Source: a virus. Taken from it: DNA of 64,000 nucleotides. Below are positions 1 through 64,000 of the stretch, one piece after another. A model generated the notes under the pieces. The model saw only the letters and a program-made list of their open reading frames with translations. It had not been told where the DNA came from and did not search any database. The stretch lies in IMG/VR virus record IMGVR_UViG_3300035704_000393, positions 1-64,000 of that record; one strand, 5' to 3'. The first letter of the stretch is position 1, and the number at the start of each line of letters is the position of its first letter. A program made the position numbers and the translations under genes.

Positions 1-21
1 CTGCCGCGCCTGCCCCCGGGA

Positions 22-258
22 GTGGCGATGACCAGCTGGGATACTGACCCGTTCGGCGCGCCCCGCGGCTACCGGCCCTACCACGACCCCGGCGGGAAGA
101 AACGACCGCCCTGCCCCGCCCGCGATCCCAACGTCCCCGTAAGCCGGCTCACCCTCGATGACGACGGCTACGTGGTCACCGTGATGATCTGCACGTGCGG
201 CGGCCTGGACAAGCCCGCCTGGGAGTCCGGCGACGTCCCCGCAGGAGCGTCCCGGTGA
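22..258 (+). CDS. small hypothetical protein
   Basis: This 78-residue protein has no family I recognise. It starts at GTG 22, although an in-frame ATG at 28 is equally possible. Its hydrophilic N-terminus is rich in Pro and Gly, and one CTC motif lies in the C-terminal half (MICTCGG), so a metal site is possible but not complete. Its TGA overlaps the GTG of the next gene as GTGA, which implies translational coupling. The gene may be truncated upstream by the window edge, because an earlier start cannot be seen. Confidence 0.55.
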   Translation: MAMTSWDTDPFGAPRGYRPYHDPGGKKRPPCPARDPNVPVSRLTLDDDGYVVTVMICTCGGLDKPAWESGDVPAGASR

Positions 259-461
259 CCGCCCTGATCAACCCGGACAGCCCGGTAGCCGCCTACTGTG
301 CCCCCGGCCTGAAGGCGTACGCCACCCGGCTGCTGGAGGACCGCGGCGAGGTGGTCCGCGAGGTGATCGAGCACCCGTGGATGGCCGGCCGCACCGACAT
401 CATCCTCGCCACCGACCCCGGCTGGCACACCCGCCCGCACCAGCCCGGGGACCCGGCGTGA
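255..461 (+). CDS. small hypothetical protein
   Basis: This 68-residue protein is unrecognised. I chose GTG 255 because it overlaps the preceding stop in the GTGA pattern used throughout this region; longer readings upstream are Arg-rich and look like shadow translation. The product is soluble, with a short helical segment (YATRLLEDRGEVVREVIEHPW) that suggests a small folded domain. Its own TGA overlaps the GTG of the gene at 458, so the first four genes of the window form one coupled operon ending in the small terminase candidate. Confidence 0.6.
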   Translation: MTALINPDSPVAAYCAPGLKAYATRLLEDRGEVVREVIEHPWMAGRTDIILATDPGWHTRPHQPGDPA

Positions 462-691
462 CCGGGGACTGCGGCTGGCTGGCCCGCCGCCGCGCGCTCG
501 CCGCGGTCGTCCGCGCCTTCGGGCAGGCCATGACCGAGCACGGCATCGCCCCCCACCCGGACGGCGCCTGCCCCGGCCCCGGCTGCCGCTGCCAGGAGCT
601 GGAGGATCAGGTGACCAGCCGCGCCATCGACCTCGCCGCCGCCGAACTCGGCGTCACCCCCGAATCACTCGACCCCGGGACAGGCCCGTGA
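458..691 (+). CDS. small Cys-containing hypothetical protein
   Basis: This 77-residue protein is placed by GTGA overlaps at both ends. Its central CPGPGCRCQE segment carries three cysteines within eight residues, which could bind a metal ion or form a disulfide, and the rest is predicted helical. It matches no family that I can name. It lies directly before the small terminase candidate and is probably translated from the same message. Confidence 0.6.
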   Translation: MTGDCGWLARRRALAAVVRAFGQAMTEHGIAPHPDGACPGPGCRCQELEDQVTSRAIDLAAAELGVTPESLDPGTGP

Positions 692-1662
692 CCGGCCGCC
701 TGGAACCACCCGACTGGTACCCCGACGGCCACCGGGCCATCTGGGCCGACACGGTAGCCCGCCTCACCGACTCCGGCGGCGTGTTCCGCGCCGACCCGAT
801 GATCCTCGACACCTACGTCTGCGCCCACGTCAACCACACCAAGGCCGCCAGGCTCGCCGCCGAGACCACCCCCGTCCTCATCCGCAACGGGCAGCCCGTC
901 GCCAACCCCGCCCTCGCCGAGCAGCGCAGGGCCGCCGAAGCCCTCGCCCGCGCGTCCCGCCACCTCGGCCTCGACCGCAACCCCATGAGCGTCGCCATCG
1001 GCCAGCACCCCATGAGCGGCGACGGCCGCCGCTGGTGCGAGACCCACCAGCGGGACGAGTGCAAGCACAACCGCAAGGACGGCTCGCCGTGCCACCAGTA
1101 CCAGCTGATCCCCGGGATGGGGTCGTGCAAGCGGCACGCCGGGATGACGCTGGAGCAGGCCCGGGCGCAGGGGCAGGCGAACATCGCCCGGCTCTACACG
1201 TCGGAGGCGATGGACATCGACCCGGCCAGTGCCTTGCTCTGGGAGATCGGGCATTCGGCGGCGCACGTGGCGGACCTGCGCGCGGAGGTCCAGCAGCTCG
1301 CCGCGGAGCCCGGGCCGGACGGGCAGCCCGGCAGCGGCTTGTTCTACGGGGTGTACCGGGAGCTGTGGCGGGACGGGGAGCTGGCCGAGCGGGAGCTGCG
1401 GCCGGGTATCCACCCGAAGCTGAAGGCGTACGACACCGAGCGGGACCACCTGGTGAAGACGGCCGCGGCGGCGCGGACGACCGGCGCGCAGGAAGCCGCG
1501 GTGAACGTGGCCCGGGCGCTGGGCGCCGGGGTGCACGCGCTGATGACCGCGATCTTCAACGACCTGGAGCTGGCGGAGTGGCAGTGGGAGCGGGTGCCGC
1601 GCGTGGTCCCGGCGCGGCTGGCGGAGTTCGACCCGGACACGAGGGAACTGGAGGCACCCTGA
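688..1662 (+). CDS. P27-family-like small terminase subunit with zinc motif
   Basis: The first 110 residues of this 324-residue protein fit the P27-type small terminase pattern: a helical Trp-containing start (YPDGHRAIWADTVARL), then GQPVANPALAEQRRAAEAL, ending in the typical RHLGL. Small terminases recognise phage DNA and load the large subunit for packaging. From about residue 120 a Cys/His module follows (CETHQRDEC, then CHQYQ...GSCKRHAG). It resembles the small zinc module (C...G..C......C..HGG) often attached to phage DNA-binding proteins. The remainder is helical. Usual P27 proteins are 120-180 residues, so this one is long. The large terminase lies 14 kb downstream rather than adjacent, which is unusual. 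Confidence 0.6.
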   Translation: MTGRLEPPDWYPDGHRAIWADTVARLTDSGGVFRADPMILDTYVCAHVNHTKAARLAAETTPVLIRNGQPVANPALAEQRRAAEALARASRHLGLDRNPMSVAIGQHPMSGDGRRWCETHQRDECKHNRKDGSPCHQYQLIPGMGSCKRHAGMTLEQARAQGQANIARLYTSEAMDIDPASALLWEIGHSAAHVADLRAEVQQLAAEPGPDGQPGSGLFYGVYRELWRDGELAERELRPGIHPKLKAYDTERDHLVKTAAAARTTGAQEAAVNVARALGAGVHALMTAIFNDLELAEWQWERVPRVVPARLAEFDPDTRELEAP

Positions 1663-1664
1663 CA

Positions 1665-1934
1665 ATGAGCGAGCGGGAACGGCGTCTTGACGTCGAGATA
1701 CCAGGCTGGGAGGGGTCGATCGGGCCGGGGCCGGGCCAGTACGGCCGGCTCCACGTGTACGCCCGGGATACCGGGTCCGGGGTCGGTAACTGCCGGTGCG
1801 GCCACGAGCTGGGCCACTGGCTGCACGTCCAGGCGGCGCCGGGCGTCCCGGTGCCCGATTCGCTGCGCCGGGCCGGCTGGCAGGACCGCCAGGAACAGGC
1901 CCGCCGGCGGTCCGCCGGCACGAGCAGCGGGTGA
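1665..1934 (+). CDS. small Cys-containing hypothetical protein
   Basis: The ATG at 1665 lies two bases after the small terminase stop. The 89-residue product contains a NCRCGHELGHWLH segment that could be half of a zinc site, followed by a basic, Arg-rich tail. The upstream reading in the same frame is Gly/Ala/Arg-rich and is a shadow of the terminase gene. The TGA overlaps the GTG of the next gene, so it is part of the same operon. I cannot assign a function. Confidence 0.6.
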   Translation: MSERERRLDVEIPGWEGSIGPGPGQYGRLHVYARDTGSGVGNCRCGHELGHWLHVQAAPGVPVPDSLRRAGWQDRQEQARRRSAGTSSG

Positions 1935-2614
1935 GGCGGGTGCCCGACGGCGAGCAGGACATCCGCGATCAGGTCTGGAATCTGTGCCAGCAGCTCGCCG
2001 ACTACCTGGAACGCCTCGAAGGGCTCACCGTGCAGCCCCCGGCGCCGCACGGCGCCCCGGTCCGGCCGCACCGGCCCGCGATGATCCCCGAACCCTACGG
2101 CAACGCCGGCCGGGTCCTGATGACCATCTGGGAAGGCATCCGCCGGCTGGAGGCGTCGCTGCGCCGCCAGGCCCTGGGCCACCTCGGCATGCGCCGCGGC
2201 GGCAGCCCCGGCAACACCGCCGACACCCTGGCCATGATCGGGAAGTTCACCTCCCGCGCCGATGAGCGGTCGGCCCGCAAGACCGCCCGGCTGCTGGGCC
2301 GGTGGATCGGCATGGCCCAGGCCGTCGAGGGGATAGACGAGGCCCGCCGCTGGCGGCACCTGCCCCGCCAGCCCGGCGAGGCCCTCCCGCCGCAGTGCCC
2401 GTTCTGCAAGACGTTCTTCCTGCTCGCCGACGTCGAGGCGCTGATCGTCGCCTGCTCCTACCCCGACTGCCCCGGCGACACCCAGGGCAACCCCGCGTCC
2501 GGCGCGATGGCCATAGACGAGCTGCGCCGCCCGCTCATCACCTGGACCGACGGGACAACCCAGATCGCCCCGTCACTGGTCCAGGTCGCCCCCGACCTTG
2601 ACGCCGCCAGCTGA
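1931..2614 (+). CDS. hypothetical protein with C-terminal Cys4 zinc motif
   Basis: This is a 227-residue protein from GTG 1931 (GTGA overlap; GTG 1940 is an alternative). The first 150 residues are helical and mixed-charge. The C-terminal third has CPFCKTFF and, 18 residues later, CSYPDC: a CxxC...CxxxxC arrangement like that of a zinc ribbon. No nuclease or polymerase motif is visible. By position it belongs to the terminase-proximal early operon. Zinc-ribbon proteins of this sort are common and mostly uncharacterised in actinophages. Confidence 0.6.
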   Translation: MRRVPDGEQDIRDQVWNLCQQLADYLERLEGLTVQPPAPHGAPVRPHRPAMIPEPYGNAGRVLMTIWEGIRRLEASLRRQALGHLGMRRGGSPGNTADTLAMIGKFTSRADERSARKTARLLGRWIGMAQAVEGIDEARRWRHLPRQPGEALPPQCPFCKTFFLLADVEALIVACSYPDCPGDTQGNPASGAMAIDELRRPLITWTDGTTQIAPSLVQVAPDLDAAS

Positions 2615-2647
2615 ACCGCCCCGTTACCGGCCGGTTCGGCTGCCGCC

Positions 2648-2676
2648 TTGTCACGGCGGCGTGTAAGGTCCACAAT
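2648..2676 (+). promoter_or_regulatory. candidate sigma-70-type promoter
   Basis: TTGTCA (2648-2653) and CACAAT (2671-2676) are spaced by 17 bases in the longest gap of this operon region, about 85 bases before the ATG at 2762. The -35 box matches consensus at five of six positions and the -10 box at four of six. The call rests on sequence only. Confidence 0.4.
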
Positions 2677-2761
2677 CCAGGAGATCGAGGCCGCGCGGGG
2701 CGGCCGGCCCCGGGACCGCACGGCCGCCCGCGCACCTCGGGGGAGGGATGCTGACCCGCCG

Positions 2762-3163
2762 ATGAACCGTGACCTTTCACGCCCGGGCGCCCTCGCCCGG
2801 CTTGCCGCCGGGCTAGCCGGCGTCCACCGGCGCATGGCCGACCGGGTAGACCCCGGCGGCGCGCCGCGCACATCCACCCTGTCCTTCACCATCGAACCCG
2901 GCATCGGCATCGTCGTCCGCGACGACGGCCGCGGCTGCCGCCTCGGCTGGGCCGGCGGCGACTTTGACCGTGCCCGCGCCGACGCCGGCCAGCCCGCCGA
3001 CGGCGCCACCCGGGTCTGGCTCCCCGCGATCGCCGGACCCCGCTGGCCACCCGACGGGTACACCCCGCTGCCCGCCGACCCGCCGCTGATGTCCTGGCCC
3101 ACCACCGAGGGCCACCGCGGCAACCTGTCCGCCGTCGTGCTGCACAACGGGACCACAGAGTGA
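2762..3163 (+). CDS. hypothetical protein
   Basis: This 133-residue protein starts at ATG 2762, preceded by a GGGAGGG ribosome-binding sequence at 2741. A longer in-frame reading from 2648 begins inside the candidate promoter and is Arg-rich, so it was not used. The sequence alternates short beta-type segments (TLSFTIEPGIGIVVRDDG) and ends in a polar tail, which suggests a small beta-rich fold. I do not recognise it. The stop overlaps the GTG of the next gene. Confidence 0.6.
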   Translation: MNRDLSRPGALARLAAGLAGVHRRMADRVDPGGAPRTSTLSFTIEPGIGIVVRDDGRGCRLGWAGGDFDRARADAGQPADGATRVWLPAIAGPRWPPDGYTPLPADPPLMSWPTTEGHRGNLSAVVLHNGTTE

Positions 3164-3360
3164 CCCCGCGGCCACGTGGCCGCTGCCCGTTCTGCCGCCG
3201 GGTCGTCACCGGGCGCCCCGCCGGGCAGGAAGACAGCACCCGCTACGTCATCCTGCTGCCACACAACAAGGCCCGCCGGTCCCGCAACCCGCAGGTCTGC
3301 CAGTCCCGCGGCGAGCACCGCAAAGTCGAACGGCTCCCCGACGACACGCCCACCAGCTGA
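3160..3360 (+). CDS. small zinc-finger-like protein
   Basis: This is a 66-residue protein from GTG 3160 (GTGA overlap). The N-terminus contains CPFC and a single further Cys lies near residue 46 (QVCQSRGEH), so a CxxC...C/H zinc site is plausible. The protein is strongly basic. It is one of many tiny Cys-rich proteins in this element and probably shares a message with the gene at 2762. Confidence 0.6.
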   Translation: MTPRPRGRCPFCRRVVTGRPAGQEDSTRYVILLPHNKARRSRNPQVCQSRGEHRKVERLPDDTPTS

Positions 3361-3405
3361 GAGAGGACCACCGCGCACGCGGGACGCGTGGGCCGACGCG
3401 TGCCG

Positions 3406-3433
3406 TTGATGCCAAGGTTCAGATTGTTATCTT
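3406..3433 (+). promoter_or_regulatory. candidate promoter before the DNA-binding protein gene
   Basis: TTGATG (3406-3411) and TATCTT (3428-3433) are separated by 16 bases in a locally AT-richer stretch. This gives a transcript start near 3440, 45-100 bases before the two possible starts of the next gene. Confidence 0.4.
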
Positions 3434-3485
3434 CGCCGGCCGGTAAACCTGGCAACCCCGCTGCGCGTCTGGATACTGTCCGAGC

Positions 3486-3809
3486 GTGCAAGCGACACTG
3501 GGGCGTGACCAGGCAGGACCCGATGCTGACGGTGAACCGATGTGGACGGTCGAGCAGGCCGCCCAGTACTTCACCGAAAGCGGATTGCCGATCCGGGCGG
3601 AAAGGCTCGCCATGATCCTTCAGGGGCTCGAATGGGAACCCGACGGGTGGATGCCGTCCGGCCCCAAAGGCGGACGCGGCAAAGCGCTCTACGGCATGGG
3701 CCACGTGATGTGGCTGCACGCTACTTTGCAGGAGGGCATCATCCGGCGCGGCATCCGGCGCCGCGCCCGGTTAGGAAAGGGCGCGCGGCCCGCCGGCCGC
3801 GTCCGCTAG
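3486..3809 (+). CDS. putative small helix-turn-helix DNA-binding protein
   Basis: The GTG at 3486 gives 107 residues, but ATG 3540 would give an 89-residue protein that begins right at the conserved-looking part (MWTVEQAAQYFTESGLP). The segment VEQAAQYFTESG resembles the first helices of excisionase or MerR-like winged helices. The C-terminus is highly basic (RRGIRRRARLGKG). The role would be DNA binding, perhaps as a regulator or recombination directionality factor; this is inference from a short motif. It is monocistronic, behind its own promoter, and points toward a strong terminator hairpin. Confidence 0.5.
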   Translation: MQATLGRDQAGPDADGEPMWTVEQAAQYFTESGLPIRAERLAMILQGLEWEPDGWMPSGPKGGRGKALYGMGHVMWLHATLQEGIIRRGIRRRARLGKGARPAGRVR

Positions 3810-4210
3810 CGGGGGCGGGGGCCTGCCTCTGACGCGGGGGCTGCGGCGGGCCGCGCTCTGGCGCCGCGGCCAGGGCCGGGCGCGACCATTGAGCGGGGAC
3901 GGCCAGCACCTGGCCCGTGACGGCCGCGGCCAGAACAGCCCACGATACTCCCGGCCGCGGCGGCCCGCGGCTACCCCGGGAAAATCACGGGGAAGCCGAG
4001 CGTATTTCACGGTTCGGGTTGACGCGGAGGGGTTCAATCCGGTGAACTAGCGGGCAGGACCCTTCTGCCTACTGGGCGGGTCCTGCCCGTTGCCTGGCCG
4101 CGAACGAGCCCCGCGACTGGCCCACCCCCCCAGGGCTGGCCCGGGACAAGCTGAGGACGGGAATCACAGGCCCCGGATCGCGGGCGACCCACACCGCCCC
4201 GGACCGGGGC
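3810..4210. other. intergenic region between convergent genes
   Basis: These 400 bases separate convergent genes. They hold a GC-rich stretch without credible coding, and a perfect hairpin near 4051-4089. A T-loop-like GGTTCAATCC string at about 4031 does not sit in a foldable tRNA. I see nothing else. Confidence 0.5.
4051..4089. terminator. perfect 12-bp hairpin between convergent genes
   Basis: CGGGCAGGACCC at 4051-4062 pairs perfectly with GGGTCCTGCCCG at 4078-4089 around a 15-nt loop. There is no long T run after it, as is usual in high-GC actinobacterial terminators. Lying between convergent transcription units, it probably works in both directions. Confidence 0.6.
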
Positions 4211-4351
4211 CTACCCGCGCAGCCGCCAGCGCGCCACCCACCGGTACCACCGGAACCGGCGCCGCACCAGCGCCTCGGCCGCCTCGACCGGATCTTGCTG
4301 CGGGACCTCCCACGGCTCCCCGTGCTCCGGCAGGTACCACCGCGTCGTCAC
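4211..4351 (-). CDS. very small basic protein, last gene of minus-strand operon
   Basis: This 46-residue reading frame begins at GTG 4351, overlapping the stop of the upstream gene as GTGA, and ends with TAG at 4211. The product is Trp- and Arg-rich (RRRFRWYRWVARWRLRG at the C-terminus), strongly basic and amphipathic. It has no recognised family. The precise 4-nt overlap and its continuation of an uninterrupted coupled operon are the main evidence that it is real. Confidence 0.5.
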   Translation of the reverse strand: MTTRWYLPEHGEPWEVPQQDPVEAAEALVRRRFRWYRWVARWRLRG

Positions 4352-4545
4352 CGGCCGGCCTCCGCCCCGGCCCGGGCGCGGATCTCATCGAGCCGGCAGG
4401 CCATGCACACCCACCGGCGCGTCTTCCCGTCCGGCTGGAGGATACCGACGATCTGCCCGCCCGCCAGCACCAGGTGATCGCAGCCGCTCGCCGTCTGCGA
4501 GAACCGCGCCTGCATCACCCGCACCGGCTTCAGCGCCCGCGGCAT
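4348..4545 (-). CDS. small zinc-ribbon-like protein
   Basis: This 65-residue protein starts at ATG 4545, which overlaps the previous stop as ATGA. It has one Cys-His pair in the middle (SGCDHLVLAGG) and CMAC near the C-terminus, consistent with a four-ligand zinc site (C, H, C, C). A short helical Arg-rich tail follows. Spacing, length and overlaps match the neighbouring genes of the operon. No function can be assigned. Confidence 0.6.
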   Translation of the reverse strand: MPRALKPVRVMQARFSQTASGCDHLVLAGGQIVGILQPDGKTRRWVCMACRLDEIRARAGAEAGR

Positions 4546-4742
4546 CAGTTCAGCTCCGCCGGGTCGACCACCACTTTGGTGAGCTGCTTGCCCTGCTCCG
4601 CGGCCTTCGCCTGGGCGTACCGGTACACCCGGCAGCCCAGCGAGCACGGCCACATGATGAACGCCTCCCCGGTGACCCGGAACGCGCACCCGCACGGCGC
4701 CCGCTGCCACGGGTCCGGCCGGAGCCGCCGCCGGTTACTCAC
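4545..4742 (-). CDS. small Cys-rich protein, paralog of the upstream gene
   Basis: This is a 65-residue protein from GTG 4742, overlapping the upstream stop. It is clearly paralogous to the product of 4739-4936: both share a DPW start block, PCGCA(F/W)RVT, AFIMWPCS..CRV.RYAQA and a KVVVDPA-like end. The conserved CGC and C...C pairs suggest a zinc site. The WPCS..CRVYRYAQA segment is probably the functional core. A tandem duplication of so small a gene suggests selection for dosage or for divergence, for example in anti-host roles. Confidence 0.65.
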   Translation of the reverse strand: MSNRRRLRPDPWQRAPCGCAFRVTGEAFIMWPCSLGCRVYRYAQAKAAEQGKQLTKVVVDPAELN

Positions 4743-4936
4743 CGCGCCCTCGCCGGGTCGACCACCACGCCGGCGAACCGCCGGCCCGTCCGGCTGGCCA
4801 GCGCCTGCGCGTACCGCCACACCCGGCACGACGGCGAGCACGGCCACATGATGAACGCCACCCGGGTGACCCGCCACGCGCAGCCGCACGGCTCCCGCTC
4901 CCACGGATCGGCCCGCAGCGCCCGCCGGCTGCTCAT
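4739..4936 (-). CDS. small Cys-rich protein, tandem paralog
   Basis: This 65-residue protein from ATG 4936 is the upstream member of a tandem pair with 4545-4742. Conserved positions are the EPCGCAWRVT block, AFIMWPCSPSCRVWRYAQA and the VVVDPA end. I chose the start from the ATGA overlap with the upstream gene; a longer reading begins inside that gene. The four conserved cysteines are the best candidates for a metal site. The family is unknown to me. Confidence 0.65.
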   Translation of the reverse strand: MSSRRALRADPWEREPCGCAWRVTRVAFIMWPCSPSCRVWRYAQALASRTGRRFAGVVVDPARAR

Positions 4937-5148
4937 CCCGGCGGCCTGCCCGTCGCCCGGAACGCGACCTTCCACTGCCCGTCGCGCACCGCGCCGAGCG
5001 ACTGCCACTCGATGTCCTCGTCAGTCACGACATGGCCGCAGCCCTCGCCGTCGAACCCGCCGCACGTCCACCGGCTCATCACCGGCTCGTACCGCATCTG
5101 GCCGTGCTCGGGGCATTGCGGCTGGTGCGCGAACCAAACCTCGCCCAT
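4933..5148 (-). CDS. small zinc-finger-like protein, first gene of minus-strand operon
   Basis: This 71-residue protein starts at ATG 5148. Cysteines in QCPEHGQM and in CGGFDGEGCGH form a C..H...C...C..H pattern like that of a treble-clef or zinc-beta-ribbon peptide. It opens a five-gene operon in which every junction overlaps by four bases. The divergent plus-strand gene starts only 29 bases away, so both promoters must lie within or overlap the coding ends. Confidence 0.65.
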   Translation of the reverse strand: MGEVWFAHQPQCPEHGQMRYEPVMSRWTCGGFDGEGCGHVVTDEDIEWQSLGAVRDGQWKVAFRATGRPPG

Positions 5149-5177
5149 GCCCGTACGATAGCCCGCCGGAGCGCCCC

Positions 5178-5486
5178 ATGCCTGCCGTCCTGATACAAGG
5201 GTTTACCGACTGGGAATGCCCGAATTGCGGGCGGGAACAGCAGACCGGGCCGCACCCGCCGAACTCCGCGCTGATGCACACCTGCCCGCGGCTGCACATG
5301 CTCACCGCCCCGATGGTCCGCAAGGGCACCCGGTGCAAGGTCTGGGCCGGGCTCCGCGAGGACTGGCAGGGCAAGGAGATCACCCAGGACGGCGACGACG
5401 GCCGTCCCTACATGCAGGTGGTGACGACGCGGGACAATGGTCAGGACGTGGCTGTGCTCGCGCCCTGCGCCCAGTTCTACGGCTAG
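5178..5486 (+). CDS. small zinc-ribbon protein
   Basis: This 102-residue protein starts at ATG 5178; the longer upstream reading is the antisense of the minus operon. The N-terminus has WECPNCGREQQTG and then a third Cys in HTCPRLHML, like a zinc ribbon with mixed Cys/His ligands. The C-terminal half is beta-type (MQVVTTRDNGQDVAVLAPC). Proteins with this shape (CPNC..., HTCP.L) are frequent in actinophage accessory regions. The stop overlaps the convergent neighbour's stop within CTAG. Confidence 0.65.
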   Translation: MPAVLIQGFTDWECPNCGREQQTGPHPPNSALMHTCPRLHMLTAPMVRKGTRCKVWAGLREDWQGKEITQDGDDGRPYMQVVTTRDNGQDVAVLAPCAQFYG

Positions 5487-5743
5487 AGCCCGGCCTGGTC
5501 GTAGGTCACCGCGTCACGCACCCCAAGCTCGCGCGCCCGGGCCACGTCGGCCTCGGTCTCGTACAGCACCGGCCCGCCCTGATCCCCGCCGCCCTGCTCG
5601 TCCAGGAACCGGTCGACCTGGAGGTCGCCGTGATCCGGGCACCCCGCCGGGTGCAGGTACGGGTGCCGCCCGTCGGTCCGGTACAGACCGCACCCCGGGC
5701 AGGCCCCCACCCGGCGCGGGTTCGGCTCCGGGATGACCGTCAC
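5483..5743 (-). CDS. small Cys/His-rich protein
   Basis: This 86-residue protein starts at GTG 5743, overlapping the stop of the upstream gene. It contains CPGCGLY and CPDHGDL, a CxxC...CxxH zinc-ribbon pattern in the first half, and an acidic helical second half (ETEADVARARELG) that resembles a small degradation- or partner-binding helix. It is the last gene of a four-gene minus-strand operon and ends tail to tail with the plus gene at 5178-5486. Confidence 0.6.
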   Translation of the reverse strand: MTVIPEPNPRRVGACPGCGLYRTDGRHPYLHPAGCPDHGDLQVDRFLDEQGGGDQGGPVLYETEADVARARELGVRDAVTYDQAGL

Positions 5744-5991
5744 TGGCCCAGCGCTTCCCGTAGCTTGCGGTTCAGCTCGGCGGTGAACTCGCCCAGCCGG
5801 GCCTGGGCCGCGTCGACGGCGGCCTGTGCCTGGTCCGGCGGCAGGTCCCAGATCGAGCAGCCAGGCAGCGGGGACCAGCTGCTCGCGGCCCGGTGCCACT
5901 CCAGGCCGCCGCAGTCGCAGCCCTGCACCTGGCTGATCTCTAGCGGCACGTCGATGGTCCGCAGCGGCAGCGGCTCCGGCACGTCCATCAT
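5740..5991 (-). CDS. small Cys-containing protein
   Basis: This is an 83-residue protein from ATG 5991, which overlaps the upstream stop. The region VQGCDCGGLEWH plus a later Cys (LPGCSIWDL) gives a possible metal site, followed by a clear amphipathic helix (AAVDAAQARLGEFTAELNRKL). Longer readings upstream are Gly/Arg-rich shadow. The helix suggests dimerisation or partner binding. Function is unknown. Confidence 0.6.
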   Translation of the reverse strand: MMDVPEPLPLRTIDVPLEISQVQGCDCGGLEWHRAASSWSPLPGCSIWDLPPDQAQAAVDAAQARLGEFTAELNRKLREALGQ

Positions 5992-6263
5992 TCCGGCCGG
6001 GCGCCGATCCGGGCCGGCCCGGACACCGGCAGCCCGCCGCACGGGTCGCGGTCCATGCCCCGGCGCCCTGACCGGCGCCCCTCGCACTGGGTCGCGTACC
6101 CGGCCCCGGCCAGTGCCCGCTCCATCTCGACCAGCTGGCCCGCCAGGTCCGGCGGCAGCCGCCCGCGGTCCAGCATCGCCCGCACCTCCACCGCGGCGGC
6201 CCGCAGGCCCCCGGTCATGTCCTCGGTGAACCGCCGGAACAACCCCGTCATGTCCGCCGTCAT
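5988..6263 (-). CDS. small helical protein
   Basis: The ATG at 6263 overlaps the upstream stop as ATGA and gives 91 residues. The first 55 residues are helical (a LFRRFTEDMTGGL segment and DLAGQLVEMERALAGAG), then a Cys at YATQCEGRRSG and one at DPCGGLP lie in a flexible C-terminus. It resembles the short coiled-coil proteins often seen beside Cys-rich genes in actinophages. No function is assigned. Confidence 0.55.
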   Translation of the reverse strand: MTADMTGLFRRFTEDMTGGLRAAAVEVRAMLDRGRLPPDLAGQLVEMERALAGAGYATQCEGRRSGRRGMDRDPCGGLPVSGPARIGARPE

Positions 6264-6544
6264 GGCGACCGGATATCCCGGACGAGTGTCTCCTGGACCC
6301 CGCCGGGCGGGCCGGCCACCTTGAACGCCGGCCCCAGGAACGCGGCGAGCTGGTCAATGCACGAGCCGCACAGCTCCACCGGCCTGTGCTCGTCCTCGCC
6401 GACGACCTCGGCCTGGCTGGTGCGGTGCACGACGGTCATGTGCAAGTACCCGGTGCGGGCCTCGCACTCGCTGCCGTCCCGGTCGCAGAACACCTTGTGC
6501 ACGATCCACGCTCCCTTAACCGCCGGCCCGCCGCCAGGCGGCAT
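6260..6544 (-). CDS. small zinc-binding-like protein, first gene of operon
   Basis: This 94-residue protein starts at ATG 6544 and heads the operon that runs down to 5483. Ligand candidates are FCDRDGSECEAR and ELCGSCIDQLAAFL, giving a Cys4-type site split by a beta hairpin (YLHMTVVHRT). Small Cys4 proteins of this shape, CDRDG...C plus LC..C, are common in actinophages. It is divergent from the membrane protein gene at 6577, leaving 32 bases for control elements. Confidence 0.65.
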   Translation of the reverse strand: MPPGGGPAVKGAWIVHKVFCDRDGSECEARTGYLHMTVVHRTSQAEVVGEDEHRPVELCGSCIDQLAAFLGPAFKVAGPPGGVQETLVRDIRSP

Positions 6545-6576
6545 CTCGCTACCCTAAGCCCCCTGGAGGCTCAGCC

Positions 6577-6771
6577 GTGGCCGTTCCGCAGACTGCCCCG
6601 CCCGGCTACGCGTACCGGTCCCCGTGGTTCGTGTTCCGGTTCTTCTGCCTGATCGCCGCGATCTGTGAGTTCATCGCCGCGCTGTGCCTGTCCGGCATCA
6701 CCCACGGCCCCGCGCTGGCCTGGGCGGCGGGCGGCCTGTCCGCGTTCTTCCTCGCCTGGGCCGCGCCCTAA
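6577..6771 (+). CDS. small membrane protein with two transmembrane helices
   Basis: The GTG at 6577 follows a GGAGG box. The 64-residue product has two hydrophobic spans of about 18-20 residues (FVFRFFCLIAAICEFIAAL and LAWAAGGLSAFFLAWA) with a short polar turn. This hairpin topology suits a small inner-membrane protein; a holin-type role is conceivable but nothing nearby supports it. The 196 bases downstream, to 6967, are GC-rich and hold only short GC hairpins. Confidence 0.6.
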   Translation: MAVPQTAPPGYAYRSPWFVFRFFCLIAAICEFIAALCLSGITHGPALAWAAGGLSAFFLAWAAP

Positions 6772-6967
6772 ACCGCGCGGGCGCCGGCCGCGCGGCGGGC
6801 GCCACCCGCGCCGCACCGGCGGGCACCGCTGCGGATCATCCCGGCCGCCCCACGGCGCCCACGGATGCGCCGTACCGAACAAGCACACCCGGCAGAACCG
6901 CCTGGCGTGACGCCTGCGCCGCCGCATAGCCACCCACCCTAACCACCCCGTCCCCGAGGGAGGCCAG

Positions 6968-7417
6968 ATGACCGAGGCACCCGGCGGCGGCGGAGCCGCA
7001 CCCGCCCCGCGCGCCGAGACCAACGGCGGACCCCCGGCGATCACCGCGGCCGACCTGCCCGCCGAGATCGCCCAGCTGCTCCCCGAGGGCTTCGAGCTGC
7101 CCCCCGGGTTCGCGTTCATCCAGGTCCCCGAGCCCAGCCCCGAGCAGAAGGTCCTGGGCGCCGCCGAGCACGCCGCGATGCAGCGCGGCCTGCTGGAAGC
7201 CGCCCAGGCCGACCTGGAGATTACCCGGCAGCGGGCCGCCGGCCTGATCGAGGCCGCCGAGGCAGGCGTCGAGAAGCTCCGCGGCGAGGCCGCCGAGGCC
7301 GAGCAGCGCGCCGAGCGGATCGCCGCCGAGCAGGGCCTGGAGCTGCCACCGCCCGGGCAGCGACCCCGGCTGACTATCTGGGATACCCCGCCTGCGGATG
7401 AAAGCGAGCAGGGCTGA
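6968..7417 (+). CDS. coiled-coil protein
   Basis: This 149-residue protein starts at ATG 6968 behind a GAGGGAGG box. The N-terminal 40 residues are low-complexity. A short beta segment (FAFIQVPEP) precedes about 60 residues of regular Ala/Glu/Arg heptads (ITRQRAAGLIEAAEAGVEKL), a clear coiled coil. Its position before fibre-like genes suggests a structural or scaffolding role, but no catalytic motif is visible. Its stop and the next ATG overlap as TGATG. Confidence 0.6.
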   Translation: MTEAPGGGGAAPAPRAETNGGPPAITAADLPAEIAQLLPEGFELPPGFAFIQVPEPSPEQKVLGAAEHAAMQRGLLEAAQADLEITRQRAAGLIEAAEAGVEKLRGEAAEAEQRAERIAAEQGLELPPPGQRPRLTIWDTPPADESEQG

Positions 7418-7737
7418 TGCTCCAGCTGCTCACGTACCTCCTGGAGCCGTCTGGCGCCCCTGGCGCGGAGCCGCACGGGGTCAGCCTGCCGAGCTGCGAC
7501 GGCCCGTTCGACATCGAGGTCACCGCCGTCCAGGGGCCGGTCGCAGTGGCCACGTCGTACATCGACCCGGTGCCGCTCGCCAGCCTCACGGAGTCAGGGA
7601 GCTACCCGTTCGCCGTGGTCACGGAGGGCGACACGAGGCGTTTCACAGTCCGGGGCAGCGGGACCGTGTTCGTGGCATCGGTCAATGCCACGGCTGACGG
7701 GCCGTCTATCGCCAGCGTGACCATCTCGACCAGGTGA
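7417..7737 (+). CDS. small beta-rich protein, possibly a virion surface domain
   Basis: The ATG at 7417 overlaps the previous stop by one base. The 106-residue product is almost entirely beta-type (FDIEVTAVQGPVAVATSYID, then FTVRGSGTVFVASVNA), like a single Ig- or jelly-roll-type domain. It sits at the head of a run of structural-looking genes that ends at 14064. I infer an accessory virion protein and cannot name a family. Confidence 0.55.
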   Translation: MLQLLTYLLEPSGAPGAEPHGVSLPSCDGPFDIEVTAVQGPVAVATSYIDPVPLASLTESGSYPFAVVTEGDTRRFTVRGSGTVFVASVNATADGPSIASVTISTR

Positions 7738-7753
7738 AAGGGCGGGTGACCTG

Positions 7754-8254
7754 ATGGCCTTCGGTGCCCTGTCGGCGATCTTCAACGTGTGGCAGTACAG
7801 CGTCGCCTATTCGGGCGCGGTGGCCAACCCGAAGCTCAACAGCACCACGTTCAAGGCGGCCCTGTTCAACAACACGACCACCCCCGACAACACGGTCGCC
7901 GCGGCCACCGCCGCGTACAACACCGGCCAGTGGGTGGTCGCCAACGAAGTCACGGATGCCACCAACTGGGTCGCTGGCGGCCGGGCCATCGGCACCCCGT
8001 CGGCCCCGCCGGGCGCGTACGTGGCGCAGAACTTCGTCATGCTCGACGCCGCCGACACCGCAGGCGGCGGCAACGTCACGCTGAGCAACGTCTACGGCGA
8101 CCTGGTGTACGACACCGCCGTCACCACCCCCGTTACCAACCTCGCCATCGGCTACCACTCCTACGGAGGCTCAGCCCAAGGGGTCACCGCAGGCACGTTC
8201 ACCATAATCTGGCACGCCAACGGGATCGTGCGGTGGACGCATACGCCAGCGTAG
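7754..8254 (+). CDS. structural-type protein of a family common in actinophages
   Basis: This 166-residue protein carries the pattern (F/S)...TFKAALFNNTTTPD near residue 35, followed by TGQWVVANEV and ending in an aromatic beta segment (FTIIWHANGIVRWTH). I recall uncharacterised proteins with this ALFNNTGTPD-type signature from the structural regions of siphoviruses infecting Actinobacteria. The composition is Asn/Thr/Ala-rich with few charges, as in tail-spike or adornment proteins. The start at ATG 7754 is preceded by GGGCGGGTG, a weak binding site. Confidence 0.6.
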   Translation: MAFGALSAIFNVWQYSVAYSGAVANPKLNSTTFKAALFNNTTTPDNTVAAATAAYNTGQWVVANEVTDATNWVAGGRAIGTPSAPPGAYVAQNFVMLDAADTAGGGNVTLSNVYGDLVYDTAVTTPVTNLAIGYHSYGGSAQGVTAGTFTIIWHANGIVRWTHTPA

Positions 8255-8306
8255 CTGGCCGGGGGTCTCACGGCCGCCGCGCCCGGACGGGAAAGGAGGG
8301 CAGGTC

Positions 8307-8642
8307 ATGACCGGTCAGCGGGTGGGCGGCATCGACCCCGGCGGCCCGGGCGACTCGCCGTGGGTGTGGATCGCGCAGGACGCGCACGGCGAGGCCATCG
8401 AGATCGACGTCGACTTCGACCCCGGCACCCTGGCCCTGCTCGACGCCAACGTGTTCCGGCAAGCCGACTGCCTCTACCGCCACATCTACATCGGGACCGG
8501 GCCGAACGGCCGCCCCGAAACCTCCAGGAACGCCTACGCCGTCCCGGCCGGGCAGACCACGATCACAGCCGCGCAGCTCGCCGCGAACGGCCTGCACACC
8601 ATCACGGACATCCTGGCCTTGCAGATCACCGCCGGCCCCTGA
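8307..8642 (+). CDS. small structural-type protein
   Basis: This 111-residue protein starts at ATG 8307 after a strong GAAAGGAGG box. It is acidic and beta-rich (HGEAIEIDVDFDPGTLALLD) and ends with LHTITDILALQITAGP. It lies between fibre-like genes, so a virion or fibre-assembly role is likely by context. I know of no family. Confidence 0.5.
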   Translation: MTGQRVGGIDPGGPGDSPWVWIAQDAHGEAIEIDVDFDPGTLALLDANVFRQADCLYRHIYIGTGPNGRPETSRNAYAVPAGQTTITAAQLAANGLHTITDILALQITAGP

Positions 8643-8666
8643 CCCCCTGCCACCCGGAGGTACCTG

Positions 8667-10739
8667 GTGGCTACTGTCACACCCGACGCCGCCGGCCCCA
8701 GTTCCGCCGGGACCGCGTTCACCGCCACCTCCGGCTCCTGGACCCACGTCAACGGCGGCAACGGCATCCTGGTCGGCTGCACCGTGTTCACCGGCAGCTC
8801 GGATACCATCACCGCCGTCTCCTACGGCGGGGTGGCCCTGACCCATCTCGGGTACATCGGCCCGAACGGCGCCGGGGGCGTCTCGTTCTGGGGGCTGGCC
8901 GGCCCGTCCTGCCCCACCGGGTCCAACACGGTCCAGGTCACCAAGACCGGCACGAGCAACTGCAACGCCGGGTCGGTCAGCGTGGCCGGGGCGGGCTCGT
9001 TCGGCTCGCTGTTCAGCGCCCAGAACGGCGGCAGCGCCACCAGCCAGGCCATCACGGTCACCGGCACCACGGCCGGGGGGCTCATCGTGTCGGTGGCCGC
9101 GTGGGGCGGCGGCGGCACCAGCTCGGTCAGCTCGCCAGCGACCCAGCAGTGGTCCCACCCCAACTCGTCGTCCTCCGGCGCGGACGGCGGCGGCGGCGCC
9201 ACCTGCCCGTCTCCCGGCGGCGGCGCGTCCCAGACGATCACCTGGACCGAAACCGCCGCCGACGAGTGGTACGTCCTCGCCGTCGAGGTCCTCCCGCCCG
9301 CGCCGTCCGGCCCGGGCGGGGTCACCCAGGACCCGTCCACCCCGGCCGCCGTCGATGCCACCGGCTCGGTCTCCGCCACCGTCGTGACCGCCAGCTTCTC
9401 CCCGCCCGCCGGGTCGCTGGCCGTGGTCACCGTCAACATCGGGTTCGCCGCCACGCAGGCCACCGCGCCGAACGTGTCCGTGGCCGACTCGGCCGGCAAC
9501 ACCTACACGCCCGGTCCCGGCGTCTACGACGGCGTGTTCGACGGAACCTGGCACTTCACCTGGTACTACGCCGCCGCGCCCGGCGCGGTCACCGTCACCG
9601 CGACCCGCGACCAGACCGCCGCCGCGCTGTACGAGCTGTACCCGCGGGTCCTGGCCGGCGCGGCCACCAGCCAGGCCGCCGCTGCCGCCGCCGCCGCATC
9701 ATCAGGCACGCCGATCACGACCGGCTCCCTGGCCGGCGGGACGATCACCCCCGCGGCAGCCGGGTCGCTGCTGGTCGTCGGGGCCTGCATCGGGGCCACT
9801 GAGAACGCCTGGCTCCCCGCAGGCGGCGTCGGCACCGACCTGACCCACCAGGACACCACAGACGGCATCCAGTCGTTCAACGGGCACCTGATCGCCGGCC
9901 CGCACCCGGCTGCGCCCGGCTGGAAGCCGCTGTCCAACGCCGCCGAGTACTCCTGGGCCGCCCTCGAAGTCCTCGCCGCGGCCCCGCCGTCCATCCCGGT
10001 CATCCAGGCGGTCACCGCCCCGAACGCCACGACCGTCACGCTGCCCTACCCGACCCGGGCCGGCTCGGCGCTGATCATCGGGATCTCCCTCGCCGACGGC
10101 GTGAACGCCCCGCCCTCAGTGACCGGCGTCACCACCGATACCGGCACCGCGGCCCTGGCCATCGCCGAGACCACGGTCACGAACACCGCCCAGAACGGTT
10201 ACTACGCCGCCATCTGGTGGGTGGCCGACTGCCCGGCCGGCACCACCACCGTGACCATCGCCACCACCGCGGGCCTGTCGAACTCGACGGGCTTCTCGGT
10301 GGTCGAGGCGCCCGTCACCCTCCTGGACGGCACCAGCGCCGGCGCGGCCAGCGCGAACGCTTGGAACAGCGGCGACGCGGCCATGTCCTGGCCCGCGGAG
10401 CTAGTCGTCGGCGTGATCGGCGGCGGGTTCGGCAACGGCTCCTACTCGTTCCTGACCGGCGCCACCGCCCACCCGGCCACCGGGCTGCTGCTGCTGAACC
10501 AGAGCGCCGAAGGTACGGCATACCTGATCACCGGGACCGGCGACGGGGCCACCGCCCAGTTCAAGGGCGCGATCACCGGCGCCAGCTCCTACAACACGGA
10601 CTGCGTAGTCGCCACATTCGCGGCGCCCGCCTTCCCCGCCGCCGCAGCCGACCTGCACGACACCGGGCAGGGCTCCTGGGTCAGCCCCGGCGCGGCCACC
10701 GCCGACGACGGCGCGGCGGCCACCTGGGCGGTGACCTGA
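8667..10739 (+). CDS. multi-domain beta-sandwich fibre-like protein
   Basis: This is a 690-residue protein from GTG 8667 (GGAGGTACCTGGTG). It contains about three tandem copies of a roughly 190-200-residue beta module. Each copy has a block like GILVGCTVFTGSSDTITAVS, then a WGL(A)-type turn, and ends near EVL(P/A)A (residues about 1-215, 220-435, 440-650). The third copy repeats the pattern as ALIIGISLADG and ELVVGVIGG. Similar repeats occur in surface fibres and adornments of actinophages. There are no enzymatic motifs. It ends one base before the next gene, so the two are probably co-expressed. Confidence 0.6.
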   Translation: MATVTPDAAGPSSAGTAFTATSGSWTHVNGGNGILVGCTVFTGSSDTITAVSYGGVALTHLGYIGPNGAGGVSFWGLAGPSCPTGSNTVQVTKTGTSNCNAGSVSVAGAGSFGSLFSAQNGGSATSQAITVTGTTAGGLIVSVAAWGGGGTSSVSSPATQQWSHPNSSSSGADGGGGATCPSPGGGASQTITWTETAADEWYVLAVEVLPPAPSGPGGVTQDPSTPAAVDATGSVSATVVTASFSPPAGSLAVVTVNIGFAATQATAPNVSVADSAGNTYTPGPGVYDGVFDGTWHFTWYYAAAPGAVTVTATRDQTAAALYELYPRVLAGAATSQAAAAAAAASSGTPITTGSLAGGTITPAAAGSLLVVGACIGATENAWLPAGGVGTDLTHQDTTDGIQSFNGHLIAGPHPAAPGWKPLSNAAEYSWAALEVLAAAPPSIPVIQAVTAPNATTVTLPYPTRAGSALIIGISLADGVNAPPSVTGVTTDTGTAALAIAETTVTNTAQNGYYAAIWWVADCPAGTTTVTIATTAGLSNSTGFSVVEAPVTLLDGTSAGAASANAWNSGDAAMSWPAELVVGVIGGGFGNGSYSFLTGATAHPATGLLLLNQSAEGTAYLITGTGDGATAQFKGAITGASSYNTDCVVATFAAPAFPAAAADLHDTGQGSWVSPGAATADDGAAATWAVT

Positions 10740-10740
10740 C

Positions 10741-13700
10741 GTGACGTTCCCGACGATCCCGGACTCCGCATCCGGGCGGATCATCTTCAGCCTCCAGGCC
10801 AACACCACCGCGACCCGCACCTTCCCCAACCTGGGGACGCTGACGAAGAACCCCGGCGACCTGCTCATCGCCATCTGCGTCTGCTACCAGTCGAGCCTGA
10901 CCGCGAACGTGTTCTCCGGCTGGGGCACGGGCTGGACCGAGTTCCACGACTCGGCCGGCTCGTCGCTGATGTGCGTCGGCATGGCGTACAAGTGGTCCAC
11001 CGGGTCCGAGACCGGCACCTTCTCGGTGACGCAGGGCGGCACGATCACCGGGCACGCCGCGCTGCTCGTCATGTCCATCCCCGGCGCGCACGCCACCAGC
11101 CCCCCCGAGGCCGGCTCCCGGGCGTCCGGCACCAGCACGGCCGCCGACCCGGCCGCGTTCTCCCCGTCCTGGGGCGCGGACGACAACCTGTGGATCGCGG
11201 TCGGCGGCGCGGGCGAGACCTCCACCACCGGGTCGTTCACCGGGCTGAACACCGCGCCGACGAACTACGCCGGCTACTTCGGGACGAACTTCACCTCCGA
11301 CGTGGTGGGCGGTACCGGGCAGGCGGTCGCGTTCCGGCAGCTCAACGCCGCGTCTGAGGACGTGGCCGGGTTCGGCGTTGACACGTCCAACGCGCGCAAC
11401 GCCGCGGTCGTCATCGCGGTCCGCCCGGCCCCCGCCGCCGTCCCGGAGGACAGCCCGGGCCTGGAGGCCAGCGGGTTCGGCTCGTTCGACGGCATCGCGT
11501 CCGGCGACACCATCACCTCGGTCACCGCGACGGTCGGCCAGTGGCAGTCGGCCACCGCCGGCATGAGCGCGCCGACCTACGAGCTGTGGGACGGCACCAC
11601 CGCCCGGATCGGCTCCGCCCAGGCCGGGTCCGTGGCCACCGCCACCACTAACACCGACTCGGTGACCTGGACCGGGGTCGCCTACGCCCAGCTCGCCGAC
11701 CTGCGGCTGCGGGTGTACGCCCACTCGGCGTCGGCGCCGTCCGGCACGGTCCAGAACGTTGATTTCGTGGCCTTGTCGGTCGCCTTCGTGCCGGTTCAGG
11801 GCGGCACGGCCGTCACCGCGGGCCTGCCCGCAGGCACCGGGACCGCGCCGCCGTCGGCCGGCCACCTGGCCGCGGCTCCCGCGGCGGGCGCGCCAGCCGG
11901 AGCCGGCACCAGCCCGCAGCCGAACGGATCACCGGCCGGCACGCCAGTCGCGGGCAGCCCGGCAGGCGCCGGGACAGCACCCCGGCCCGCCCCGGCTGCC
12001 GCCGCCGCCGCCGCGGCCGGCCTGCCCGCCGGAGCCGGCGCCAGCCCGCCGCCGCAAGGCCACCCGGCCTCGGCTCCCGCTCCGCCCGTCCCAGCCGGGA
12101 CCGGCACCGCGCCGCCGCCGTCCCGCGGTATCACGGTCCAGCCCGGCGCAGCGCAGGGCACCGGCACCGCCAGCTCGCCGGCACCGGCCGCCGCAGCCGC
12201 CGCCGGGGCCGCGCAGGGAACCGGCCAGGCGCCGCGGCCGTCCCCGGCTGCCGCCGTCCGCGCCGGACCCGCCCAGGCCGCCGGCGCCGCACCCGCAGCG
12301 GCCCCCGCGGTCACCGTCAGCGCGGGCCTGGCCGCCGGGACCGGCACGAGCCCGCCGCCCGCCGGGACCGCGGCCACCGCACCCGCGCCGCCCGCCCCGG
12401 CCGGGACCGGCACGGCGCCGCCGCCGTCGCCGGCCGCCGCAGCCGCGCCAGCGGCCGGACCCGCCCAGGGCGCCGGGCAGGCGCCGCCGCCATCCCGCGC
12501 CGTCACGGCCAGCGCCGGGCTCGCAGCGGGCACCGGGACGGCCCCGCCATCGTCGGCCTCCACGCTGACCGCCGGGCAGGGCCAGGCTGGCCCGGCCCAG
12601 GGCACAGGGCCGGGCCTGCCACCTCAAGGTAGCCCCGCTGCCTCGATCACCGCCCCGCCAGCCCAGGGCGCTGGTACGGTACCAGGACCGGTCCTGGCCG
12701 TGGCCGTCCGCGCAGCCGCAGCGGCGAGCGGCACCGGCCAGGCACCGGCCCCCGCCGCCGGCGCCGGAACCGTTGCAGGCGCACCAGCCGGCGCCGGCGC
12801 GGCGCCCCGCCCCGCAATCGGCATCGCCGTCCCGGCCGGAGCCGGCCAGGCACCCGGAGCCGGCCAGGCACCCCAGCCCGCGATCGCCGCGATCGGCAAC
12901 GGCACCGGCACCGCAGGCCAGGCAGCGGGCGCCGGGACCGCACCAGGACCGGCCCCGTCGCCCGCTGTCCCCGCCGGCCCAGCAGCCGGGCAGGGCCAGG
13001 CCCCGGCCCCGCAGGCAGGCGCCGGAGCGCTCGCCGGCCAGGCCGCCGGAACCGGGACAGCCCCGGGGCCGCAGCCGGGCGCCACCAAGACTGTCAGCGC
13101 AGGGCTGGCAGCCGGCACCGGCCAGGCATCTGCACCGGCCCCAGCCGGTGCCGGGCAGCCCAGCCCAGGCCCCGCGGCCGGGACCGGGACCGCGCCGCCA
13201 CCGCAGATCCTCGCGCAGGGCATCGGCCTCGGCCAGCCGCAGGCCGCCCAGGGCGCCGGCCAGGCACCGGCATCCGCGGCCCAGCCCGCCATCACCGTCC
13301 AGCCCGGACCCGCAGCCGGCGCCGGCACGGCCGCAACCCCGGCCAGCGGCGCCGCCGTCCAGGCCGGACCCGCAAGCTCGGCGGGGCAGGCGCCGCGCCC
13401 GGCCGCGGCCCTGGCGCCCGTCGCACCGGCCGCCACCGGAACCGGGCAGGCACCCGGCCCGCAGGTGTCCACCGTCCCGCAGGCCACCGTCCACCCAGGA
13501 CCCGCCACCGCGGCCGGGCAGGCGCCCGGACCAGCACCCGCCACGACCGCGGCCGTCCACCCCGGCGCCGCAGCCGGAACCGGCCAGCCACCCGCCCCGA
13601 CTACCGCGGGCGCGTTCACCGCCCGCCCAGCCACCGGAACCGGCACCGCGCCGGTCCCCGGTCTGCTCGCCGCCGTCGCGCTTCACCCGCTCACGGCGGC

Positions 13701-14064
13701 CGGTGCCGGCGCAGCCCTCCCGGCGACAGGACAGGGCGCCTACGCCGTCACCGCCGGGCCGGCCAGCAGCCAAGGCGCCGCGCTGACGGCCGCGCTGACG
13801 CTGGCCGCCAGGGCGCACGCACTGGCCGCGCTCGGAACCGGCACCGCCCCGCCACCCGTGGCACGGGCGACGTCAACCGTCTCGCTGCTCACCGGCGTGA
13901 CAGCCCGCCCACCCGAAACCGCCTGGGCCGCCGGGCCGCCAGCCGGCGGCGCCTGGGCGGCACGCGAACCCGCGGCCAGGTGGGCGGCAAGAAACCCGGC
14001 CAGCCGCTGGAGTGCGCGGACAGCGGTCAGCCGGTGGGCGGCCGGACCGCCGAACAGCGAGTAG
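10741..14064 (+). CDS. giant repeat-rich fibre-like protein
   Basis: This protein has 1107 residues. Residues 1-230 form one more copy of the beta module found three times in the upstream gene. Residues 235-355 resemble a second beta domain (ELWDGTTARIGSAQAG). From about 357 to 1055 there is an unbroken low-complexity region made of roughly thirty degenerate units of about 23 residues around AG.A.GTG.AP.P. The last 60 residues are Trp-rich (ARWAARNPASRW), like the repeated W..G.P endings of some actinophage surface proteins. The start is GTG 10741. The same repeats recur in the gene at 59790. Confidence 0.65.
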   Translation: MTFPTIPDSASGRIIFSLQANTTATRTFPNLGTLTKNPGDLLIAICVCYQSSLTANVFSGWGTGWTEFHDSAGSSLMCVGMAYKWSTGSETGTFSVTQGGTITGHAALLVMSIPGAHATSPPEAGSRASGTSTAADPAAFSPSWGADDNLWIAVGGAGETSTTGSFTGLNTAPTNYAGYFGTNFTSDVVGGTGQAVAFRQLNAASEDVAGFGVDTSNARNAAVVIAVRPAPAAVPEDSPGLEASGFGSFDGIASGDTITSVTATVGQWQSATAGMSAPTYELWDGTTARIGSAQAGSVATATTNTDSVTWTGVAYAQLADLRLRVYAHSASAPSGTVQNVDFVALSVAFVPVQGGTAVTAGLPAGTGTAPPSAGHLAAAPAAGAPAGAGTSPQPNGSPAGTPVAGSPAGAGTAPRPAPAAAAAAAAGLPAGAGASPPPQGHPASAPAPPVPAGTGTAPPPSRGITVQPGAAQGTGTASSPAPAAAAAAGAAQGTGQAPRPSPAAAVRAGPAQAAGAAPAAAPAVTVSAGLAAGTGTSPPPAGTAATAPAPPAPAGTGTAPPPSPAAAAAPAAGPAQGAGQAPPPSRAVTASAGLAAGTGTAPPSSASTLTAGQGQAGPAQGTGPGLPPQGSPAASITAPPAQGAGTVPGPVLAVAVRAAAAASGTGQAPAPAAGAGTVAGAPAGAGAAPRPAIGIAVPAGAGQAPGAGQAPQPAIAAIGNGTGTAGQAAGAGTAPGPAPSPAVPAGPAAGQGQAPAPQAGAGALAGQAAGTGTAPGPQPGATKTVSAGLAAGTGQASAPAPAGAGQPSPGPAAGTGTAPPPQILAQGIGLGQPQAAQGAGQAPASAAQPAITVQPGPAAGAGTAATPASGAAVQAGPASSAGQAPRPAAALAPVAPAATGTGQAPGPQVSTVPQATVHPGPATAAGQAPGPAPATTAAVHPGAAAGTGQPPAPTTAGAFTARPATGTGTAPVPGLLAAVALHPLTAAGAGAALPATGQGAYAVTAGPASSQGAALTAALTLAARAHALAALGTGTAPPPVARATSTVSLLTGVTARPPETAWAAGPPAGGAWAAREPAARWAARNPASRWSARTAVSRWAAGPPNSE
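11808..13900 (+). repeat. coding tandem repeats, AG.A.GTG.AP.P units
   Basis: About thirty imperfect 60-75-bp units encode the consensus AGLAAGTGTAPPPS. The third codon positions are nearly all G or C. Units differ enough that they have not been recently homogenised as a whole, but neighbouring units are often near-identical, which suggests local slippage or recombination. Confidence 0.7.
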
Positions 14065-14124
14065 GACCTCCTACGCGCCACGGCGGTCCGGCCAATCACC
14101 TCACCTCAAACCGGACCGGAAAAC

Positions 14125-14382
14125 ATGAACGACGGCTTCGCGATGGTCCCGCTCGGCCCGTTCAACGCCGCCGACGGCCGGTGGTGCTGCGGGCTGCGCT
14201 GCACCGGCCGCGTGCCCGGCGTCCCGTGCCCCTACGGGCTCAGGGTCCGCCCGACAGCCAGCAAGGGAGACACGCCGCGTGCTAGCACTAGCCCAGTGGG
14301 TCACGGACTGGCTGAACCGCCGGCGCCGCCGGAACAGGAGGAACCGATGGACACGAGCCCGGACACCTGGACCGCGCCATAG
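14125..14382 (+). CDS. small Cys-rich hypothetical protein
   Basis: This 85-residue protein starts at ATG 14125. Residues 20-35 hold four cysteines (RWCCGLRC and VPCPYGL), a possible zinc or disulfide knot. The second half is Pro-rich and poorly ordered, ending MDTSPDTWTAP. An AGGAGG box at 14336 precedes that internal Met (14347), so a tiny 11-residue product could also be made. The stop TAG is directly involved in the odd start of the downstream phosphatase gene. Confidence 0.5.
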   Translation: MNDGFAMVPLGPFNAADGRWCCGLRCTGRVPGVPCPYGLRVRPTASKGDTPRASTSPVGHGLAEPPAPPEQEEPMDTSPDTWTAP

Positions 14383-14825
14383 CCGACCTCTCCTGGGTCA
14401 CCACCAGGCTCGCCGTCGGCGCCGCCCTGGACGGGGCCGCTGACATCCGCCTGCTGCCCGCAGCCGGGATCACCCACTGCGTCGACGTCCGCGCCGAAGC
14501 CGACGACACCACCCTCATGACCGCCGCCGGCCTGGCCTACCTGCACCACGGCACCGCAGACGACCTGGTGGACGACAAGCCCCCGGAATGGTTCCGGCCC
14601 GCCGTCGAGTTCATCCTCGACGCGACCGCCCTGCCCCGGTTCAAGACCCTGATCTACTGCGCCGCCGGCTTGTCCCGCGCCCCGTCCCTGGCCTACGCCG
14701 TCATGCGCGCCCAGGGCTGGCCGGCCGACCTCGCCGAAGCCAAGGTCTGCCTGGCACGGCAGCTCACCGGCCTGACCTACAAAGACTCCGCCGACCGGGC
14801 CGTGCACCAGCTCGGCTACACCTAA
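14379..14825 (+). CDS. dual-specificity/tyrosine phosphatase-like protein, start codon abnormal
   Basis: This protein of about 148 residues has the fold signature of dual-specificity phosphatases. It opens LSWVTTRLAVGAAL, continues with GITHCVDVRAEADD, and has the CX5R loop YCAAGLSRAP (Cys about 94, Arg about 100), with Tyr in place of the usual His before Cys. The general-acid Asp may lie in HHGTADDLVDD. The frame has no ATG/GTG/TTG before ATG 14517, and starting there would delete the conserved first strand. An ATA at 14379 overlaps the upstream TAG as ATAG, copying the 4-nt coupling seen elsewhere. A -1 shift from the upstream frame is the other explanation. Confidence 0.6.
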   Translation: MADLSWVTTRLAVGAALDGAADIRLLPAAGITHCVDVRAEADDTTLMTAAGLAYLHHGTADDLVDDKPPEWFRPAVEFILDATALPRFKTLIYCAAGLSRAPSLAYAVMRAQGWPADLAEAKVCLARQLTGLTYKDSADRAVHQLGYT

Positions 14826-14850
14826 GACCCCCCGTTCGCGGCGGGAACAC

Positions 14851-14898
14851 GCGGGGGCGCCCGGGCCTGGCACCTCCGGCAGGCCCGGCCGCCCCCGC
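14851..14898 (+). terminator. strong intrinsic-type terminator
   Basis: Positions 14851-14869 pair with 14880-14898 over 19 bases with a single mismatch, around a 10-nt loop. An AT-rich run (TAATAAATTTAATAAG, 14901-14916) that is very unusual for this window follows directly. It probably ends transcription after the phosphatase gene; the AT run could also serve a promoter for the next gene. Confidence 0.7.
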
Positions 14899-14936
14899 GC
14901 TAATAAATTTAATAAGTCCCAGGTCAGGAGGCCGCC

Positions 14937-15107
14937 GTGGCTCTCATCGTCATCGGGATCATCTGCATCATCCTGGCCGTCGTCCTCCCGCTGGCCGTGC
15001 TGTGGACGATCGGCGTCATCCTGATCGTCATCGGCCTGATCCTGGTCGCCCTGTCGTTCGTGCCGTCCTACTCCGGCCGCTGGTACGGCCGCCGCCGCTA
15101 CTGGTGA
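14937..15107 (+). CDS. small membrane protein, two helices
   Basis: This is a 56-residue protein from GTG 14937 behind CAGGAGG. Almost the whole chain is Ile/Leu/Val-rich. It forms two closely spaced spans (LIVIGIICIILAVVLPLAV and WTIGVILIVIGLILVALSF), then a basic C-terminus (GRWYGRRRYW) that should stay in the cytoplasm. Small actinophage proteins of this shape are common; a holin-like or membrane-stress role is only a guess. The stop overlaps the next GTG as GTGA. Confidence 0.65.
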   Translation: MALIVIGIICIILAVVLPLAVLWTIGVILIVIGLILVALSFVPSYSGRWYGRRRYW

Positions 15108-15352
15108 CCGCGATGCTCACCGACGATGACCGCCGCGCCCGGTACGCCCGCCAGGCCGGCCCCGGAACCCGGCCGCTCACCGGCCCGCAGCGCCGCAGGA
15201 TGAAGCACAAGGCCGCCCGCGCCCGCGACGCCGCACCGCGACGCGACGCCGCCGCCGCCGCCCGCACCGCCCGCGACGCCGCCGCCGCGCAGGCCCGCGA
15301 CGCCGAGCTGCTCGGCCGCAGGCTCCCGCTCCAGCTGCCCCCGCTCGGCTGA
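15104..15352 (+). CDS. small basic Ala/Arg-rich protein
   Basis: The GTG at 15104 overlaps the previous stop; ATG 15113 is an alternative. The 82-residue product is a highly basic, Ala-rich helix (RRRMKHKAARARDAAPRRDA) with no Cys. It could bind nucleic acid or the membrane surface. It is cotranscribed with the small membrane protein. The family is unknown. Confidence 0.5.
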   Translation: MTAMLTDDDRRARYARQAGPGTRPLTGPQRRRMKHKAARARDAAPRRDAAAAARTARDAAAAQARDAELLGRRLPLQLPPLG

Positions 15353-15365
15353 CGGGACGGCCGCG

Positions 15366-15665
15366 GTGCGGATACTGGCAACCTCCCGGACCTACATGTA
15401 CATCGAGATCGACCCGCCGCCCGAGATCGGCGACGTCACCCAGTACCCGCCCGAGGCCGCGCTGATCGCCGACAACGGAACCGAGCCCGCCGACACCGAC
15501 TACAGCGCCGCGTCGTGGATCTCCGGCAAGGTCGCCCTGCTCGTCGGACCCGGCGGCAACGGCGCCGTCTCCTACCCGGCCGGGGACTACTTCGCGTTCG
15601 CGCGGATCACCGCCGGCGTCGAGCAGGTCGTGCTCCCCTCCGGCCGGGTCCGCATCGGCCTGTGA
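15366..15665 (+). CDS. small beta-rich hypothetical protein
   Basis: This 99-residue protein starts at GTG 15366. It is beta-type (TYMYIEIDPPPEIGD, KVALLVGPGGNGAVSYPAGD, VVLPSGRVRIGL) and carries no catalytic motif. The pattern fits a small virion or Ig-like protein. It lies just before a DUF7352-like gene and the large terminase. Confidence 0.5.
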   Translation: MRILATSRTYMYIEIDPPPEIGDVTQYPPEAALIADNGTEPADTDYSAASWISGKVALLVGPGGNGAVSYPAGDYFAFARITAGVEQVVLPSGRVRIGL

Positions 15666-15716
15666 ACACACGGAAGGCCCGGCCAACCCGCCCCACACCC
15701 CCGGCCGGAGGCCGCC

Positions 15717-16010
15717 ATGAAAGTCTTCCGCTACGAGGTCCCGGACGACGACCAGTGGCACGAGATCACCCTGGCCGGCCCGATCGTGCACACGGCCATC
15801 CGCGACGGCGCGTTTCACTTCTGGGCGCTCGCCGGCGCCGGCAGCTCCGCCGCCGCGAAGCTGCGCCTGTTCGGCACCGGGGACGAGGTGCCCGAGGACA
15901 CGATGTACCGGGGCACTGCCATCACCGAGTCGGGGCGGCTGGTCCTGCACCTGTTTGAGGCGGCCTTGATGGCTAAGGACCAGCGCCGGACTACGGAGAC
16001 GACGCCGTGA
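15717..16010 (+). CDS. DUF7352-like small protein
   Basis: This 97-residue protein starts at ATG 15717, behind CCGGAGG. The opening MKVFRYEVPDDDQWHEI followed by HTAIRDGAFHFWAL matches what I remember of the DUF7352 family in actinophages (start, DDQWHEI, then a beta strand ending FWA). The function of that family is not known. It sits 30 bases before the large terminase gene and may share its transcript. Confidence 0.6.
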   Translation: MKVFRYEVPDDDQWHEITLAGPIVHTAIRDGAFHFWALAGAGSSAAAKLRLFGTGDEVPEDTMYRGTAITESGRLVLHLFEAALMAKDQRRTTETTP

Positions 16011-16040
16011 CGGCGTAGGTACTAGAACACAAGAGGGACA

Positions 16041-17642
16041 GTGACCGCGTTCGCCCCGACCGACTGGCGGCGGCACACCAGCGAGGCATGCCAGCCCCAC
16101 CCGCGCACATGGCCCACCCCCGGCGCCCTGGCCCGCGCCCTCGACCACACCACCCGCGACTCCCTCGCGCTCCAGGTGATCGACCGGGAACTGGTCAAGA
16201 CAGCCGACCACCAGGTCGACGCCGGCGGCCTGATGATCTTCATGAGCCCCCAGGAAGGAAAGAGCCAGCGGGTCTCCCGCCGTTTCCCGCTCTGGCTGCT
16301 GGCCCACGACCCGTCGCTGCGCATAGCGATCGTCAGTTACGAGCAGGAATCCGCGGTCAGGTGGGGCCGGCAGATCCTCCGGGACATCCGGAGCGCGGAC
16401 CCGGCCGTGCTCGACGTCCAGCTGATGGCCGACAGCTCGGCCGCCGGCCGGTGGGACACCCGCGAGGGAGGTGGTGTCTACTGCGTCGGCGTTGGCGGTG
16501 CCTTGACTGGCCGTCCCGTCGACGTGTTACCCCTGCTTATTATTGATGACCCAGTGAAAGGCCGCGAGGAAGCCGAATCGGAGATCATCAGGTCCCGCGC
16601 CTGGGACTGGTGGGAAAACGTAGCACTCACGAGACTCGCGTCTAACGGCGTGGCGATCCTGATGATGACTCGCTGGCACGAGATGGACCTGGCCGGCGCC
16701 ATCCTGGCCCGGCCCTCCCCGATGCAGTGGCGCATCCTGAAGATCCCCGCCATCAGCCACGGCAAAGGCGACCCGCTCGGCCGCCCCGAAGGCGCCGAGA
16801 TGCCCTCGGTCCGGGACCGCCCGCCCGGCTACTTCACCCACCGCCGGGCCACGACCACCCCCTACGTCTGGTCCTCGATCTTCGACCAGCAGCCCACCGC
16901 GGCCGTCGGCAACTTCTTCCGCCGCCAGGCGTTCCGCTACTGGCGGACCGTCACCGGGCAGCCCGACCCGGCGCTCATCCTCGGCCGGCCCCACATGACC
17001 GGCGCGTGGATCGAGCTGGAAGGCCGCCGCCGCGTCGACCTCACCGACCCCGGCGTGTGGCGCTTCGCGACCTGCGACGTCGCCGCATCGGAGAAGACCT
17101 CCGCGGACTACACGGTGGTCTCGGTGTGGTGCATCGACCGGGAAGGCGACCTGATCCTGCTCGACCGGGCCAGGGGCCAGATCGAGATGGCCAACCACTT
17201 CGACATGGCCAAGCCGCTCCGGGACCGCTGGCACTACGACGTCCTGTACGTCGAGCACTCGTTCTACTCCAAGACCCTGGTCATCGACGCGCGGACCAAC
17301 GGCGTCCCGGTAGCCGAAGTCCAGGCGGACACCGACAAGGTGACCCGGGCCATCCCCGCGGCCGGCCGGCTCCACTCCGGCAAATGCTGGTTCCCCGCAG
17401 CCGCGCCCTGGCTCAGCGAGTGGGAAGACGAGCTGGCGTCGTTCCCGCGCGGCGCCCATGACGATCAGGTCGACTGCTTCTCGTACGCCGCCCGGATCGC
17501 CGCCGCGCACTGGACGCCGCCCCCGCCGCCGTCGCGGCCCGCCCCGGTCGGCCCTGACCTGGAGCGCATCGCCAGCGCCTACGCCGCCGGCACCGGGAAC
17601 GGCGACCACCACGTCGACATCATGAAACTGCCGCTGGGCTGA
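16041..17642 (+). CDS. terL: terminase large subunit
   Basis: This 533-residue ATP-driven DNA packaging motor and nuclease starts at GTG 16041, after GAGGGA. The ATPase half shows the deviant Walker A loop SPQEGKSQ (residues about 69-76), then Walker B LLIIDDP (about 165-171) and the coupling segment MMTRWHEMDL. The RNase H-like nuclease half has CDVAASEKTSADYTVV (first Asp about 347), the middle acidic VEHSFYSK and the final GAHDDQVDCFSYA (about 470-482). Length and motif order are normal. Codon use around 16500-16640 is noticeably less GC-biased than in the rest of the gene. Two HNH nuclease genes follow 3 kb downstream. Confidence 0.93.
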   Translation: MTAFAPTDWRRHTSEACQPHPRTWPTPGALARALDHTTRDSLALQVIDRELVKTADHQVDAGGLMIFMSPQEGKSQRVSRRFPLWLLAHDPSLRIAIVSYEQESAVRWGRQILRDIRSADPAVLDVQLMADSSAAGRWDTREGGGVYCVGVGGALTGRPVDVLPLLIIDDPVKGREEAESEIIRSRAWDWWENVALTRLASNGVAILMMTRWHEMDLAGAILARPSPMQWRILKIPAISHGKGDPLGRPEGAEMPSVRDRPPGYFTHRRATTTPYVWSSIFDQQPTAAVGNFFRRQAFRYWRTVTGQPDPALILGRPHMTGAWIELEGRRRVDLTDPGVWRFATCDVAASEKTSADYTVVSVWCIDREGDLILLDRARGQIEMANHFDMAKPLRDRWHYDVLYVEHSFYSKTLVIDARTNGVPVAEVQADTDKVTRAIPAAGRLHSGKCWFPAAAPWLSEWEDELASFPRGAHDDQVDCFSYAARIAAAHWTPPPPPSRPAPVGPDLERIASAYAAGTGNGDHHVDIMKLPLG

Positions 17643-17680
17643 CCGGGATTTTACGAAAAAACGCAACGTAAAAACCCCGG
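17643..17680 (+). terminator. terminator hairpin after the large terminase
   Basis: TTTTACG (17649-17655) pairs with CGTAAAA (17667-17673). The helix extends outward through GGG/CCC past one A-A mismatch. The AT-rich core inside a GC clamp begins two bases after the terL stop and is a likely transcript end. Confidence 0.55.
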
Positions 17681-17682
17681 CG

Positions 17683-17986
17683 CGGGGAGGGTAGCTAGTC
17701 CTCCCCGGCCGGGCCGTCACCGTACGCGCCCGGTGTCCACGGCGCCAGGACATCAGCGGACCGGGCTCGCGCCTGGTCACTCTTCACCGGTAGGCCGCGG
17801 TAGCTAATCCCCGCAGCCGGCTGCCGGCCTGGACGATCTGAAGTTGTAGGGACCGGCGAGAGGCTGAGGCCACGACGTCCCGTGGTCCCCTCCCGGCCGC
17901 GCGTCCTGAACGCCGGCCCCAGGTCTGTGTCAGTCAGAGGACCAGAGCGGGGCACCGGCCGGGATTATTGTCAGCTACCCTCCCCG
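17683..17986. repeat. 14-bp perfect inverted repeat pair, arms about 290 bp apart
   Basis: CGGGGAGGGTAGCT at 17683-17696 is the exact reverse complement of 17973-17986. The left arm also forms a local hairpin with CCTCCCCG at 17700-17707, so two pairings compete for it. Confidence 0.6.
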
Positions 17987-18235
17987 GGTCGTGGCCACTC
18001 ACCGGATGCTCTCACCTATCGTCGTCCCGTTCGCAACGTTCGCTCCCGGTTTCGCTTTCACCGTTCACGCTCCGCAAGCCTTCGTTCAGGGATCGCCCTC
18101 CGCCTGTCGTTGCTCCCAAGTCCATGTTGGGGTCGTGGCGTCTGGGTCGTGGTCGTTAGCCGTCAGGGCTGTTTCATAGCGCTACTCTGCGGGCCGGGGC
18201 ACCTCCGTAGTCCGGTGCCCCGCTCTGGTCCTCTG
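17935..18235. repeat. 24-bp perfect inverted repeat pair, arms about 277 bp apart
   Basis: The 24 bases at 17935-17958 are the exact reverse complement of 18212-18235. The core reads GACCAGAGCGGGGCACCGG in the left arm. A third copy of its GGGGCACC core at about 18196-18203 can pair locally with the right arm. The right arm of the 14-bp pair lies inside this element, so the two repeats interleave. Confidence 0.7.
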
Positions 18236-18308
18236 TTGAGTTGTGACGGCCGGGGCCGGGGGGTTCCTTCAGCGGTGGTGTCCCGCTGCGGCTGATCCCG
18301 GTTCCGGG

Positions 18309-18337
18309 TTGTTCCCCGGCCGTTCACTAGGTATAAC
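18309..18337 (+). promoter_or_regulatory. candidate strong promoter
   Basis: TTGTTC (18309-18314) and TATAAC (18332-18337) are 17 bases apart. The -10 box matches consensus at five of six positions and stands in the most AT-rich spot nearby. It would drive the small gene at 18362 and the gene at 18647. Confidence 0.5.
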
Positions 18338-18361
18338 AAACCACCGCGGATTTAATTCCCG

Positions 18362-18517
18362 GTGACGGGAGAACATTTCCGGCCTGCCCCTGCAAGGCCG
18401 GGCTACGACGACCACGCCCAGATCCAGTTCTTCGGCCACCACCGCCACCGGAACCGCAGGCACGGGCACCCCGGCGCCGAGCACTCAGTCGGCGGCCGGC
18501 CCCCCGGCGACCGGTAA
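18362..18517 (+). CDS. small His/Arg-rich protein
   Basis: This 51-residue frame from GTG 18362 starts 25 bases after the candidate promoter and lacks an obvious Shine-Dalgarno box, so translation could be nearly leaderless. The product is rich in His, Arg and Gly (QIQFFGHHRHRNRRHGHPG) with codon use normal for the element. A CCGGCCT/AGGCCGG hairpin lies inside its beginning. It may bind metal or nucleic acid. It could also be merely leader sequence for the gene at 18647. Confidence 0.35.
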   Translation: MTGEHFRPAPARPGYDDHAQIQFFGHHRHRNRRHGHPGAEHSVGGRPPGDR

Positions 18518-18646
18518 TGCAGGTGACCCGCCCGGCGATCCCGGCACACGCAGACACGGTTCACGCTCGTCCCCTCCCTGGCCCGGGATCGTAACGGCCG
18601 CCGTGTCCCCCCCGCCGCCGAACCGCTGAAAGAGAAGGGGCTCCCC

Positions 18647-19354
18647 GTGCACGACCCCCTCGTGGTGGCCCACACCATCGTCCGGCCCTGGCCGCAGCGC
18701 AGCTCCCTGCCCGCCACCGGCAGCAGCGGCGACGGCGTGCGCTGGCAGATCCGCCACCACCACACCTGCACCAGCTACTGCCGGGACAACGACCCGCCCC
18801 ACCGGCCCGGCCCGTTCCCCTGGTGGAAACCCCGCTCCTACCGGCGGTTCTGGCGGCTCGCCGGCCGCGACTGGTACTGGCCGCCCCTGGTCACCATCTG
18901 GCACTCCGAGCCCGGCGGCGCCGACGCCCTCTCGGTCTGCCAGCGCCGCTACCGCGACTCCCGCGGCCAGTGGCGGTACTCCAAGGGCTGGAGGTGGCAT
19001 GTCCACCACTGGCACGTCAAGATCGAGCCGTTCACCACCTGGCGGCGGCGGCTGCTGACCCGCTGCGCCTGGTGCGGCGGCCGGTCCCGCAAACGCGACG
19101 AGGTGAACCACTCGTTTTCCTGGGACGGCCCCCGCACCCGCTGGTGGCAAGGCGAACCGGGCCTCTACCACCGCGACTGCTCGTCCGCCGCCTCCGCCCA
19201 CCGCCAGTGCGGCTGCGCCGAGCCCGCCCCGGCGCACGGCACGTGGGGCCACTGCCTGCGCTGCGACAAGCCCTACCCGTACGGCCGCACCCCGGAGCAG
19301 CTCGCCGTCATCCGGGCGATGGCCGCCGTTCCCGAGGGCACCCGGCCCGGGTAA
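18647..19354 (+). CDS. Trp/Cys/His-rich zinc-binding-like protein
   Basis: This 235-residue protein starts at GTG 18647 after GAAAGAGAAGGGG. It is unusually rich in Trp, Arg, His and Cys. Candidate zinc sites are HTCTSYCRDND near residue 42, CAWCGGRSRKRDEVNH near 140-155, HRDC near 176, and QCGC with HCLRCDKPYP near 190-210. The last two thirds resemble a multi-knuckle zinc protein. Similar W-rich Cys proteins (CAWCGGR) occur in Streptomyces-type phages, without known function. Confidence 0.6.
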   Translation: MHDPLVVAHTIVRPWPQRSSLPATGSSGDGVRWQIRHHHTCTSYCRDNDPPHRPGPFPWWKPRSYRRFWRLAGRDWYWPPLVTIWHSEPGGADALSVCQRRYRDSRGQWRYSKGWRWHVHHWHVKIEPFTTWRRRLLTRCAWCGGRSRKRDEVNHSFSWDGPRTRWWQGEPGLYHRDCSSAASAHRQCGCAEPAPAHGTWGHCLRCDKPYPYGRTPEQLAVIRAMAAVPEGTRPG

Positions 19355-19408
19355 GCCCGGCGGGGCCAGGCCCGGCGCACGCCGGCAGGCCCCCCGGCGG
19401 CGCGCGGC

Positions 19409-19516
19409 ATGGACGGGACCGCAACGCGCGCCGCCGCTTCCCTCAGCGCCACGCGCAACCGGGCCTGGCTGACCATCTCATGCCCCGCCTGTGGAGGCGT
19501 CATGCACAGGCTGTGA
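19409..19516 (+). CDS. tiny zinc-knuckle protein
   Basis: This 35-residue frame (ATG 19409 to TGA 19514-19516) encodes a basic helix ending in SCPACGGVMHRL, a clean CPxCGG half zinc ribbon. Two Cys plus a His could bind metal, probably as a dimer. It lies in the gap between the gene at 18647 and the one at 19535. No strong binding site precedes it, so confidence is moderate. Confidence 0.4.
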   Translation: MDGTATRAAASLSATRNRAWLTISCPACGGVMHRL

Positions 19517-19534
19517 AGAACCTGTGGAGACCGC

Positions 19535-20212
19535 GTGGACGACGCAACCGCCAGGCCGCTCGTAGCGCTGCTCGCCGCCGCGATCTTCCACCAGGGGCAG
19601 GGCTGGCCGCCCGAGACCCTGATCGCCGACGCGGACCGGTTCCTCGCCTGGCTCACCCCACCCGGCCCGGCCGCACACCTGACCCTCACCGTCGAAGGAG
19701 ATCCCATGCCGCTGACCATCGACTCGGCAGGCGCCAAGGCCGTCCTGGAGTTCGCCGACCGGGAAGGCGAACCGGTGAACCCGCCGTCCGGCACCCAGGC
19801 CACCGCCACCTCGTCCGACCCCGCCGTGCTGGCCGTCGGCCCCGCCCAGGCCGGCACCGACACGGCCAGCGGCGCGGCCACCATCGAGTTCCCGCTGACC
19901 CCGGCCGGCGCCGGCACCGCGACCCTGACCGTGCACGCCACCGACGCGTCCGGCAACCCGCTGCTCGGCCCGGACGCCGCCACCCCGATCACCGACGCCG
20001 CGCCGGTCAACGTCACCGTCAACCCCGGCGCCGCCGCAACCGAGCGGTTCACCGTCCCGGACGCCGCACCCGGCCCGGTCGGCGGCGGCCTGGGCTCGGC
20101 GACCGCCGCGCAGGGACAGCCCGGCACGGCCCCGCCTGACGCCCAGCCGCCCGGCGACCCGCAGGACGCCGGCCCCGCCCTCACCCAGCAGGACGGCCAG
20201 CCCGGGCAGTGA
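19535..20212 (+). CDS. fusion of small helical domain and Ig-like domain, with internal start
   Basis: The full frame from GTG 19535 gives 225 residues. The first 57 are a helical unit (ADRFLAWLTPPGPAAHLTLT) that looks like a free-standing actinophage protein. It then runs without a stop into an Ig/BIG2-like beta domain (LEFADREGEPVN, ATATSSDPAVLAVGP, TLTVHATDASG) and a disordered Gln/Pro tail. A very good AAGGAGAT box lies seven bases before an internal ATG at 19706, so the Ig-like protein (168 residues) is probably also, or mainly, made alone. Proteins like the second part are virion adornments. Confidence 0.6.
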   Translation: MDDATARPLVALLAAAIFHQGQGWPPETLIADADRFLAWLTPPGPAAHLTLTVEGDPMPLTIDSAGAKAVLEFADREGEPVNPPSGTQATATSSDPAVLAVGPAQAGTDTASGAATIEFPLTPAGAGTATLTVHATDASGNPLLGPDAATPITDAAPVNVTVNPGAAATERFTVPDAAPGPVGGGLGSATAAQGQPGTAPPDAQPPGDPQDAGPALTQQDGQPGQ

Positions 20213-20637
20213 CCAGGATGCAGCAGCACGCCCCGTACCCGGCCGACCTGGCCAGCCTGGTCGACGCGCTCGGGTACAAGCCGGACTGGCGGATCTGGCT
20301 GTCGGACATGGAACGCGACCCGGGCTGCGGCGGGCTGACCCTGGTCATCCAGCGGCACGGCCCCGACACCTACAACCCGGACCAGGCCATGCGGGTCAAC
20401 CACTACTTCCCGGTGCCCGCCGCGTCCTACAACCGGCGTTCCTGGCAGATGTGGCTGTTCCGCCGGTTCCTCGACGTCGAGCAGCACGAGGCCGCCGAGT
20501 TCTTCCAGATCGGCGGCCACCGCCCCTACGCGCCGGTCCACAAACCAGGCTGGGACCCCTACCTCGTGGCCGAACTAGCCACTGATGAGGAACGTCGGAC
20601 GTCGTACCTCGGCGAGCTACAGCCCGACAGTCCGTAA
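20209..20637 (+). CDS. hypothetical protein of an actinophage accessory family
   Basis: This 142-residue protein starts at GTG 20209, overlapping the previous stop as GTGA. It has an aromatic mixed alpha/beta sequence (DWRIWLSDMERDPGCGGLTLVI, then RRSWQMWLFRRFLDVEQHEAAEFF and RPYAPVHKPGWDPY). I recall similar W/F-rich proteins of about 140 residues in actinophage structural regions, without an assigned function. It is probably cotranscribed with the upstream Ig-like gene. Confidence 0.6.
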   Translation: MTRMQQHAPYPADLASLVDALGYKPDWRIWLSDMERDPGCGGLTLVIQRHGPDTYNPDQAMRVNHYFPVPAASYNRRSWQMWLFRRFLDVEQHEAAEFFQIGGHRPYAPVHKPGWDPYLVAELATDEERRTSYLGELQPDSP

Positions 20638-20663
20638 ACCTGTTCGATAGACTGGGCAAAAGC

Positions 20664-20725
20664 GTCCCCGCACCTGCTGTAACAGGCCGGGGACCGGACG
20701 GAACCTACCGACGACTTGAGGTCCC
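20664..20725 (+). promoter_or_regulatory. switchable leader hairpins before the HNH gene
   Basis: CGGGGAC (20688-20694) can pair with GTCCCCG at 20664-20670, with an inner CCTG/CAGG stem. Alternatively the GGGACC at 20690-20695 can pair with GGTCCC at 20720-20725, just before the TTG start. The second fold would hide the ribosome-binding GAGG. The two are mutually exclusive, as in an attenuator, and the first is also a possible terminator for the upstream gene. Confidence 0.45.
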
Positions 20726-20728
20726 GAC

Positions 20729-21235
20729 TTGCCCGATGCTACGCCTGGCCTATGCCAGTGCGGCTGCGGCCAGCCCGCGCCGATCGCCCCCCGCAACTAC
20801 CACGGCCGCGGCATCGTCAAGGGCCAGCCGTTCCGGTACATCCACGGGCACTCGGCCGGCTGGAAAGGCGATGACGTCGGCTACTACGCGCGGCACGCGT
20901 ACCTGCGCCGCCACTATCCCAAGACCGGGATCTGCGAGGAATGCCGCAACGAGGCCCGGACCGACTACGCCCTGATCCACGACCACCCGCCATCACGTAG
21001 CCGCGAAGACTACCGGGAGCTGTGCCGCGCCTGCCACAAGCAATACGACGGCGGCGGCGAGCGCAACTACCGGGCCAAGCTCACCGACGACGCGGTGAGA
21101 GACATCAGGCGCCGCGCGGCCACCGAGACAGTCTCGGCGCTAGCGCGTGAATACGACGTGGCCCGGTCGGCAATCCAGCGCGTCATTGACGGCCGCGGCT
21201 GGCGCCATCTGCTCTATCCGGAGGAACTAGGATGA
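20729..21235 (+). CDS. HNH homing-type endonuclease with C-terminal DNA-binding motif
   Basis: This 168-residue protein uses a TTG start at 20729; the next in-frame alternatives would delete the first Cys motif. It has the CQCGCGQPAPIAPRN / KGQPFRYIHGHS opening typical of phage HNH homing enzymes. A treble-clef HNH core follows (CEEC, then LIHDHPPSRSREDYRELCRACH). A C-terminal helix-turn-helix (TVSALAREYDVARSAIQRVIDG) resembles the target-recognition motifs of intron/intein-type nucleases. The product is expected to cut double-stranded DNA site-specifically. A structured leader precedes it and a second HNH gene overlaps its end. Confidence 0.8.
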   Translation: MPDATPGLCQCGCGQPAPIAPRNYHGRGIVKGQPFRYIHGHSAGWKGDDVGYYARHAYLRRHYPKTGICEECRNEARTDYALIHDHPPSRSREDYRELCRACHKQYDGGGERNYRAKLTDDAVRDIRRRAATETVSALAREYDVARSAIQRVIDGRGWRHLLYPEELG

Positions 21236-21552
21236 CCGCTCAGGTCGAGCTGCCCGGCGTGGGCAAGGCAACGACGTGCGAAGCCTACGGGACCCACCGG
21301 CCGCAGCCTCTCCGGTTCGTTTGGCATCACGTCTTGCCGCAAGCATGCGGTGGTAAGACGGAACGTGACAACCTGGTATCTCTCTGCGACGGGTGTCACT
21401 ATTCCTGCCATGTCATCATGTGGTTGTTCGGCCACGGCGGCCTGCTCGGCGGGACCCCGCACGGCACCAAGGGGCAGCGGGCGATCGCCCAGCGCGGCTA
21501 CGACGAGGCGCTCGCCGCGGGCACCGCGGACAAGATCCCGAAGGAAGCCTGA
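21232..21552 (+). CDS. HNH endonuclease
   Basis: This is a 106-residue HNH nuclease from ATG 21232, overlapping the upstream stop (ATGA). The core FVWHHVLPQACGGKTERDNL, followed by VSLCDGCHYSCH, provides the HH...N...H catalytic set with CxxC zinc ligands. Its size suits the small HNH proteins that assist terminase cleavage in HK97-type phages, or a reduced homing enzyme. Nearness to the large terminase (3.6 kb) allows either reading. Codon use in 21300-21420 is less GC-biased than average. Confidence 0.8.
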   Translation: MTAQVELPGVGKATTCEAYGTHRPQPLRFVWHHVLPQACGGKTERDNLVSLCDGCHYSCHVIMWLFGHGGLLGGTPHGTKGQRAIAQRGYDEALAAGTADKIPKEA

Positions 21553-21674
21553 CCGGCCTGCACCGCAGGCCCGGCCCGGCCCGGCGGAAGATGCTATCTC
21601 GAAGTTCCGGGCCTCGGTCTCGGGACGTGCCCGTAGGAGCCAGAGGCGAGCGGCGCCACCAGGTAGCGTACCGC

Positions 21675-21959
21675 TTACGGCCCGTTACCGCCAGGGGCCG
21701 GGCGGCGCCACGCGAGCCAGGCCGGCAACCGCCCGCCGCGGGGCCGGCACGGCCCGGCCTGGTCCGAGCCGCCGCACACGAACCCCCGGTACTCGCAGCC
21801 GGTACCGGTGCGCAGCACGACGGCCCGGTAGCCGCACTGGCGGCCGGCCGGGCACGGGCTCCGCGCGCCGATCCGGGTGACCGCGGCTCCCTCGACCATG
21901 AGGAACTCCGGGCTCACGTCGGCCTTGGCAAGCTCAGCGCTCAGGTTCACGGGCGTCAC
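21675..21959 (-). CDS. Cys-rich hypothetical protein
   Basis: This 94-residue protein runs from GTG 21959 to TAA 21675. Cysteines in RSPCPAGRQCGYRAV, GTGCEYRGFVCGG and QAGPCRPRGG form six potential ligands or three disulfides. The same frame stays open upstream through another CHAC motif to GTG codons near 22100, so a longer N-terminus is possible. It lies alone on the minus strand, convergent with the HNH genes. Confidence 0.5.
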   Translation of the reverse strand: MTPVNLSAELAKADVSPEFLMVEGAAVTRIGARSPCPAGRQCGYRAVVLRTGTGCEYRGFVCGGSDQAGPCRPRGGRLPAWLAWRRPAPGGNGP

Positions 21960-22122
21960 GCTCCCGTCAACCCCCCCGAGATGTTGTGGGACTGCCGTAA
22001 ACCGTACTACGGCGCGGGGACGGCAGGCGTGACAACCGCGGGGTTTCGCGAGCCGGGCCGGCGGCGGGCCGGCAGGAAAGCCAGCCCGCCGCCGCACGGT
22101 TCCTCCGGGCCGACCTGCCGGG

Positions 22123-22164
22123 TCAGCCGTATAGGTGCGTGAACTCCGCGTCGTACTCGTGCAT
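22123..22164 (-). CDS. possible 13-residue leader peptide
   Basis: An ATG at 22164 follows a very good GGGAGGAC box and encodes MHEYDAEFTHLYG before TGA. It lies upstream of the Cys-rich minus gene and could be a leader peptide coupling translation. Its shortness keeps confidence low. Confidence 0.25.
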   Translation of the reverse strand: MHEYDAEFTHLYG

Positions 22165-22377
22165 CGCCCGTCCTCCCATCTGGCCTGTCCGGCCCTGGCC
22201 GCCGGAGGCCGGGGCCGGACACCGGCACCGTAACAGCGCCAACCCGCGGCGGTCAACACGTCACCCTCCGTGACAGCCGTCGGTTCGCGATAACAGCCCG
22301 GGACCAGGCGCGGATGCAGGGTAAACCCAGGCCCGGGGCCGGCAGCGGCGCGGTGACACGCCAGCGAGCGGTGAAAC

Positions 22378-22406
22378 TTGCATCGCCCGGCCCAGTGGAT
22401 TACGGT
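22378..22406 (+). promoter_or_regulatory. candidate promoter of the XRE regulator
   Basis: TTGCAT (22378-22383) and TACGGT (22401-22406) are spaced by 17 bases, 40 bases before the ATG at 22446. The surrounding 22170-22445 stretch is otherwise non-coding and divergent toward the minus-strand gene, so operators for the regulator are likely to lie here. Confidence 0.5.
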
Positions 22407-22445
22407 AACTGCGACCCTACCGCGCACAGAAGGTCACAGACCGTA

Positions 22446-23288
22446 ATGGCCGCCGAAAACTCGTCCGCCCGCCTGCTCGGCGCCGAGCTGCGCGGCTGGC
22501 GCGACCGCCGCGGCCTGACCGGCGATGCCGTCGCCGGCCGCCTCAGATGGTCCCCGTCCAAGGTCTCCCGCGGCGAGACAGCCACCACCCGGCTGATCCG
22601 CGCGGCCGACCTGGACAAGCTCATCGTCCTCTACCGGATACCGCCCGAGGACGCCGACCGGCTCCGCGGGCTGCGCGAAGCCGCCGCCGACGGCCTGGAC
22701 ATGACCGGCCCGGGCCAGGACCCCCGCATCGCCGAGCTGCTCATCTGGGCGCCCGACGTGTTCCCCTCTGCGTTCCGCACCGAGCTGTACGCCCGAGCCC
22801 TGATCCGGGCGATGCGCCGCATCCGCCGCTACACCCCGTCCGAGATCAAGGCGGAGATCACCGCCGACCGCGACCTGCAAGCCCGGCTCCGCGGCGACCG
22901 GGCCGCGGACAACGACGGCGACCCGCTGCCCCGGCTGCCCGTGACCTGCGTCCTGGACGAAGCCGTGCTGACCCGCCGCCGCGGCGCCACCTCGGTCATG
23001 GAAGGCCAGCTCGGCCGGCTCGAAGAGATGGCCCGCCTCGGCGGCGTGGAGATCCACGTCCTGCCGCTGGAGGCAGACGGCCCCACCAGTGCCCCGTTCG
23101 CCCTGCACGGCTACGACGACGAATCCGCCGATACCGTCCTGCTCACCAGCCCGTCCGGGACCGAGTACGTCACCGACGAGAAAGCCGTCACCAGTTACCG
23201 GTTCCTGCACGAGGACCTGGTAGGCGCCGCCGCCGACGTCGAAGAGACACTCGCCATCATCAAGCAGGCGAGAGGCCGGTGGGAATGA
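22446..23288 (+). CDS. XRE-family regulator with DUF5753-type domain
   Basis: This 280-residue protein starts at ATG 22446. Residues 8-70 form a helix-turn-helix (LGAELRGWRDRRGLTGDAVAGRL, then WSPSKVSRGET). The rest follows the DUF5753 layout seen in many actinobacterial regulators: ELLIWAPDVFPSAFRTELYARAL at about 98, CVLDEAVLTRR at about 178, GGVEIHVLPLEADG at about 200, and a DDESADTVLLTSPSG end. Chromosomal relatives regulate development and often pair with small partner proteins. Here it could be a phage repressor or a host-derived gene. It starts a three-gene operon with 4-nt overlaps. Confidence 0.85.
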   Translation: MAAENSSARLLGAELRGWRDRRGLTGDAVAGRLRWSPSKVSRGETATTRLIRAADLDKLIVLYRIPPEDADRLRGLREAAADGLDMTGPGQDPRIAELLIWAPDVFPSAFRTELYARALIRAMRRIRRYTPSEIKAEITADRDLQARLRGDRAADNDGDPLPRLPVTCVLDEAVLTRRRGATSVMEGQLGRLEEMARLGGVEIHVLPLEADGPTSAPFALHGYDDESADTVLLTSPSGTEYVTDEKAVTSYRFLHEDLVGAAADVEETLAIIKQARGRWE

Positions 23289-23944
23289 CCCCGATCGTCA
23301 CCGAGATCCGCGAAGGCGCCGTGATCACCGGCTGGGAAGTAATCCGCACCGGGCTGCGCCAGAGCGGCCAGCCCGCGGCCCGGTGCCGCTGCCCGGAATG
23401 CCAGGCCCAGCGGGTCATCCGGACCAGCACCCTGCGCGGCGGAGGCACCCGCCCCTGCCGGCACCGCAAGCCCGGCCGGGCGGCCCGCCGCGGCCTCGTC
23501 CGGCCGCCGCTGGGACGACCCGGCCCGTCCCGAATCCACGCCTGGGCCACCCAGCACGCCGCCGGCCGGACCTTCACCACCGCCGAAGCCGCCTCCGCAC
23601 TGGACATGAGCCGGCCCGCCGCCGCCCAGCACATCGGCGACCTGATCGAGGCCGGACACCTCGTCACCGTCCGGTACGCCTGCTACGCGCTGCCCGGCGC
23701 CGGCCCGTTCCCGCCGGCAGACCAGGCCGACCGGGAGAAGATCACCCTGTTCCTCGCCGCCGACGGCGGCGGCGCGTTCGCAGAGATCCGCGCCGCCACC
23801 GGGTACAGCTCCAGCCAGCTGACCGCCCTGCTCACGAAGATGGCCGACGACAGGCAGGTGATCCGCCTCGATGAGGGCCGCGGCGGGTTCTACCTGCTGC
23901 CCGGCCAGGAACCCGGCCAGGTCCTCGACATGCCCGGGACATGA
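23285..23944 (+). CDS. winged-helix DNA-binding protein with N-terminal zinc motif
   Basis: This 219-residue protein starts at ATG 23285 (ATGA overlap with the XRE gene). The N-terminus holds CRCPECQAQRVIRTSTL and a later Cys-His (RPCRHRKPG), a small zinc module like the one on AP2/HNH-associated proteins. Two winged-helix segments follow (FTTAEAASALDMSRPAAAQHIGDL at about 97-120, and FAEIRAATGYSSSQLTALLTKM at about 165-186), each ending in a wing. It probably regulates together with the XRE protein. No enzyme motif is visible. Confidence 0.65.
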   Translation: MTPIVTEIREGAVITGWEVIRTGLRQSGQPAARCRCPECQAQRVIRTSTLRGGGTRPCRHRKPGRAARRGLVRPPLGRPGPSRIHAWATQHAAGRTFTTAEAASALDMSRPAAAQHIGDLIEAGHLVTVRYACYALPGAGPFPPADQADREKITLFLAADGGGAFAEIRAATGYSSSQLTALLTKMADDRQVIRLDEGRGGFYLLPGQEPGQVLDMPGT

Positions 23945-24162
23945 AACCGCCGCCGACCGGTCCCGAACCCGAGCCGCTCCGCGGGCTGGCCGGGTTCCTC
24001 GGCCTGATGTTCGCGATGTGGGCGTTCGTCGTCGCCGCGACCCTCGCCGGCACCCACCACCTGTGGCCCGTCATGGGCGTCTGCGCCGCCGGGGCGGCCT
24101 GGTCACCGTTCGCCATGTACCAGCACGCCCGCCGCACCGACTCCCGCAACCCTCCCGGGTAA
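23941..24162 (+). CDS. small membrane protein
   Basis: This 73-residue protein starts at ATG 23941, coupled by ATGA to the winged-helix gene. Two hydrophobic spans (LAGFLGLMFAMWAFVVAATLA and WPVMGVCAAGAAWSPFAMY) flank a short His-containing loop, and the tail is basic. It may tether or inhibit the upstream regulators, but only the operon arrangement supports this. Its last 60 bases overlap the convergent minus gene. Confidence 0.55.
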   Translation: MKPPPTGPEPEPLRGLAGFLGLMFAMWAFVVAATLAGTHHLWPVMGVCAAGAAWSPFAMYQHARRTDSRNPPG

Positions 24163-24405
24163 CGCGCGAGCCGCCCTGATCATGTCGACGCACCACGCCC
24201 CCGACACCCGGCCGATCCGCCCGCAGCCCCGGCACTGCCACGCGTCCAGCTCGACCGCGAGGTCGCCCACCCCGTCACAGCCCGGGTGGGCCACGCCGAT
24301 CGCGGCCTGACCCGGCCCCGGGTAGACGGCACCGCCCGGCGGGATGACCAGCTCGCACTCGTCCCCGCCGATCGGGTCCGTGAACGCGTGCCGCGCCTCA
24401 GCCAC
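24103..24405 (-). CDS. small zinc-ribbon-like protein
   Basis: This 100-residue protein from ATG 24405 contains CELVIPPGG early, HPGCDG in the middle, and WQCRGCGRIGR followed by AWCVD, giving a CxxC plus C/H zinc pattern. The C-terminal 20 residues are read antisense to the end of the small membrane protein gene, an overlap of 60 bases, so the true end is less certain. It is the last gene of a five-gene minus-strand operon. Confidence 0.5.
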   Translation of the reverse strand: MAEARHAFTDPIGGDECELVIPPGGAVYPGPGQAAIGVAHPGCDGVGDLAVELDAWQCRGCGRIGRVSGAWCVDMIRAARALPGRVAGVGAAGVLVHGER

Positions 24406-24850
24406 CCTCGGGCTCGGGCTCGGGGTCGTGCTCCAGCGCGCCGACCGGAATCCCGAACACCACCGGCCCGTGCGGCTGCTCGTACACCGGAACGTGCCCC
24501 GTGGTCAGCTCCAGCGTCCCGGCCTCGACCCAGAACCGCTCGCCCGCCTCGATGTCCCGCGGCCGGACCCCCGGCGCCGGCGTGTTGAAGTCCCTGCCCA
24601 CCGGCCCGGACGTCCGCACCCTGGTGAAATCAGCCATCACGGCCACCCCTCCGGGCGGGCACCCTCGGCCCGCGCCGCCCGCAGCGTAACCCGGCCCCGG
24701 CCCGGCCGTCCGCCGTTTCCCGCGATAGCACCTCCCGCCGCCGTCCAGCAGCGCCAGGGCCAGCAGGATCAGCCCGATAACCACGGTCGCCGCGGTGACG
24801 ATGACCACCTGGCCCACCGTGTCGCCCCACCACCGGTCGCCGTAGCTCAC
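24398..24850 (-). CDS. membrane-anchored small protein with internal start
   Basis: The 150-residue frame from ATG 24850 begins with one transmembrane span (VGQVVIVTAATVVIGLILLA). It passes through a Gly/Pro-rich linker and continues into a soluble beta domain (RFWVEAGTLELTTGHVPVYE). An internal ATG at 24637 has its own GGAGGGG box, so the soluble domain of 79 residues may be made separately. The in-frame joining suggests either two overlapping products or a recent fusion. Function is unknown. Confidence 0.5.
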   Translation of the reverse strand: MSYGDRWWGDTVGQVVIVTAATVVIGLILLALALLDGGGRCYRGKRRTAGPGPGYAAGGAGRGCPPGGVAVMADFTRVRTSGPVGRDFNTPAPGVRPRDIEAGERFWVEAGTLELTTGHVPVYEQPHGPVVFGIPVGALEHDPEPEPEGG

Positions 24851-24960
24851 CGCCGCGACCGCCTGAGCAGCTCCGCGGCCAGCACCACGATCAGCAGCGG
24901 CAAGCAGACCAGCGCCCCGGCTGCGAACCCGGCGGCCAGCATGAACAGCGAATCGGTCAC
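24847..24960 (-). CDS. 37-residue single-span membrane peptide
   Basis: The GTG at 24960 overlaps the upstream stop and the TGA at 24847 overlaps the next ATG. The peptide is almost entirely one hydrophobic helix (AGALVCLPLLIVVLAAELL) closed by RRSRR, a typical positive-inside anchor. It is too short for a named family. The paired 4-nt overlaps argue that it is translated. Confidence 0.5.
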   Translation of the reverse strand: MTDSLFMLAAGFAAGALVCLPLLIVVLAAELLRRSRR

Positions 24961-25079
24961 CAGGCCCTCACCTGGCCGTAGACAATCAGCTGGAGCACGG
25001 CCAGCGCCGCCGCGAACAGTACCGCGGCGACCACCAGGATGGCCAGCTCGATCAGCCGCATCCGCCACCACCGGCTCAC
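24957..25079 (-). CDS. 40-residue single-span membrane peptide
   Basis: This peptide starts at GTG 25079 (GTGA overlap with the upstream gene) and has a basic start (SRWWRMR) followed by one membrane helix (LAILVVAAVLFAAALAVLQLI). Orientation and size resemble the next gene, giving two consecutive single-span peptides that could act as a pair. The longer upstream reading is antisense to the neighbouring coding sequence and was ignored. Confidence 0.5.
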   Translation of the reverse strand: MSRWWRMRLIELAILVVAAVLFAAALAVLQLIVYGQVRAW

Positions 25080-25543
25080 GGCCCGGCCCCGCTGAAACTC
25101 CAGCCGCGGTTCAGCGCGTACGGGTACGGGCAGTCGTCGCCGTGGCCGCACCCCTGGATCTGCCGCCGCCACTCCGCCCGGGCCGCGACCGCCGCCGCGG
25201 GCCGCGGACCGTCTGGCATCCCCGGCAGCGCCTGCTCGAAGTCGAGCACCACCAGCTCCGGCGGACCCGGATACTCGTCCGGGTCGTAGTACTCGTGCAG
25301 CTCCCCGAACGGCCCGCCGGTCAGCACGCAGTGCACGTACGGCCGGCCGGGCCGCAGCGGCGGCCAGAACCGGGGCCGCCGCGCCCCGTGCGCGTTGACC
25401 CCGCCGGCGCCCTGCTCGACGCAGGCCGCCCGGACCTGCCAGATGATCTCGCCGCGTGAGCCCAGCAGCTGCCACACCCCGGCGTCCCGGTCCAGGACCC
25501 ATCCCTTATCCACGGCGGCATCGTAGCGGAAGGAGGCGGTCAT
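25076..25543 (-). CDS. hypothetical protein divergent from the portal gene
   Basis: This protein of up to 155 residues starts at ATG 25543, within two bases of the portal gene's ATG (shared CATG); GTG 25513 is an alternative. It has an aromatic, acidic centre (FGELHEYYDPDEYPGPPELVVLDF) and a Cys pair near the end (QGCGHGDDCPYPYALNRGW). I do not recognise it. The face-to-face starts mean that the promoter of one gene lies inside the other. Confidence 0.55.
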   Translation of the reverse strand: MTASFRYDAAVDKGWVLDRDAGVWQLLGSRGEIIWQVRAACVEQGAGGVNAHGARRPRFWPPLRPGRPYVHCVLTGGPFGELHEYYDPDEYPGPPELVVLDFEQALPGMPDGPRPAAAVAARAEWRRQIQGCGHGDDCPYPYALNRGWSFSGAGP

Positions 25544-28500
25544 GCCGGCCCGAACGCGGATGAACGGCGTGCCGACCACCCCCGTCGGCCGCCCCGATGT
25601 GGTCTGGGGGCTCCCCGGGCAAGGGGGATTGCTCACCGAATGGGCCGAGACAGTTCCGGATCTGACGTGGCCGGAATCAATCCGGACATACGGGAGAATG
25701 CGCCGGGACAGCAAAATAGCAGCCGTTCTCAGCGCATTCTTCATGCCCATTCTCCGCACAAACTGGGCGGTCGACCCGGAAGGCGTCACCAAGGCTAAGG
25801 CGGTCGACCTGGTAGCCGCGGACCTGGGCCTGCCCGTGCTCGGCCAGAAGGGGCCGCCGCCCGCGATGGCCACCGTGCCCGGGTTCCACTGGGGCGAGCA
25901 CCTGCGGCTGGCGCTGCTGCACTACATCTACGGGTTTTTCCCCTTCGAGCGCTGGTACAACGCCAAGTCCAAGGACGGCCTGACCCATCTGGCCGGCCTG
26001 GACGAGCGGCTGCCGCACACCATCGCGCTGATCGACCTGGCCGACAACGGGCAGATCAAGTCGGTTACGCAGAACACCCAGCTGAACCCGCTTACCGCTA
26101 ACCGCCTTTTGTGGTACGTGAATGAGCGCGAAGGCGCGAACTGGGCGGGCGTGTCAATGCTCCGCGCGGCCTATACCCCGTGGGTTCTCAAGCACGAGAC
26201 AATGCGCGTTCATGCCACCAGCATCCGCCGGTGGGGAATGGGAATGCCGGTCGTCAAGGCGCCCCCCGGCGGCACCCCCGGCCAGGTCTCCCAGGCGCAG
26301 CAGCTCGCCTCGGGGATGCGGGCCGGGGACACCGCCGGCGTCGGCCTGCCCGACGGGTTCAGCGTCGAGATCGCCGGGATGACCGGCTCCGTGCCCGACG
26401 CGCTCGGGTTCCTGAACTACTGCGACCAGCAGATCGCCTCCGCGGCGCTGGCCGTCTTCCTGGAACTCGGCCTGTCCTCCGGCGGCGCCCGCGCCCTCGG
26501 CGACACGTTCCTGGACATGTTCCTGCTGTCGCTCCAGGCAGCCGCTGACGCGATCGCCGACACCATCTCGTACGGCGTGCCCGCCATGCCGGGCATCGCC
26601 CGGGCGCTGACCGACATCAACTTCGGCGAAGACGAGCCGTGCCCGCGGATCGTCGCGACCGACGTCGGCGACCGGCACGAGATCACCGCCACCGCGATCC
26701 AGCAGCTCGTCATGTGCGGCGCCGTCCAGCCCGACGACGGCCTGGAAGCGTTCATCCGGCAGGCGTGGGACTTCCCCGCCCGGACCACCCCGCGGACCCC
26801 CCCGGCACCGCCCAAGGCCCCCGGGGCGCCCGGCGGCCCGCCGAACCCGGCCGCGCCGTCCAGCCCGAATCCGGCCGCGCCCGGCCCGCAGCCCGGCGCG
26901 CCCCGGCCGCTCACCGGCCCGCCCGGCCGCCGCGGCGGGCAGCCCGCCACCGGCCCGGCCCGCTCTGCCGGCGGACCGACAGCAGCCGCCGGCGTGGAAG
27001 CAAGCGCCGGCGGCGGCCTGCGACGCCCTCTGACGGAGCTGGAGGCCGCCGCCGGGCTCGACCCCGAAGCCATGCGCGCCGACCTGGAAACCGCCACCAG
27101 CCGGGTACTCGGCCAGTGGGGGTCCGTGCTCCGCGCGCAGCGCGCCGACCTCGCCGACCAGGTAGCCGCCGCCGTCGATGACGGGCAGCTGCACCAGCTC
27201 GCCGCCCTCCAGGCCCCGTCCGGCGACGCCGCCGACGTGCTGTACCGGGCGATGGCCGCAGTCGCCGCCCGCGCCGCCGGCCGGATGGTCGCCGAAGCGG
27301 CCGGGCAGGGCGTCACCATCAACCTGGCCGACGTCGCCATCAACCACCCCCGGCTCCGGCAGCTCGCCACGGCCCGGGCCTTGATGGCCGGCCAGACGCT
27401 GGCCACCGCCGCGTCCCGCCGTGCCCTCCAGGTCGTCACCGCCACGGCAGGCACCGACGCCGCCCGCGAAGTCACCGCTGTCCTGGCCGGCCTGTCACCC
27501 AAGCCGCTGGCCGACCAGCTGACGGCCGCGATGCACTCCGCCGCCAACGAGGCCCGCTTCGCCGTGCTCGACGCCGGCCCCGGCGCCACCTACACCGCCA
27601 CCGAGCTGGCCGACGACCCGAACTGCTGCCAGCCCTGCCACGACGTCGACGGCCACCAGTTCGCCAGCCTCGCGGATGCGCGAGCGTCCTACGCCAACGG
27701 CGCCTACATCCACTGCCTCGGCGGGCTCCGCTGCCGCGGCACCGTCGTCGCGTCCTGGCCCGAGGAAGGCGGGCAGCCCGCCGAGCCCGGCTGGCCGCAC
27801 AACCTGACCCCGCCGCCCGACCTCACCATCGGCCCGGGCGTGGCCGCCGGGTTCGACCCCGGCGAGCGACGCGACCCGCACACCGGCCAGTGGACCGGAG
27901 AAGGCGGCAGCACGGCCCGCACCCTGACCCGCAAGGGCCACGGGAAGCTATCCGCCGTCGACCGGCTCGGCGCCATCCGCGCCGACGGCACCTTTGAGCC
28001 CATCACCGCCGCCGAAGGCGCCCGCGGCGACTCCCGGCCCGTGTCGATGGCGGAGTTCCAGCGGCTCGCCGCCGAAGGCCGCGAGAAGCTCGCCCGGTTC
28101 CGCGCCGAGTCCGCCGCACCCGCCGGCCTGGACGCCAAATGGGACACGATCAAGAACGACGCGTGGGCCGAGGTGCAGAAGCCCTGGGGCGGCGCCACCA
28201 TCGACGCGCACACCGGCGAGCCCCTCCAGACCGCCGCCGCGCGGTACGCGCTCACCGTCAAACCGGTCGACCTGGACCCGGTGTCGGTCCCGGAGAAGGC
28301 GTCCGAGGCCCAGTTCAAGGCCGCGATGGACGAAGCCCGGCGGCGGTTCGCCGACCAGCTCGCCGCCCGGCAGGCATACCTCGGCGTGTTCCACGACGAC
28401 GACCAGGGCCGCATCGACATCGACCCCACCCTCGTGGTCGACAACCTGCACGACGTCGAGACCATCGGCGCGTTCACCCACGCCATCGGCGGCGCGTACA

Positions 28501-31500
28501 ACTTCGCCGACGGCAACGGCTACTGGCCACCGCACGTCGCCGAGCAGGCCGGGCTCGCCCCGGCCGCCGCCGCCAAGGACGACGAGCAGGGCAAGCCGGT
28601 CCCGTTCAAGGGACCCGGCCAGTGGCGCACCCAGGCCGACAAGGCCCGCCGCGACGCCCTCAAACGGCTCCAGGAGCAAGGCGGCAGCGACGAGCACGCC
28701 GGGCCGGACACCACCACGGCCACCGCGGTCCGCATCGACGTCACCCTCAACCCCGGACACGACCTGCCGGACTGGCACCAGCCCGACCACGGCACCCTGG
28801 CCTCCGCCCAGGACGAAATCGGCAGGCTCCGCGACTGGCCGGGCGGCGGCGCGGCGATCCGCGAGGTGGTGGTCCGCCCAAAAGGTGAAGCCGCCCACGC
28901 GGCGGCCGACACCCCAGGCGGGGCCTGGACGGTCCGCTACGTCTTCGCCCGCTCCCGGCCGGCGTTCGACCCCCGCGAGGCCCGCGACACCGCCGGCCGG
29001 TGGACCAGCACCGGCCTCAAAGAGGCCCTCCGCCTGCCCGGCGCCCACCGCATCGACGCCGCCGACCAGCCCGGCCACGCCATCATCGCGTTCGGCGACC
29101 CGGCCACCGCCCGCCACGTGGTCACCTACGTGCCCGGCGTCGGCGACGACAAGGGCCTGCCCGGCGAGGCCCGCCGCGCGCTGGCCACCAGGCGCGCCGC
29201 CGACGCCGAACACAAGGGCGACTCGGCCGTCATCCTCTGGCAGGGCTACCACCGGCCCGGCAGCTTGCACGACGCACTGTCCAAGACCGACGCCCTCGGC
29301 GGCGCCCCCGGCCTGGCCGCCTTCGAGCAGCACCTACGGCAGATCAACCCGTCCGCACACCAGACGGTCATCGGCCACTCCTACGGGTCCGTCGTCGCCG
29401 GCGAAGCCGCCCGCCTGCACCACATGCGCCCCGACGACCTGGTATTCGTCGGCAGCCCCGGCACGACCGCCCGCACGGTCACCGACCTGGGTATGGACCC
29501 ACGGCACGTGTGGGCCGGGGCACACACCCAGGACCCCGTAGCCCGCCTCGCCCCGGTCCTGTCCGAGGACTTCCACGGCAGCCCCACCAGCCTGGACTAC
29601 GGCGCCCAGCCGTTCGCCGCCGACACACCCGGCCAGGAGTTCCCCGGCGTCTTCCACGGCGCCGCGCACTCGTCCTACTGGTCCGGCACGAGCCAGGCCC
29701 TGCCGAACATGGCGGCGATCGCCGCCGGAGACTACGGCAAGGTACTCCGCAAACGACCCGCCCCGGTCACTGTCTCGGCCAGCCACGCCGAAGCCGCCAC
29801 CCTAGTCACCGCCGCACTCCGCCAGGATGACGCCGCCCCTGTCGCGGCCGGCTCCGACTTCGACCTGAAGCACCCCCGCGGCTACCACGGCCGGTTCGGC
29901 CACGGCGTAGGACCGCCCCGCAAGACCCGCATCCCCGCCGGCCTGGACAGCGGCGACCGCAAGATGATCGCCGACCAGCTCACCGCCTGGGCCAAGGCAG
30001 AGAAGGACGACAGCCTCAAAACCGCCCTGGGCATGGTCGCCACGAGCTACGCGGACGGCGACTACCCCGGCGCCGCCTACCGCCTCCGCCTCGCCGCGGA
30101 CCGCGCCGCCCAGCTCGGTCGCCCCCTCGACCACGACCAGATGAACACCATCGCCGGGCTGATCGGCAAGCTCGGCACCGGCGGCGGCGGCGAAGGCTAC
30201 CCCGGCCAGCACCGAGACCAGATCAGCAGCCACTGGCGGGCCGAAACCGACCCCGAAGCCAAACAGCACCTCAACGTGGCCGGCGCCGCCTACGGCAACA
30301 ACCAGTACGACCAGGCCGCCGACGAACTCCGCGAGGCCGCCGGCCGCGTCGGCCCCCTCGGCCGCACCGCCGACCGGGACACCTACCTCGCCCTGGCCGA
30401 CGCGATCGAGCAAGAAGGCCAGGACAACGGCATCAGCCACGCCGCCCAGCTGCTCACAGCCATCGGCACCGAAACCGACGCCACCAACGTCGGAACCATC
30501 GCCGACCAGCTCAGCTACGCGCACCGCGTCATCGAAGCCGCCCACCAGGGCACCCGGTGGCGTTCCCAGGCCGCCGGGTACCTCCGCCAGGCCGCCGACC
30601 TCGCCCGCGCCACGGGAGACAGCCAGGCCGCCAACCGGTACGAGAACCTCGCCCACCGGGCAACACACCTGCCCGACGAGCAGGCACCCGGCGACCGCGA
30701 CGTCACGGCCCTGCTCGCCAGGGCCGCACCCGACGTCCCGGAGCTGCTCGGCGGCGGCGACCAGCGGTGGAACGGCCGGCTCGGCACGTTCACCAAGACC
30801 GACCAGCCCGACTACCTCGGGTTCACCTACCCCGACGGGCACATCGAGTTCCGCACCGACGTCGTAAACGGCCTGCTCGACGCCCAGGCCCACCCCGGCA
30901 AGGTAATGCCCGAACCCGACAACCTCGACGTCGTGCTCCACGAGCTGATCCACGACACCACCGGCGGTCGCACCGAGCAGGACAAGAAAGACTGGGCCGC
31001 GCTGCCCCCCGCCGAGCAGAACGCCCTGGGCGGCATCCACGAGATGGATCAGCACGACGACCCGTCCGGCCGCGGCAACCCGATCGCCCGCGCCCCCAGC
31101 CAGATCCAGCGGGTCCACCTGTGGATCACCAAGGCGCAACTCGACTCGCTCGTGTCCCGCGGGCTGATGGAGAAAACCGGCACCAGCAGCGGCGGCGGGG
31201 ACGGCTCGCTGGAGCCCGACATCCGGCTGGCAGGCAAAGCCCTCCGGATCATGCCCCATGCCGACAGCGCCGCCGACGGCGACGCTTACACCTCCGTGAC
31301 CGGCCACGACATCGAGGAAGGGTTCACCGAGCTGGGCTCCACCCAGCACATGGAGCAATTCGCCAAGGACCAGGGATTCGCCCAGGTGATGACCCCGCGG
31401 CTATCCGTCGCGCCGCTGGGCACCCCGCCCACCGAGAAGCAGGTCCTCGACGTCCAGGACGACCTGAAAACCCTGTACGACGACGCCGGGAAGGTCGGCG

Positions 31501-34500
31501 GCCAGCCCGGGTCGCTGGAAGCCTACGTCACGCTCAGCAACGCCATCCACGAGATGGAGTCGATGACCGGCCCGGACGCTGACACCACCGCCTACGCCGG
31601 GTACCTCGCCCAGGCCGCCCGCACCCAGCCAGACCCCCTCATCCGCAGGCGGATCAACGACCTGATGACCCGGCTCGGCATCACCGGCGGCGGCACCGTC
31701 GACAACCCGGCTTACGACCGGGCTGTCACCCGGCTGATCGGCGACCTCCAGAAGCAGTGGGCCAAGCTGTCCGGCGACCAGCGCCCGCCCTACCAGCAGG
31801 CCGCCGAGCACCTCGGCGGCATGATCGAGGACCTCAAAGCCGACCACGCCCAGCTGGCCGCCTACGACTTCACCGGCCGCGACTTCTCCACCACCGGGCA
31901 CGCGCTGGCCGAAATCCAGCACCTGGGCGACCCCGGCCTGGCCAAGTGGGCCATCAAGATGAAAGCCCAGGCGGCCAAGGCCCAGCAGATCCCGGCGGCC
32001 CGGCACGACACCGTACCCGAGTACGCCCACGGGCTCGCCGCCCCCGCCAAACTCGCCTCCAGCGGGTCGTGGGGCCACTACCCGATCCTGACCGCCAACG
32101 CCCAGCAATGGGTCCAGTCGATCGCCCGCAGCGAACACAAAACCGGGCTCGGCAAGCAGGGCACAGCCGGGTACAAGCGGACCGTCGAGCTGGCCGACGA
32201 GATCAACCGGGAAGGAACCGCCGGGAAGATCACCGCGATGGCCCGCCAGGTCCTCCGCAACCAGGGCATCGACCCCGACACCGCCGACCCCTCCGTGCTC
32301 GCCGACGTCCGCGACGAGATCATCGCCACCTACGGCGACCCAAGCTCGGCCGGGCACGGCGCCGCCGCCGCCTACAAAGCCGCCCGCCGGGTCGCTAGGC
32401 AGCGGCAGCAGGGATACCAGCGGCAAGGCGGCACGATGGTCAAATTCGGCGCCGCCGCCGACGACGCCGACGACGAGGACGCCCAGCCGCCCGTCAGCGC
32501 CACGCTGACCCCGGCCGGCGCGCAGGCCGAACGGATCAGGGCCTGGGCCTGGCACGACCCCGGCGCCCGCCTCGACCAGGCCAGGGCGCAGGTCCGCCAG
32601 CTCGCCGAGCAGACCACCGACCCGGCCGCCCTGCGCCAGGTCCAGGACGCCGGCCGCAGCCTGGCCACCCTCGCCGCCCTCCGGCAGCCCGCCGCCGGCC
32701 CCGCCGCGGCGTTCCGCCCGGACGAGGCGCGCGACCCGCACACCGGCAAATGGACGGGCGGCCCCGGCAGCACCGTCACCGCCCGCGAGCGTGTCACCGG
32801 CGCTAACGGCGCAGTACAGCCATCCCTGACCACCGCCCAGCAGCAGCACCTGGCGGCAGCCGCCAGGGCCGCGAAAAAGACCATGACACCCGCCCAGCGG
32901 CACGCCGTCGAGCAGTGGACCAGCGCCCGCGGCATGGTGCACCGTATCCAGGCCGGCCAGGTCTCCGACGCCACCGCCACCGCGTTCGACCAGGCCATGC
33001 ACGCCGCCCCGAAAGTCGACGGCCTGGTCTACCGCGGAGTGCTGCCCGGCAGCCACGGCGCCCAGGTCGCCGAGCACCTGACCCCGGGCGACATGCTGAC
33101 CATAGACAAGCCGGTATCGACCTCGGCCGACCCCCGGCAGGCGGTCTCATTCGGCAACGACCTGTACGAAATCGACTCGCCAGCGGCGGCCTACGTCTCC
33201 GGCGTCGCCCCCGGCTACGCCTACGAGAAAGAAGCCGTCCTGGCCCCCGGCCGGTACCAGGTCGTCAGCACGGAAACCGGCAAGATCAACTACCTCAGCG
33301 TCCGCAAGACCGGTCCCGTCCGCATCATCCGGCTCCGCGACGTCACCACCGGCGACCGGACCTGGCGGCCATCCGCCACCGCAGCCACCCCGGCCGCCGC
33401 GGCGCCGCCCGGCGGCGAGGACAACCGGGCGCACCGGTTCCTGGACGGCGCCGGCACCGGCGAGTTCACCCCGGCCGGCACCCTCGCCGCAGCCGGCGTG
33501 GTGACCGCAGACTCCGACTTCGAGCGCAAGCACCCCCGCAGGCCCGACGGGAAGTTCGGCCACGGCCCCGGCGGAACCGTCCGGCCCGACAACGACCAGC
33601 TGATCACCGACAGCCTGTACCGCCTGTACCAGGCCGAGCAGGACCCCGACGCCCGCGCCGCCGTCCAGCAAGCCGGCCGCGCCTACGCCGACCACGACCT
33701 GCCCGCCGCCGCCCGCGCGCTCCGCGACGCAGCAGGCCACGCCACCAACCCCGGGATCTACACCTACCTCGCCGGCCGCGTCGAGGACCGCCACGCCGCC
33801 CAGGCCAGCGAACCCGCCAGGGCGATCGCCGTCGCCGGCCCGGCCGCCAGGGCCACCGCCGCGGCCCTGGACAAGGCCCTGGCGTCCGGCGGGGAACACG
33901 ACACCAGGCCCGGCGAGGACCTCCCGGCAGGCTCCGACGAGCGGCGCTTCTTCGGGAACACCGCCGACACGGCCATCGTCACCTACGCCGACGGGTCCAA
34001 GTGGGTCCGCAAACGCGGCAACCGCCTGCACCCCTTCACCAACGATGACGTCAACCACGAAGTCGCCTACGCCCGCGTCGCCCGCGCGCTCGGCATCCCC
34101 GCCCCCATCGCCATCAAGCACACCGGCCCCGACGGCCGGCCCGAACTGTACGAGCCGTTCGTCACCGGCGGCATCCCCGCGATCGAATGGACCGGCGGCC
34201 TCGACCCGACCGAAGGCGACGACCCCGAACCCGGCCGCGACCCCGCCCAGCTGTACGACACCCGCGAAGGCCGCATGATCGGCCTGGCCGACTCGATCGC
34301 CGGAACCTCCGAACGGCACCTCGGGAACTGGCTCGTCGTCCACGACGCCGCCGGCGACCACCCCGTCCCGATCGACAACAACGACGCCACCTTCGGCCCC
34401 GTGTTCGGGTCGATCACCCCGTTCGCCGACTTCGACCCGCCCCAGCTCGCCGCCGAAACCGACGCCGACGAGTGGGCACAGTGGCAGGCCGGCCTGGAGG

Positions 34501-34598
34501 CCCTGCAACCCGAGTTCGCCCAGCTCGGCATGACCACCGAATGGCGCAACGTGATGAGCAACTACACCGAGGCCAAACGCCAGGCAGGCGAGACATGA
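25542..34598 (+). CDS. giant portal-MuF fusion carrying a string of effector-like enzyme domains
   Basis: This 3018-residue protein starts at ATG 25542 after AAGGAGG. Residues 1-415 are a DUF935-type (Mu gp29-like) portal. A Pro-rich linker leads to a MuF-like domain (505-740) with the NCCQPCHDVDG / HCLGGLRCRG metal motif. Then come: an unassigned domain (780-1135, with AYLGVFHDDD); an alpha/beta hydrolase like DUF1023/Abhydrolase_8 (1150-1420, nucleophile Ser1280 in GHSYGS); helical repeats and a zincin (HELIH, His1800-Glu1801-His1804, third ligand in IEEGFTELGS); a helical stretch; an ADP-ribosyltransferase (Arg2498, STS 2526-2528, EKE 2562-2564); and a kinase-like fold (2770-3018; ERHLGNW, Asp2945). 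Portals are normally 400-700 residues. Five boundary motifs separate the parts. Confidence 0.8.
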   Translation: MPARTRMNGVPTTPVGRPDVVWGLPGQGGLLTEWAETVPDLTWPESIRTYGRMRRDSKIAAVLSAFFMPILRTNWAVDPEGVTKAKAVDLVAADLGLPVLGQKGPPPAMATVPGFHWGEHLRLALLHYIYGFFPFERWYNAKSKDGLTHLAGLDERLPHTIALIDLADNGQIKSVTQNTQLNPLTANRLLWYVNEREGANWAGVSMLRAAYTPWVLKHETMRVHATSIRRWGMGMPVVKAPPGGTPGQVSQAQQLASGMRAGDTAGVGLPDGFSVEIAGMTGSVPDALGFLNYCDQQIASAALAVFLELGLSSGGARALGDTFLDMFLLSLQAAADAIADTISYGVPAMPGIARALTDINFGEDEPCPRIVATDVGDRHEITATAIQQLVMCGAVQPDDGLEAFIRQAWDFPARTTPRTPPAPPKAPGAPGGPPNPAAPSSPNPAAPGPQPGAPRPLTGPPGRRGGQPATGPARSAGGPTAAAGVEASAGGGLRRPLTELEAAAGLDPEAMRADLETATSRVLGQWGSVLRAQRADLADQVAAAVDDGQLHQLAALQAPSGDAADVLYRAMAAVAARAAGRMVAEAAGQGVTINLADVAINHPRLRQLATARALMAGQTLATAASRRALQVVTATAGTDAAREVTAVLAGLSPKPLADQLTAAMHSAANEARFAVLDAGPGATYTATELADDPNCCQPCHDVDGHQFASLADARASYANGAYIHCLGGLRCRGTVVASWPEEGGQPAEPGWPHNLTPPPDLTIGPGVAAGFDPGERRDPHTGQWTGEGGSTARTLTRKGHGKLSAVDRLGAIRADGTFEPITAAEGARGDSRPVSMAEFQRLAAEGREKLARFRAESAAPAGLDAKWDTIKNDAWAEVQKPWGGATIDAHTGEPLQTAAARYALTVKPVDLDPVSVPEKASEAQFKAAMDEARRRFADQLAARQAYLGVFHDDDQGRIDIDPTLVVDNLHDVETIGAFTHAIGGAYNFADGNGYWPPHVAEQAGLAPAAAAKDDEQGKPVPFKGPGQWRTQADKARRDALKRLQEQGGSDEHAGPDTTTATAVRIDVTLNPGHDLPDWHQPDHGTLASAQDEIGRLRDWPGGGAAIREVVVRPKGEAAHAAADTPGGAWTVRYVFARSRPAFDPREARDTAGRWTSTGLKEALRLPGAHRIDAADQPGHAIIAFGDPATARHVVTYVPGVGDDKGLPGEARRALATRRAADAEHKGDSAVILWQGYHRPGSLHDALSKTDALGGAPGLAAFEQHLRQINPSAHQTVIGHSYGSVVAGEAARLHHMRPDDLVFVGSPGTTARTVTDLGMDPRHVWAGAHTQDPVARLAPVLSEDFHGSPTSLDYGAQPFAADTPGQEFPGVFHGAAHSSYWSGTSQALPNMAAIAAGDYGKVLRKRPAPVTVSASHAEAATLVTAALRQDDAAPVAAGSDFDLKHPRGYHGRFGHGVGPPRKTRIPAGLDSGDRKMIADQLTAWAKAEKDDSLKTALGMVATSYADGDYPGAAYRLRLAADRAAQLGRPLDHDQMNTIAGLIGKLGTGGGGEGYPGQHRDQISSHWRAETDPEAKQHLNVAGAAYGNNQYDQAADELREAAGRVGPLGRTADRDTYLALADAIEQEGQDNGISHAAQLLTAIGTETDATNVGTIADQLSYAHRVIEAAHQGTRWRSQAAGYLRQAADLARATGDSQAANRYENLAHRATHLPDEQAPGDRDVTALLARAAPDVPELLGGGDQRWNGRLGTFTKTDQPDYLGFTYPDGHIEFRTDVVNGLLDAQAHPGKVMPEPDNLDVVLHELIHDTTGGRTEQDKKDWAALPPAEQNALGGIHEMDQHDDPSGRGNPIARAPSQIQRVHLWITKAQLDSLVSRGLMEKTGTSSGGGDGSLEPDIRLAGKALRIMPHADSAADGDAYTSVTGHDIEEGFTELGSTQHMEQFAKDQGFAQVMTPRLSVAPLGTPPTEKQVLDVQDDLKTLYDDAGKVGGQPGSLEAYVTLSNAIHEMESMTGPDADTTAYAGYLAQAARTQPDPLIRRRINDLMTRLGITGGGTVDNPAYDRAVTRLIGDLQKQWAKLSGDQRPPYQQAAEHLGGMIEDLKADHAQLAAYDFTGRDFSTTGHALAEIQHLGDPGLAKWAIKMKAQAAKAQQIPAARHDTVPEYAHGLAAPAKLASSGSWGHYPILTANAQQWVQSIARSEHKTGLGKQGTAGYKRTVELADEINREGTAGKITAMARQVLRNQGIDPDTADPSVLADVRDEIIATYGDPSSAGHGAAAAYKAARRVARQRQQGYQRQGGTMVKFGAAADDADDEDAQPPVSATLTPAGAQAERIRAWAWHDPGARLDQARAQVRQLAEQTTDPAALRQVQDAGRSLATLAALRQPAAGPAAAFRPDEARDPHTGKWTGGPGSTVTARERVTGANGAVQPSLTTAQQQHLAAAARAAKKTMTPAQRHAVEQWTSARGMVHRIQAGQVSDATATAFDQAMHAAPKVDGLVYRGVLPGSHGAQVAEHLTPGDMLTIDKPVSTSADPRQAVSFGNDLYEIDSPAAAYVSGVAPGYAYEKEAVLAPGRYQVVSTETGKINYLSVRKTGPVRIIRLRDVTTGDRTWRPSATAATPAAAAPPGGEDNRAHRFLDGAGTGEFTPAGTLAAAGVVTADSDFERKHPRRPDGKFGHGPGGTVRPDNDQLITDSLYRLYQAEQDPDARAAVQQAGRAYADHDLPAAARALRDAAGHATNPGIYTYLAGRVEDRHAAQASEPARAIAVAGPAARATAAALDKALASGGEHDTRPGEDLPAGSDERRFFGNTADTAIVTYADGSKWVRKRGNRLHPFTNDDVNHEVAYARVARALGIPAPIAIKHTGPDGRPELYEPFVTGGIPAIEWTGGLDPTEGDDPEPGRDPAQLYDTREGRMIGLADSIAGTSERHLGNWLVVHDAAGDHPVPIDNNDATFGPVFGSITPFADFDPPQLAAETDADEWAQWQAGLEALQPEFAQLGMTTEWRNVMSNYTEAKRQAGET

Positions 34599-36247
34599 CG
34601 ACCCTCGCCGTGTACTCCGCCACCCGCCTCCTGGGCGAGATCACCCTCGACGGCAAGAGGCTGACCGGTTCCACCCCCGCGCTGCAAAACGTCGCCGACG
34701 TCGTAGCCCAGCGGGCCGGCGGCGACGTCGCCAAGGCATACGCCGCGCTGACCGGCTGGACCAACGGCTACCTCACCATCACCACCGCCCCGGCCGCGGC
34801 AGGCGGCGGAGCACAGGCCGCGGCCTGGGACCCGGCCAAACACCGGCGCAAAAACAGAGGCCAGCCCGGCGGCGGCGAGTTCACCGACACGGACGGCGCC
34901 GGCCTGCCGCCGGTCCCCGACCTGTCCAAGATGAGCCGCGACCAGCTCATCACCCTGCTAGCCGACCAAGCCGGGTGGGTTGTCGACCATAATCTCGGCG
35001 GCCACCCGGAAGCCAGGGAACGGCTCCGCGCGATACGAGACGCGCTGCACGCCGGACCCGCCGGCCAGGCGCCCGGCGGCCCCCGGCCAGGCACCCCCGA
35101 GGCGCTGCTCGCCAGCATGACCGGGAACTACGACATCGAACCCGGCGTGCCCGCCGCGCAGAAACAGCACATCGCCGCCGCGCTCGCCCGGCTCCCCGCC
35201 CCGGTCCGCCAGGACATCAAGAACTACGGGACGATGCGGCAGGTCTCCATCCGCCAGCACAACTGGCAGACCGAGGCCCCCGAAGGCACCGTCACCGCGA
35301 TCGGCAGCTACAACACGGACAGCCGCACCCTGACGATCTCCGCCGACTCCGGGGACGCAGCCCAGACAGCGGTCCACGAATCGCTGCACGCCTGGGACCG
35401 GGGACCAACCGGCGCCCCCGGCCGGTTCTCCCGCCAGCCAGACTTCACCGCGATCGCCGGCCTGATCCGCGACGCCGCCCGCCGCCACCCCCGGCTGGCC
35501 GACCCGCACTACGCACCGGCCGGCGCCCCGCCCGGCCGCCTGGGCCAGCGGCTGCTCGACGCGGGCAACGCGGAGATGTTCGCCGAACTCGGCGCCGACT
35601 ACCTCGCCGGCTACCCGTACAACCTCCATGACCGGGGCTCGGCGACCGGGGCGCTGCCCCCGCCCATCCGCGCCAGACTGGACGCCTACTACACCGGCGT
35701 CTTCCACATCCCCCGCAAGCCCGCCCGGCGCACGACAGCCGCCGCGGCGGACGCCGCCGACCTGACGGCCCTGTCCTGCGTCAGGACAACCAACCCGCCC
35801 AGCTGGCTCTTTACCACCGCCGACGGCACGGCAGTCAGCCCCGAGACCGGCGAGCCCGCAGCGCCCGGCGCTGCCGCCGCGGCATCCCGGACCGACGAAG
35901 CCCGCGGCCCGGATGGCCGGTGGATAGGCGGCGACGCTCACGGCCGGTTCTTCCACGGCACCCGGGCCACCTACGAACCAGGCCGGGTGCTCAGCGGCCA
36001 AGTGCACTACTACACCGGGTACCGGCCCCAGGCGGCGAGCTACGCCCAGGGCGCCACACAGCACGGCCCGGCCCGCGTCTACCAGGTCGAGCCCATCGAG
36101 GGCCACGAACGCGACCCGGAGTATCCCGACACCGGCGAGAAGGTCCAGTGGCCGCCGGGCGGCGCGTGGCGAGCCCGCAAGGTCCGCGTGATCCGCGAGG
36201 TCAGCCACTCGGAGATGCCCCAGCCGGAGGACACCCCCGCGGTTTAG
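34595..36247 (+). CDS. zincin and Arr-like ADP-ribosyltransferase protein
   Basis: This 550-residue protein starts at ATG 34595 (ATGA overlap with the portal fusion). Residues 1-70 are a small alpha/beta unit and a boundary motif follows at about 78. A metallopeptidase-like domain spans about 150-370, with VHESLHAWD (His261-Glu262-His265) and a downstream acidic helix AEMFAELGADY. After a second boundary motif (about 432), residues 448-545 match the layout of Arr rifamycin ADP-ribosyltransferases: FFHGTR (His454), HYYTGY, VYQVEPIEG and ERDPEYPD. These give the His-Tyr-Asp set of that family. Coupling to the portal suggests a virion-carried protein. Confidence 0.7.
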   Translation: MTTLAVYSATRLLGEITLDGKRLTGSTPALQNVADVVAQRAGGDVAKAYAALTGWTNGYLTITTAPAAAGGGAQAAAWDPAKHRRKNRGQPGGGEFTDTDGAGLPPVPDLSKMSRDQLITLLADQAGWVVDHNLGGHPEARERLRAIRDALHAGPAGQAPGGPRPGTPEALLASMTGNYDIEPGVPAAQKQHIAAALARLPAPVRQDIKNYGTMRQVSIRQHNWQTEAPEGTVTAIGSYNTDSRTLTISADSGDAAQTAVHESLHAWDRGPTGAPGRFSRQPDFTAIAGLIRDAARRHPRLADPHYAPAGAPPGRLGQRLLDAGNAEMFAELGADYLAGYPYNLHDRGSATGALPPPIRARLDAYYTGVFHIPRKPARRTTAAAADAADLTALSCVRTTNPPSWLFTTADGTAVSPETGEPAAPGAAAAASRTDEARGPDGRWIGGDAHGRFFHGTRATYEPGRVLSGQVHYYTGYRPQAASYAQGATQHGPARVYQVEPIEGHERDPEYPDTGEKVQWPPGGAWRARKVRVIREVSHSEMPQPEDTPAV

Positions 36248-36438
36248 TCCTCGGCCTGGCGGAACAGGGTCCCCACGCCGCCGTCCCCGGGCGGATTATC
36301 TCCCCCGCGGACGTCCCGCTGGTCCAGCTCCAGGCAGGTCACGCAGACGAACCCCCGGTAGAACGGCTTCCAGAAGCCCACCCCGGCGCAGCCAGGACGC
36401 CGCCTCCGGCACTCGCCAGCTACCTGCTCGATGAACAT
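36244..36438 (-). CDS. small Cys-rich protein on the opposite strand
   Basis: This 64-residue protein from ATG 36438 contains GECRRRRPGCAGVGF and FVCVTCLELDQ, a C...C...CxxC zinc pattern. Its stop overlaps the stop of the upstream plus gene (CTA/TAG), and its start lies 47 bases before the next plus gene. It is an isolated antisense gene inside the otherwise plus-strand head operon, like a moron. No function is known. Confidence 0.5.
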   Translation of the reverse strand: MFIEQVAGECRRRRPGCAGVGFWKPFYRGFVCVTCLELDQRDVRGGDNPPGDGGVGTLFRQAED

Positions 36439-36485
36439 GCCTCAGCTTAAACCGCCGGGGCCGAAGCGCACACGGGAGGCCGCTG

Positions 36486-39400
36486 GTGCCCTACACCACC
36501 GCTGGCGGCTGGGCCAGCCTCGACCTGGCCGGCCCGCCGCCCGACCTCACCGGGTGGCTAACCGGCGCCGCCGCGATACCCGGCAGGCCCTGGCACGTGG
36601 TGATCGAGAACCACCCCGGCTGCACGCCCGACAAGCCGCATGGCATCGTGGCCGGCGGCGAGCGGCTGCTCGCCTGCCACGCCACCCCCGAAGAGGCCCG
36701 GGCGATCGCCGAGAAGCTCGACCTGTCCGAACCATCCGGCGTCGGCGACAGCAGCACCGGCGGGACCAGCGCGGCGTTCGACCCGGCCAGGCACCCGCGG
36801 ATCGAGCACGGCCACGGCGGCGGCGAGTTCACCCACAACCCGTTCGGCATCCCCGCGCCGACCCCCGGCACCGCCGGGCACCTGCACGACGGGATCACCG
36901 ACCCGCCCCCGTCTCAGGCGCTGAAAATGAAGGGCGCGTTCACCCTCGCCGGCCTCGGCCCGGACGACAAGCTGCTCGGCAAGGTCAACGCCAAGCTCAC
37001 CCGGCCGCTGATGGGCGCCGGCCCGAACAAGGGGAAAGTCCGCCGCCCCGCCGTCCCGCCCTACCGGCAGTCCGTCACGAAAACCTCCGCCGCGATGATG
37101 GCCCTGATCGAACAGCAGGGCACCCTCGAAGAGGGCAAGAAGTGGTACCCCGACGAGCACGAGATGAACCACCGCCGGGCGCTGGCCTACCACGTCCCGA
37201 TCGACCGCGCGATCGGCGTCGAAGCCGCCACCTGCCCCCGCGTCCAGTGGATCATCAACCAGCGGGTCACCAACGAGCTGCTGGACGAGGTACCCAAAGC
37301 CGGCCGCACCATCGAGAAGATCAAGATCGCCCACCACTTCGGCGGCGGCGTCATGGCCAGCTTCCGCGACGAGGGCGTCGACATCATCCTGAACGGCGAC
37401 GTCGACCACGTGCTCGGCGGCACCAAACGCCGCAACTTCTACAACAACATCATGTGGCCCGGGCAGACCGATTCGGTCACCGTCGACACGTGGATGCTCC
37501 AGGCCCTCAAGCCGCTCGGCCTGAACGACCAGCAGGCAATGGCGCTCGGCGAGCAGTCCGTGGCCGGGCTGGCCGACGGGCTCGGCAAGGTCATCGTCGC
37601 CGACGCGCTCCGCGACGCCACCGCCCGCTACCGCGCGCAGGGCGTCGACATCACCCCCGACGGCGTGCAGGCCGCCGCCTGGATCGCGATCCAGAAGCAG
37701 CTCGGCCTGTCCGACCCCTCCGCCCACGACAACCCCCGCGACACCGCCTACATGCTGCACGCCGCGTTCCGCAGCGAGCTGCACCCCCGCACCGGCAAGG
37801 GCCAGAAGGGCGCCGGCGAGTTCGCCAGGCTGGAGCTAGGCGGCGGCGGCAGGCACACCGGCCCGGGCTCGTTTGAGCACATCCGCTCGATCGAGCACCT
37901 CGCCGACGAGATCGACACCGCCAACCTGGCCGGCGGCGGCGGCCGGTCCGAGACCGCAGCCGCGCTGCGGAACGTGGCCCGGCACGTCGGCCTGCGGCAG
38001 GTCGACGTGGCCAGGCAGCACATGGCGGTCGCCCTGGCCGCCGCGAAACGCGACAAGCTAGGCGACCTCCAGATGCGCGACCTGCGCGCCATTGCCGCAA
38101 GCCTGGACAACATCCCCAAGGGCACCTACCCCGAGCCCGGGTTCGGCGAGCGCGCCAAGGACGAGGAAGCGCCCCCGTCGATCCAGCGGCACCGCCGCCA
38201 GGGGCCGGGCTACTTCCCCTCCCGGGTCCACCAGGCGGCAGCCCAGCCGGACCCGGACGACGACGGCGGCGAGCTGACCGACGACCAGTGGGACGCCGAG
38301 CTGCTGCTCCAGTACCTGGAGTGGCTCGCCGAAGCGGTCCCCGGCGGCGTCGACCTCGGCTCGCCCGGCTCCGCCCGCCTCACCGGCGGGCTGGCCGCGG
38401 ACAACCCGGCCGCCTGGAAACTCGCCCTCGCAGACCCACGTTTCGGGAGGCTCGGCATGACCACCGCCCAGGCCAGGCAGGCCGCCCGCGGCACCGCGCC
38501 GCCACCGCCAGCCGCACCGCAGGCCGCCTGGAACCCGCTGAGGCACCCGCGTAACAAGCAAGGCGAATGGACCGCGGACGGCGCCGCCAAAGACATCGCG
38601 ACGTCGGCGAAGTCCGTACACCCGAACGTCTGGAACATGGGCGGGGGCGGCGCCGTCGACGCCCTGCACCGCGGCGACCTGCGCGAAGCCCAGGCCAACC
38701 TGGCCCGCGCCCGCGACTTCGCCGCGCTCACCCACCGCGACCAGGACCAGGCGGTGATGCAACGGCACCTCGATGCCGTCACCGAGCACCTCAAGACACC
38801 CGCCCAGCGGGTCGCCGAGATGGAGCAGGCAGACAAGCCGCTGATCAACCGGGCCGAGGTCACCGCCGAGCCGAACTACCCCGGGTCGGCCGCCAAGAAT
38901 GTCCACGACAGCGACGGCAACCTCGTCGGCATGGTGTTCCCGCACCCGGACGGCAAGGGCGGCTACCAGGCCACCGACGATCAGGGCGCCAAGATCGGAC
39001 TAGACCGGATGCCAAGTGAGGACGCGGCTATCGGCGAGGTGGTCGCCGAGCGGAACCGCAAGCAGCTGACCGCCGCCGCCGCCAGCCAGCCCGCCGGCCC
39101 GGTCACCGTCCGGGAGAACCACCCGGAATGCCCGGCGCACGCCCCGCACGGCACCGTCGACTCCCGCACCGGCGAGCTGGTCATGTGCCACCGCACCAAG
39201 GACCAGGCCCAGGACCTGGCGCTCACCCTGAATTTCCCCGACGCCACCCCGGTCACGCCCGGCGCCGTCATGCAGGTCGGTGCGGCCAAGGGCGGCTTCC
39301 GGGAGGACCTGCACCCGCGCCGCGGACGCGGCAAGGGCGGCGGGGAGTTCGCCCCCAAGGGCCAGGGCGGCGGGCAGCCCGCCAGCCAGCGCACCCTCCA

Positions 39401-39857
39401 GCGGCGGCGGCAGGCCGAGGTCCGGCGGCACCCCGGCAGCCCGCCGGCCAGGCCCGGGCAGCCCCCGCCCGGCGCCGCTGGGATGATGGCCGCCCCGCAG
39501 GCCCAGCTTGCCGCAGCCGACCTGTCCCGGCTGATCAGCGATCAGGTCGCCCAGGCCACCGACCGGCTCTCCCGCGAACAGCACGAGCAGCTCCGCGAGG
39601 TCAGGGCCGAACTGGAGCGCAGCCAGGCCGAGCTGGCCGAGCTGCACAAGACCGAAGCCAAAACAGAGGAAGCGGCCAAGGAAAAAGGCAAGACCGTCCG
39701 CAAGCTGATCCACCACGTCCTCGCCCTGGCGGCCGTCGCTGTCCTGACGTTCATCGGGGTCAAGACCGGCAACCTGGAGAACCCGATGTTCGCTGGCCTG
39801 GCCGCCACCGGCCCCCTGTTCCTCCAGGAGGCCCTCGACGCGGTGAAGCGGGTCTGA
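36486..39857 (+). CDS. large multi-domain head protein with DUF7178-like domain and C-terminal membrane helix
   Basis: This 1123-residue protein starts at GTG 36486. A short CH-box module (ENHPGCTPDKPHG...ACHAT, residues about 41-66) is repeated near 877-905 (ENHPECPAHAPHG...MCHRT); such modules are often attached to actinophage capsid proteins. Residues about 235-400 resemble DUF7178 (FGGGVMASF, HVLGGTKRRNFYNNIMWPG, DSVTVDTWML, GVQAAAWIAIQ). Boundary motifs occur at about 97, 432, 682 and 937. Residues 1019-1069 form a coiled coil and 1073-1095 a membrane span (HVLALAAVAVLTFIGVKTG). Its position between the effector fusion and the protease implies internal virion or assembly roles. Confidence 0.6.
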   Translation: MPYTTAGGWASLDLAGPPPDLTGWLTGAAAIPGRPWHVVIENHPGCTPDKPHGIVAGGERLLACHATPEEARAIAEKLDLSEPSGVGDSSTGGTSAAFDPARHPRIEHGHGGGEFTHNPFGIPAPTPGTAGHLHDGITDPPPSQALKMKGAFTLAGLGPDDKLLGKVNAKLTRPLMGAGPNKGKVRRPAVPPYRQSVTKTSAAMMALIEQQGTLEEGKKWYPDEHEMNHRRALAYHVPIDRAIGVEAATCPRVQWIINQRVTNELLDEVPKAGRTIEKIKIAHHFGGGVMASFRDEGVDIILNGDVDHVLGGTKRRNFYNNIMWPGQTDSVTVDTWMLQALKPLGLNDQQAMALGEQSVAGLADGLGKVIVADALRDATARYRAQGVDITPDGVQAAAWIAIQKQLGLSDPSAHDNPRDTAYMLHAAFRSELHPRTGKGQKGAGEFARLELGGGGRHTGPGSFEHIRSIEHLADEIDTANLAGGGGRSETAAALRNVARHVGLRQVDVARQHMAVALAAAKRDKLGDLQMRDLRAIAASLDNIPKGTYPEPGFGERAKDEEAPPSIQRHRRQGPGYFPSRVHQAAAQPDPDDDGGELTDDQWDAELLLQYLEWLAEAVPGGVDLGSPGSARLTGGLAADNPAAWKLALADPRFGRLGMTTAQARQAARGTAPPPPAAPQAAWNPLRHPRNKQGEWTADGAAKDIATSAKSVHPNVWNMGGGGAVDALHRGDLREAQANLARARDFAALTHRDQDQAVMQRHLDAVTEHLKTPAQRVAEMEQADKPLINRAEVTAEPNYPGSAAKNVHDSDGNLVGMVFPHPDGKGGYQATDDQGAKIGLDRMPSEDAAIGEVVAERNRKQLTAAAASQPAGPVTVRENHPECPAHAPHGTVDSRTGELVMCHRTKDQAQDLALTLNFPDATPVTPGAVMQVGAAKGGFREDLHPRRGRGKGGGEFAPKGQGGGQPASQRTLQRRRQAEVRRHPGSPPARPGQPPPGAAGMMAAPQAQLAAADLSRLISDQVAQATDRLSREQHEQLREVRAELERSQAELAELHKTEAKTEEAAKEKGKTVRKLIHHVLALAAVAVLTFIGVKTGNLENPMFAGLAATGPLFLQEALDAVKRV

Positions 39858-42800
39858 TGGCCGCCGCACCGCCCCCGGCCGACCAGGCGAAGGCCGCGGC
39901 GGGACTCCTGAAGCTGTTCACCGGCGCAGGCGCCAGCCAGGCCGACGCGCAGGCCGCCGCCGACCACTACGTCGCCGCAGCCGAGAAGATGATCACCTCC
40001 GGCGACTACGCGCTCCCGGCTGGCGGTGCCAGCACCGCCGCGGCCTGGAACCCGGCCGCGCACCCGCGCGCCCCGGCCGGCGGCCCGGCCGGCGGTCAGT
40101 TCGCCCCCGGCGGCACCGGAGCGGCGCCGACCAACGCCAAGCCGGTCGGCGAGGGCGCCAAGGGGCCGCAGGTCCGCCAGCTCCAGGCCCGCCTCAAGGC
40201 GCTCGGCTACAACATCGCCGTCGACGGCATCTTCGGCCCGCAAACCCTCGCCGCGGTCAGGCAGTTCCAGGCCAGCCACCTGGACGCCAACGGCAAGCAG
40301 CTGAAAGAAGACGGCCTGGTCGGCCCCCTGACGACCAGCGCGCTCCGGCAGAAAACCCCCGCCAAGTCCGGCGCCAAGGGCCGGACCTCCAAGACCGGCG
40401 GCACCACGAAGACGAGGACGACGCCGAAGCCCGGGACCGCCAGGACGACCACAGGCAAGAAGACCACAGGCAAGAAGTCCCCCACCACGGCCAGAGCGAT
40501 CACCCGGGGCAAGGCGCAGATCGCCAAGACCGCCAAGACGAAGACGACCAGCCCGGCCACGACCGGCGTGGCCGCCAACGACGTCCCCGGGTCGGTCACC
40601 AAGCCGCAGCAGGCCGCGGTCACCAACGAGCTGACGCTCCGCAAGATCCCCCCGGCCCAGGCCCAGGCGTTCAAAGCCGACCTGACCCGCCTGTCCCGCA
40701 ACGACGCCACCGCGCTGCTGGCCTACATCCGGAACACCTACACCTTCGCCAGCGCACCCTCCGGCGACGTGTCGGCGCTGTCCGGCTTTGACGAGAACGA
40801 GACCCGCGACACCCACGGCCGGTGGACTACCGCCGAAGGCGGCCCCGGCTCCCCGGCCGCCCGGCTCCACGGCAAGCAGGTGCGCGGCCACACCCCCGAA
40901 GGCAACGACGTCCGCGGCCGGTACGACCACAACACCAAGGAAGTCCTTGACCGGTTCGGCGGCCGGCACAAGGTCACCCGGGTCCGGGAAGAAGACCCGG
41001 TGTCCGCCGCTGGCGGCCAGTCCAACCGGGGTAACGCCGAGACCCTGCACCGCTACTGGGGCACCGGTGAAGGCGCCGCGAAGATCCGGTGGGGCACTGA
41101 CGGGGACCACATGCGGTGCGTCCGCCAGCTCATGGAGCACGGCCACTTCACCGAAGAACAGGCCCACGGCTACTGCAACTTGATGGAAAAGCGGGTCACC
41201 GGCGAATACCCCGCCCAGCACGCCCACCGGGAGAAGGCCGCCGCCGGTGACACCCCGGCCGGCCTGCCCGCGCTGGTCACCATCCCCGGCGTGGACATCC
41301 TCGCGGCCGGCACCTGGGCCTTGTCGACCGGCAGGCAGACGTTCACCGCCGCCGACCTCCAGTCCGCCATCGACGCGTCCGAATGCCCCGCCGTCGGGCA
41401 GCCGGTGATCAAGATCGGCCACCTGGACCCGCGGTTCGCGCCGCAGCCCGAGCACGACGGCGAACCCGCCATCGGCCGGGTGATGAACCTGCGGCTGTCC
41501 GGCAACGGCGCCAAGATCGTCGGCGACCTGGCCGGGATGCCCGGCTGGCTCGCCGGCATCGCAGCGTCCGCCTTCCCCCGCCGCAGCGTGGAGGGCAAAT
41601 ACAGGTTCAGGTGCCAAATCGGGCATCAGCACCCCTTCGTGCTGACCGGCCTCGCCCTACTGGGCGTCACCCCACCCGGCGTCGGCGTGCTATCCGGCCT
41701 GCCGGACGTCGCAACCCTTTACGGCCTCACCGCCGCTGCCGCGCAGGCGGGCCAGGCGTGGCGCACCGAGCAGGACCAGGAAGGAACCGTGATGGCCGTC
41801 ACCGAAGAGGATGTCCGGCGGCAGTACTACGCCACCGCCGGCGCTCCCCAGTCTTGGTGGATCACCGAACTCCAGATGTTCCCGCCGCAGCTGATCGTCG
41901 CCGACGAGCAGTCCGGCAAGATCTACCGCGTCGGATACCGCATCGACGGGTCCGCCGTCGCGTTCGACCAGGCCCAGGAGGTGGCCTCCTACGCCGACGT
42001 CGCCGCTGCCCGCGGCACCGGCCCGGTCGTCGCCTACGCCTCCGCGGCCGACTCCCGGGCCGTGATCCTGGCCGCCTGGGACGGCGCCGCAGCGGTCCGC
42101 CAGCTCGGCGACAACCCCTCCAGCGGCACGCTCAGGGCCATGTTCGCGATCCCCGGCACAACCAAGTCCGACAGCTCCCTGCCCCACCACGACGTGTCCG
42201 GCGGGAAGGTCGGCGCGGCCAACCCGGACGCCTGCTCCGCCGCGATCGCCGCGCTGAACGGCGGCCGGGGCGGCATGAAGGGCGTCTCCGCGTCGCAGGC
42301 CAAGGCCGCCTACAGCCACCTGGCCTCACACCTGCGCACCGCCGGCCGGACCCCGCCCGACTTCTCCGGCGCCCAGGACGGCGACGGCGACGGCGTGGAC
42401 TGGCAGACCGAGCCGGCCGAGCAGATCGGCTGGCAGTTCGCCTACATCGCCGCGACCTACGGCGGGCAGGACCCGCCCGGCGCAGAACCGGACGGCGGCC
42501 AGGAGCCCGGCACCGAACTGGAGCCGGGCTCTCTTGCTGCCCGGTGGCAGCGGCTCCTGGAGATCCGCGCCGCGGCCACCGACACCGACGCCGACGACAC
42601 GGTGCAGGGCCTGGTCGCCAGCCTCGACGCCACCCTCGACCAGGCCGCCGCCCTGGCCGGCCAGGTCGACCCCAAGGCGGTCCCCGAAGCCGCCGGGCAG
42701 GTCCTCGCCCTCGTCGTCGCGGCGGAGGCCCTGGTCGACCAGCTGATGGACAAGCTCGGCATCTACGACCCCGACGACACCGACAGCGACACCAGCGCCG

Positions 42801-43621
42801 CCGCCGAGCCCGACGAGGACGGCGGCGAGGGCGTGGCCGCAGCCGGGGACACGGTGCACGAGCCGATCCACGGCAACTTCGACGGGTCCCACTCCCACCC
42901 GCACCGCGCGTACGGCACGCAGGGCTCCGACGAGACCCACGAGCACAAGCACACCCACTCCGGCGACGGCCGGCACGATCACGCGCACGCAGAAACCCAA
43001 GCCGCAGCAGACGCGGCGGCCACCCAAGAAGAAGGGAACCCGGGCATGGGCTACGAGTTCACGACAGCACAGATGGCCGCGATCCGTGCGCGGCTCGGCA
43101 AGCAGGAAGGAGAGGAAGTCGCCGCCGGCGACATCGCCGCCGTGTTCGGCGCGCCGCAGCCCCCGTGGCCGGTCCAGGCCGCCGCGGCAGGCACCAGCGG
43201 CGACGGCCCGGTCGAGGTCCCGGTCATCGCCGACGGCGTGCACCTGGTCGAGGCCAACATCCTCCGCAAGTACCAGGAGGAAGCCCTCGCCGGCCAGCGG
43301 GCCGTCCGCGCCATGCACGTCGCCCAGCGCGACGGCATCCTCGCCGCGGCGATCAAGGACGGCAAGTTCGCGCAGTCCCGGCTGGAGCACTTCCAGACGC
43401 TGTGGGACCGGGACCCGGACGGCACCCGCAAGCTCGTCGCCAGCCTCGCCGGCGGGCTGGTCCCGATGGCCGCGGTGGGGTCCAACGGCGACTGGGCCAG
43501 CGACCCGGACATGCCCGGCGACTTCGACGCGCAGAGGGCGTACCGGGACCTGTACCCGGAAGACACGCAGGGCGGCGTCAGCCCCGCTCCGGGCGTGAGG
43601 GGCGGCGCCTACAGTGGCTGA
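39857..43621 (+). CDS. capsid protease-scaffold protein with peptidoglycan-binding domain
   Basis: This 1254-residue protein starts at ATG 39857 (TGATG overlap). Residues 100-155 are a PG_binding_1 domain (QVRQLQARLKALGYNIAVDG, FGPQTLAAVRQFQ). A Lys/Thr/Gly-rich linker follows. Residues about 466-625 match the Mu-I/DUF2213-like protease of actinophages (QPVIKIGHLD, GEPAIGRVMNLR, AFPRRSVEG, GLALLGVTPPGV). Residues about 700-960 are helical. A His-rich stretch lies at about 1001-1050 (HEHKHTHSGDGRHDHAH). The end (1060-1254) looks like a scaffold tail. Boundary motifs sit at about 64 and 310. It should process or scaffold the prohead. Confidence 0.7.
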   Translation: MAAAPPPADQAKAAAGLLKLFTGAGASQADAQAAADHYVAAAEKMITSGDYALPAGGASTAAAWNPAAHPRAPAGGPAGGQFAPGGTGAAPTNAKPVGEGAKGPQVRQLQARLKALGYNIAVDGIFGPQTLAAVRQFQASHLDANGKQLKEDGLVGPLTTSALRQKTPAKSGAKGRTSKTGGTTKTRTTPKPGTARTTTGKKTTGKKSPTTARAITRGKAQIAKTAKTKTTSPATTGVAANDVPGSVTKPQQAAVTNELTLRKIPPAQAQAFKADLTRLSRNDATALLAYIRNTYTFASAPSGDVSALSGFDENETRDTHGRWTTAEGGPGSPAARLHGKQVRGHTPEGNDVRGRYDHNTKEVLDRFGGRHKVTRVREEDPVSAAGGQSNRGNAETLHRYWGTGEGAAKIRWGTDGDHMRCVRQLMEHGHFTEEQAHGYCNLMEKRVTGEYPAQHAHREKAAAGDTPAGLPALVTIPGVDILAAGTWALSTGRQTFTAADLQSAIDASECPAVGQPVIKIGHLDPRFAPQPEHDGEPAIGRVMNLRLSGNGAKIVGDLAGMPGWLAGIAASAFPRRSVEGKYRFRCQIGHQHPFVLTGLALLGVTPPGVGVLSGLPDVATLYGLTAAAAQAGQAWRTEQDQEGTVMAVTEEDVRRQYYATAGAPQSWWITELQMFPPQLIVADEQSGKIYRVGYRIDGSAVAFDQAQEVASYADVAAARGTGPVVAYASAADSRAVILAAWDGAAAVRQLGDNPSSGTLRAMFAIPGTTKSDSSLPHHDVSGGKVGAANPDACSAAIAALNGGRGGMKGVSASQAKAAYSHLASHLRTAGRTPPDFSGAQDGDGDGVDWQTEPAEQIGWQFAYIAATYGGQDPPGAEPDGGQEPGTELEPGSLAARWQRLLEIRAAATDTDADDTVQGLVASLDATLDQAAALAGQVDPKAVPEAAGQVLALVVAAEALVDQLMDKLGIYDPDDTDSDTSAAAEPDEDGGEGVAAAGDTVHEPIHGNFDGSHSHPHRAYGTQGSDETHEHKHTHSGDGRHDHAHAETQAAADAAATQEEGNPGMGYEFTTAQMAAIRARLGKQEGEEVAAGDIAAVFGAPQPPWPVQAAAAGTSGDGPVEVPVIADGVHLVEANILRKYQEEALAGQRAVRAMHVAQRDGILAAAIKDGKFAQSRLEHFQTLWDRDPDGTRKLVASLAGGLVPMAAVGSNGDWASDPDMPGDFDAQRAYRDLYPEDTQGGVSPAPGVRGGAYSG

Positions 43622-43991
43622 CTACGCCCCCGTCTACGGCCGGCCCCAGCAGGTCAGCTTCACCGCGGGCGCGGCCATCACCGGCGGCCAGCTGCTGTCG
43701 TTCTCGGCTGCCGACACCGTGATACCGGCCGCGAACAACGCCGCCAACTACGCGGGCGTCGCCGGCCACGACGCGGCCTCCGGCGCCCCGGTCACCGTGC
43801 TGATGGGTTCCGGTGTCGTGCACGAGACGCTGGCCACCGCCGCCACCGCGGCCGGCGCGCTCGTGTTCGCCGGGTCGGCAACCGCCGGCCAGCTCGGCGC
43901 CACCAGCACCGGCTACGGCGCGGTCGGCGTGGCCGTCCGCGCCACCGCAGGCGCCAACGGGCTGCTGCGGTGGAAGGCCCTGGTGGGGTGA
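43614..43991 (+). CDS. DUF2190-like capsid decoration protein 1
   Basis: This 125-residue protein starts at GTG 43614, overlapping the protease-scaffold stop. The opening ADYAPVYGRPQQVSF, then AAITGGQLLSFS, GVAGHDAASGAPVTVL and the end GLLRWKALVG, fits the beta-barrel cement/decoration family (DUF2190-like). It is the first of four tandem relatives placed directly before the major capsid gene. Such proteins bind the capsid surface and stabilise it. Confidence 0.7.
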   Translation: MADYAPVYGRPQQVSFTAGAAITGGQLLSFSAADTVIPAANNAANYAGVAGHDAASGAPVTVLMGSGVVHETLATAATAAGALVFAGSATAGQLGATSTGYGAVGVAVRATAGANGLLRWKALVG

Positions 43992-43994
43992 GCC

Positions 43995-44369
43995 GTGGCC
44001 GACTACGAAGCGACATACGGCCGCCCGCAGCACCTCCAGGCCACGGCCGGGGCAGCCATCACCGGCGGGCAGGTGCTCGTCTACTCCGCCGCTGACACGG
44101 TGATCCCGGCCGCCGGGGCCTCGTCCGCGTTCGCCGGCGTGGCCGGCCACGACGCGGCGAACGGCGCCCCGGTCACCATCCTGGCGGGCTCGGGGATCGT
44201 GCACGAGACCCAGACCACCGCCGCGGCGGTCGCCGTCGGGGCGCTGATCCAGTCCGCCGCAGGGGGCCTGGTAACCGGCGGCGCCGCGGCCGGCGCTGAG
44301 ATCGGCGTCGCGATCCGGGCGGTGTCAGGTTCCGGCGGGGTCCTCCGCTGGAAGTCCACCAGGGGCTAG
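43995..44369 (+). CDS. DUF2190-like capsid decoration protein 2
   Basis: This 124-residue protein starts at GTG 43995. It is colinear with its two neighbours: ADYEATYGRPQHLQA, AAITGGQVLVYSAADTVI, GVAGHDAANGAPVTIL, GSGIVHET, and the end GVLRWKSTRG. The nearly identical block spacing shows tandem duplication. All four copies keep the GHDA turn or its equivalent, so they are likely functional and may occupy different capsid sites. Confidence 0.7.
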   Translation: MADYEATYGRPQHLQATAGAAITGGQVLVYSAADTVIPAAGASSAFAGVAGHDAANGAPVTILAGSGIVHETQTTAAAVAVGALIQSAAGGLVTGGAAAGAEIGVAIRAVSGSGGVLRWKSTRG

Positions 44370-44373
44370 GCCG

Positions 44374-45093
44374 GTGGCTGACTACGCGCCGGCCTACGGC
44401 CGGCCGCAGGACGTTACCTTCACCGCCGACGCCACCATCACCGGCGGGCAGCTGCTGTATTTCAGTGCGGCTGACCGGGTATCGCCGACCACCGGGCCGA
44501 CCGCCGCGTTCGCCGGGATCGCCGGTCACGACGCCACGCCCGGCGCTCCGGTCACGGTGCTCGCCGGCTCCGGTGTCGTGCACGAGACACCCACGGCCGC
44601 GCAGCTGAACGCGCCGGCCCAGCCCGTCCCGACCACGGCCGCGGCCGGCGGCACAGTCGCGGACGGCACCTACAAGGTGGCGGTCTCCTACGTCACCGCC
44701 TCCGGTGAGACCACCGCCTCAACCCAGGGCACGATCGTGACGGCGGGCGGCGGCACGTCCACGATCACCGTCCCCTCACCCTCGGCGCAGCCCGGCGCGA
44801 CCGGGTGGTTCGCCTACGTCTCCCAGGCTGGCGGCTCCACCCTGACCCGCCAGCAGGCCCCCGGAGCGCCGACGAACATCGGCACCGGCCTGACCCTGAC
44901 CGCGCCGCCCACCTCGGGCGGCGCCCAGCCGCCCGCGGGCAACACGACCGGGATCACCCCCGGCGAGCTTGTCTCGGCCGCAGCCAGCGGCCAGATCGCC
45001 GGCACCACCGCAGCCGGGATGGACATCGGCGTCGCCATCCGCGCCAGCCCCGCAGCCGGCGGGCTCGTCCGGTGGAAAACCACCCGCGGCTAG
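44374..45093 (+). CDS. DUF2190-like decoration protein 3 with inserted Ig/Fn3-like domain
   Basis: This 239-residue protein starts at GTG 44374. Residues 1-75 and 195-239 are the decoration fold (ADYAPAYGRPQDVTF, GIAGHDATPGAPVTVL, and the end GGLVRWKTTRG). Between them, about 115 residues form an Ig/Fn3-like domain (GTYKVAVSYVTASGETTAS, TGWFAYVSQAGG). The insertion lies in the loop after GVVHET, so it would project from the capsid, as Ig-like domains on phage capsids do, perhaps to bind cell-surface or mucus glycans. Confidence 0.7.
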   Translation: MADYAPAYGRPQDVTFTADATITGGQLLYFSAADRVSPTTGPTAAFAGIAGHDATPGAPVTVLAGSGVVHETPTAAQLNAPAQPVPTTAAAGGTVADGTYKVAVSYVTASGETTASTQGTIVTAGGGTSTITVPSPSAQPGATGWFAYVSQAGGSTLTRQQAPGAPTNIGTGLTLTAPPTSGGAQPPAGNTTGITPGELVSAAASGQIAGTTAAGMDIGVAIRASPAAGGLVRWKTTRG

Positions 45094-45203
45094 CGCCGGG
45101 ACCCCCCGGGCTACATGGATACCCGGGCGCCCCGGCTGGGGCGCAAGCGCCATGCTCGCCGCTCACCCGTAACCCCGAACCCTAGCAAGCCGCGGGAGGC
45201 CCG

Positions 45204-45605
45204 GTGCCCGACTACACGCCGGTATTCCTCCCCGGCCTGACCATCACCCTCATCGCCGCCGCCGGCCTGACCGGCGGCGACCCGGTGGAAGTCGGCGGGT
45301 CCGGAACCGTCCAGAAGGTCACCGCCGCCGGGTCGATGCGGTACGTCGGCATTGCCGCCCACGACGCCATCGCCGGCTACCAGGTCACCGTGATCCTCGA
45401 CCGGGCGGTGCACGAGGGCGCCGCCGACGGACCCATCAACGCCGGCGACCAGCTCGCCGCCTCACCCAGAGCCGGCCACCAGGTCACCCAGCTGCCCGCC
45501 GCGCTCACCGCCGCCGCGGCGGACGTCAACCTGGCCCGCGCCGTCATCGGCGTGGCCCTGACCTCCGCGGCCGACGGCACCACCGTCCGCTGGATGCAGC
45601 GGTAA
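45204..45605 (+). CDS. DUF2190-like capsid decoration protein 4 (diverged)
   Basis: This 133-residue protein starts at GTG 45204 behind GGGAGG. It shares the architecture of its three neighbours but is more diverged: PDYTPVFLPGLTITL, GLTGGDPVEVGGSG, YVGIAAHDAIAGYQVTVI, then AGDQLAASPRAGH and the end GTTVRWMQR. This form is closer to stand-alone decoration proteins of other actinophages. A hairpin separates it from the major capsid gene. Confidence 0.65.
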   Translation: MPDYTPVFLPGLTITLIAAAGLTGGDPVEVGGSGTVQKVTAAGSMRYVGIAAHDAIAGYQVTVILDRAVHEGAADGPINAGDQLAASPRAGHQVTQLPAALTAAAADVNLARAVIGVALTSAADGTTVRWMQR

Positions 45606-45632
45606 CCCCCCACCCGCACAACGAGCCAACCA

Positions 45633-45650
45633 CAGGCCCGCCCGGGCCTG
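45633..45650 (+). terminator. short hairpin before the major capsid gene
   Basis: CAGGCCCG (45633-45640) pairs with CGGGCCTG (45643-45650). There is no T run. It may act as a partial terminator or as a 5' stabiliser for the capsid message. Confidence 0.4.
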
Positions 45651-45721
45651 CGGGCTGCACTGATACCCCACCGCGCCGGGGGTCGGCAGGCACATTCCCT
45701 CACGAAAGGAAATGACGGGAA

Positions 45722-46663
45722 ATGCCCCACATTTATCCTCCGGCTGCGCCGACTCTTTCCGGCGACATTCTCACCATCAGCCGTTTCCTGAACAGCCCCG
45801 CGCTGGTTCAGAGGCGGCTTCGGACAATCGCCGAGGCGCGATTCATCGCGGACAGCATTTTGTCCGGCAGGTACGAGACGAGTGGGGGCGCTTTGCTTTA
45901 TGAGCAGACCGAATCCATTTACACCAGTAAGCCGCCCGAGGCGGTAAATGCGGGTGCAGAATACCCGCGTTCGCCGGCGGCTCCCGGTCCCGCGGCATTG
46001 GCGGGAATTACAAAATGGGGCCAGGATGTGCCCATTACCGATGAGCATGTTCACCGGTACGGGAGAAGGGCAGTGGATGTCGCGCTGCTCAAGATCGTGA
46101 ACTTCCTCGTCAAGCAGGTCGACACCACCGCCCTGGTGGCCATCGGCGCGGCCATCCCCGTCGGCAACCAGATCGCCGCCACGGCCGGATGGGACACCCC
46201 CGCGTCGTCCAACATTCTGTTTGACCTGATGAGGGCCAAGGCGCAGATCGAGCAGTTCGACCAGGGATACACCGCGGACACGGTGATCACCACCGACCTC
46301 GGCGTCGCCCGGATCGTCGCCGACCGGAACATCATCGCCGGACTGGCCCGCGAGGGCGCGACCACGGTCACCTCATCGGGTGAGCTGCGGGAAATCGGCG
46401 GCCTGCGGATCATGGCCACCAATAATATCCCCGCCCTGTCCAGCTATAAGGCGTTCGTGGTCGACTCCACCATGCTCGGCGGCCTCGCATACGAAAGGCT
46501 GGAAAGCCCGGAATACGCCGGCGATCCTGCCAACGGCGTGGAGTCCTGGACCCGCCGCGACCCGTCCGCAAATGACCAGTGGCTGGTCCGCGGAAGGCGC
46601 CCTGTCGTGCCGATCATTCAGGAGCCGAACGCGGCCGTCGCCATTACCGGCACCACCGGCTGA
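45722..46663 (+). CDS. major capsid protein
   Basis: This 313-residue protein starts at ATG 45722, after GAAAGGAAATGACGGGAA. Blocks typical of actinophage HK97-fold capsids are visible: ISRFLNSPALVQRRLR near the start, GRYETSGGALLYEQTES, then TKWGQDVPITDEHVHRYG, RAKAQIEQFDQGYTADTVITT, and the C-terminal ARRPVVP-like RGRRPVVPIIQEP. Position after protease/scaffold and decoration genes agrees. The first 370 bases use many A/T-ending codons (ATT, TTT, AAT), unlike the flanking genes, perhaps from a different origin or for expression reasons. Confidence 0.85.
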   Translation: MPHIYPPAAPTLSGDILTISRFLNSPALVQRRLRTIAEARFIADSILSGRYETSGGALLYEQTESIYTSKPPEAVNAGAEYPRSPAAPGPAALAGITKWGQDVPITDEHVHRYGRRAVDVALLKIVNFLVKQVDTTALVAIGAAIPVGNQIAATAGWDTPASSNILFDLMRAKAQIEQFDQGYTADTVITTDLGVARIVADRNIIAGLAREGATTVTSSGELREIGGLRIMATNNIPALSSYKAFVVDSTMLGGLAYERLESPEYAGDPANGVESWTRRDPSANDQWLVRGRRPVVPIIQEPNAAVAITGTTG

Positions 46664-46734
46664 ACCACCCGGGAAAGCCACCCGGATAAGTCCCCGAAAA
46701 GGAATCTAATTCCCGCAGGAAAGGTATATCAGCC

Positions 46735-47472
46735 ATGCCAGCAATGGATCAGGTGGCCTGGGCGAACGCCAATGTCACCGTCGGCGGCGACACCACGCCG
46801 TACGCCCGCGGCGCGCTGCTGCCCGAGCCGACCAGCCCCGAGGAAGCCGCCGAGCGGTCTACGCTACGGCTGATCGGCGCGATCCGCAGCGTCGAGGTCG
46901 TCTACACGGCGGAGGAACTCGCCGAGCAGGCCCGGGCGCGCGGCCAGGCATCCGCGGCCCGCGAAGCCGCCCTGGACGTCGACCCGGCGGCCCCGCTGGG
47001 CCAGCAGGTCGCCGGCTCGGCCCAGTCCGGGCCGCCCACCCTGGTCGAGCCGTCCGGGTCGCCCGTCGTCATCGGCGACGAGGACCTGCGCTCCGAGCAC
47101 CAGCGGCAGCAGCGCGACGCCCAGCAGCGGGCCGACCAGGCCCAGGGCAAGCCGCCGGCCACGAACGCGACCAAGCAAGCCTGGGTCGACCACGCCGTCA
47201 GGCAGGGCGCCGACCGCGACGAGGCCGAGGGCCTGACCCGCGACCAGCTCCGCGAGCGGTACCGGGCACCGGACGAGACCGACACCGGGCCGCCCACCGC
47301 GATGGACCAGGCGGGCGCCGCCCAGTTCGCCGACAAGCAGGCCCGGGAGCAGGGCAGCCAGGCCCAGGCAGCCCAGCAGCAGGGCCAGGCCGCCGAGAAG
47401 CAGGGGCAGGCGGGCCAGCAGCAGGGTCAGGGAAGCCGGCCGTCCGGGGCGAAGCCCGGCGCCTCGGGCTGA
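46735..47472 (+). CDS. structural protein with SAP/HeH-like motif and Gln-rich tail
   Basis: This 245-residue protein starts at ATG 46735 after AGGAAAGG. The N-terminal 60 residues are compact (GALLPEPTSPEEAAERSTLRL). Residues about 142-172 resemble a helix-extended-helix/SAP motif (KQAWVDHAVRQGADRDEAEG, then LTRDQLRERY). The last 50 residues are Gln/Gly/Ala repeats. Proteins with such a mini domain commonly follow capsid genes in actinophages; a role in head completion or DNA contact is inferred. Confidence 0.55.
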   Translation: MPAMDQVAWANANVTVGGDTTPYARGALLPEPTSPEEAAERSTLRLIGAIRSVEVVYTAEELAEQARARGQASAAREAALDVDPAAPLGQQVAGSAQSGPPTLVEPSGSPVVIGDEDLRSEHQRQQRDAQQRADQAQGKPPATNATKQAWVDHAVRQGADRDEAEGLTRDQLRERYRAPDETDTGPPTAMDQAGAAQFADKQAREQGSQAQAAQQQGQAAEKQGQAGQQQGQGSRPSGAKPGASG

Positions 47473-47475
47473 CCA

Positions 47476-47982
47476 GTGGCCGAGTCATGGCAGCCCGCGC
47501 TCGATGACGTGGGCCGGCTGATCCCCACCAGGACCCGTGACGCGGCAGACCCGGGCTCGGACGAGATGCTCGGCACGTTCACCACCACCACCACGCCGTC
47601 CGCCGACCAGGCCCAGGCCATGATCGACGCCGCAGTGCGCGACGTGGTGTCCCAGACCGGGCCGATCGACGCCTACCACGACGTCGAGCTGACCGATGCC
47701 GCGCGGAACGCCGCCGCCTGGCGGGCCGCCGCCGACATCGAGCTGAGCTACCCCAACAGGGACGCCGACGTGCAGGTGTACGAGGCGCTCGACGCCCGGG
47801 CCAAGTACGAGATGACCGTCGTGCTGCGCCGCCTCCAGATCCAGGGCGAGGGCGCCCCGGAGGCGGTGCCGTTCTGGTCCGCGCCCGACCCGCCGCCGTA
47901 TGCCGACGCCGACCCGGGCGACTACACCCGCCCGCTCGGCGTGTGGTACTGGGGCGGCGTCGACCCCGGCCCGATCCTGTGA
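47476..47982 (+). CDS. head-tail connector (adaptor) protein
   Basis: This 168-residue protein starts at GTG 47476. It has the helical make-up of gp6/gp15-like connectors (DEMLGTFTTTTTPSADQAQA, then AAWRAAADIELSYP, RDADVQVYEALDARAKYE) and a disordered aromatic end. Location between capsid and tail-completion genes agrees. The connector forms a ring beneath the portal. The stop overlaps the next GTG. Confidence 0.7.
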   Translation: MAESWQPALDDVGRLIPTRTRDAADPGSDEMLGTFTTTTTPSADQAQAMIDAAVRDVVSQTGPIDAYHDVELTDAARNAAAWRAAADIELSYPNRDADVQVYEALDARAKYEMTVVLRRLQIQGEGAPEAVPFWSAPDPPPYADADPGDYTRPLGVWYWGGVDPGPIL

Positions 47983-48302
47983 CCGTCGCGCTGCTGGTCG
48001 CCGCGTACTACTGCCGGCGGTGCGACGTGGCCGGCCGGACCGCTGAGACCCAGCCCGGCCGGGCGGAGTGCTGGTGCTGCGGCCAGCCCGCGACCATCAC
48101 CGCCCGCGTCACCCCTACCGCGAACGCGTGGCCTGCGGTGATGCCAGGGGTCTTATACAAACGCGACCAGAAACGAGGCACCCGATGGCGCGAGTCCAGG
48201 TGTACTGGGACGACGCCGCGATCAAGCTCGCCACCGCCCAGCCCGGCGGCCCCGTCGACCGGGCCATGTCCCGGCTGGCCGACGAGGCGATGGCCGTCAT
48301 GA
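47979..48302 (+). CDS. small zinc-ribbon protein with long downstream overlap
   Basis: This protein of up to 107 residues starts at GTG 47979 (GTGA overlap). Residues 10-35 contain YYCRRCDVAG and CWCCGQPA, a clear CxxC...CxxC zinc ribbon. After residue 70 the frame runs 118 bases into the tail-completion gene, where it becomes Ser/Pro-rich and looks like shadow coding. The useful protein is probably the first 70 residues with a read-on tail. Tiny zinc proteins at this position are common in actinophages. Confidence 0.5.
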   Translation: MTVALLVAAYYCRRCDVAGRTAETQPGRAECWCCGQPATITARVTPTANAWPAVMPGVLYKRDQKRGTRWRESRCTGTTPRSSSPPPSPAAPSTGPCPGWPTRRWPS

Positions 48303-48655
48303 AGCAGCTCGCCCCCGTCTACGCCGGCCCCGAACGCGGACCCCGGCCCGGCCACCCGCGGCAGCGAGCCCGCCGCTCCGGCACCCTCCGCGCCTCGATC
48401 CGCAAATTCAGGCAGCAGGACGGCTCCTACCTGATCGGCCCCACCGACCAGGTGGCCCCCGGCACGTTCCTGGGCGCCCTGATCGAGCACGGCACCCCGC
48501 CGCACTACATCCGGTCGACCGGCCGGTGGCCCCTGTACAACGCCGCGACCGGCCGGGCGTTCGGCCGCCTGGTCCGCCACCCCGGCACCCGCCCGCACCC
48601 CTTCATCAAGCCCGCGGCCCGCTCCCTGAACGGCCGCACCATCCACATCAGCTGA
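48185..48655 (+). CDS. HK97 gp10-like tail completion protein
   Basis: This 156-residue protein starts at ATG 48185. The core SGTLRASIRKF, then YLIGPTDQVAPGTFLGALIE, HGTPPHYI and the end HPGTRPHPFIKPAARSL, is the familiar layout of HK97-gp10/neck proteins, in which a beta platform ends with RP.PF..PA. It should close the head-tail joint. It starts inside the upstream zinc-ribbon gene. The next gene is an unrelated peroxidase inserted before the tail terminator. Confidence 0.75.
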   Translation: MARVQVYWDDAAIKLATAQPGGPVDRAMSRLADEAMAVMKQLAPVYAGPERGPRPGHPRQRARRSGTLRASIRKFRQQDGSYLIGPTDQVAPGTFLGALIEHGTPPHYIRSTGRWPLYNAATGRAFGRLVRHPGTRPHPFIKPAARSLNGRTIHIS

Positions 48656-48719
48656 CCAGCCCCCTGCCCCCTCCCGCCCAGCACCGTCATGCTCACCGCG
48701 CACCCCTGGAGGCCCGGCC

Positions 48720-50570
48720 ATGCCCGCAGCCAACCCCGACATGACCCGCCGCAACCTGCTCCGCCTCGGCCTCGGCGCCGCCGGCACCGTCGTCCTGCTC
48801 CGCGGCGGCGGACGCGCCCTCGCCGGACCCGCCTCGGCCGCCGTCGGCGCCACCCCCGTCCCCGGCCAGGACGGCGACCTGGCCATGTTCGGCCGCATGT
48901 TCCCCAAGCTCAAGCCCTTCACCCCGGACACCAGCCTGCCCGCCGCCCTGTCCGACCTGGCCGCCCTGTCCGACGCCATGCTCCAGCCCGGCGGCCGGTT
49001 CGACACCACCCACGGCGCCGCCTACACCTACCTCGGCCAGTTCATCGACCACGACATCACCCTCGACCTCCAGCCCCAGCCGTCCGCGTTCTTCTCCTTC
49101 GCCCAGCCCAACGCCCGGTCCCCGCTGCTCGACCCCGGCGGCAACGTCGTGTTCGACTTCGAGTCCAAGAAGCTGAACCTCTCGCAGATATACGGCGGCG
49201 GGCCGGGGATCTCCCCGCAGCTGTACGCCGCCGACGGGCTCCACTTCCTGATCCCGAAGAACGTCAACGGCGTGGTCGACCTGCCCCGCCGCGCCGACGG
49301 CAGCGCCATCCTCGTGGAAACGCGGAACGACGAGAACCAGATCCTGAGCCAGCTTCACGTGGCCATGCTCAGCTTCCACAACAACCTGGTCGACGCGCTC
49401 GGCATCCGCAACTTCACCCGGGCGATGAACACGGTGATCAAGTACTACCAGTGGGTCATCCTGCACGACTTCCTGCCGCTGTTCTGCGGCCAGGCCACCG
49501 TCGACGCGCTGCTGGCAGGGAAGGGCAAGGTCTACGACCCCGGCGCCGAGGTGCGCAAGCCGATCATGCCGGTCGAGTTCTCCACCGCCGCCTACCGGTT
49601 CGGTCACTCGATCATCAGGAACGCCTACTCGATGAACCCGGTCATCTCGCCGAACAACCGCAACGCCCGCAACACCCTGTTCGCCGGCGTCGGCGGCGCC
49701 ACCGGCCCGGCCGGCGGGACCGGCACCGCGCTGACTCCCGTCGGGGACCTGCACGGCGGCTACCCCTTGACGCTCGACCACCAGATCGACTGGCGGAACT
49801 TCCACGAGGACCTGTTCGACCCGGCCGTGCCCGGCGCGTCCCTCCAGGTCCTCAAGCAGCCCGGCGCCGACGGGCTCGGCATGATCGGCCAGTCCATGTT
49901 CGGCCAGCCCCCCGGCGCCCCCGCCGTCGGCAACGGCGCCGGCATGCCGATCGGCGGCCCCGCCGGGGTCCAGCCGGCCGGCTCCAACTCCGTCCAGTAC
50001 CGGGACTTCGTGCGCGGCCACTTCTACCTGCTGCCCTCCGGGCAGGACGTCGCCGCCGCCTACGGCCTGACCCCCATCCCGCCCGGCACCGCGATCCCCG
50101 CCTCGATCCCCGGCTTCGGCCAGGGCACCCCGCTGTTCTTCTACGTCCTCTACGAGGCATTCGTGCAGAACCAGGGCTCGCCCTCGGCCGACAACTTCGA
50201 CAACACCGGGACGAACGCCGACTTCACCAACGTGCTGCTGGGTCCGGTCGGCGCCCGGATCGTCGCGGACGTGCTGCTGCGGCTGATGAAGATCAACGCC
50301 AACGGCGTGTTCTCCGGCGGGTTCTCACCGGCCCCGCCGATCGCCCCGGCCCCCGGCCAGTTCGGCCTCGCCGACCTGCTCCGGTTCGCCGGCGTGGTCC
50401 CGTCCGGCGCCAGCCCGGCGCCCGCGCTCGGCCAGAACGCCGGCCCGCAGCCCAGCACCGCCAGCCCGAGCCCCAGCGCGACCAGCCCCGGCCCGGCCGC
50501 CACGACCCCGAGCCCGTCCCCCAGCCCGAGCGTGACCGGGACGCCGAGCCCGTCACCGACCGGCACCTGA
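48720..50570 (+). CDS. Tat-exported animal-type heme peroxidase
   Basis: This 616-residue protein starts at ATG 48720 (GGAGG box). A twin-arginine signal is visible (TRRNLLRLGLGAAGTVVLL, residues 9-27), with an Ala-X-Ala-like cleavage zone near residue 41. The body shows the animal heme-peroxidase set: GQFIDHDIT (Asp110-His111, distal), RNDENQILSQLH (Arg202, Glu205), FHNNLVD, and the proximal AAYRFGHSIIR (His296) followed by NR. The last 75 residues are Ser/Pro/Thr-rich. Such enzymes use peroxide to oxidise halides or organic substrates. It sits between tail-completion and tail-terminator genes, a position typical of morons. Confidence 0.85.
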   Translation: MPAANPDMTRRNLLRLGLGAAGTVVLLRGGGRALAGPASAAVGATPVPGQDGDLAMFGRMFPKLKPFTPDTSLPAALSDLAALSDAMLQPGGRFDTTHGAAYTYLGQFIDHDITLDLQPQPSAFFSFAQPNARSPLLDPGGNVVFDFESKKLNLSQIYGGGPGISPQLYAADGLHFLIPKNVNGVVDLPRRADGSAILVETRNDENQILSQLHVAMLSFHNNLVDALGIRNFTRAMNTVIKYYQWVILHDFLPLFCGQATVDALLAGKGKVYDPGAEVRKPIMPVEFSTAAYRFGHSIIRNAYSMNPVISPNNRNARNTLFAGVGGATGPAGGTGTALTPVGDLHGGYPLTLDHQIDWRNFHEDLFDPAVPGASLQVLKQPGADGLGMIGQSMFGQPPGAPAVGNGAGMPIGGPAGVQPAGSNSVQYRDFVRGHFYLLPSGQDVAAAYGLTPIPPGTAIPASIPGFGQGTPLFFYVLYEAFVQNQGSPSADNFDNTGTNADFTNVLLGPVGARIVADVLLRLMKINANGVFSGGFSPAPPIAPAPGQFGLADLLRFAGVVPSGASPAPALGQNAGPQPSTASPSPSATSPGPAATTPSPSPSPSVTGTPSPSPTGT

Positions 50571-50589
50571 CCCGGAAGGTGGTGCGGCC

Positions 50590-51027
50590 GTGGCCGTCTC
50601 CGCGTCGACCGCGATCCGCGACTGGATCAACGCCCGGCCCGGCCTGACCGGTAAAGGGAACCCGCTGGCCCGCGGTGCCTACCTCGACGGCGAGGCCATC
50701 CGGTCTCCCGCCCACGGCGCCTACGCCCTGATCGTCCGGGACCCCGGCGTCAGCGCCACGGCCACCGCCGAGGACTACGCCGTGTCCCTGGCCCGGATCA
50801 CCGCGCACGTCAAGGCCGGCACCATCCAGTCCGCCGAAACCGCCGCGGGTGCCCTGTGCGACGCCTTCCAGGCGCTCACCGGCTGCCCCGAGCCGTGCGG
50901 CGACACCGGCGTCATGGTCCTGGTCGCCGACAACTTCGCCGAGCCCGGCTACGTCCCGATGCCCGGCACCGGCGGCGAGCAGCACGAGTTCACCTGCGGA
51001 GCAACCTTCATGCTCACCGCCCGATAA
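50590..51027 (+). CDS. tail terminator-like protein
   Basis: This 145-residue protein starts at GTG 50590. Its form (AIRDWINARPGLTGKGNPLA, HGAYALIVRDPGVSATATAE, RITAHVKAGTIQSAETAAGAL, and a Cys-containing end with EFTCGATFMLTA) is that of the minor-tail/terminator proteins that precede the major tail gene in siphoviruses. By position it caps the tail tube. It resumes the structural series after the inserted peroxidase. Confidence 0.65.
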   Translation: MAVSASTAIRDWINARPGLTGKGNPLARGAYLDGEAIRSPAHGAYALIVRDPGVSATATAEDYAVSLARITAHVKAGTIQSAETAAGALCDAFQALTGCPEPCGDTGVMVLVADNFAEPGYVPMPGTGGEQHEFTCGATFMLTAR

Positions 51028-51063
51028 GCCGCGCGCCCAACCATCCAGGGAGGCCCACCGCCT

Positions 51064-51399
51064 ATGGCTGCACGCACCCCGGACGTGGTGACCCGGGCCG
51101 GGGCCACGCCCACCGTCATCAGTCCCCCGACGAACGGGGACACGTTCCCGGCCGGCCCGAGCACCTATCTCCGGCTCACCACCACCGGCACCGTCGTCAC
51201 GGTGACCATCACGCCACCCGCCGCCGGCGGCCCGCTGGGCCTGAGCGTCTCCGCGTACACGTTCACGATGCCCGCCACCGGGACCAGGGAGATCGGGCCG
51301 TTCCCCGCCTACCCATTCGCCGACCAGAACGGAAACGTCACCATGACCTTCTCGGTCACCACCGGGCTGTCCCTCGAAGTCAAGAACTACGCGGGGTGA
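51064..51399 (+). CDS. small beta-rich virion protein
   Basis: This 111-residue protein starts at ATG 51064 after GGGAGG. It is wholly beta-type (STYLRLTTTGTVVTVTITPP, YTFTMPATGTREIGPFPA, NVTMTFSVTTGLSLEVKNY) like a jelly-roll or Ig domain. Similar proteins of about 110 residues sit between tail terminator and major tail genes in actinophages. Its exact role is unknown. The stop overlaps the next GTG. Confidence 0.6.
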   Translation: MAARTPDVVTRAGATPTVISPPTNGDTFPAGPSTYLRLTTTGTVVTVTITPPAAGGPLGLSVSAYTFTMPATGTREIGPFPAYPFADQNGNVTMTFSVTTGLSLEVKNYAG

Positions 51400-51836
51400 C
51401 CGTGATGGCACAGTCACGCCAGGCCCAGGGCAAGGCCAACCCGGACGCCCCCGACGTCGACGCCGAGCAGGCCGAAGCCGGCCCGCCCGCCGACCATGCC
51501 GCTGACCCCGAACCCGAACCCGCCGCCGCGCCCGAGCCCGGCGGCGACACGACCGCAGGGCCGGTCACCGCGCAGGGCGGCCAGGTGCGCGGCGGGCGCC
51601 TCGCCGACCTCGCCCAGCCGTCCGCGATGCCCGAGGGCGTGCCCTACGCGATCGCCCGCGAGCCGCTGTTCATCGTCAACCCCGAGGCCGCGGCGGCCCC
51701 GGTGCGGGCCTTCAACGCCGGCGACCGGGTGCCCGCCGAACTGGTCGAGAAGTTCGGCTGGCATTCGCTGACCGACCTACCCGAGTGGGCAACCGCGCCG
51801 CCCGCTCCCGCACCTGACAGCGAGGGAGCAGAATAA
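51396..51836 (+). CDS. Ala/Pro-rich protein before the major tail gene
   Basis: This 146-residue protein starts at GTG 51396 (GTGA overlap; ATG 51405 is an alternative). The first 70 residues are acidic low complexity. The second half is a small domain (YAIAREPLFIVNPEAAAAPVR, FNAGDRVPAELVEKFGWHSLT). This C-terminal pattern (AFN.GD.VP...V...GW) is common in small actinophage virion proteins of unknown function. It ends three bases before the major tail gene. Confidence 0.6.
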   Translation: MTVMAQSRQAQGKANPDAPDVDAEQAEAGPPADHAADPEPEPAAAPEPGGDTTAGPVTAQGGQVRGGRLADLAQPSAMPEGVPYAIAREPLFIVNPEAAAAPVRAFNAGDRVPAELVEKFGWHSLTDLPEWATAPPAPAPDSEGAE

Positions 51837-51839
51837 CCA

Positions 51840-52397
51840 ATGGCACGCGGTAATGCGTCAGCTCTCGGCCTCGGCCCGGGCTATTTGTATTTCGCACCCC
51901 TGGGCACATCCGAGCCCGTCGACCTGACAACCCCGTGGGCGACAGTTTCCGCTTCCTGGGTTGCGGTCGGATATACGGAAGACGGCTCGGAGCTGTCCTA
52001 CAACCCGTCCACTTCGCCGGTGGACGTGGCCGAGGAACTGGACCACCTCCAGGTCGTGACCACCGGCCGGGACTCGTCCGTGCAGTTCTCCATGTCGCAG
52101 ATCACCAACACGAACATGAAGCTCGCATTCAATGGCGGGGTGATCACGGCGGGCACCGGAATTGTCACATTCGAGCCGCCGGACCTGGGCACGGAAGTGC
52201 GGACAATGCTCGGCTTTGAAAGCGAGGACCACACCGAGAGGTGGGTTTACCGGCAGGCATACCAGACCGGGACAATTACCCTTGCCAGGCGCAAGGGCGC
52301 GACGAATGCGACGATCGCCGCGCAATTCTCCCTGGAAAAGCCGGCGACCGGCTCGCGGCTATTCAAGGCGATATTCCAGACGCCGCTGAGGACCTGA
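51840..52397 (+). CDS. major tail protein
   Basis: This 185-residue protein starts at ATG 51840. The pattern GYLYFAPLGTSEPVD, WVAVGYTEDGSELSY, VAEELDHLQVVTTGRDSSVQF and RKGATNATIAAQFSLEKP is that of siphovirus tail-tube proteins. Order (terminator, tail tube, chaperones, tape measure) supports it strongly. Like the capsid gene, it uses more A/T-ending codons than its neighbours. Confidence 0.85.
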   Translation: MARGNASALGLGPGYLYFAPLGTSEPVDLTTPWATVSASWVAVGYTEDGSELSYNPSTSPVDVAEELDHLQVVTTGRDSSVQFSMSQITNTNMKLAFNGGVITAGTGIVTFEPPDLGTEVRTMLGFESEDHTERWVYRQAYQTGTITLARRKGATNATIAAQFSLEKPATGSRLFKAIFQTPLRT

Positions 52398-52422
52398 CCT
52401 GGCCGCTCCGCCGTGACCTGCC

Positions 52423-52566
52423 GTGCCTGCCGTCTACTTCTGCTGGGTCTGCGGCCAGCTCTGGGACCGGTCCCTGGGCGCCATGCCGCACTACGAGACC
52501 GGCCGGCCCGTGCACTTCTGCTCCCGCGCGCACCGCGACGAGTACGAGTGGCTCGCCAGCCAGTAA
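52423..52566 (+). CDS. 47-residue zinc-finger-like protein
   Basis: The frame from GTG 52423 to TAA 52566 encodes FCWVCGQLWDRS followed, 20 residues on, by VHFCSRAHRDEYEW. This is a CxxC...CxxxH site like the FCSRAHRDEY (MYM/YHS-type) knuckle. Placed between the major tail gene and the tail chaperone gene, it uses the only free space. I am fairly confident it is real because the zinc ligands are clean. Confidence 0.55.
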   Translation: MPAVYFCWVCGQLWDRSLGAMPHYETGRPVHFCSRAHRDEYEWLASQ

Positions 52567-52600
52567 CCCCCCGAAACCAGGAAAGAGGCATACCCGCGCC

Positions 52601-53320
52601 ATGCCCAAGAGCTACACCAGCAACGCCGCTCCCGACGGTGACCCGGCCCTCATCTCCACCGAGGGCGTCAGCTTCGACCTGGACGGCGTGACCTTCACCC
52701 TGCACGGCGAGATGGACGAGAACGACCTGGTGGACCTGGCCGTGCCGCTGATGGACGCCCAGGAGGGGTTCCTCGACCCGGAGGCCCTCGCCGCGGTCGG
52801 CAGATTCTACAAGCTGATCATGGGCGACGAGACGTACCGGGCGTTCCAGGCCCACCGGCGCCGCCACCGCACCCCGCCGCCGGTCATCGCCGAGATCATG
52901 ATGGACCTGCTCCAGGAGATCACCGCCCGCCCCCCGGTCAGGTCCTCGCCCTCGTCGGCTGGGCCGGCGAGAACCGGGGACTCGTCGCCGGCCGGCTCAC
53001 CCTCGCCCGTCTTGCCGGCTACCAGGCCGCTGATGGGCGCCCAGGAGATCATGGCGGAGCTGGCCGCACAGCAGCCCCCGGTGCGGGCAGCGAGGTCCCC
53101 GGCCGGGCCGGCGCTGGACCCGGAGGGCATCATCCCGCCGGACTGGGCGGACGACGTGGACGTGGTGCTGGCACCGCCGCCCGCCCAGGTCCCGGCGGCG
53201 ATGGTACGGCCCGACGCCGCAGCGGGGACGCACCGGACGATCAACCTTGGCCGGCCCGGCCCGCCGGCGGTCCGCCCGCTGACCCCGGACGAGCAGGCCC
53301 GGCTGGCCGCGGCCAGCTGA
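52601..53320 (+). CDS. tail assembly chaperone (G-type)
   Basis: This 239-residue protein starts at ATG 52601 (GGAAAGAGG box). Residues 18-105 are the conserved chaperone part (VSFDLDGVTFTLHGEMDEND, EALAAVGRFYKLIMGDETYR, VIAEIMMDLLQEITARPPV). After residue 110 the chain becomes Ser/Pro-rich, as is usual where the -1 frameshifted form departs. A CCCCCCG heptamer stands at that boundary. The product binds the tape measure during tail assembly. The upstream reading in the same frame is shadow of the tail-tube gene. Confidence 0.75.
   Translation: MPKSYTSNAAPDGDPALISTEGVSFDLDGVTFTLHGEMDENDLVDLAVPLMDAQEGFLDPEALAAVGRFYKLIMGDETYRAFQAHRRRHRTPPPVIAEIMMDLLQEITARPPVRSSPSSAGPARTGDSSPAGSPSPVLPATRPLMGAQEIMAELAAQQPPVRAARSPAGPALDPEGIIPPDWADDVDVVLAPPPAQVPAAMVRPDAAAGTHRTINLGRPGPPAVRPLTPDEQARLAAAS
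52930..52936 (+). promoter_or_regulatory. candidate -1 frameshift slippery heptamer
   Basis: C CCC CCG, in phase with the chaperone reading frame, fits the X XXY YYZ rule. The -1 frame is open from 52642 to 53616 and has no ATG, GTG or TTG between this point and 53344, so it can be reached efficiently only by slippage. Confidence 0.45.
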
Positions 53321-53343
53321 GCGCCCGCGCCTGGCTCGACTGC

Positions 53344-53616
53344 GTGTACTGCATCTGGCTGGACGAGACCCGGGCACGCGCCGCCCTCCAGCTCGCCCAC
53401 GCCACGTGGGCGCAAGCCGCGTCCGCGGCCGGCGCTAAGTCTCACGAGATCGGCGACTGGGACGACCCGGCCGACGTCCTGGACGACATCGAGGACACCG
53501 CCGGGACCGGCCGCGCAGCCGACCCGGCCGCCCGCGCCGAGCAGATCCGCGCGTTCCTGGCCACCGCCGGCCAGGCCGCTGACGCCACCATGACCGCACC
53601 CCGGAGGGAGGGCTAA
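53344..53616 (+). CDS. tail assembly chaperone T-type extension
   Basis: From GTG 53344 this frame encodes 90 residues (LDETRARAALQLAHATWAQ, IGDWDDPADVLDDIED, then an acidic helix). It lies in the -1 frame relative to the upstream chaperone, where tail phages encode the T domain of the GT fusion. The sequence before the GTG (QLSARAWLDC) looks coding, and no binding site precedes the GTG. I therefore think it is mainly made as a frameshift product, with slippage at 52930 or nearer the G stop. Confidence 0.6.
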   Translation: MYCIWLDETRARAALQLAHATWAQAASAAGAKSHEIGDWDDPADVLDDIEDTAGTGRAADPAARAEQIRAFLATAGQAADATMTAPRREG

Positions 53617-53619
53617 CGC

Positions 53620-56600
53620 GTGCCACCGCCGGCGGACGGCTGGGCCAGGGCCATGATGGAGCTGGTCCTGCACGTCAACAAGGACCAGGCCCAGCGCGAC
53701 ATCAACAGCCTCGACGGCGGGCCGGCTGGCCGCAAGACCGGGCAGCAGTTCGGGCAGTCGTTCAGCCGCGAGCAGCTGACCCGGATGAACGCCGGCATGG
53801 ACCGGTTCGGCAGCGACGCGGCCCGGTCATCCGACCGCGCCGGGCAGCAGTCCGGCCGCAGCTTCGGGTCCGCCTTCAGCGCGCTCACCCGCGGCGTCCT
53901 CACCTCGTTCTTCACCCGGGACGCCGCCGAGGGGATACGCGCCGCCGAGCGGTCCGGCGACGACACCGGCACCCACTTCGCGTCCGCGTTCGGGCAGCTC
54001 ACCAAGGGCATCGTCAGCTCGTTCTTCACCGGCGCGGCGGCCAGCGTGGCGGCCCGCCACGCAGCCGACTCGGGCAGCAGCTCCGGCCGCGGCTGGGGCG
54101 CGGCGTTCAGCCGCGACGCGACCTCCGCGGTCAGCGGCTTCCACAACCGGATGAAAGCCGACTCCGCCCGGGCCGGCACCGACGCGGGCACCGAAGCCGG
54201 CCGCGGGTTCGGCGCCGCGTTCCTCAACCTCACCCGCGGCCTGCTCGGCCGCGCCGACCTCGGCCGCGTCAACCTGACCGGCGCCGGCGGCGGGGAACGC
54301 GGCCTGCTCGGCGGCATCGGCCCTGGCATCCTGGGCCTGTCCACCCGGACCGCCGGGATCGTCGGCCTCGGCGGCGCCGCGCTCGGCGCGGTCCCCGCCC
54401 TGGCCGCCGGCGGGCTCGGCGCGGGCGTCGCCGCCGGCGGAGCCGGCGCCCTGGCCGCCGGGTTCGGCATCGTCCAGTCCCAGGTCACCGACGCGATGAA
54501 GGCCCGGACCCAGGCCCAGCAGGCCGTCAAGAGCGCGACCACCCCCGCGCAGCAGCAAGCCGCCCAGGCCAAGCTCACCCAGGCCAACGCCCAGATCAGG
54601 CAGCTCTCCCCCGCGCTCCAGTCCATCATCGCGTCCGAGACCAAGATCCAGGACACGTGGGAAAAGTTCGCCAAGGGCCTGGCCCCGCTGGTCGCCGGCC
54701 CGCTCGCGCAGGTCGCCCGGCTGTTCACCTCCCTGACCCCCGTCCTGCACCAGTTCTTCGCCGCCGCGGCCACCCTGGCCCAGCCGCTGATCGGCGGCCT
54801 CGCGAACCTCGCCCGGCAGGTGCTGCCGCTGCTCGGCGACGCGTTCCGCGCCGCCGCGCCGCTGCTGCGCCCGGTCCTGGACGGGCTGACCGGGATCATC
54901 ACCGGGCTGCTGCCCGGCCTGATCGCCCTGCTGCACGCGGCCGGGCCGGCGGTGGAGGCGCTGTTCGGCGGGCTGGCCCGGCTGGGCACCAGCCTGGGCG
55001 ACATGTTCGCCCTGTTCACGCCCGTGGTCACGGCGTCCGCCCAGATCCTCGGCTCGCTATTCAGCGTGATCAACTCGCTACTGCCTGTCATCGCGCAGCT
55101 CGCTGGCGTTTTCGCCGTCGCGCTGGCCCCGGTATTCTCCCAGTTCGCCGGGATCGTCGTCTCCCTGCTGCCGTTCCTGGTCACCCTCGGCCGGATCGTC
55201 GCCTCCCTGGCGGGCGCCATCCTCGGCGACCTGGTAGCCGCCTTCGGCGCCGTCGCCGCCCTGTTCCGCACCATAGGTCCCGCCCTTAACACCTTCGCCA
55301 AGGCCATCTCCGGTGTCTTCACCGTGCTGGAAAACTCGGGTGTCTTCGCGGTCCTCGGCGATGCCGTCGAGCAGCTGGCCAAGCCGCTGGGCGCCCTGAT
55401 CGTCGCGCTGGTCCGCGGGCTCACCCCGATCATCCCGCCCATCGTCGGCCTGATCGCCCGGCTGGCCGCCATTTTGACCGCCGGCCTGGCCAAGGCCATC
55501 GCCGCGCTGCTGCCGCCGCTGACCCTGCTGGTCAATAACGTCCTGGCCGCCCTCATCCCTCTCCTGCCAGTCGTCATCCCGCTGCTGACCGTGTTCACGC
55601 AGATTTTCACGCTCGTCCTCGTCCGGGTCATCACCGACCTGGCCAAGGCCCTCAACGAGGTCTTCAACGTCGTCCTCACCCCCGGCGTGCTCCGCGCCGT
55701 CGCCGTCGGCATCACCGCGATCTGGCTGGCCTTCAAGCTGTTCGGCCTGTACAGCCTGGTCACCAACCCGATCGGCCTGATCATCGTCGCGATCGGCCTG
55801 CTCGTCGTCGGCATCGTAGAACTCGCCACCCACTGGCACCAGGTGTGGACGGCGATCACGGCGGCAGCCCAGGCCACCGGCCGGTTCTTCACCAGCCTGT
55901 ACCGCAACCAGATCGTCCAGGACATCCTCGCCGTCTGGTCCCTCGGCCTGATCCCCCTGGCCCAGCACTGGACCCAGGTCTGGGCCGCCATCTCCAGGAC
56001 GGCCGTCGCCACCTGGCACGCCATCTACGGGGCTGTCCTGGCCCCGCTGATCAGCTGGTTCACGGTCTCCCTGCCGCACGGCCTCGGAGTGGCCACCAAC
56101 CACGTGCACCAGTGGTGGTCCGACGTCGCCAACGCGTTCTCCGGCGGCTACCACACCGTGTTCAACAACACGCTGGCCCCGTTCATCCGGTTCTTCACCA
56201 CCACCATCCCGCAGATTTTCGCCTCGTCGCTAGCCGGAGCCCGGCAGTGGTGGGCCAACATCGGCGGCGCCTTCCGCTCCGGGTGGAACGCGGTATGGAA
56301 CAACGTCATCGTCCCGATGCGCAACCTGTTCACCCGGGACCTGCCCAGCTGGTTCTCCACTGCGGTCTCCGCGGTCGGCCGGTTCTGGTCCAACATCTAT
56401 AACTCGATCCGCGGGCCGGTCGTCCGGGTGGTCGACACCGTGCTCAACGGCATCATCAGCGTCTTCGACTGGATCACCAGCCACGTCGGCCTCGGGAAGC
56501 CGATCAAGCCCATCCACCCGTTCGGCCTCGCCGCCGGCGGCAAGGTCGGCAAGGTCCTGTCCGGCACCGGCCCGACCGCCGACGACGTGATCGTCCGGGT

Positions 56601-58002
56601 CTCCCGGGATGAGACCGTCGTGTCCGCAGCGGACTCGGCGGTGCTGGCCCCGGCGTTCGCCGCGCTCGGCATCCCCGGCTACCAGGCTGGCGGGAAGGTC
56701 GGGCAGAACCCGCCGGTCTCGGCGGCGCAGGCGCGCTTCGGTCCCAGCGTCAACGCCGGCGGGCCAGCGCTCGGCCCGCTGTCCGGGATACTCCACAAGG
56801 CCGCCGACGTCGTGAAGATCACCGCGGCGTTCGCCACCCAGAACGCCAAGGCGCTCAGCAACGCGTTCTCCGACCTGCTCGGCGTCGGCTCCGGCGCGAC
56901 CGGGGTCCTCGGGCAGATCCTCACCGCCGTCCCCAAGACACTGGTCAAGGACCTGGTGGGCTGGCTGATCGGCCAGGGCGGCGCGTCCGGCTCCGCGATC
57001 GCCGACTACGCCATGACCTTCCTCGGGAAGATCCCGTACACCTGGGGCGGCGCGACCCTCACAGCCGCCGACTGCTCCGGATTCGTCCAGGCGATCTACA
57101 AGCACTTCGGTATCCAGGCGCCCCGCACGTCCGAGGAACAGGGCGCGTGGGTCAAACGGACCGGCCCGCAGCCCGGTGGCCTGGCCTTTTACCACTCGCC
57201 GCCGGGTGGAGCCGACCCGGGACATGTTGCTATTGTGCGTAATGCGCTCCAGGTGATCAGCCAGGGCGGCGGCATGGGGCCGCAGCTGATGAACATCCAC
57301 GCGATGCCGCTGCTGTGGACCGGCATCCCGCCGGGCGGGCTCGGCGCGGCGAACAAGGGCGGCCTCTACCTCGGCCCGGGCGGCTCCTACCAGAACGATA
57401 TCCAGACCGTGCTCCGGTCGCTGGGCCTGCCGCTGACGCTGACCCGCAACTGGCTCCAGCAGATCCAGACAGAATCAGGCGGGTCGCTCACCGCGGTGAA
57501 CAGGACCGACGCGAACGCCCGGGCCGGCCATCCCAGCGTCGGACTGCTTCAGCTAGTACCTTCGACTTTTGCCGCCTACGCTGGGCCTTACCGCAACGCC
57601 CAGCCGCTCGTGAACTACGGCGGCGGCCCGGTCTCCCTCAACGCGATGGCCCAGATTTACGCCGCGATCCACTACGCCAACGCGGTCTACCACGGCGCCG
57701 CGATGGACCAGATCATCGGCCACGGCCACGGCTACGCCAACGGCGGCTGGGTCAACGAGCCCGTCACCGGCGTCGGCAAGTACTCCCGGGCGCTGTACCA
57801 CTTCGCCGAGTCCGGCCCCGAGTACGTCATGCCCGAAGGCCAGGTCCGCGGCGGCGACGGCACCGCGGCGCTGGCCGGCCGCCTCGACCGGGTGATCGCC
57901 CTGCTCGACGCCGCCCCCGCCCGGACCAGCGCCGGCGTCGCGCAGGCCGTGACCGCGCCGCAGCGGACCCTGGCCACCGCCGCCCGGATCGGCGCCCGGT
58001 GA
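53620..58002 (+). CDS. tape measure protein with NlpC/P60 and lytic transglycosylase domains
   Basis: This 1460-residue protein starts at GTG 53620 after GGAGGGAGG. The N-terminus is basic and helical, with a coiled coil near 285-335. Residues about 370-790 are rich in hydrophobic helices (LLPGLIALLHAAGPAVEALF). Residues 1125-1235 form an NlpC/P60 peptidase (ADCSGFVQAIYKHFG, Cys1152; PGHVAIVRN, His1202). Residues about 1260-1395 form an SLT-type transglycosylase (QQIQTESGGSLTAVN, Glu1285; GLLQLVPSTFAAYA). The C-terminus has the GYANGGWV / ESGPEYVMP block usual in tape measures. It sets tail length and locally opens the cell wall during DNA entry. Confidence 0.88.
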   Translation: MPPPADGWARAMMELVLHVNKDQAQRDINSLDGGPAGRKTGQQFGQSFSREQLTRMNAGMDRFGSDAARSSDRAGQQSGRSFGSAFSALTRGVLTSFFTRDAAEGIRAAERSGDDTGTHFASAFGQLTKGIVSSFFTGAAASVAARHAADSGSSSGRGWGAAFSRDATSAVSGFHNRMKADSARAGTDAGTEAGRGFGAAFLNLTRGLLGRADLGRVNLTGAGGGERGLLGGIGPGILGLSTRTAGIVGLGGAALGAVPALAAGGLGAGVAAGGAGALAAGFGIVQSQVTDAMKARTQAQQAVKSATTPAQQQAAQAKLTQANAQIRQLSPALQSIIASETKIQDTWEKFAKGLAPLVAGPLAQVARLFTSLTPVLHQFFAAAATLAQPLIGGLANLARQVLPLLGDAFRAAAPLLRPVLDGLTGIITGLLPGLIALLHAAGPAVEALFGGLARLGTSLGDMFALFTPVVTASAQILGSLFSVINSLLPVIAQLAGVFAVALAPVFSQFAGIVVSLLPFLVTLGRIVASLAGAILGDLVAAFGAVAALFRTIGPALNTFAKAISGVFTVLENSGVFAVLGDAVEQLAKPLGALIVALVRGLTPIIPPIVGLIARLAAILTAGLAKAIAALLPPLTLLVNNVLAALIPLLPVVIPLLTVFTQIFTLVLVRVITDLAKALNEVFNVVLTPGVLRAVAVGITAIWLAFKLFGLYSLVTNPIGLIIVAIGLLVVGIVELATHWHQVWTAITAAAQATGRFFTSLYRNQIVQDILAVWSLGLIPLAQHWTQVWAAISRTAVATWHAIYGAVLAPLISWFTVSLPHGLGVATNHVHQWWSDVANAFSGGYHTVFNNTLAPFIRFFTTTIPQIFASSLAGARQWWANIGGAFRSGWNAVWNNVIVPMRNLFTRDLPSWFSTAVSAVGRFWSNIYNSIRGPVVRVVDTVLNGIISVFDWITSHVGLGKPIKPIHPFGLAAGGKVGKVLSGTGPTADDVIVRVSRDETVVSAADSAVLAPAFAALGIPGYQAGGKVGQNPPVSAAQARFGPSVNAGGPALGPLSGILHKAADVVKITAAFATQNAKALSNAFSDLLGVGSGATGVLGQILTAVPKTLVKDLVGWLIGQGGASGSAIADYAMTFLGKIPYTWGGATLTAADCSGFVQAIYKHFGIQAPRTSEEQGAWVKRTGPQPGGLAFYHSPPGGADPGHVAIVRNALQVISQGGGMGPQLMNIHAMPLLWTGIPPGGLGAANKGGLYLGPGGSYQNDIQTVLRSLGLPLTLTRNWLQQIQTESGGSLTAVNRTDANARAGHPSVGLLQLVPSTFAAYAGPYRNAQPLVNYGGGPVSLNAMAQIYAAIHYANAVYHGAAMDQIIGHGHGYANGGWVNEPVTGVGKYSRALYHFAESGPEYVMPEGQVRGGDGTAALAGRLDRVIALLDAAPARTSAGVAQAVTAPQRTLATAARIGAR

Positions 58003-58043
58003 GCCGAGATCGCCCTTTGACCTGACCGGGAGGTAGCGCTGCC

Positions 58044-59786
58044 GTGTCGGTGACAACCGAGCTGTTCGCCAACCCGGCCACGGCTAACCCCGTCGTCACC
58101 AGCGGCGGGTCGACCACCCCGGTCTCCGGTACGTCGGAGTCCTGGACGGTCACCGGCCTGGCCGCGTTCCCCGCCGTCTCCAGCGCGGCGACCACGCCGA
58201 CGTACTGCCGGTGCTGCGACCCGGCCCAGCCGTCCGAGGTCCTGTGGATCACCAACATCTCCGGGACCACGGCGACAGTCACCCGCGGCGCCGAGGGCAG
58301 CACCACCGTCAACCACGGCACCGGCTTCGCCCTGGAGCTGCTCATCACCGCCGGCGGGCTCGGGAACTTCACCCAGGGCTGGCCCGGCCTGATCAGCACC
58401 CTGGTCGCCAAGTCGGCCGCGTACACCGCGACCGCCGCAGACAACGTGATCGTCTGCAACTCGACCACGGCCGCGTTCACGGTCACCCTGCCCACCGCGG
58501 TGGGCGCGCTCGGCCGCACCTACACGGTCAAGAAAACCGACAGCTCAGCGAACGCGGTCACCGTCGACCCGAATGGCGCCCAGACCGTCGACGGCGCGGC
58601 CACCTACACGCTGGCCAAGCAGTGGCAGTCGGTCACGGTCGTCTCAGACGGCGCCAACTGGCAGATCGCCGGGAACTCCCTGGCCCTCGACACCACGAGC
58701 ACGGACATCCAGCCGCTCGGCACCCAGGCCGCCGGCGCGCAGGGCATGGCCGCCGACGCCAAGCACGTCCACGCGATGCCCCGGCATGACCAGCTGCTCG
58801 CCCCGACCGGCGCGGTCGCCTGGGGCAGCCAGAAAATCACCGGCCTCGCGAATGGCAGCTCGGCCAGCGACGCGGCGGCGTTCGGGCAGCTCCCCTCCAT
58901 CGCCGGCCTGGCCGCGCTGTCCGGGGCCACATTCACCGGCCCGGTCACGGTCACCTCGCTGACCACCGAGACCACCAGCGTGACCAGTAACTACAGCGCC
59001 GGCTCGGGGGACTCGGTGATCCTGGCCGACGCGACCAGCGCGGCGTTCACGGTCACCCTGCCGACCGCCGCCGGGGTCGCCGGCCTGGCCTACACGATCA
59101 AGAAGACCGACTCCAGCGCGAACGTCGTCTCCGTCGTCTGCACCGGGGCGCAGACCATCGACGGGACCGCCGCCTACGCCCTGACCGCCCGCGCCTGGGT
59201 CGAGGTCGTCTCCGACGGCACCAACTGGCAGGTGACCGCCGAACCGGACCGCACCGTCATCGACATGACCTCGGTCTCGATGACGACCCAGACGCTGCCG
59301 ACCGCGATGTCTCAGGTGATGAGCATCATCGCGAACGAGGCCCGGGCCGGCATGGAATTCGAGATCGAGATCGACGGGGTTATCACCGCGCCGACCTCGG
59401 GCACCGGCCTGCCGGCGTTCACGTTCGGGCTCTACGTCGACGGGACCAGCACGCAGATCGGGGATAACACCGGGCTGGGCGGGGTGTACCTGACCCCGGT
59501 CGGCTCGACGTTCTCCTTCACGATCTGCTACCGGGCGCAGATCCTGGTTGTCGGCTCGTCCGGGACATGCACCGTCGTCTCAGCCGGCACCTCCCAGAGC
59601 CGCGGCTCTAACGCCGGGAACACCGGCCCGCAGGCGTCCGTCGCGCTCGGGTCCAACCACAACGGCGCCGCGACGCTCCACACCAACTCCGCGCACACGC
59701 TGCGGATCTGCGCCGCGTGGGGCTCCACCACGGCCACCGGCCACCATGCGGGCACCAACCGGACCCGGATGACCCGGCGGTACTGA
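58044..59786 (+). CDS. tail fibre-like protein with duplicated beta module
   Basis: This 580-residue protein starts at GTG 58044 (GGGAGGT). Two copies of a beta module are clear: AAFTVTLPTAVGALGRTYTV, then KKTDSSANAVTVDPNGAQT at about 148-185, and the same at about 334-372 (AAFTVTLPTAAGVAGLAYTI, KKTDSSANVVSV). Both end in SDG(A/T)NWQ. These match the repeats of phage tail-fibre and baseplate-associated proteins. The N-terminus and a C-terminal beta sandwich (MEFEIEIDGVITAPTSGTG) differ. It probably forms part of the tail tip used for adsorption. Confidence 0.65.
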   Translation: MSVTTELFANPATANPVVTSGGSTTPVSGTSESWTVTGLAAFPAVSSAATTPTYCRCCDPAQPSEVLWITNISGTTATVTRGAEGSTTVNHGTGFALELLITAGGLGNFTQGWPGLISTLVAKSAAYTATAADNVIVCNSTTAAFTVTLPTAVGALGRTYTVKKTDSSANAVTVDPNGAQTVDGAATYTLAKQWQSVTVVSDGANWQIAGNSLALDTTSTDIQPLGTQAAGAQGMAADAKHVHAMPRHDQLLAPTGAVAWGSQKITGLANGSSASDAAAFGQLPSIAGLAALSGATFTGPVTVTSLTTETTSVTSNYSAGSGDSVILADATSAAFTVTLPTAAGVAGLAYTIKKTDSSANVVSVVCTGAQTIDGTAAYALTARAWVEVVSDGTNWQVTAEPDRTVIDMTSVSMTTQTLPTAMSQVMSIIANEARAGMEFEIEIDGVITAPTSGTGLPAFTFGLYVDGTSTQIGDNTGLGGVYLTPVGSTFSFTICYRAQILVVGSSGTCTVVSAGTSQSRGSNAGNTGPQASVALGSNHNGAATLHTNSAHTLRICAAWGSTTATGHHAGTNRTRMTRRY

Positions 59787-59789
59787 GGC

Positions 59790-62700
59790 ATGGCCGCGCT
59801 GACCGACGCGGTACCCGGCCGGGCCGTCCAAGGACTCACCAGCCCCGGCCGGCTCGCCCCGTCCGCCCCCGCCACCGTCACAGCCGGCCTGGCCGCCGGA
59901 ACCGGAACCGCGCCAGCCCCGTCCTCCGCACCCGCCGGCGGACCGCCGGCGGGCTCGCCCGCGGGCTCCGGCACAGCACCCCCGCCCGCCGCGCAGGCAG
60001 CCTTCACGGTCACAGCCGGCGCCCCGGCGGGCTCGGGCACAGCACCCCGGCCGTCCCTCGCGGTCCAGGTCCTGGCCGGCGCCGCGCAGGGCACCGGAAC
60101 CGCCCCGGAACCGTCCGCAGCCACCGCGGTATCCGGAACCGGCCACGCCGGGCAGGCCGCCGGGACCGGCCAGGCACCCGCCCCGGCCGGCCAGCCGGCC
60201 AGCAGCCAGCACCCCGGCTGCCCCGCCGGAACCGGAACCGCGCCGGCGCCGTCGATCGCGACGGCCGCCGCGGGTTCCGGCCAGCCCGGCCCGGCCGCCG
60301 GCACCGGGCAGGCCAGCCCGCCGGCCGCCACGGCCGCCAGCAGGCCAGCCCCGCCCGCGCCCGCCGGGACCGGCACGGCGCCCCAGCCCGCAGCTGCGGG
60401 CGTCACCGCCGTCACCGTCACGGCCGGCCTGGCCGCCGGAGCCGGGTTCGCGCAACCCCCCGCCCTCTACACCGGCCAGGCCCGCGCCGGGCTCGCCGCC
60501 GGGACCGGTACCGCGCCCCAGCCCGCCGTGCTGGCCTACTCGGAGGTGGCAGGACTCTTGACCGACAGCCTCGTGATCGGCGGCGCCATCGAGCTGCTCG
60601 GCGGCGGCGTCGCAAGTACCCTGCCGCAATGCGCCGGCGCGATCTTCCGCCTCGGCCGCGGCTACGACCTCGGATCACCCCAGCCCGTCGTGGACCTGCT
60701 CACCACCCTCATGGGCGACGGCTCCCGGCCCACCGGGTGGCGGTACGACAACCGCACCGTGACCCTCCCGGTGACCATCGTCGTGCCGTCCACCGGCGAC
60801 CTGCCCGGCGACCGGCTCACCCTGGCCGGCGCCCGCGAGCTGCTGCTCGAAGTCATCGCCGCCGACGAGTTCACCCTCACCTGGGCGCCCGACGGGCAGA
60901 ACAACCAGCTCAACCTGGTCTGGGACTGCTTCCGGGCGCACGCCGCCACCGTCATCCACGACGTGCTCATGGCCCGGCAGCTGGTCTCCGAGCTGACCAT
61001 CACCTTCGACGCCCTGCCCTACGGCCGCAGCGACACCGCGGTCGCGCTCGCGTTCGACTCCCCCGTAGTCGGGCAGGCCCCGCCGCTCGGCCCGGTCACC
61101 ATTGACGACTACACCACGGTCGCCAGCCTCACCCAGGGCACCGCCGGCGGCACGTCGTACGACACGGCCGCGGCCAGCCCCGCGCCGGCCGCCTGGTGGA
61201 GGCTGGAGGACACGGCCGGCTCGGCCACGGCCGCCGACTCATCCGGCGGCGGCCACGCCGGCACCGCCACGAACGTGACCTTCGGCACCGCCTCCGGCGG
61301 CAACGCCCCGGCCGCCACCGCCGCGTCGTTCAACGGGACCAGCTCCCGGATCACCAGCACCTACAACCCGTCCGGCGGCGGCGCCTGGACGGTGCAGGCG
61401 TGGGTCAACCTGCAAGGCTCCGTGCCGCGCGGCAACCCGCGGATCATCTCCAACAGCCACACCGACGTCGCCGGGGACCGCAAGGGCTTCGAGCTGCTCC
61501 TGGCCAACGGCCGCTGGCCGCAGGTCTGGTTCGGCAACGGCGTGTCCTCAGCCGGGGCCAAGGCCCCCGCACCCATCCCGCTCAGCGGCTGGGTGTACCT
61601 CGTCGGCACCTGGGACGGCGCCACCATCCGGCTCTACGTGCAGAACACCCTGGCCGCCACCGCCTTCCTGAACGGCACCCTCGCCGCCGGCGCCGCGAAC
61701 ACGGCCATCGGGTACAACCCGACCAACTCACTCGACTGGATGGACGGCCTGGTCAGCGAGGCAGCCGTCACCGCCGCCACGCTGACCACCGGGCAGATCG
61801 CCGCGAACTACCAGGCCGGCCAGCCGTGGTGGTCCCAGGCGACGGTCACCGCCCTGTACTCCACCTCGGCCCAGTGGCACCACGACGTCGCCGGCGCCTA
61901 CCAGCCGCTCCAGTACACCCGCACCCTGCCCGCCCAGGTCAACCTGACCGGCTACGGCAAGATCCTGTTCTGGCTCGGCCTGGCCCAGGACACCACCGAG
62001 TACTGGCGGCCGAAAACCCCGGTCACCGTGCTGCTCATCCTGACCGACGCGCTCGGCCAGACCCTGAAGTTCTCCACCCGCACGCCCAGCTACGCCTCCA
62101 AGAACACAGCCTGGCCGGTGTGGAACCAGATCACCCTGACCATCCCGCAGGGGCGGGCGTTCGCCTATGACCAGGTGGTCTCCTACCAGATCACCGCGTA
62201 CAACGAGGTGCACCAGGGCGGGGCGCTGGAACTGGACGCGGCCGGGTTCCTGTCCGGCCTGACCGCCGCCGTCATCGCCAGCCCCAAGAGGCCGGCGAGC
62301 ATCAGGGGCGGCACCTACGTGCTGTATGACGTCGAAGGGTCGGCGCCGGCGCCGCTGAACGTGCACTGCCAGCTCGGCCTCGTCACGCAGACACCCTCCA
62401 CCCAGGTCATCACGCTGCCCGGCACCCCCGGCACGGTCAGCCAGTACACCGCGCCGCCGGAGAACCCGTCCTGGCTGCTGGGCGACAGCAACGACTTCGA
62501 GGGCGGCACGACCGGCGGCTGGGTCGGCGTCAGCGACGGCGCCGCGGCGAACGCCACCATCGCCGCATCCACGACGCAGGTGCTCTCCGGCACCTACTCC
62601 ATGTCGATGACCCCGGTCTCCGGCGGCTCCAGCATGACCGCCGCGGCCTCGACCATCGCCAACGTCGGCAGCCAGGGCGTGCCCGCCAGCGCGGGGGACC

Positions 62701-64000
62701 GGATCGCCGTCCGGGCCTGGATGCGCGCCGGCACCACCGGCCGGAACGTGACAGTCGGCGCTGAGTTCTTCAACGCCTCGGGCACCAGCCTGGGCACCGT
62801 GTCGCTCGGCGCGATCGCGGACAACAACTCGTCCTGGACGAAAATCGACGGGCGGGTCACCGCGCCGGCGAACTCGGCCAACGCCCGGCTGGTCGTCACC
62901 GTGGCCACCCCGGCCGCGGGTGAGATCCACTACCTGGACGCCCCCTACCTGGCCTACGCGATCCAGGCCCAGGTCGTCACCCGGGCAGCCGGCGGCGGCG
63001 GCGGCTCGGTCGTCTACAAGGCCGGCGGCGGCGGCGGCGGCGCGGGCGAGATCGCGTGGGAAACCAACCTCGACCTGACCCCGGCCGCGAACCACGCCTA
63101 CTCGATCGGCGCCGGCGGCCAGAAGGGCGCCGACCCGACCAACGGCGCGCCCGGCGGCGACTCCTACTTCACCGGCACGACCACCACGGTGCGGGCGCAC
63201 GGCGGCGGAGCCGGCCTCGGCCGGAAGACCGCGAACGGCAACGGAGCGGGCGGTTCCGGCGGGTCCGGGAGCACGAACGGCCACCACTTCTCCGGGGGCT
63301 CGGGCTCGGCGGGGGACTACACCCAGGATGAGGGCGGCGGCGGCGGAGGCTCGCCCGGCGACGGCGGGTCCGGCGGAAACGCGGGCTCGGGCGGCCAGCA
63401 TGTCCCGGGCGCGGCCGGCGCGGCCGGCGCGCTCGGCCTGCCCGGCGCGCCCGGCGGCGGCGGCTACGGCGGCCTGGCGGTCGGCGCGGCCTACAAGAGC
63501 GGCGACGGCACCCGCGGGAACACGCCCGGCGCGGGCGGCGGCGGCGCCGGGTCGAGCGCGGCGCTGCGCGGCGGCGGGTTCGGCGGCAGCGGCACCATCC
63601 GGCTCCAGATCACCACCTACTCCAGCTCGCCCGCGTTCGGCGCGCTGGTCGTGCACCGGCCCAGCACCCGGACCCCGATCCTGGCCAAGCCCGTCCTGGA
63701 CATCGGCGGCGGCGGCGACCCGCCGGACGGCCGGGAATACACCATCGCCCAGGTCGACGGGCAGAACGCCCGGTACGCCGGCACCTACACCGTCATCCTG
63801 GCCAACTTCTCCTGGGACGGCACCGCCGCGCGGACGGTCACCGCGACAATCCGCCAGTACACCAGCGGCGGCGCCGCCTCGGCCGCGGCCACGCTGACCG
63901 CCACGGTCACCCCCGCCCAGGTGACCAACGGCCTGGTCGTGCTCGGCGAGGTCACCCTTCCCGTCACCGACATGGCCGCCGACAACACCGACGCGTTCTT
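59790..64000 (+). CDS. large distal tail/receptor-binding-like protein, truncated by the window end
   Basis: The frame from ATG 59790 stays open for more than 1400 residues to the end of the window. Residues 30-255 are about ten AG.A.GTG.AP.P repeats like those at 11.8-13.9 kb. Residues about 255-440 resemble a distal-tail domain (VVDLLTTLMGDGSRP, LTLAGARELLLEVIAADEF, LVSELTITFDALPYGR). A LamG-like domain spans about 465-680 (AWWRLEDTAGSATAADSSG, WTVQAWVNLQG). Further beta domains follow. A very Gly-rich segment lies at about 1070-1275, as in phage receptor-binding tips, and then one more beta domain. Confidence 0.7.
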   Translation, partial: MAALTDAVPGRAVQGLTSPGRLAPSAPATVTAGLAAGTGTAPAPSSAPAGGPPAGSPAGSGTAPPPAAQAAFTVTAGAPAGSGTAPRPSLAVQVLAGAAQGTGTAPEPSAATAVSGTGHAGQAAGTGQAPAPAGQPASSQHPGCPAGTGTAPAPSIATAAAGSGQPGPAAGTGQASPPAATAASRPAPPAPAGTGTAPQPAAAGVTAVTVTAGLAAGAGFAQPPALYTGQARAGLAAGTGTAPQPAVLAYSEVAGLLTDSLVIGGAIELLGGGVASTLPQCAGAIFRLGRGYDLGSPQPVVDLLTTLMGDGSRPTGWRYDNRTVTLPVTIVVPSTGDLPGDRLTLAGARELLLEVIAADEFTLTWAPDGQNNQLNLVWDCFRAHAATVIHDVLMARQLVSELTITFDALPYGRSDTAVALAFDSPVVGQAPPLGPVTIDDYTTVASLTQGTAGGTSYDTAAASPAPAAWWRLEDTAGSATAADSSGGGHAGTATNVTFGTASGGNAPAATAASFNGTSSRITSTYNPSGGGAWTVQAWVNLQGSVPRGNPRIISNSHTDVAGDRKGFELLLANGRWPQVWFGNGVSSAGAKAPAPIPLSGWVYLVGTWDGATIRLYVQNTLAATAFLNGTLAAGAANTAIGYNPTNSLDWMDGLVSEAAVTAATLTTGQIAANYQAGQPWWSQATVTALYSTSAQWHHDVAGAYQPLQYTRTLPAQVNLTGYGKILFWLGLAQDTTEYWRPKTPVTVLLILTDALGQTLKFSTRTPSYASKNTAWPVWNQITLTIPQGRAFAYDQVVSYQITAYNEVHQGGALELDAAGFLSGLTAAVIASPKRPASIRGGTYVLYDVEGSAPAPLNVHCQLGLVTQTPSTQVITLPGTPGTVSQYTAPPENPSWLLGDSNDFEGGTTGGWVGVSDGAAANATIAASTTQVLSGTYSMSMTPVSGGSSMTAAASTIANVGSQGVPASAGDRIAVRAWMRAGTTGRNVTVGAEFFNASGTSLGTVSLGAIADNNSSWTKIDGRVTAPANSANARLVVTVATPAAGEIHYLDAPYLAYAIQAQVVTRAAGGGGGSVVYKAGGGGGGAGEIAWETNLDLTPAANHAYSIGAGGQKGADPTNGAPGGDSYFTGTTTTVRAHGGGAGLGRKTANGNGAGGSGGSGSTNGHHFSGGSGSAGDYTQDEGGGGGGSPGDGGSGGNAGSGGQHVPGAAGAAGALGLPGAPGGGGYGGLAVGAAYKSGDGTRGNTPGAGGGGAGSSAALRGGGFGGSGTIRLQITTYSSSPAFGALVVHRPSTRTPILAKPVLDIGGGGDPPDGREYTIAQVDGQNARYAGTYTVILANFSWDGTAARTVTATIRQYTSGGAASAAATLTATVTPAQVTNGLVVLGEVTLPVTDMAADNTDAF
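59870..60540 (+). repeat. second copy of the AG.A.GTG.AP.P coding repeat array
   Basis: About ten units encode AGLAAGTGTAPAPS-like peptides, matching the array in the 10741 gene in unit length, residue pattern and codon choice. This implies duplication or recombination between the two loci. Confidence 0.65.

Follow-up and report, generated by a model that had tools for sequence, protein, structure and literature searches.

The Peroxidase Locus

The window, i.e., the whole stretch of 64,000 nucleotides that was analysed, comprises bases 1-64000 of a virus record of 73,676 bp. On its plus strand, a reading frame of 616 amino acids without internal stops codes for a haem peroxidase, which is located among virion genes. 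The following features were identified at this locus:

45722-46663, plus strand: major capsid protein, same operon (phrog_1650, E 6.5e-69; 48% identity with the capsid protein of Gordonia phage Kiko)
48188-48655, plus strand: tail completion/Neck1 gene, the left neighbour (phrog_5, E 1.8e-12)
48708-48712, plus strand: GGAGG, likely ribosome-binding site, with the ATG 7 nt downstream
48720-50570, plus strand: haem peroxidase gene, 616 amino acids plus stop (PF03098, E 5.7e-11; 83-row alignment; fold match with Z 22)
48720-48824, plus strand: predicted twin-arginine signal peptide, residues 1-35, with TRRNLL at residue 9 and a likely cleavage after ALA at 33-35
49035-49055, plus strand: distal motif G-Q-F-I-D-H-D, residues 106-112, with the haem-ester Asp, the distal His and the Ca-ligand Asp
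49323-49334, plus strand: catalytic Arg202 and haem-ester Glu205 in an R-x-x-E motif (R202-N-D-E205)
49605-49607, plus strand: proximal haem ligand His296
50004-50006, plus strand: Asp429, aligned with Asn421 of myeloperoxidase (MPO), the partner of the proximal His
50448-50567, plus strand: Pro/Ser/Thr-rich C-terminal tail, residues 577-616 (from the alignment; pLDDT under 50)
50590-51027, plus strand: right neighbour, tail-terminator-like by its position, which is kept downstream of the neck gene in L121-L123, L130, and L133

The single Pfam match of the protein is An_peroxidase (PF03098), with a score of 42.1 bits against a curated cut-off of 25, which assigns it to the peroxidase-cyclooxygenase (animal haem peroxidase) superfamily. 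This match covers residues 199-306 only, and the remainder of the protein is backed by the 83-row alignment and by a fold match over residues 52-566. In PHROGs and NCBIfam, no family match was obtained for the 616 residues. The C-terminal tail is far shorter or missing in the other aligned viral proteins. The GC3 value of the gene is 0.98, compared to 0.80-0.96 in the well-called neighbours on the same strand.

A preliminary description, made from the sequence alone, had placed a complete animal-type haem peroxidase between tail-completion and tail-terminator genes. The completeness of the enzyme was borne out by the PF03098 match, the intact catalytic residues and the fold, and the left neighbour was confirmed as a tail completion/Neck1 gene. 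The name of the right neighbour is positional, its product having no family match in Pfam or PHROGs. Further genes of the window code for a tail tube protein (PF25681) and for a tape measure protein with an NlpC/P60 domain, as identified with Pfam and PHROGs. The identity of the capsid protein to that of Gordonia phage Kiko points to an actinophage, judged on gene content. On visual inspection, no integrase was seen in the terminal part of this phage's record or in a 77-kb relative.

The peroxidase gene lies on the same strand as the virion genes and is closely spaced with them. The 64-nt gap upstream of it (48656-48719), where an own promoter had been suspected, contains no sigma-70-like site, in a scan which actinobacterial promoters could escape. 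The terminator scan at the gene gave one weak terminator-like site, a count not above that of shuffled sequences, and here too actinobacterial signals may be missed. The missing sigma-70-like promoter, the common strand and the tight spacing imply that the peroxidase is most likely translated together with the virion genes.

Several other reading frames of the window are also of interest. A single reading frame of 3018 amino acids (25542-34598) begins with a Mu-type portal domain and has an alpha/beta hydrolase domain (Abhydrolase_8) in the middle of the protein. Upstream of the capsid gene, four small paralogous reading frames are arranged in tandem (43614-45605, starting at 43614, 43995, 44374, and 45204), and their copy number varies in relatives. 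A short protein (14517-14825) has a match to dual-specificity phosphatases (E 7e-6, under the Pfam cut-off) and contains a C-A-A-G-L-S-R signature, and a regulator of the HTH_31/DUF5753 type (22314-23288), which is common in actinobacteria, is a possible repressor.

Catalytic Residues and Fold

All counts of residue invariance were obtained from an alignment of 83 rows, consisting of viral proteins and 73 bacterial proteins. Q107, D110, H111, D112, R202, E205, R293, H296, and R432 are invariant in all 83 rows, and they include the distal Asp-His pair, the catalytic Arg and the proximal His which had been named beforehand. The signatures of the superfamily, namely, G-Q-x-x-D-H-D, R-x-x-E and the proximal His (Zamocky et al., PMC4420034), are matched by the window protein, the first of them as G106-Q107-F-I-D110-H111-D112. 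D110 and E205, for which ester links to the haem are predicted, are both present.

A model of the protein without haem was obtained with AlphaFold2 on the 83-row alignment, with a mean pLDDT of 76.7, a pTM of 0.81 and 286 residues at or above 90. With five close sequences only, the pLDDT was 32, so that the 83-row alignment was needed. The model was compared to known structures with VIA-align, and Z scores of 22.2 for the Cyanobacterium TDX16 peroxidase, 21.2 for DdPoxA and 20.3 for MPO were obtained, each over about 400 residues, in agreement with the mostly helical fold of the superfamily. Searching the PDB with the 83-row profile retrieved lactoperoxidase-type chains, eosinophil peroxidase, peroxinectin A, and myeloperoxidase (best E 5e-20). 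This deep profile was required, since PDB searches with the single sequence or with a profile of the closest viral proteins (group I) gave no match.

Three groups of viral peroxidases were distinguished, with the window protein belonging to group I. At position 429, Asp is present in five of five group I proteins, while Asn is present in the other two viral groups and in 72 of the 73 bacterial rows. The hydrogen bond from the proximal His to an Asn, which is characteristic for the superfamily except for families 4 and 7, is thus not to be expected in group I. Membership in the superfamily stands despite Asp429, which is a departure in one residue from an otherwise matching sequence and fold. 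In work of Carpena and colleagues from 2009, chloride oxidation was reportedly lost in the MPO variant N421D. The His-Asp pair of group I speaks against chloride oxidation, and phenol-type one-electron donors, iodide or thiocyanate would be more likely substrates than chloride. The Asp at the position of Asn421 could also weaken the activity of group I enzymes. A second difference was identified at position 155, which by this alignment is a Ca-ligand position occupied by Ser in MPO. Groups I and II share a Ser here, where group III and almost all of the bacterial proteins contain Asp.

Export Signals

Signal peptides were called by eye and by pattern, with no predictor. The Tat pattern, S/T-R-R-x-F/L-L followed by a hydrophobic stretch and A-x-A, is found in the window protein as TRRNLLRLG, a hydrophobic stretch and RALA before a Gly. 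This agrees with the twin-arginine signal of the preliminary description, as a signal of Tat type in the sequence. The RR motif is present in all 10 tabulated proteins of groups I and II and likewise in three N-termini of group II that were added later. Among the bacterial matches listed, just 3 of the 73 homologues contain it, all three from the actinobacterial sister group. The N-termini of most group III proteins are Sec-like. An export signal apparently persists across the viral clade, although its type switches from Tat in groups I and II to Sec-like in group III, and export of the window peroxidase can be predicted on this basis. Group III proteins, if routed by Sec, would require haem loading outside the cytoplasm.

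Viral Relatives and Phylogeny

At first, no phage was known to encode this family in its structural operon. The window phage is not the only carrier, however: protein and profile scans identified about 35 IMG/VR phage contigs, the window included, which encode members of a virus-specific clade, mostly in virion modules. Group I is represented by 9 contigs (one truncated), group II by 16, and group III by 10. These are counts of contigs, several of which share sites and some of which are identical, so that fewer independent phages are represented, and contigs outside the tree were counted through identity to a tree-placed member.

In the tree of 69 rows, the 22 viral rows form one clade (ultrafast bootstrap 100, SH-aLRT 100) with a stem of 0.6, and group I is supported at 100/100. 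Among the bacterial matches listed, eight actinobacterial rows join the viral clade at 100/99 as its sister, so that the phylogeny against actinobacterial peroxidases, which had been suggested as a check, gave a clear placement. The bacterial sampling consisted of the listed genome-scan matches and of three samples of actinobacterial genomes (118, 178, and 148). These samples contained distant homologues only, and those put into the tree are located outside the viral clade. A cellular relative closer than these may yet exist. Most likely, the peroxidase was derived from an actinobacterial enzyme and has long been resident in soil actinophages. Three weakly similar loci on viral contigs (L206-L208) fall within other bacterial groups in the tree and were left out of the count, as were the unplaced loci L209 and L210. 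No match to the peroxidase was found in INPHARED, and in BFVD only giant-virus members were matched, with none among the phage entries. A literature search of partial coverage gave no relevant paper on phage-encoded members of the superfamily.

The carriers belong to at least three unrelated capsid families (phrog_1650, phrog_29, and phrog_10), and in most of them the peroxidase gene is located inside the virion-gene module. In the group III carriers examined, phage terminase, portal or capsid genes are close by. In the phage of L002, the peroxidase gene lies well apart from the structural genes. Pairwise dN/dS values of 0.27-0.59 (NG86) give rough support for purifying selection on the viral peroxidases, with dS poorly estimated, as third positions are nearly all G or C.

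Other genes recur in these phages. In several carriers, glycosyltransferase-like and sugar-epimerase genes adjoin the peroxidase or the capsid gene (L099 11764-13516, L101 13312-13914, L004 7182-8222). A protein with an HNH-like stretch and without a Pfam match, putatively a lipoprotein, was identified repeatedly near head-tail genes (L121 12494-13216, L122 13144-13821, L159 15273-15941). A sigma-factor-like protein with a zf-HC2 domain (L154 7711-8802) is encoded in a 77-kb phage record which also bears a group I peroxidase, and in L201 (631-3066) the portal domain of an 811-residue reading frame is succeeded by a segment with matches to terminase and primase families, possibly a fusion or an inserted domain.

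Moron Character and Allele Exchange

In the related phage L121, with a capsid protein 82% identical to that of the window phage, a group II peroxidase occupies the same slot. In L124, such a peroxidase gene is located before the neck gene, and in L122 and L123 a peroxidase gene is absent both at the site and throughout the 108- and 58-kb records. The capsid proteins of these close relatives without a peroxidase are 81-82% identical. In L122, 12 nt separate the stop of the neck gene from the next start, and the DNA similarity between the window and L122 ends at 48657 and picks up again at 50586. Taken together, the break in similarity and the 12-nt gap mean that the extra DNA is just the peroxidase gene. 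As judged from these genome comparisons, the peroxidase is a phage moron, i.e., a single extra gene which is precisely absent from some relatives.

The proposal of a moron was thereby substantiated, by the precise flanks and by L122 and L123 without the gene. A search of related phages for a peroxidase at the same site, as had been recommended, found one in the same slot in L121 and others elsewhere in virion modules. Absence from all relatives combined with chimerism at 48.66 or 50.57 kb, or a loss of the haem ligands, had been named as evidence that would speak against a phage gene. Instead, relatives carry the gene, its flanks are precise and the ligands are intact.

The slot is also a place of exchange. 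L101 and L140 have capsid, portal, and decoration proteins which are 90%, 87%, and 86% identical, and the same slot contains a group I peroxidase in one and a group II peroxidase in the other, with only 39% identity between them. The DNA similarity of 83-84% between these two phages breaks about 0.6 kb before the peroxidase gene and returns no more than 0.1 kb past its end, and only two short weak matches lie in between. For L099 and L139, the capsid proteins are 91% identical and the peroxidases, again of group I and group II, 41%. In total, three phage frameworks, with capsids of 82-91% identity, contain group I in one phage and group II in the other at one slot.

Proposed Function

It is fairly probable that the gene product is an exported H2O2-dependent oxidase, carried as a phage moron, expressed late, with a site of action outside the infected cell or lysogen. 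From the gene and its context we infer late expression and export, activity and substrate, as well as benefit and lifestyle. As one gene within the virion operon, the peroxidase would be translated late together with the virion genes, would receive its haem in the cytoplasm and would then be exported via the Tat system of the host. Late expression need not be general, as the gene of L002 lies away from the virion genes. Outside the membrane, H2O2 would be reduced to water, and compound I would oxidise small extracellular substrates, which for this family include phenols, iodide, bromide, thiocyanate, and sometimes chloride. The benefit would be extracellular: H2O2 would be cleared from the surroundings of the infected cell or lysogen, and the oxidants formed would hit the envelope or neighbouring microbes.

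The sole important job of the enzyme might be to clear H2O2 and organic peroxides from the vicinity of the host cell, infected or lysogenic, so that this cell survives to lysis or as a lysogen. Every family member consumes H2O2, and short bacterial peroxicins are thought to handle reactive oxygen (PMC4420034). However, a catalase would suffice for this purpose and requires no reducing substrate, and the predicted exported location suggests extracellular substrates, so that a purely protective enzyme is considered unlikely. We are similarly doubtful about an oxidant weapon, in which hypoiodite, hypothiocyanite or a similar product harms competing bacteria or blocks superinfection by other phages, from which the phage or the lysogen would profit. 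The distal Gln of the halide site is retained in all proteins and all viral groups bear export-type signals, but group I contains Asp429, the residue with which MPO is said to lose chloride oxidation. An antibacterial relative is known in DdPoxA, a secreted enzyme which oxidises iodide and thiocyanate, hardly bromide and not chloride, and which limits bacterial contamination (PMC5787809).

Packaging of the enzyme in or on the particle would account for a gene located amid those of head and tail, and most carriers indeed have the gene within virion operons. A virion component is nevertheless improbable, in view of a slot that varies among phages, near relatives (capsids 81-82% identical) without the gene, the export signal, and the carrier of L002 with the gene away from virion genes. 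An assembly chimera or host contamination, or a host gene acquired by chance and non-functional in the phage, can practically be dismissed: while the closest cellular homologues among the matches listed are actinobacterial and the cultured phages of INPHARED are without the gene, it is found between phage genes in independent metagenomes and in the same slot in L121, and it belongs to a virus-only clade with a long branch and with rough support for purifying selection.

Beyond the exported oxidase favoured here, a wider view is put forward tentatively. In soil actinophages, the viral clade of MPO-like enzymes might be secreted and serve as an oxidant weapon or as an extracellular shield, exchanged as alternative alleles at the same slot of the virion operon, with the His-Asp pair giving group I a different substrate range.

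Comparison to Known Systems

The actinobacterial peroxidases of the sister group, from Spirilliplanes (L016/L107), Nocardioides (L018/L105), Modestobacter (L026), and Actinoplanes (L109), have the same catalytic residues as the viral enzymes, and in three of these proteins an RR signal is found, as in groups I and II. However, their best identities are 35% with group I and 44% with group II, they contain Asn at 429 and Asp at 155, and they are encoded on bacterial contigs outside phage operons. DdPoxA from Dictyostelium (family 6) resembles the window protein in its fold and in the distal and R-x-x-E motifs, and it is secreted, as is predicted for the window protein. It differs in being eukaryotic, in its use of the Sec route and in an identity of only about 16%, and an antibacterial role has been demonstrated for DdPoxA. 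The best structural match, the Cyanobacterium TDX16 peroxidase (8s6c; 395 residues), is a cellular protein with 18% identity. Myeloperoxidase and lactoperoxidase (family 1) are alike in fold and catalytic residues, but MPO has Asn421 in place of Asp429, and after Glu205 the window protein has Asn206 and no Met for the sulfonium link. The peroxidase of Orpheovirus (A0A2I2L5A1) is also virus-encoded and has the same fold, but this giant virus infects amoebae and is not a phage, and the identity is 15%.

Like phage morons in general, the peroxidase is a single accessory gene present in some phages only and missing from their siblings. Unlike the usual moron, it codes for an apparently secreted haem peroxidase, recurs over unrelated capsid lineages and exists in two allelic versions that alternate at one slot. 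New elements of this system appear to be a clade made up of viral proteins only, the spread of this clade across unrelated phages, the allele exchange at one slot and the His-Asp variant.

Haem peroxidases of this superfamily act in the innate immunity of animals and in the antibacterial defence of amoebae. If a long-lived, intact and exported clade is indeed present in at least three capsid lineages, infecting phages can alter the chemistry of oxidants in the surroundings of soil bacteria. On the proximal side, the naturally occurring change from Asn to Asp provides a ready comparison for the role of this residue in substrate range, and the two alleles at one slot give a direct handle on what selects for the enzyme.
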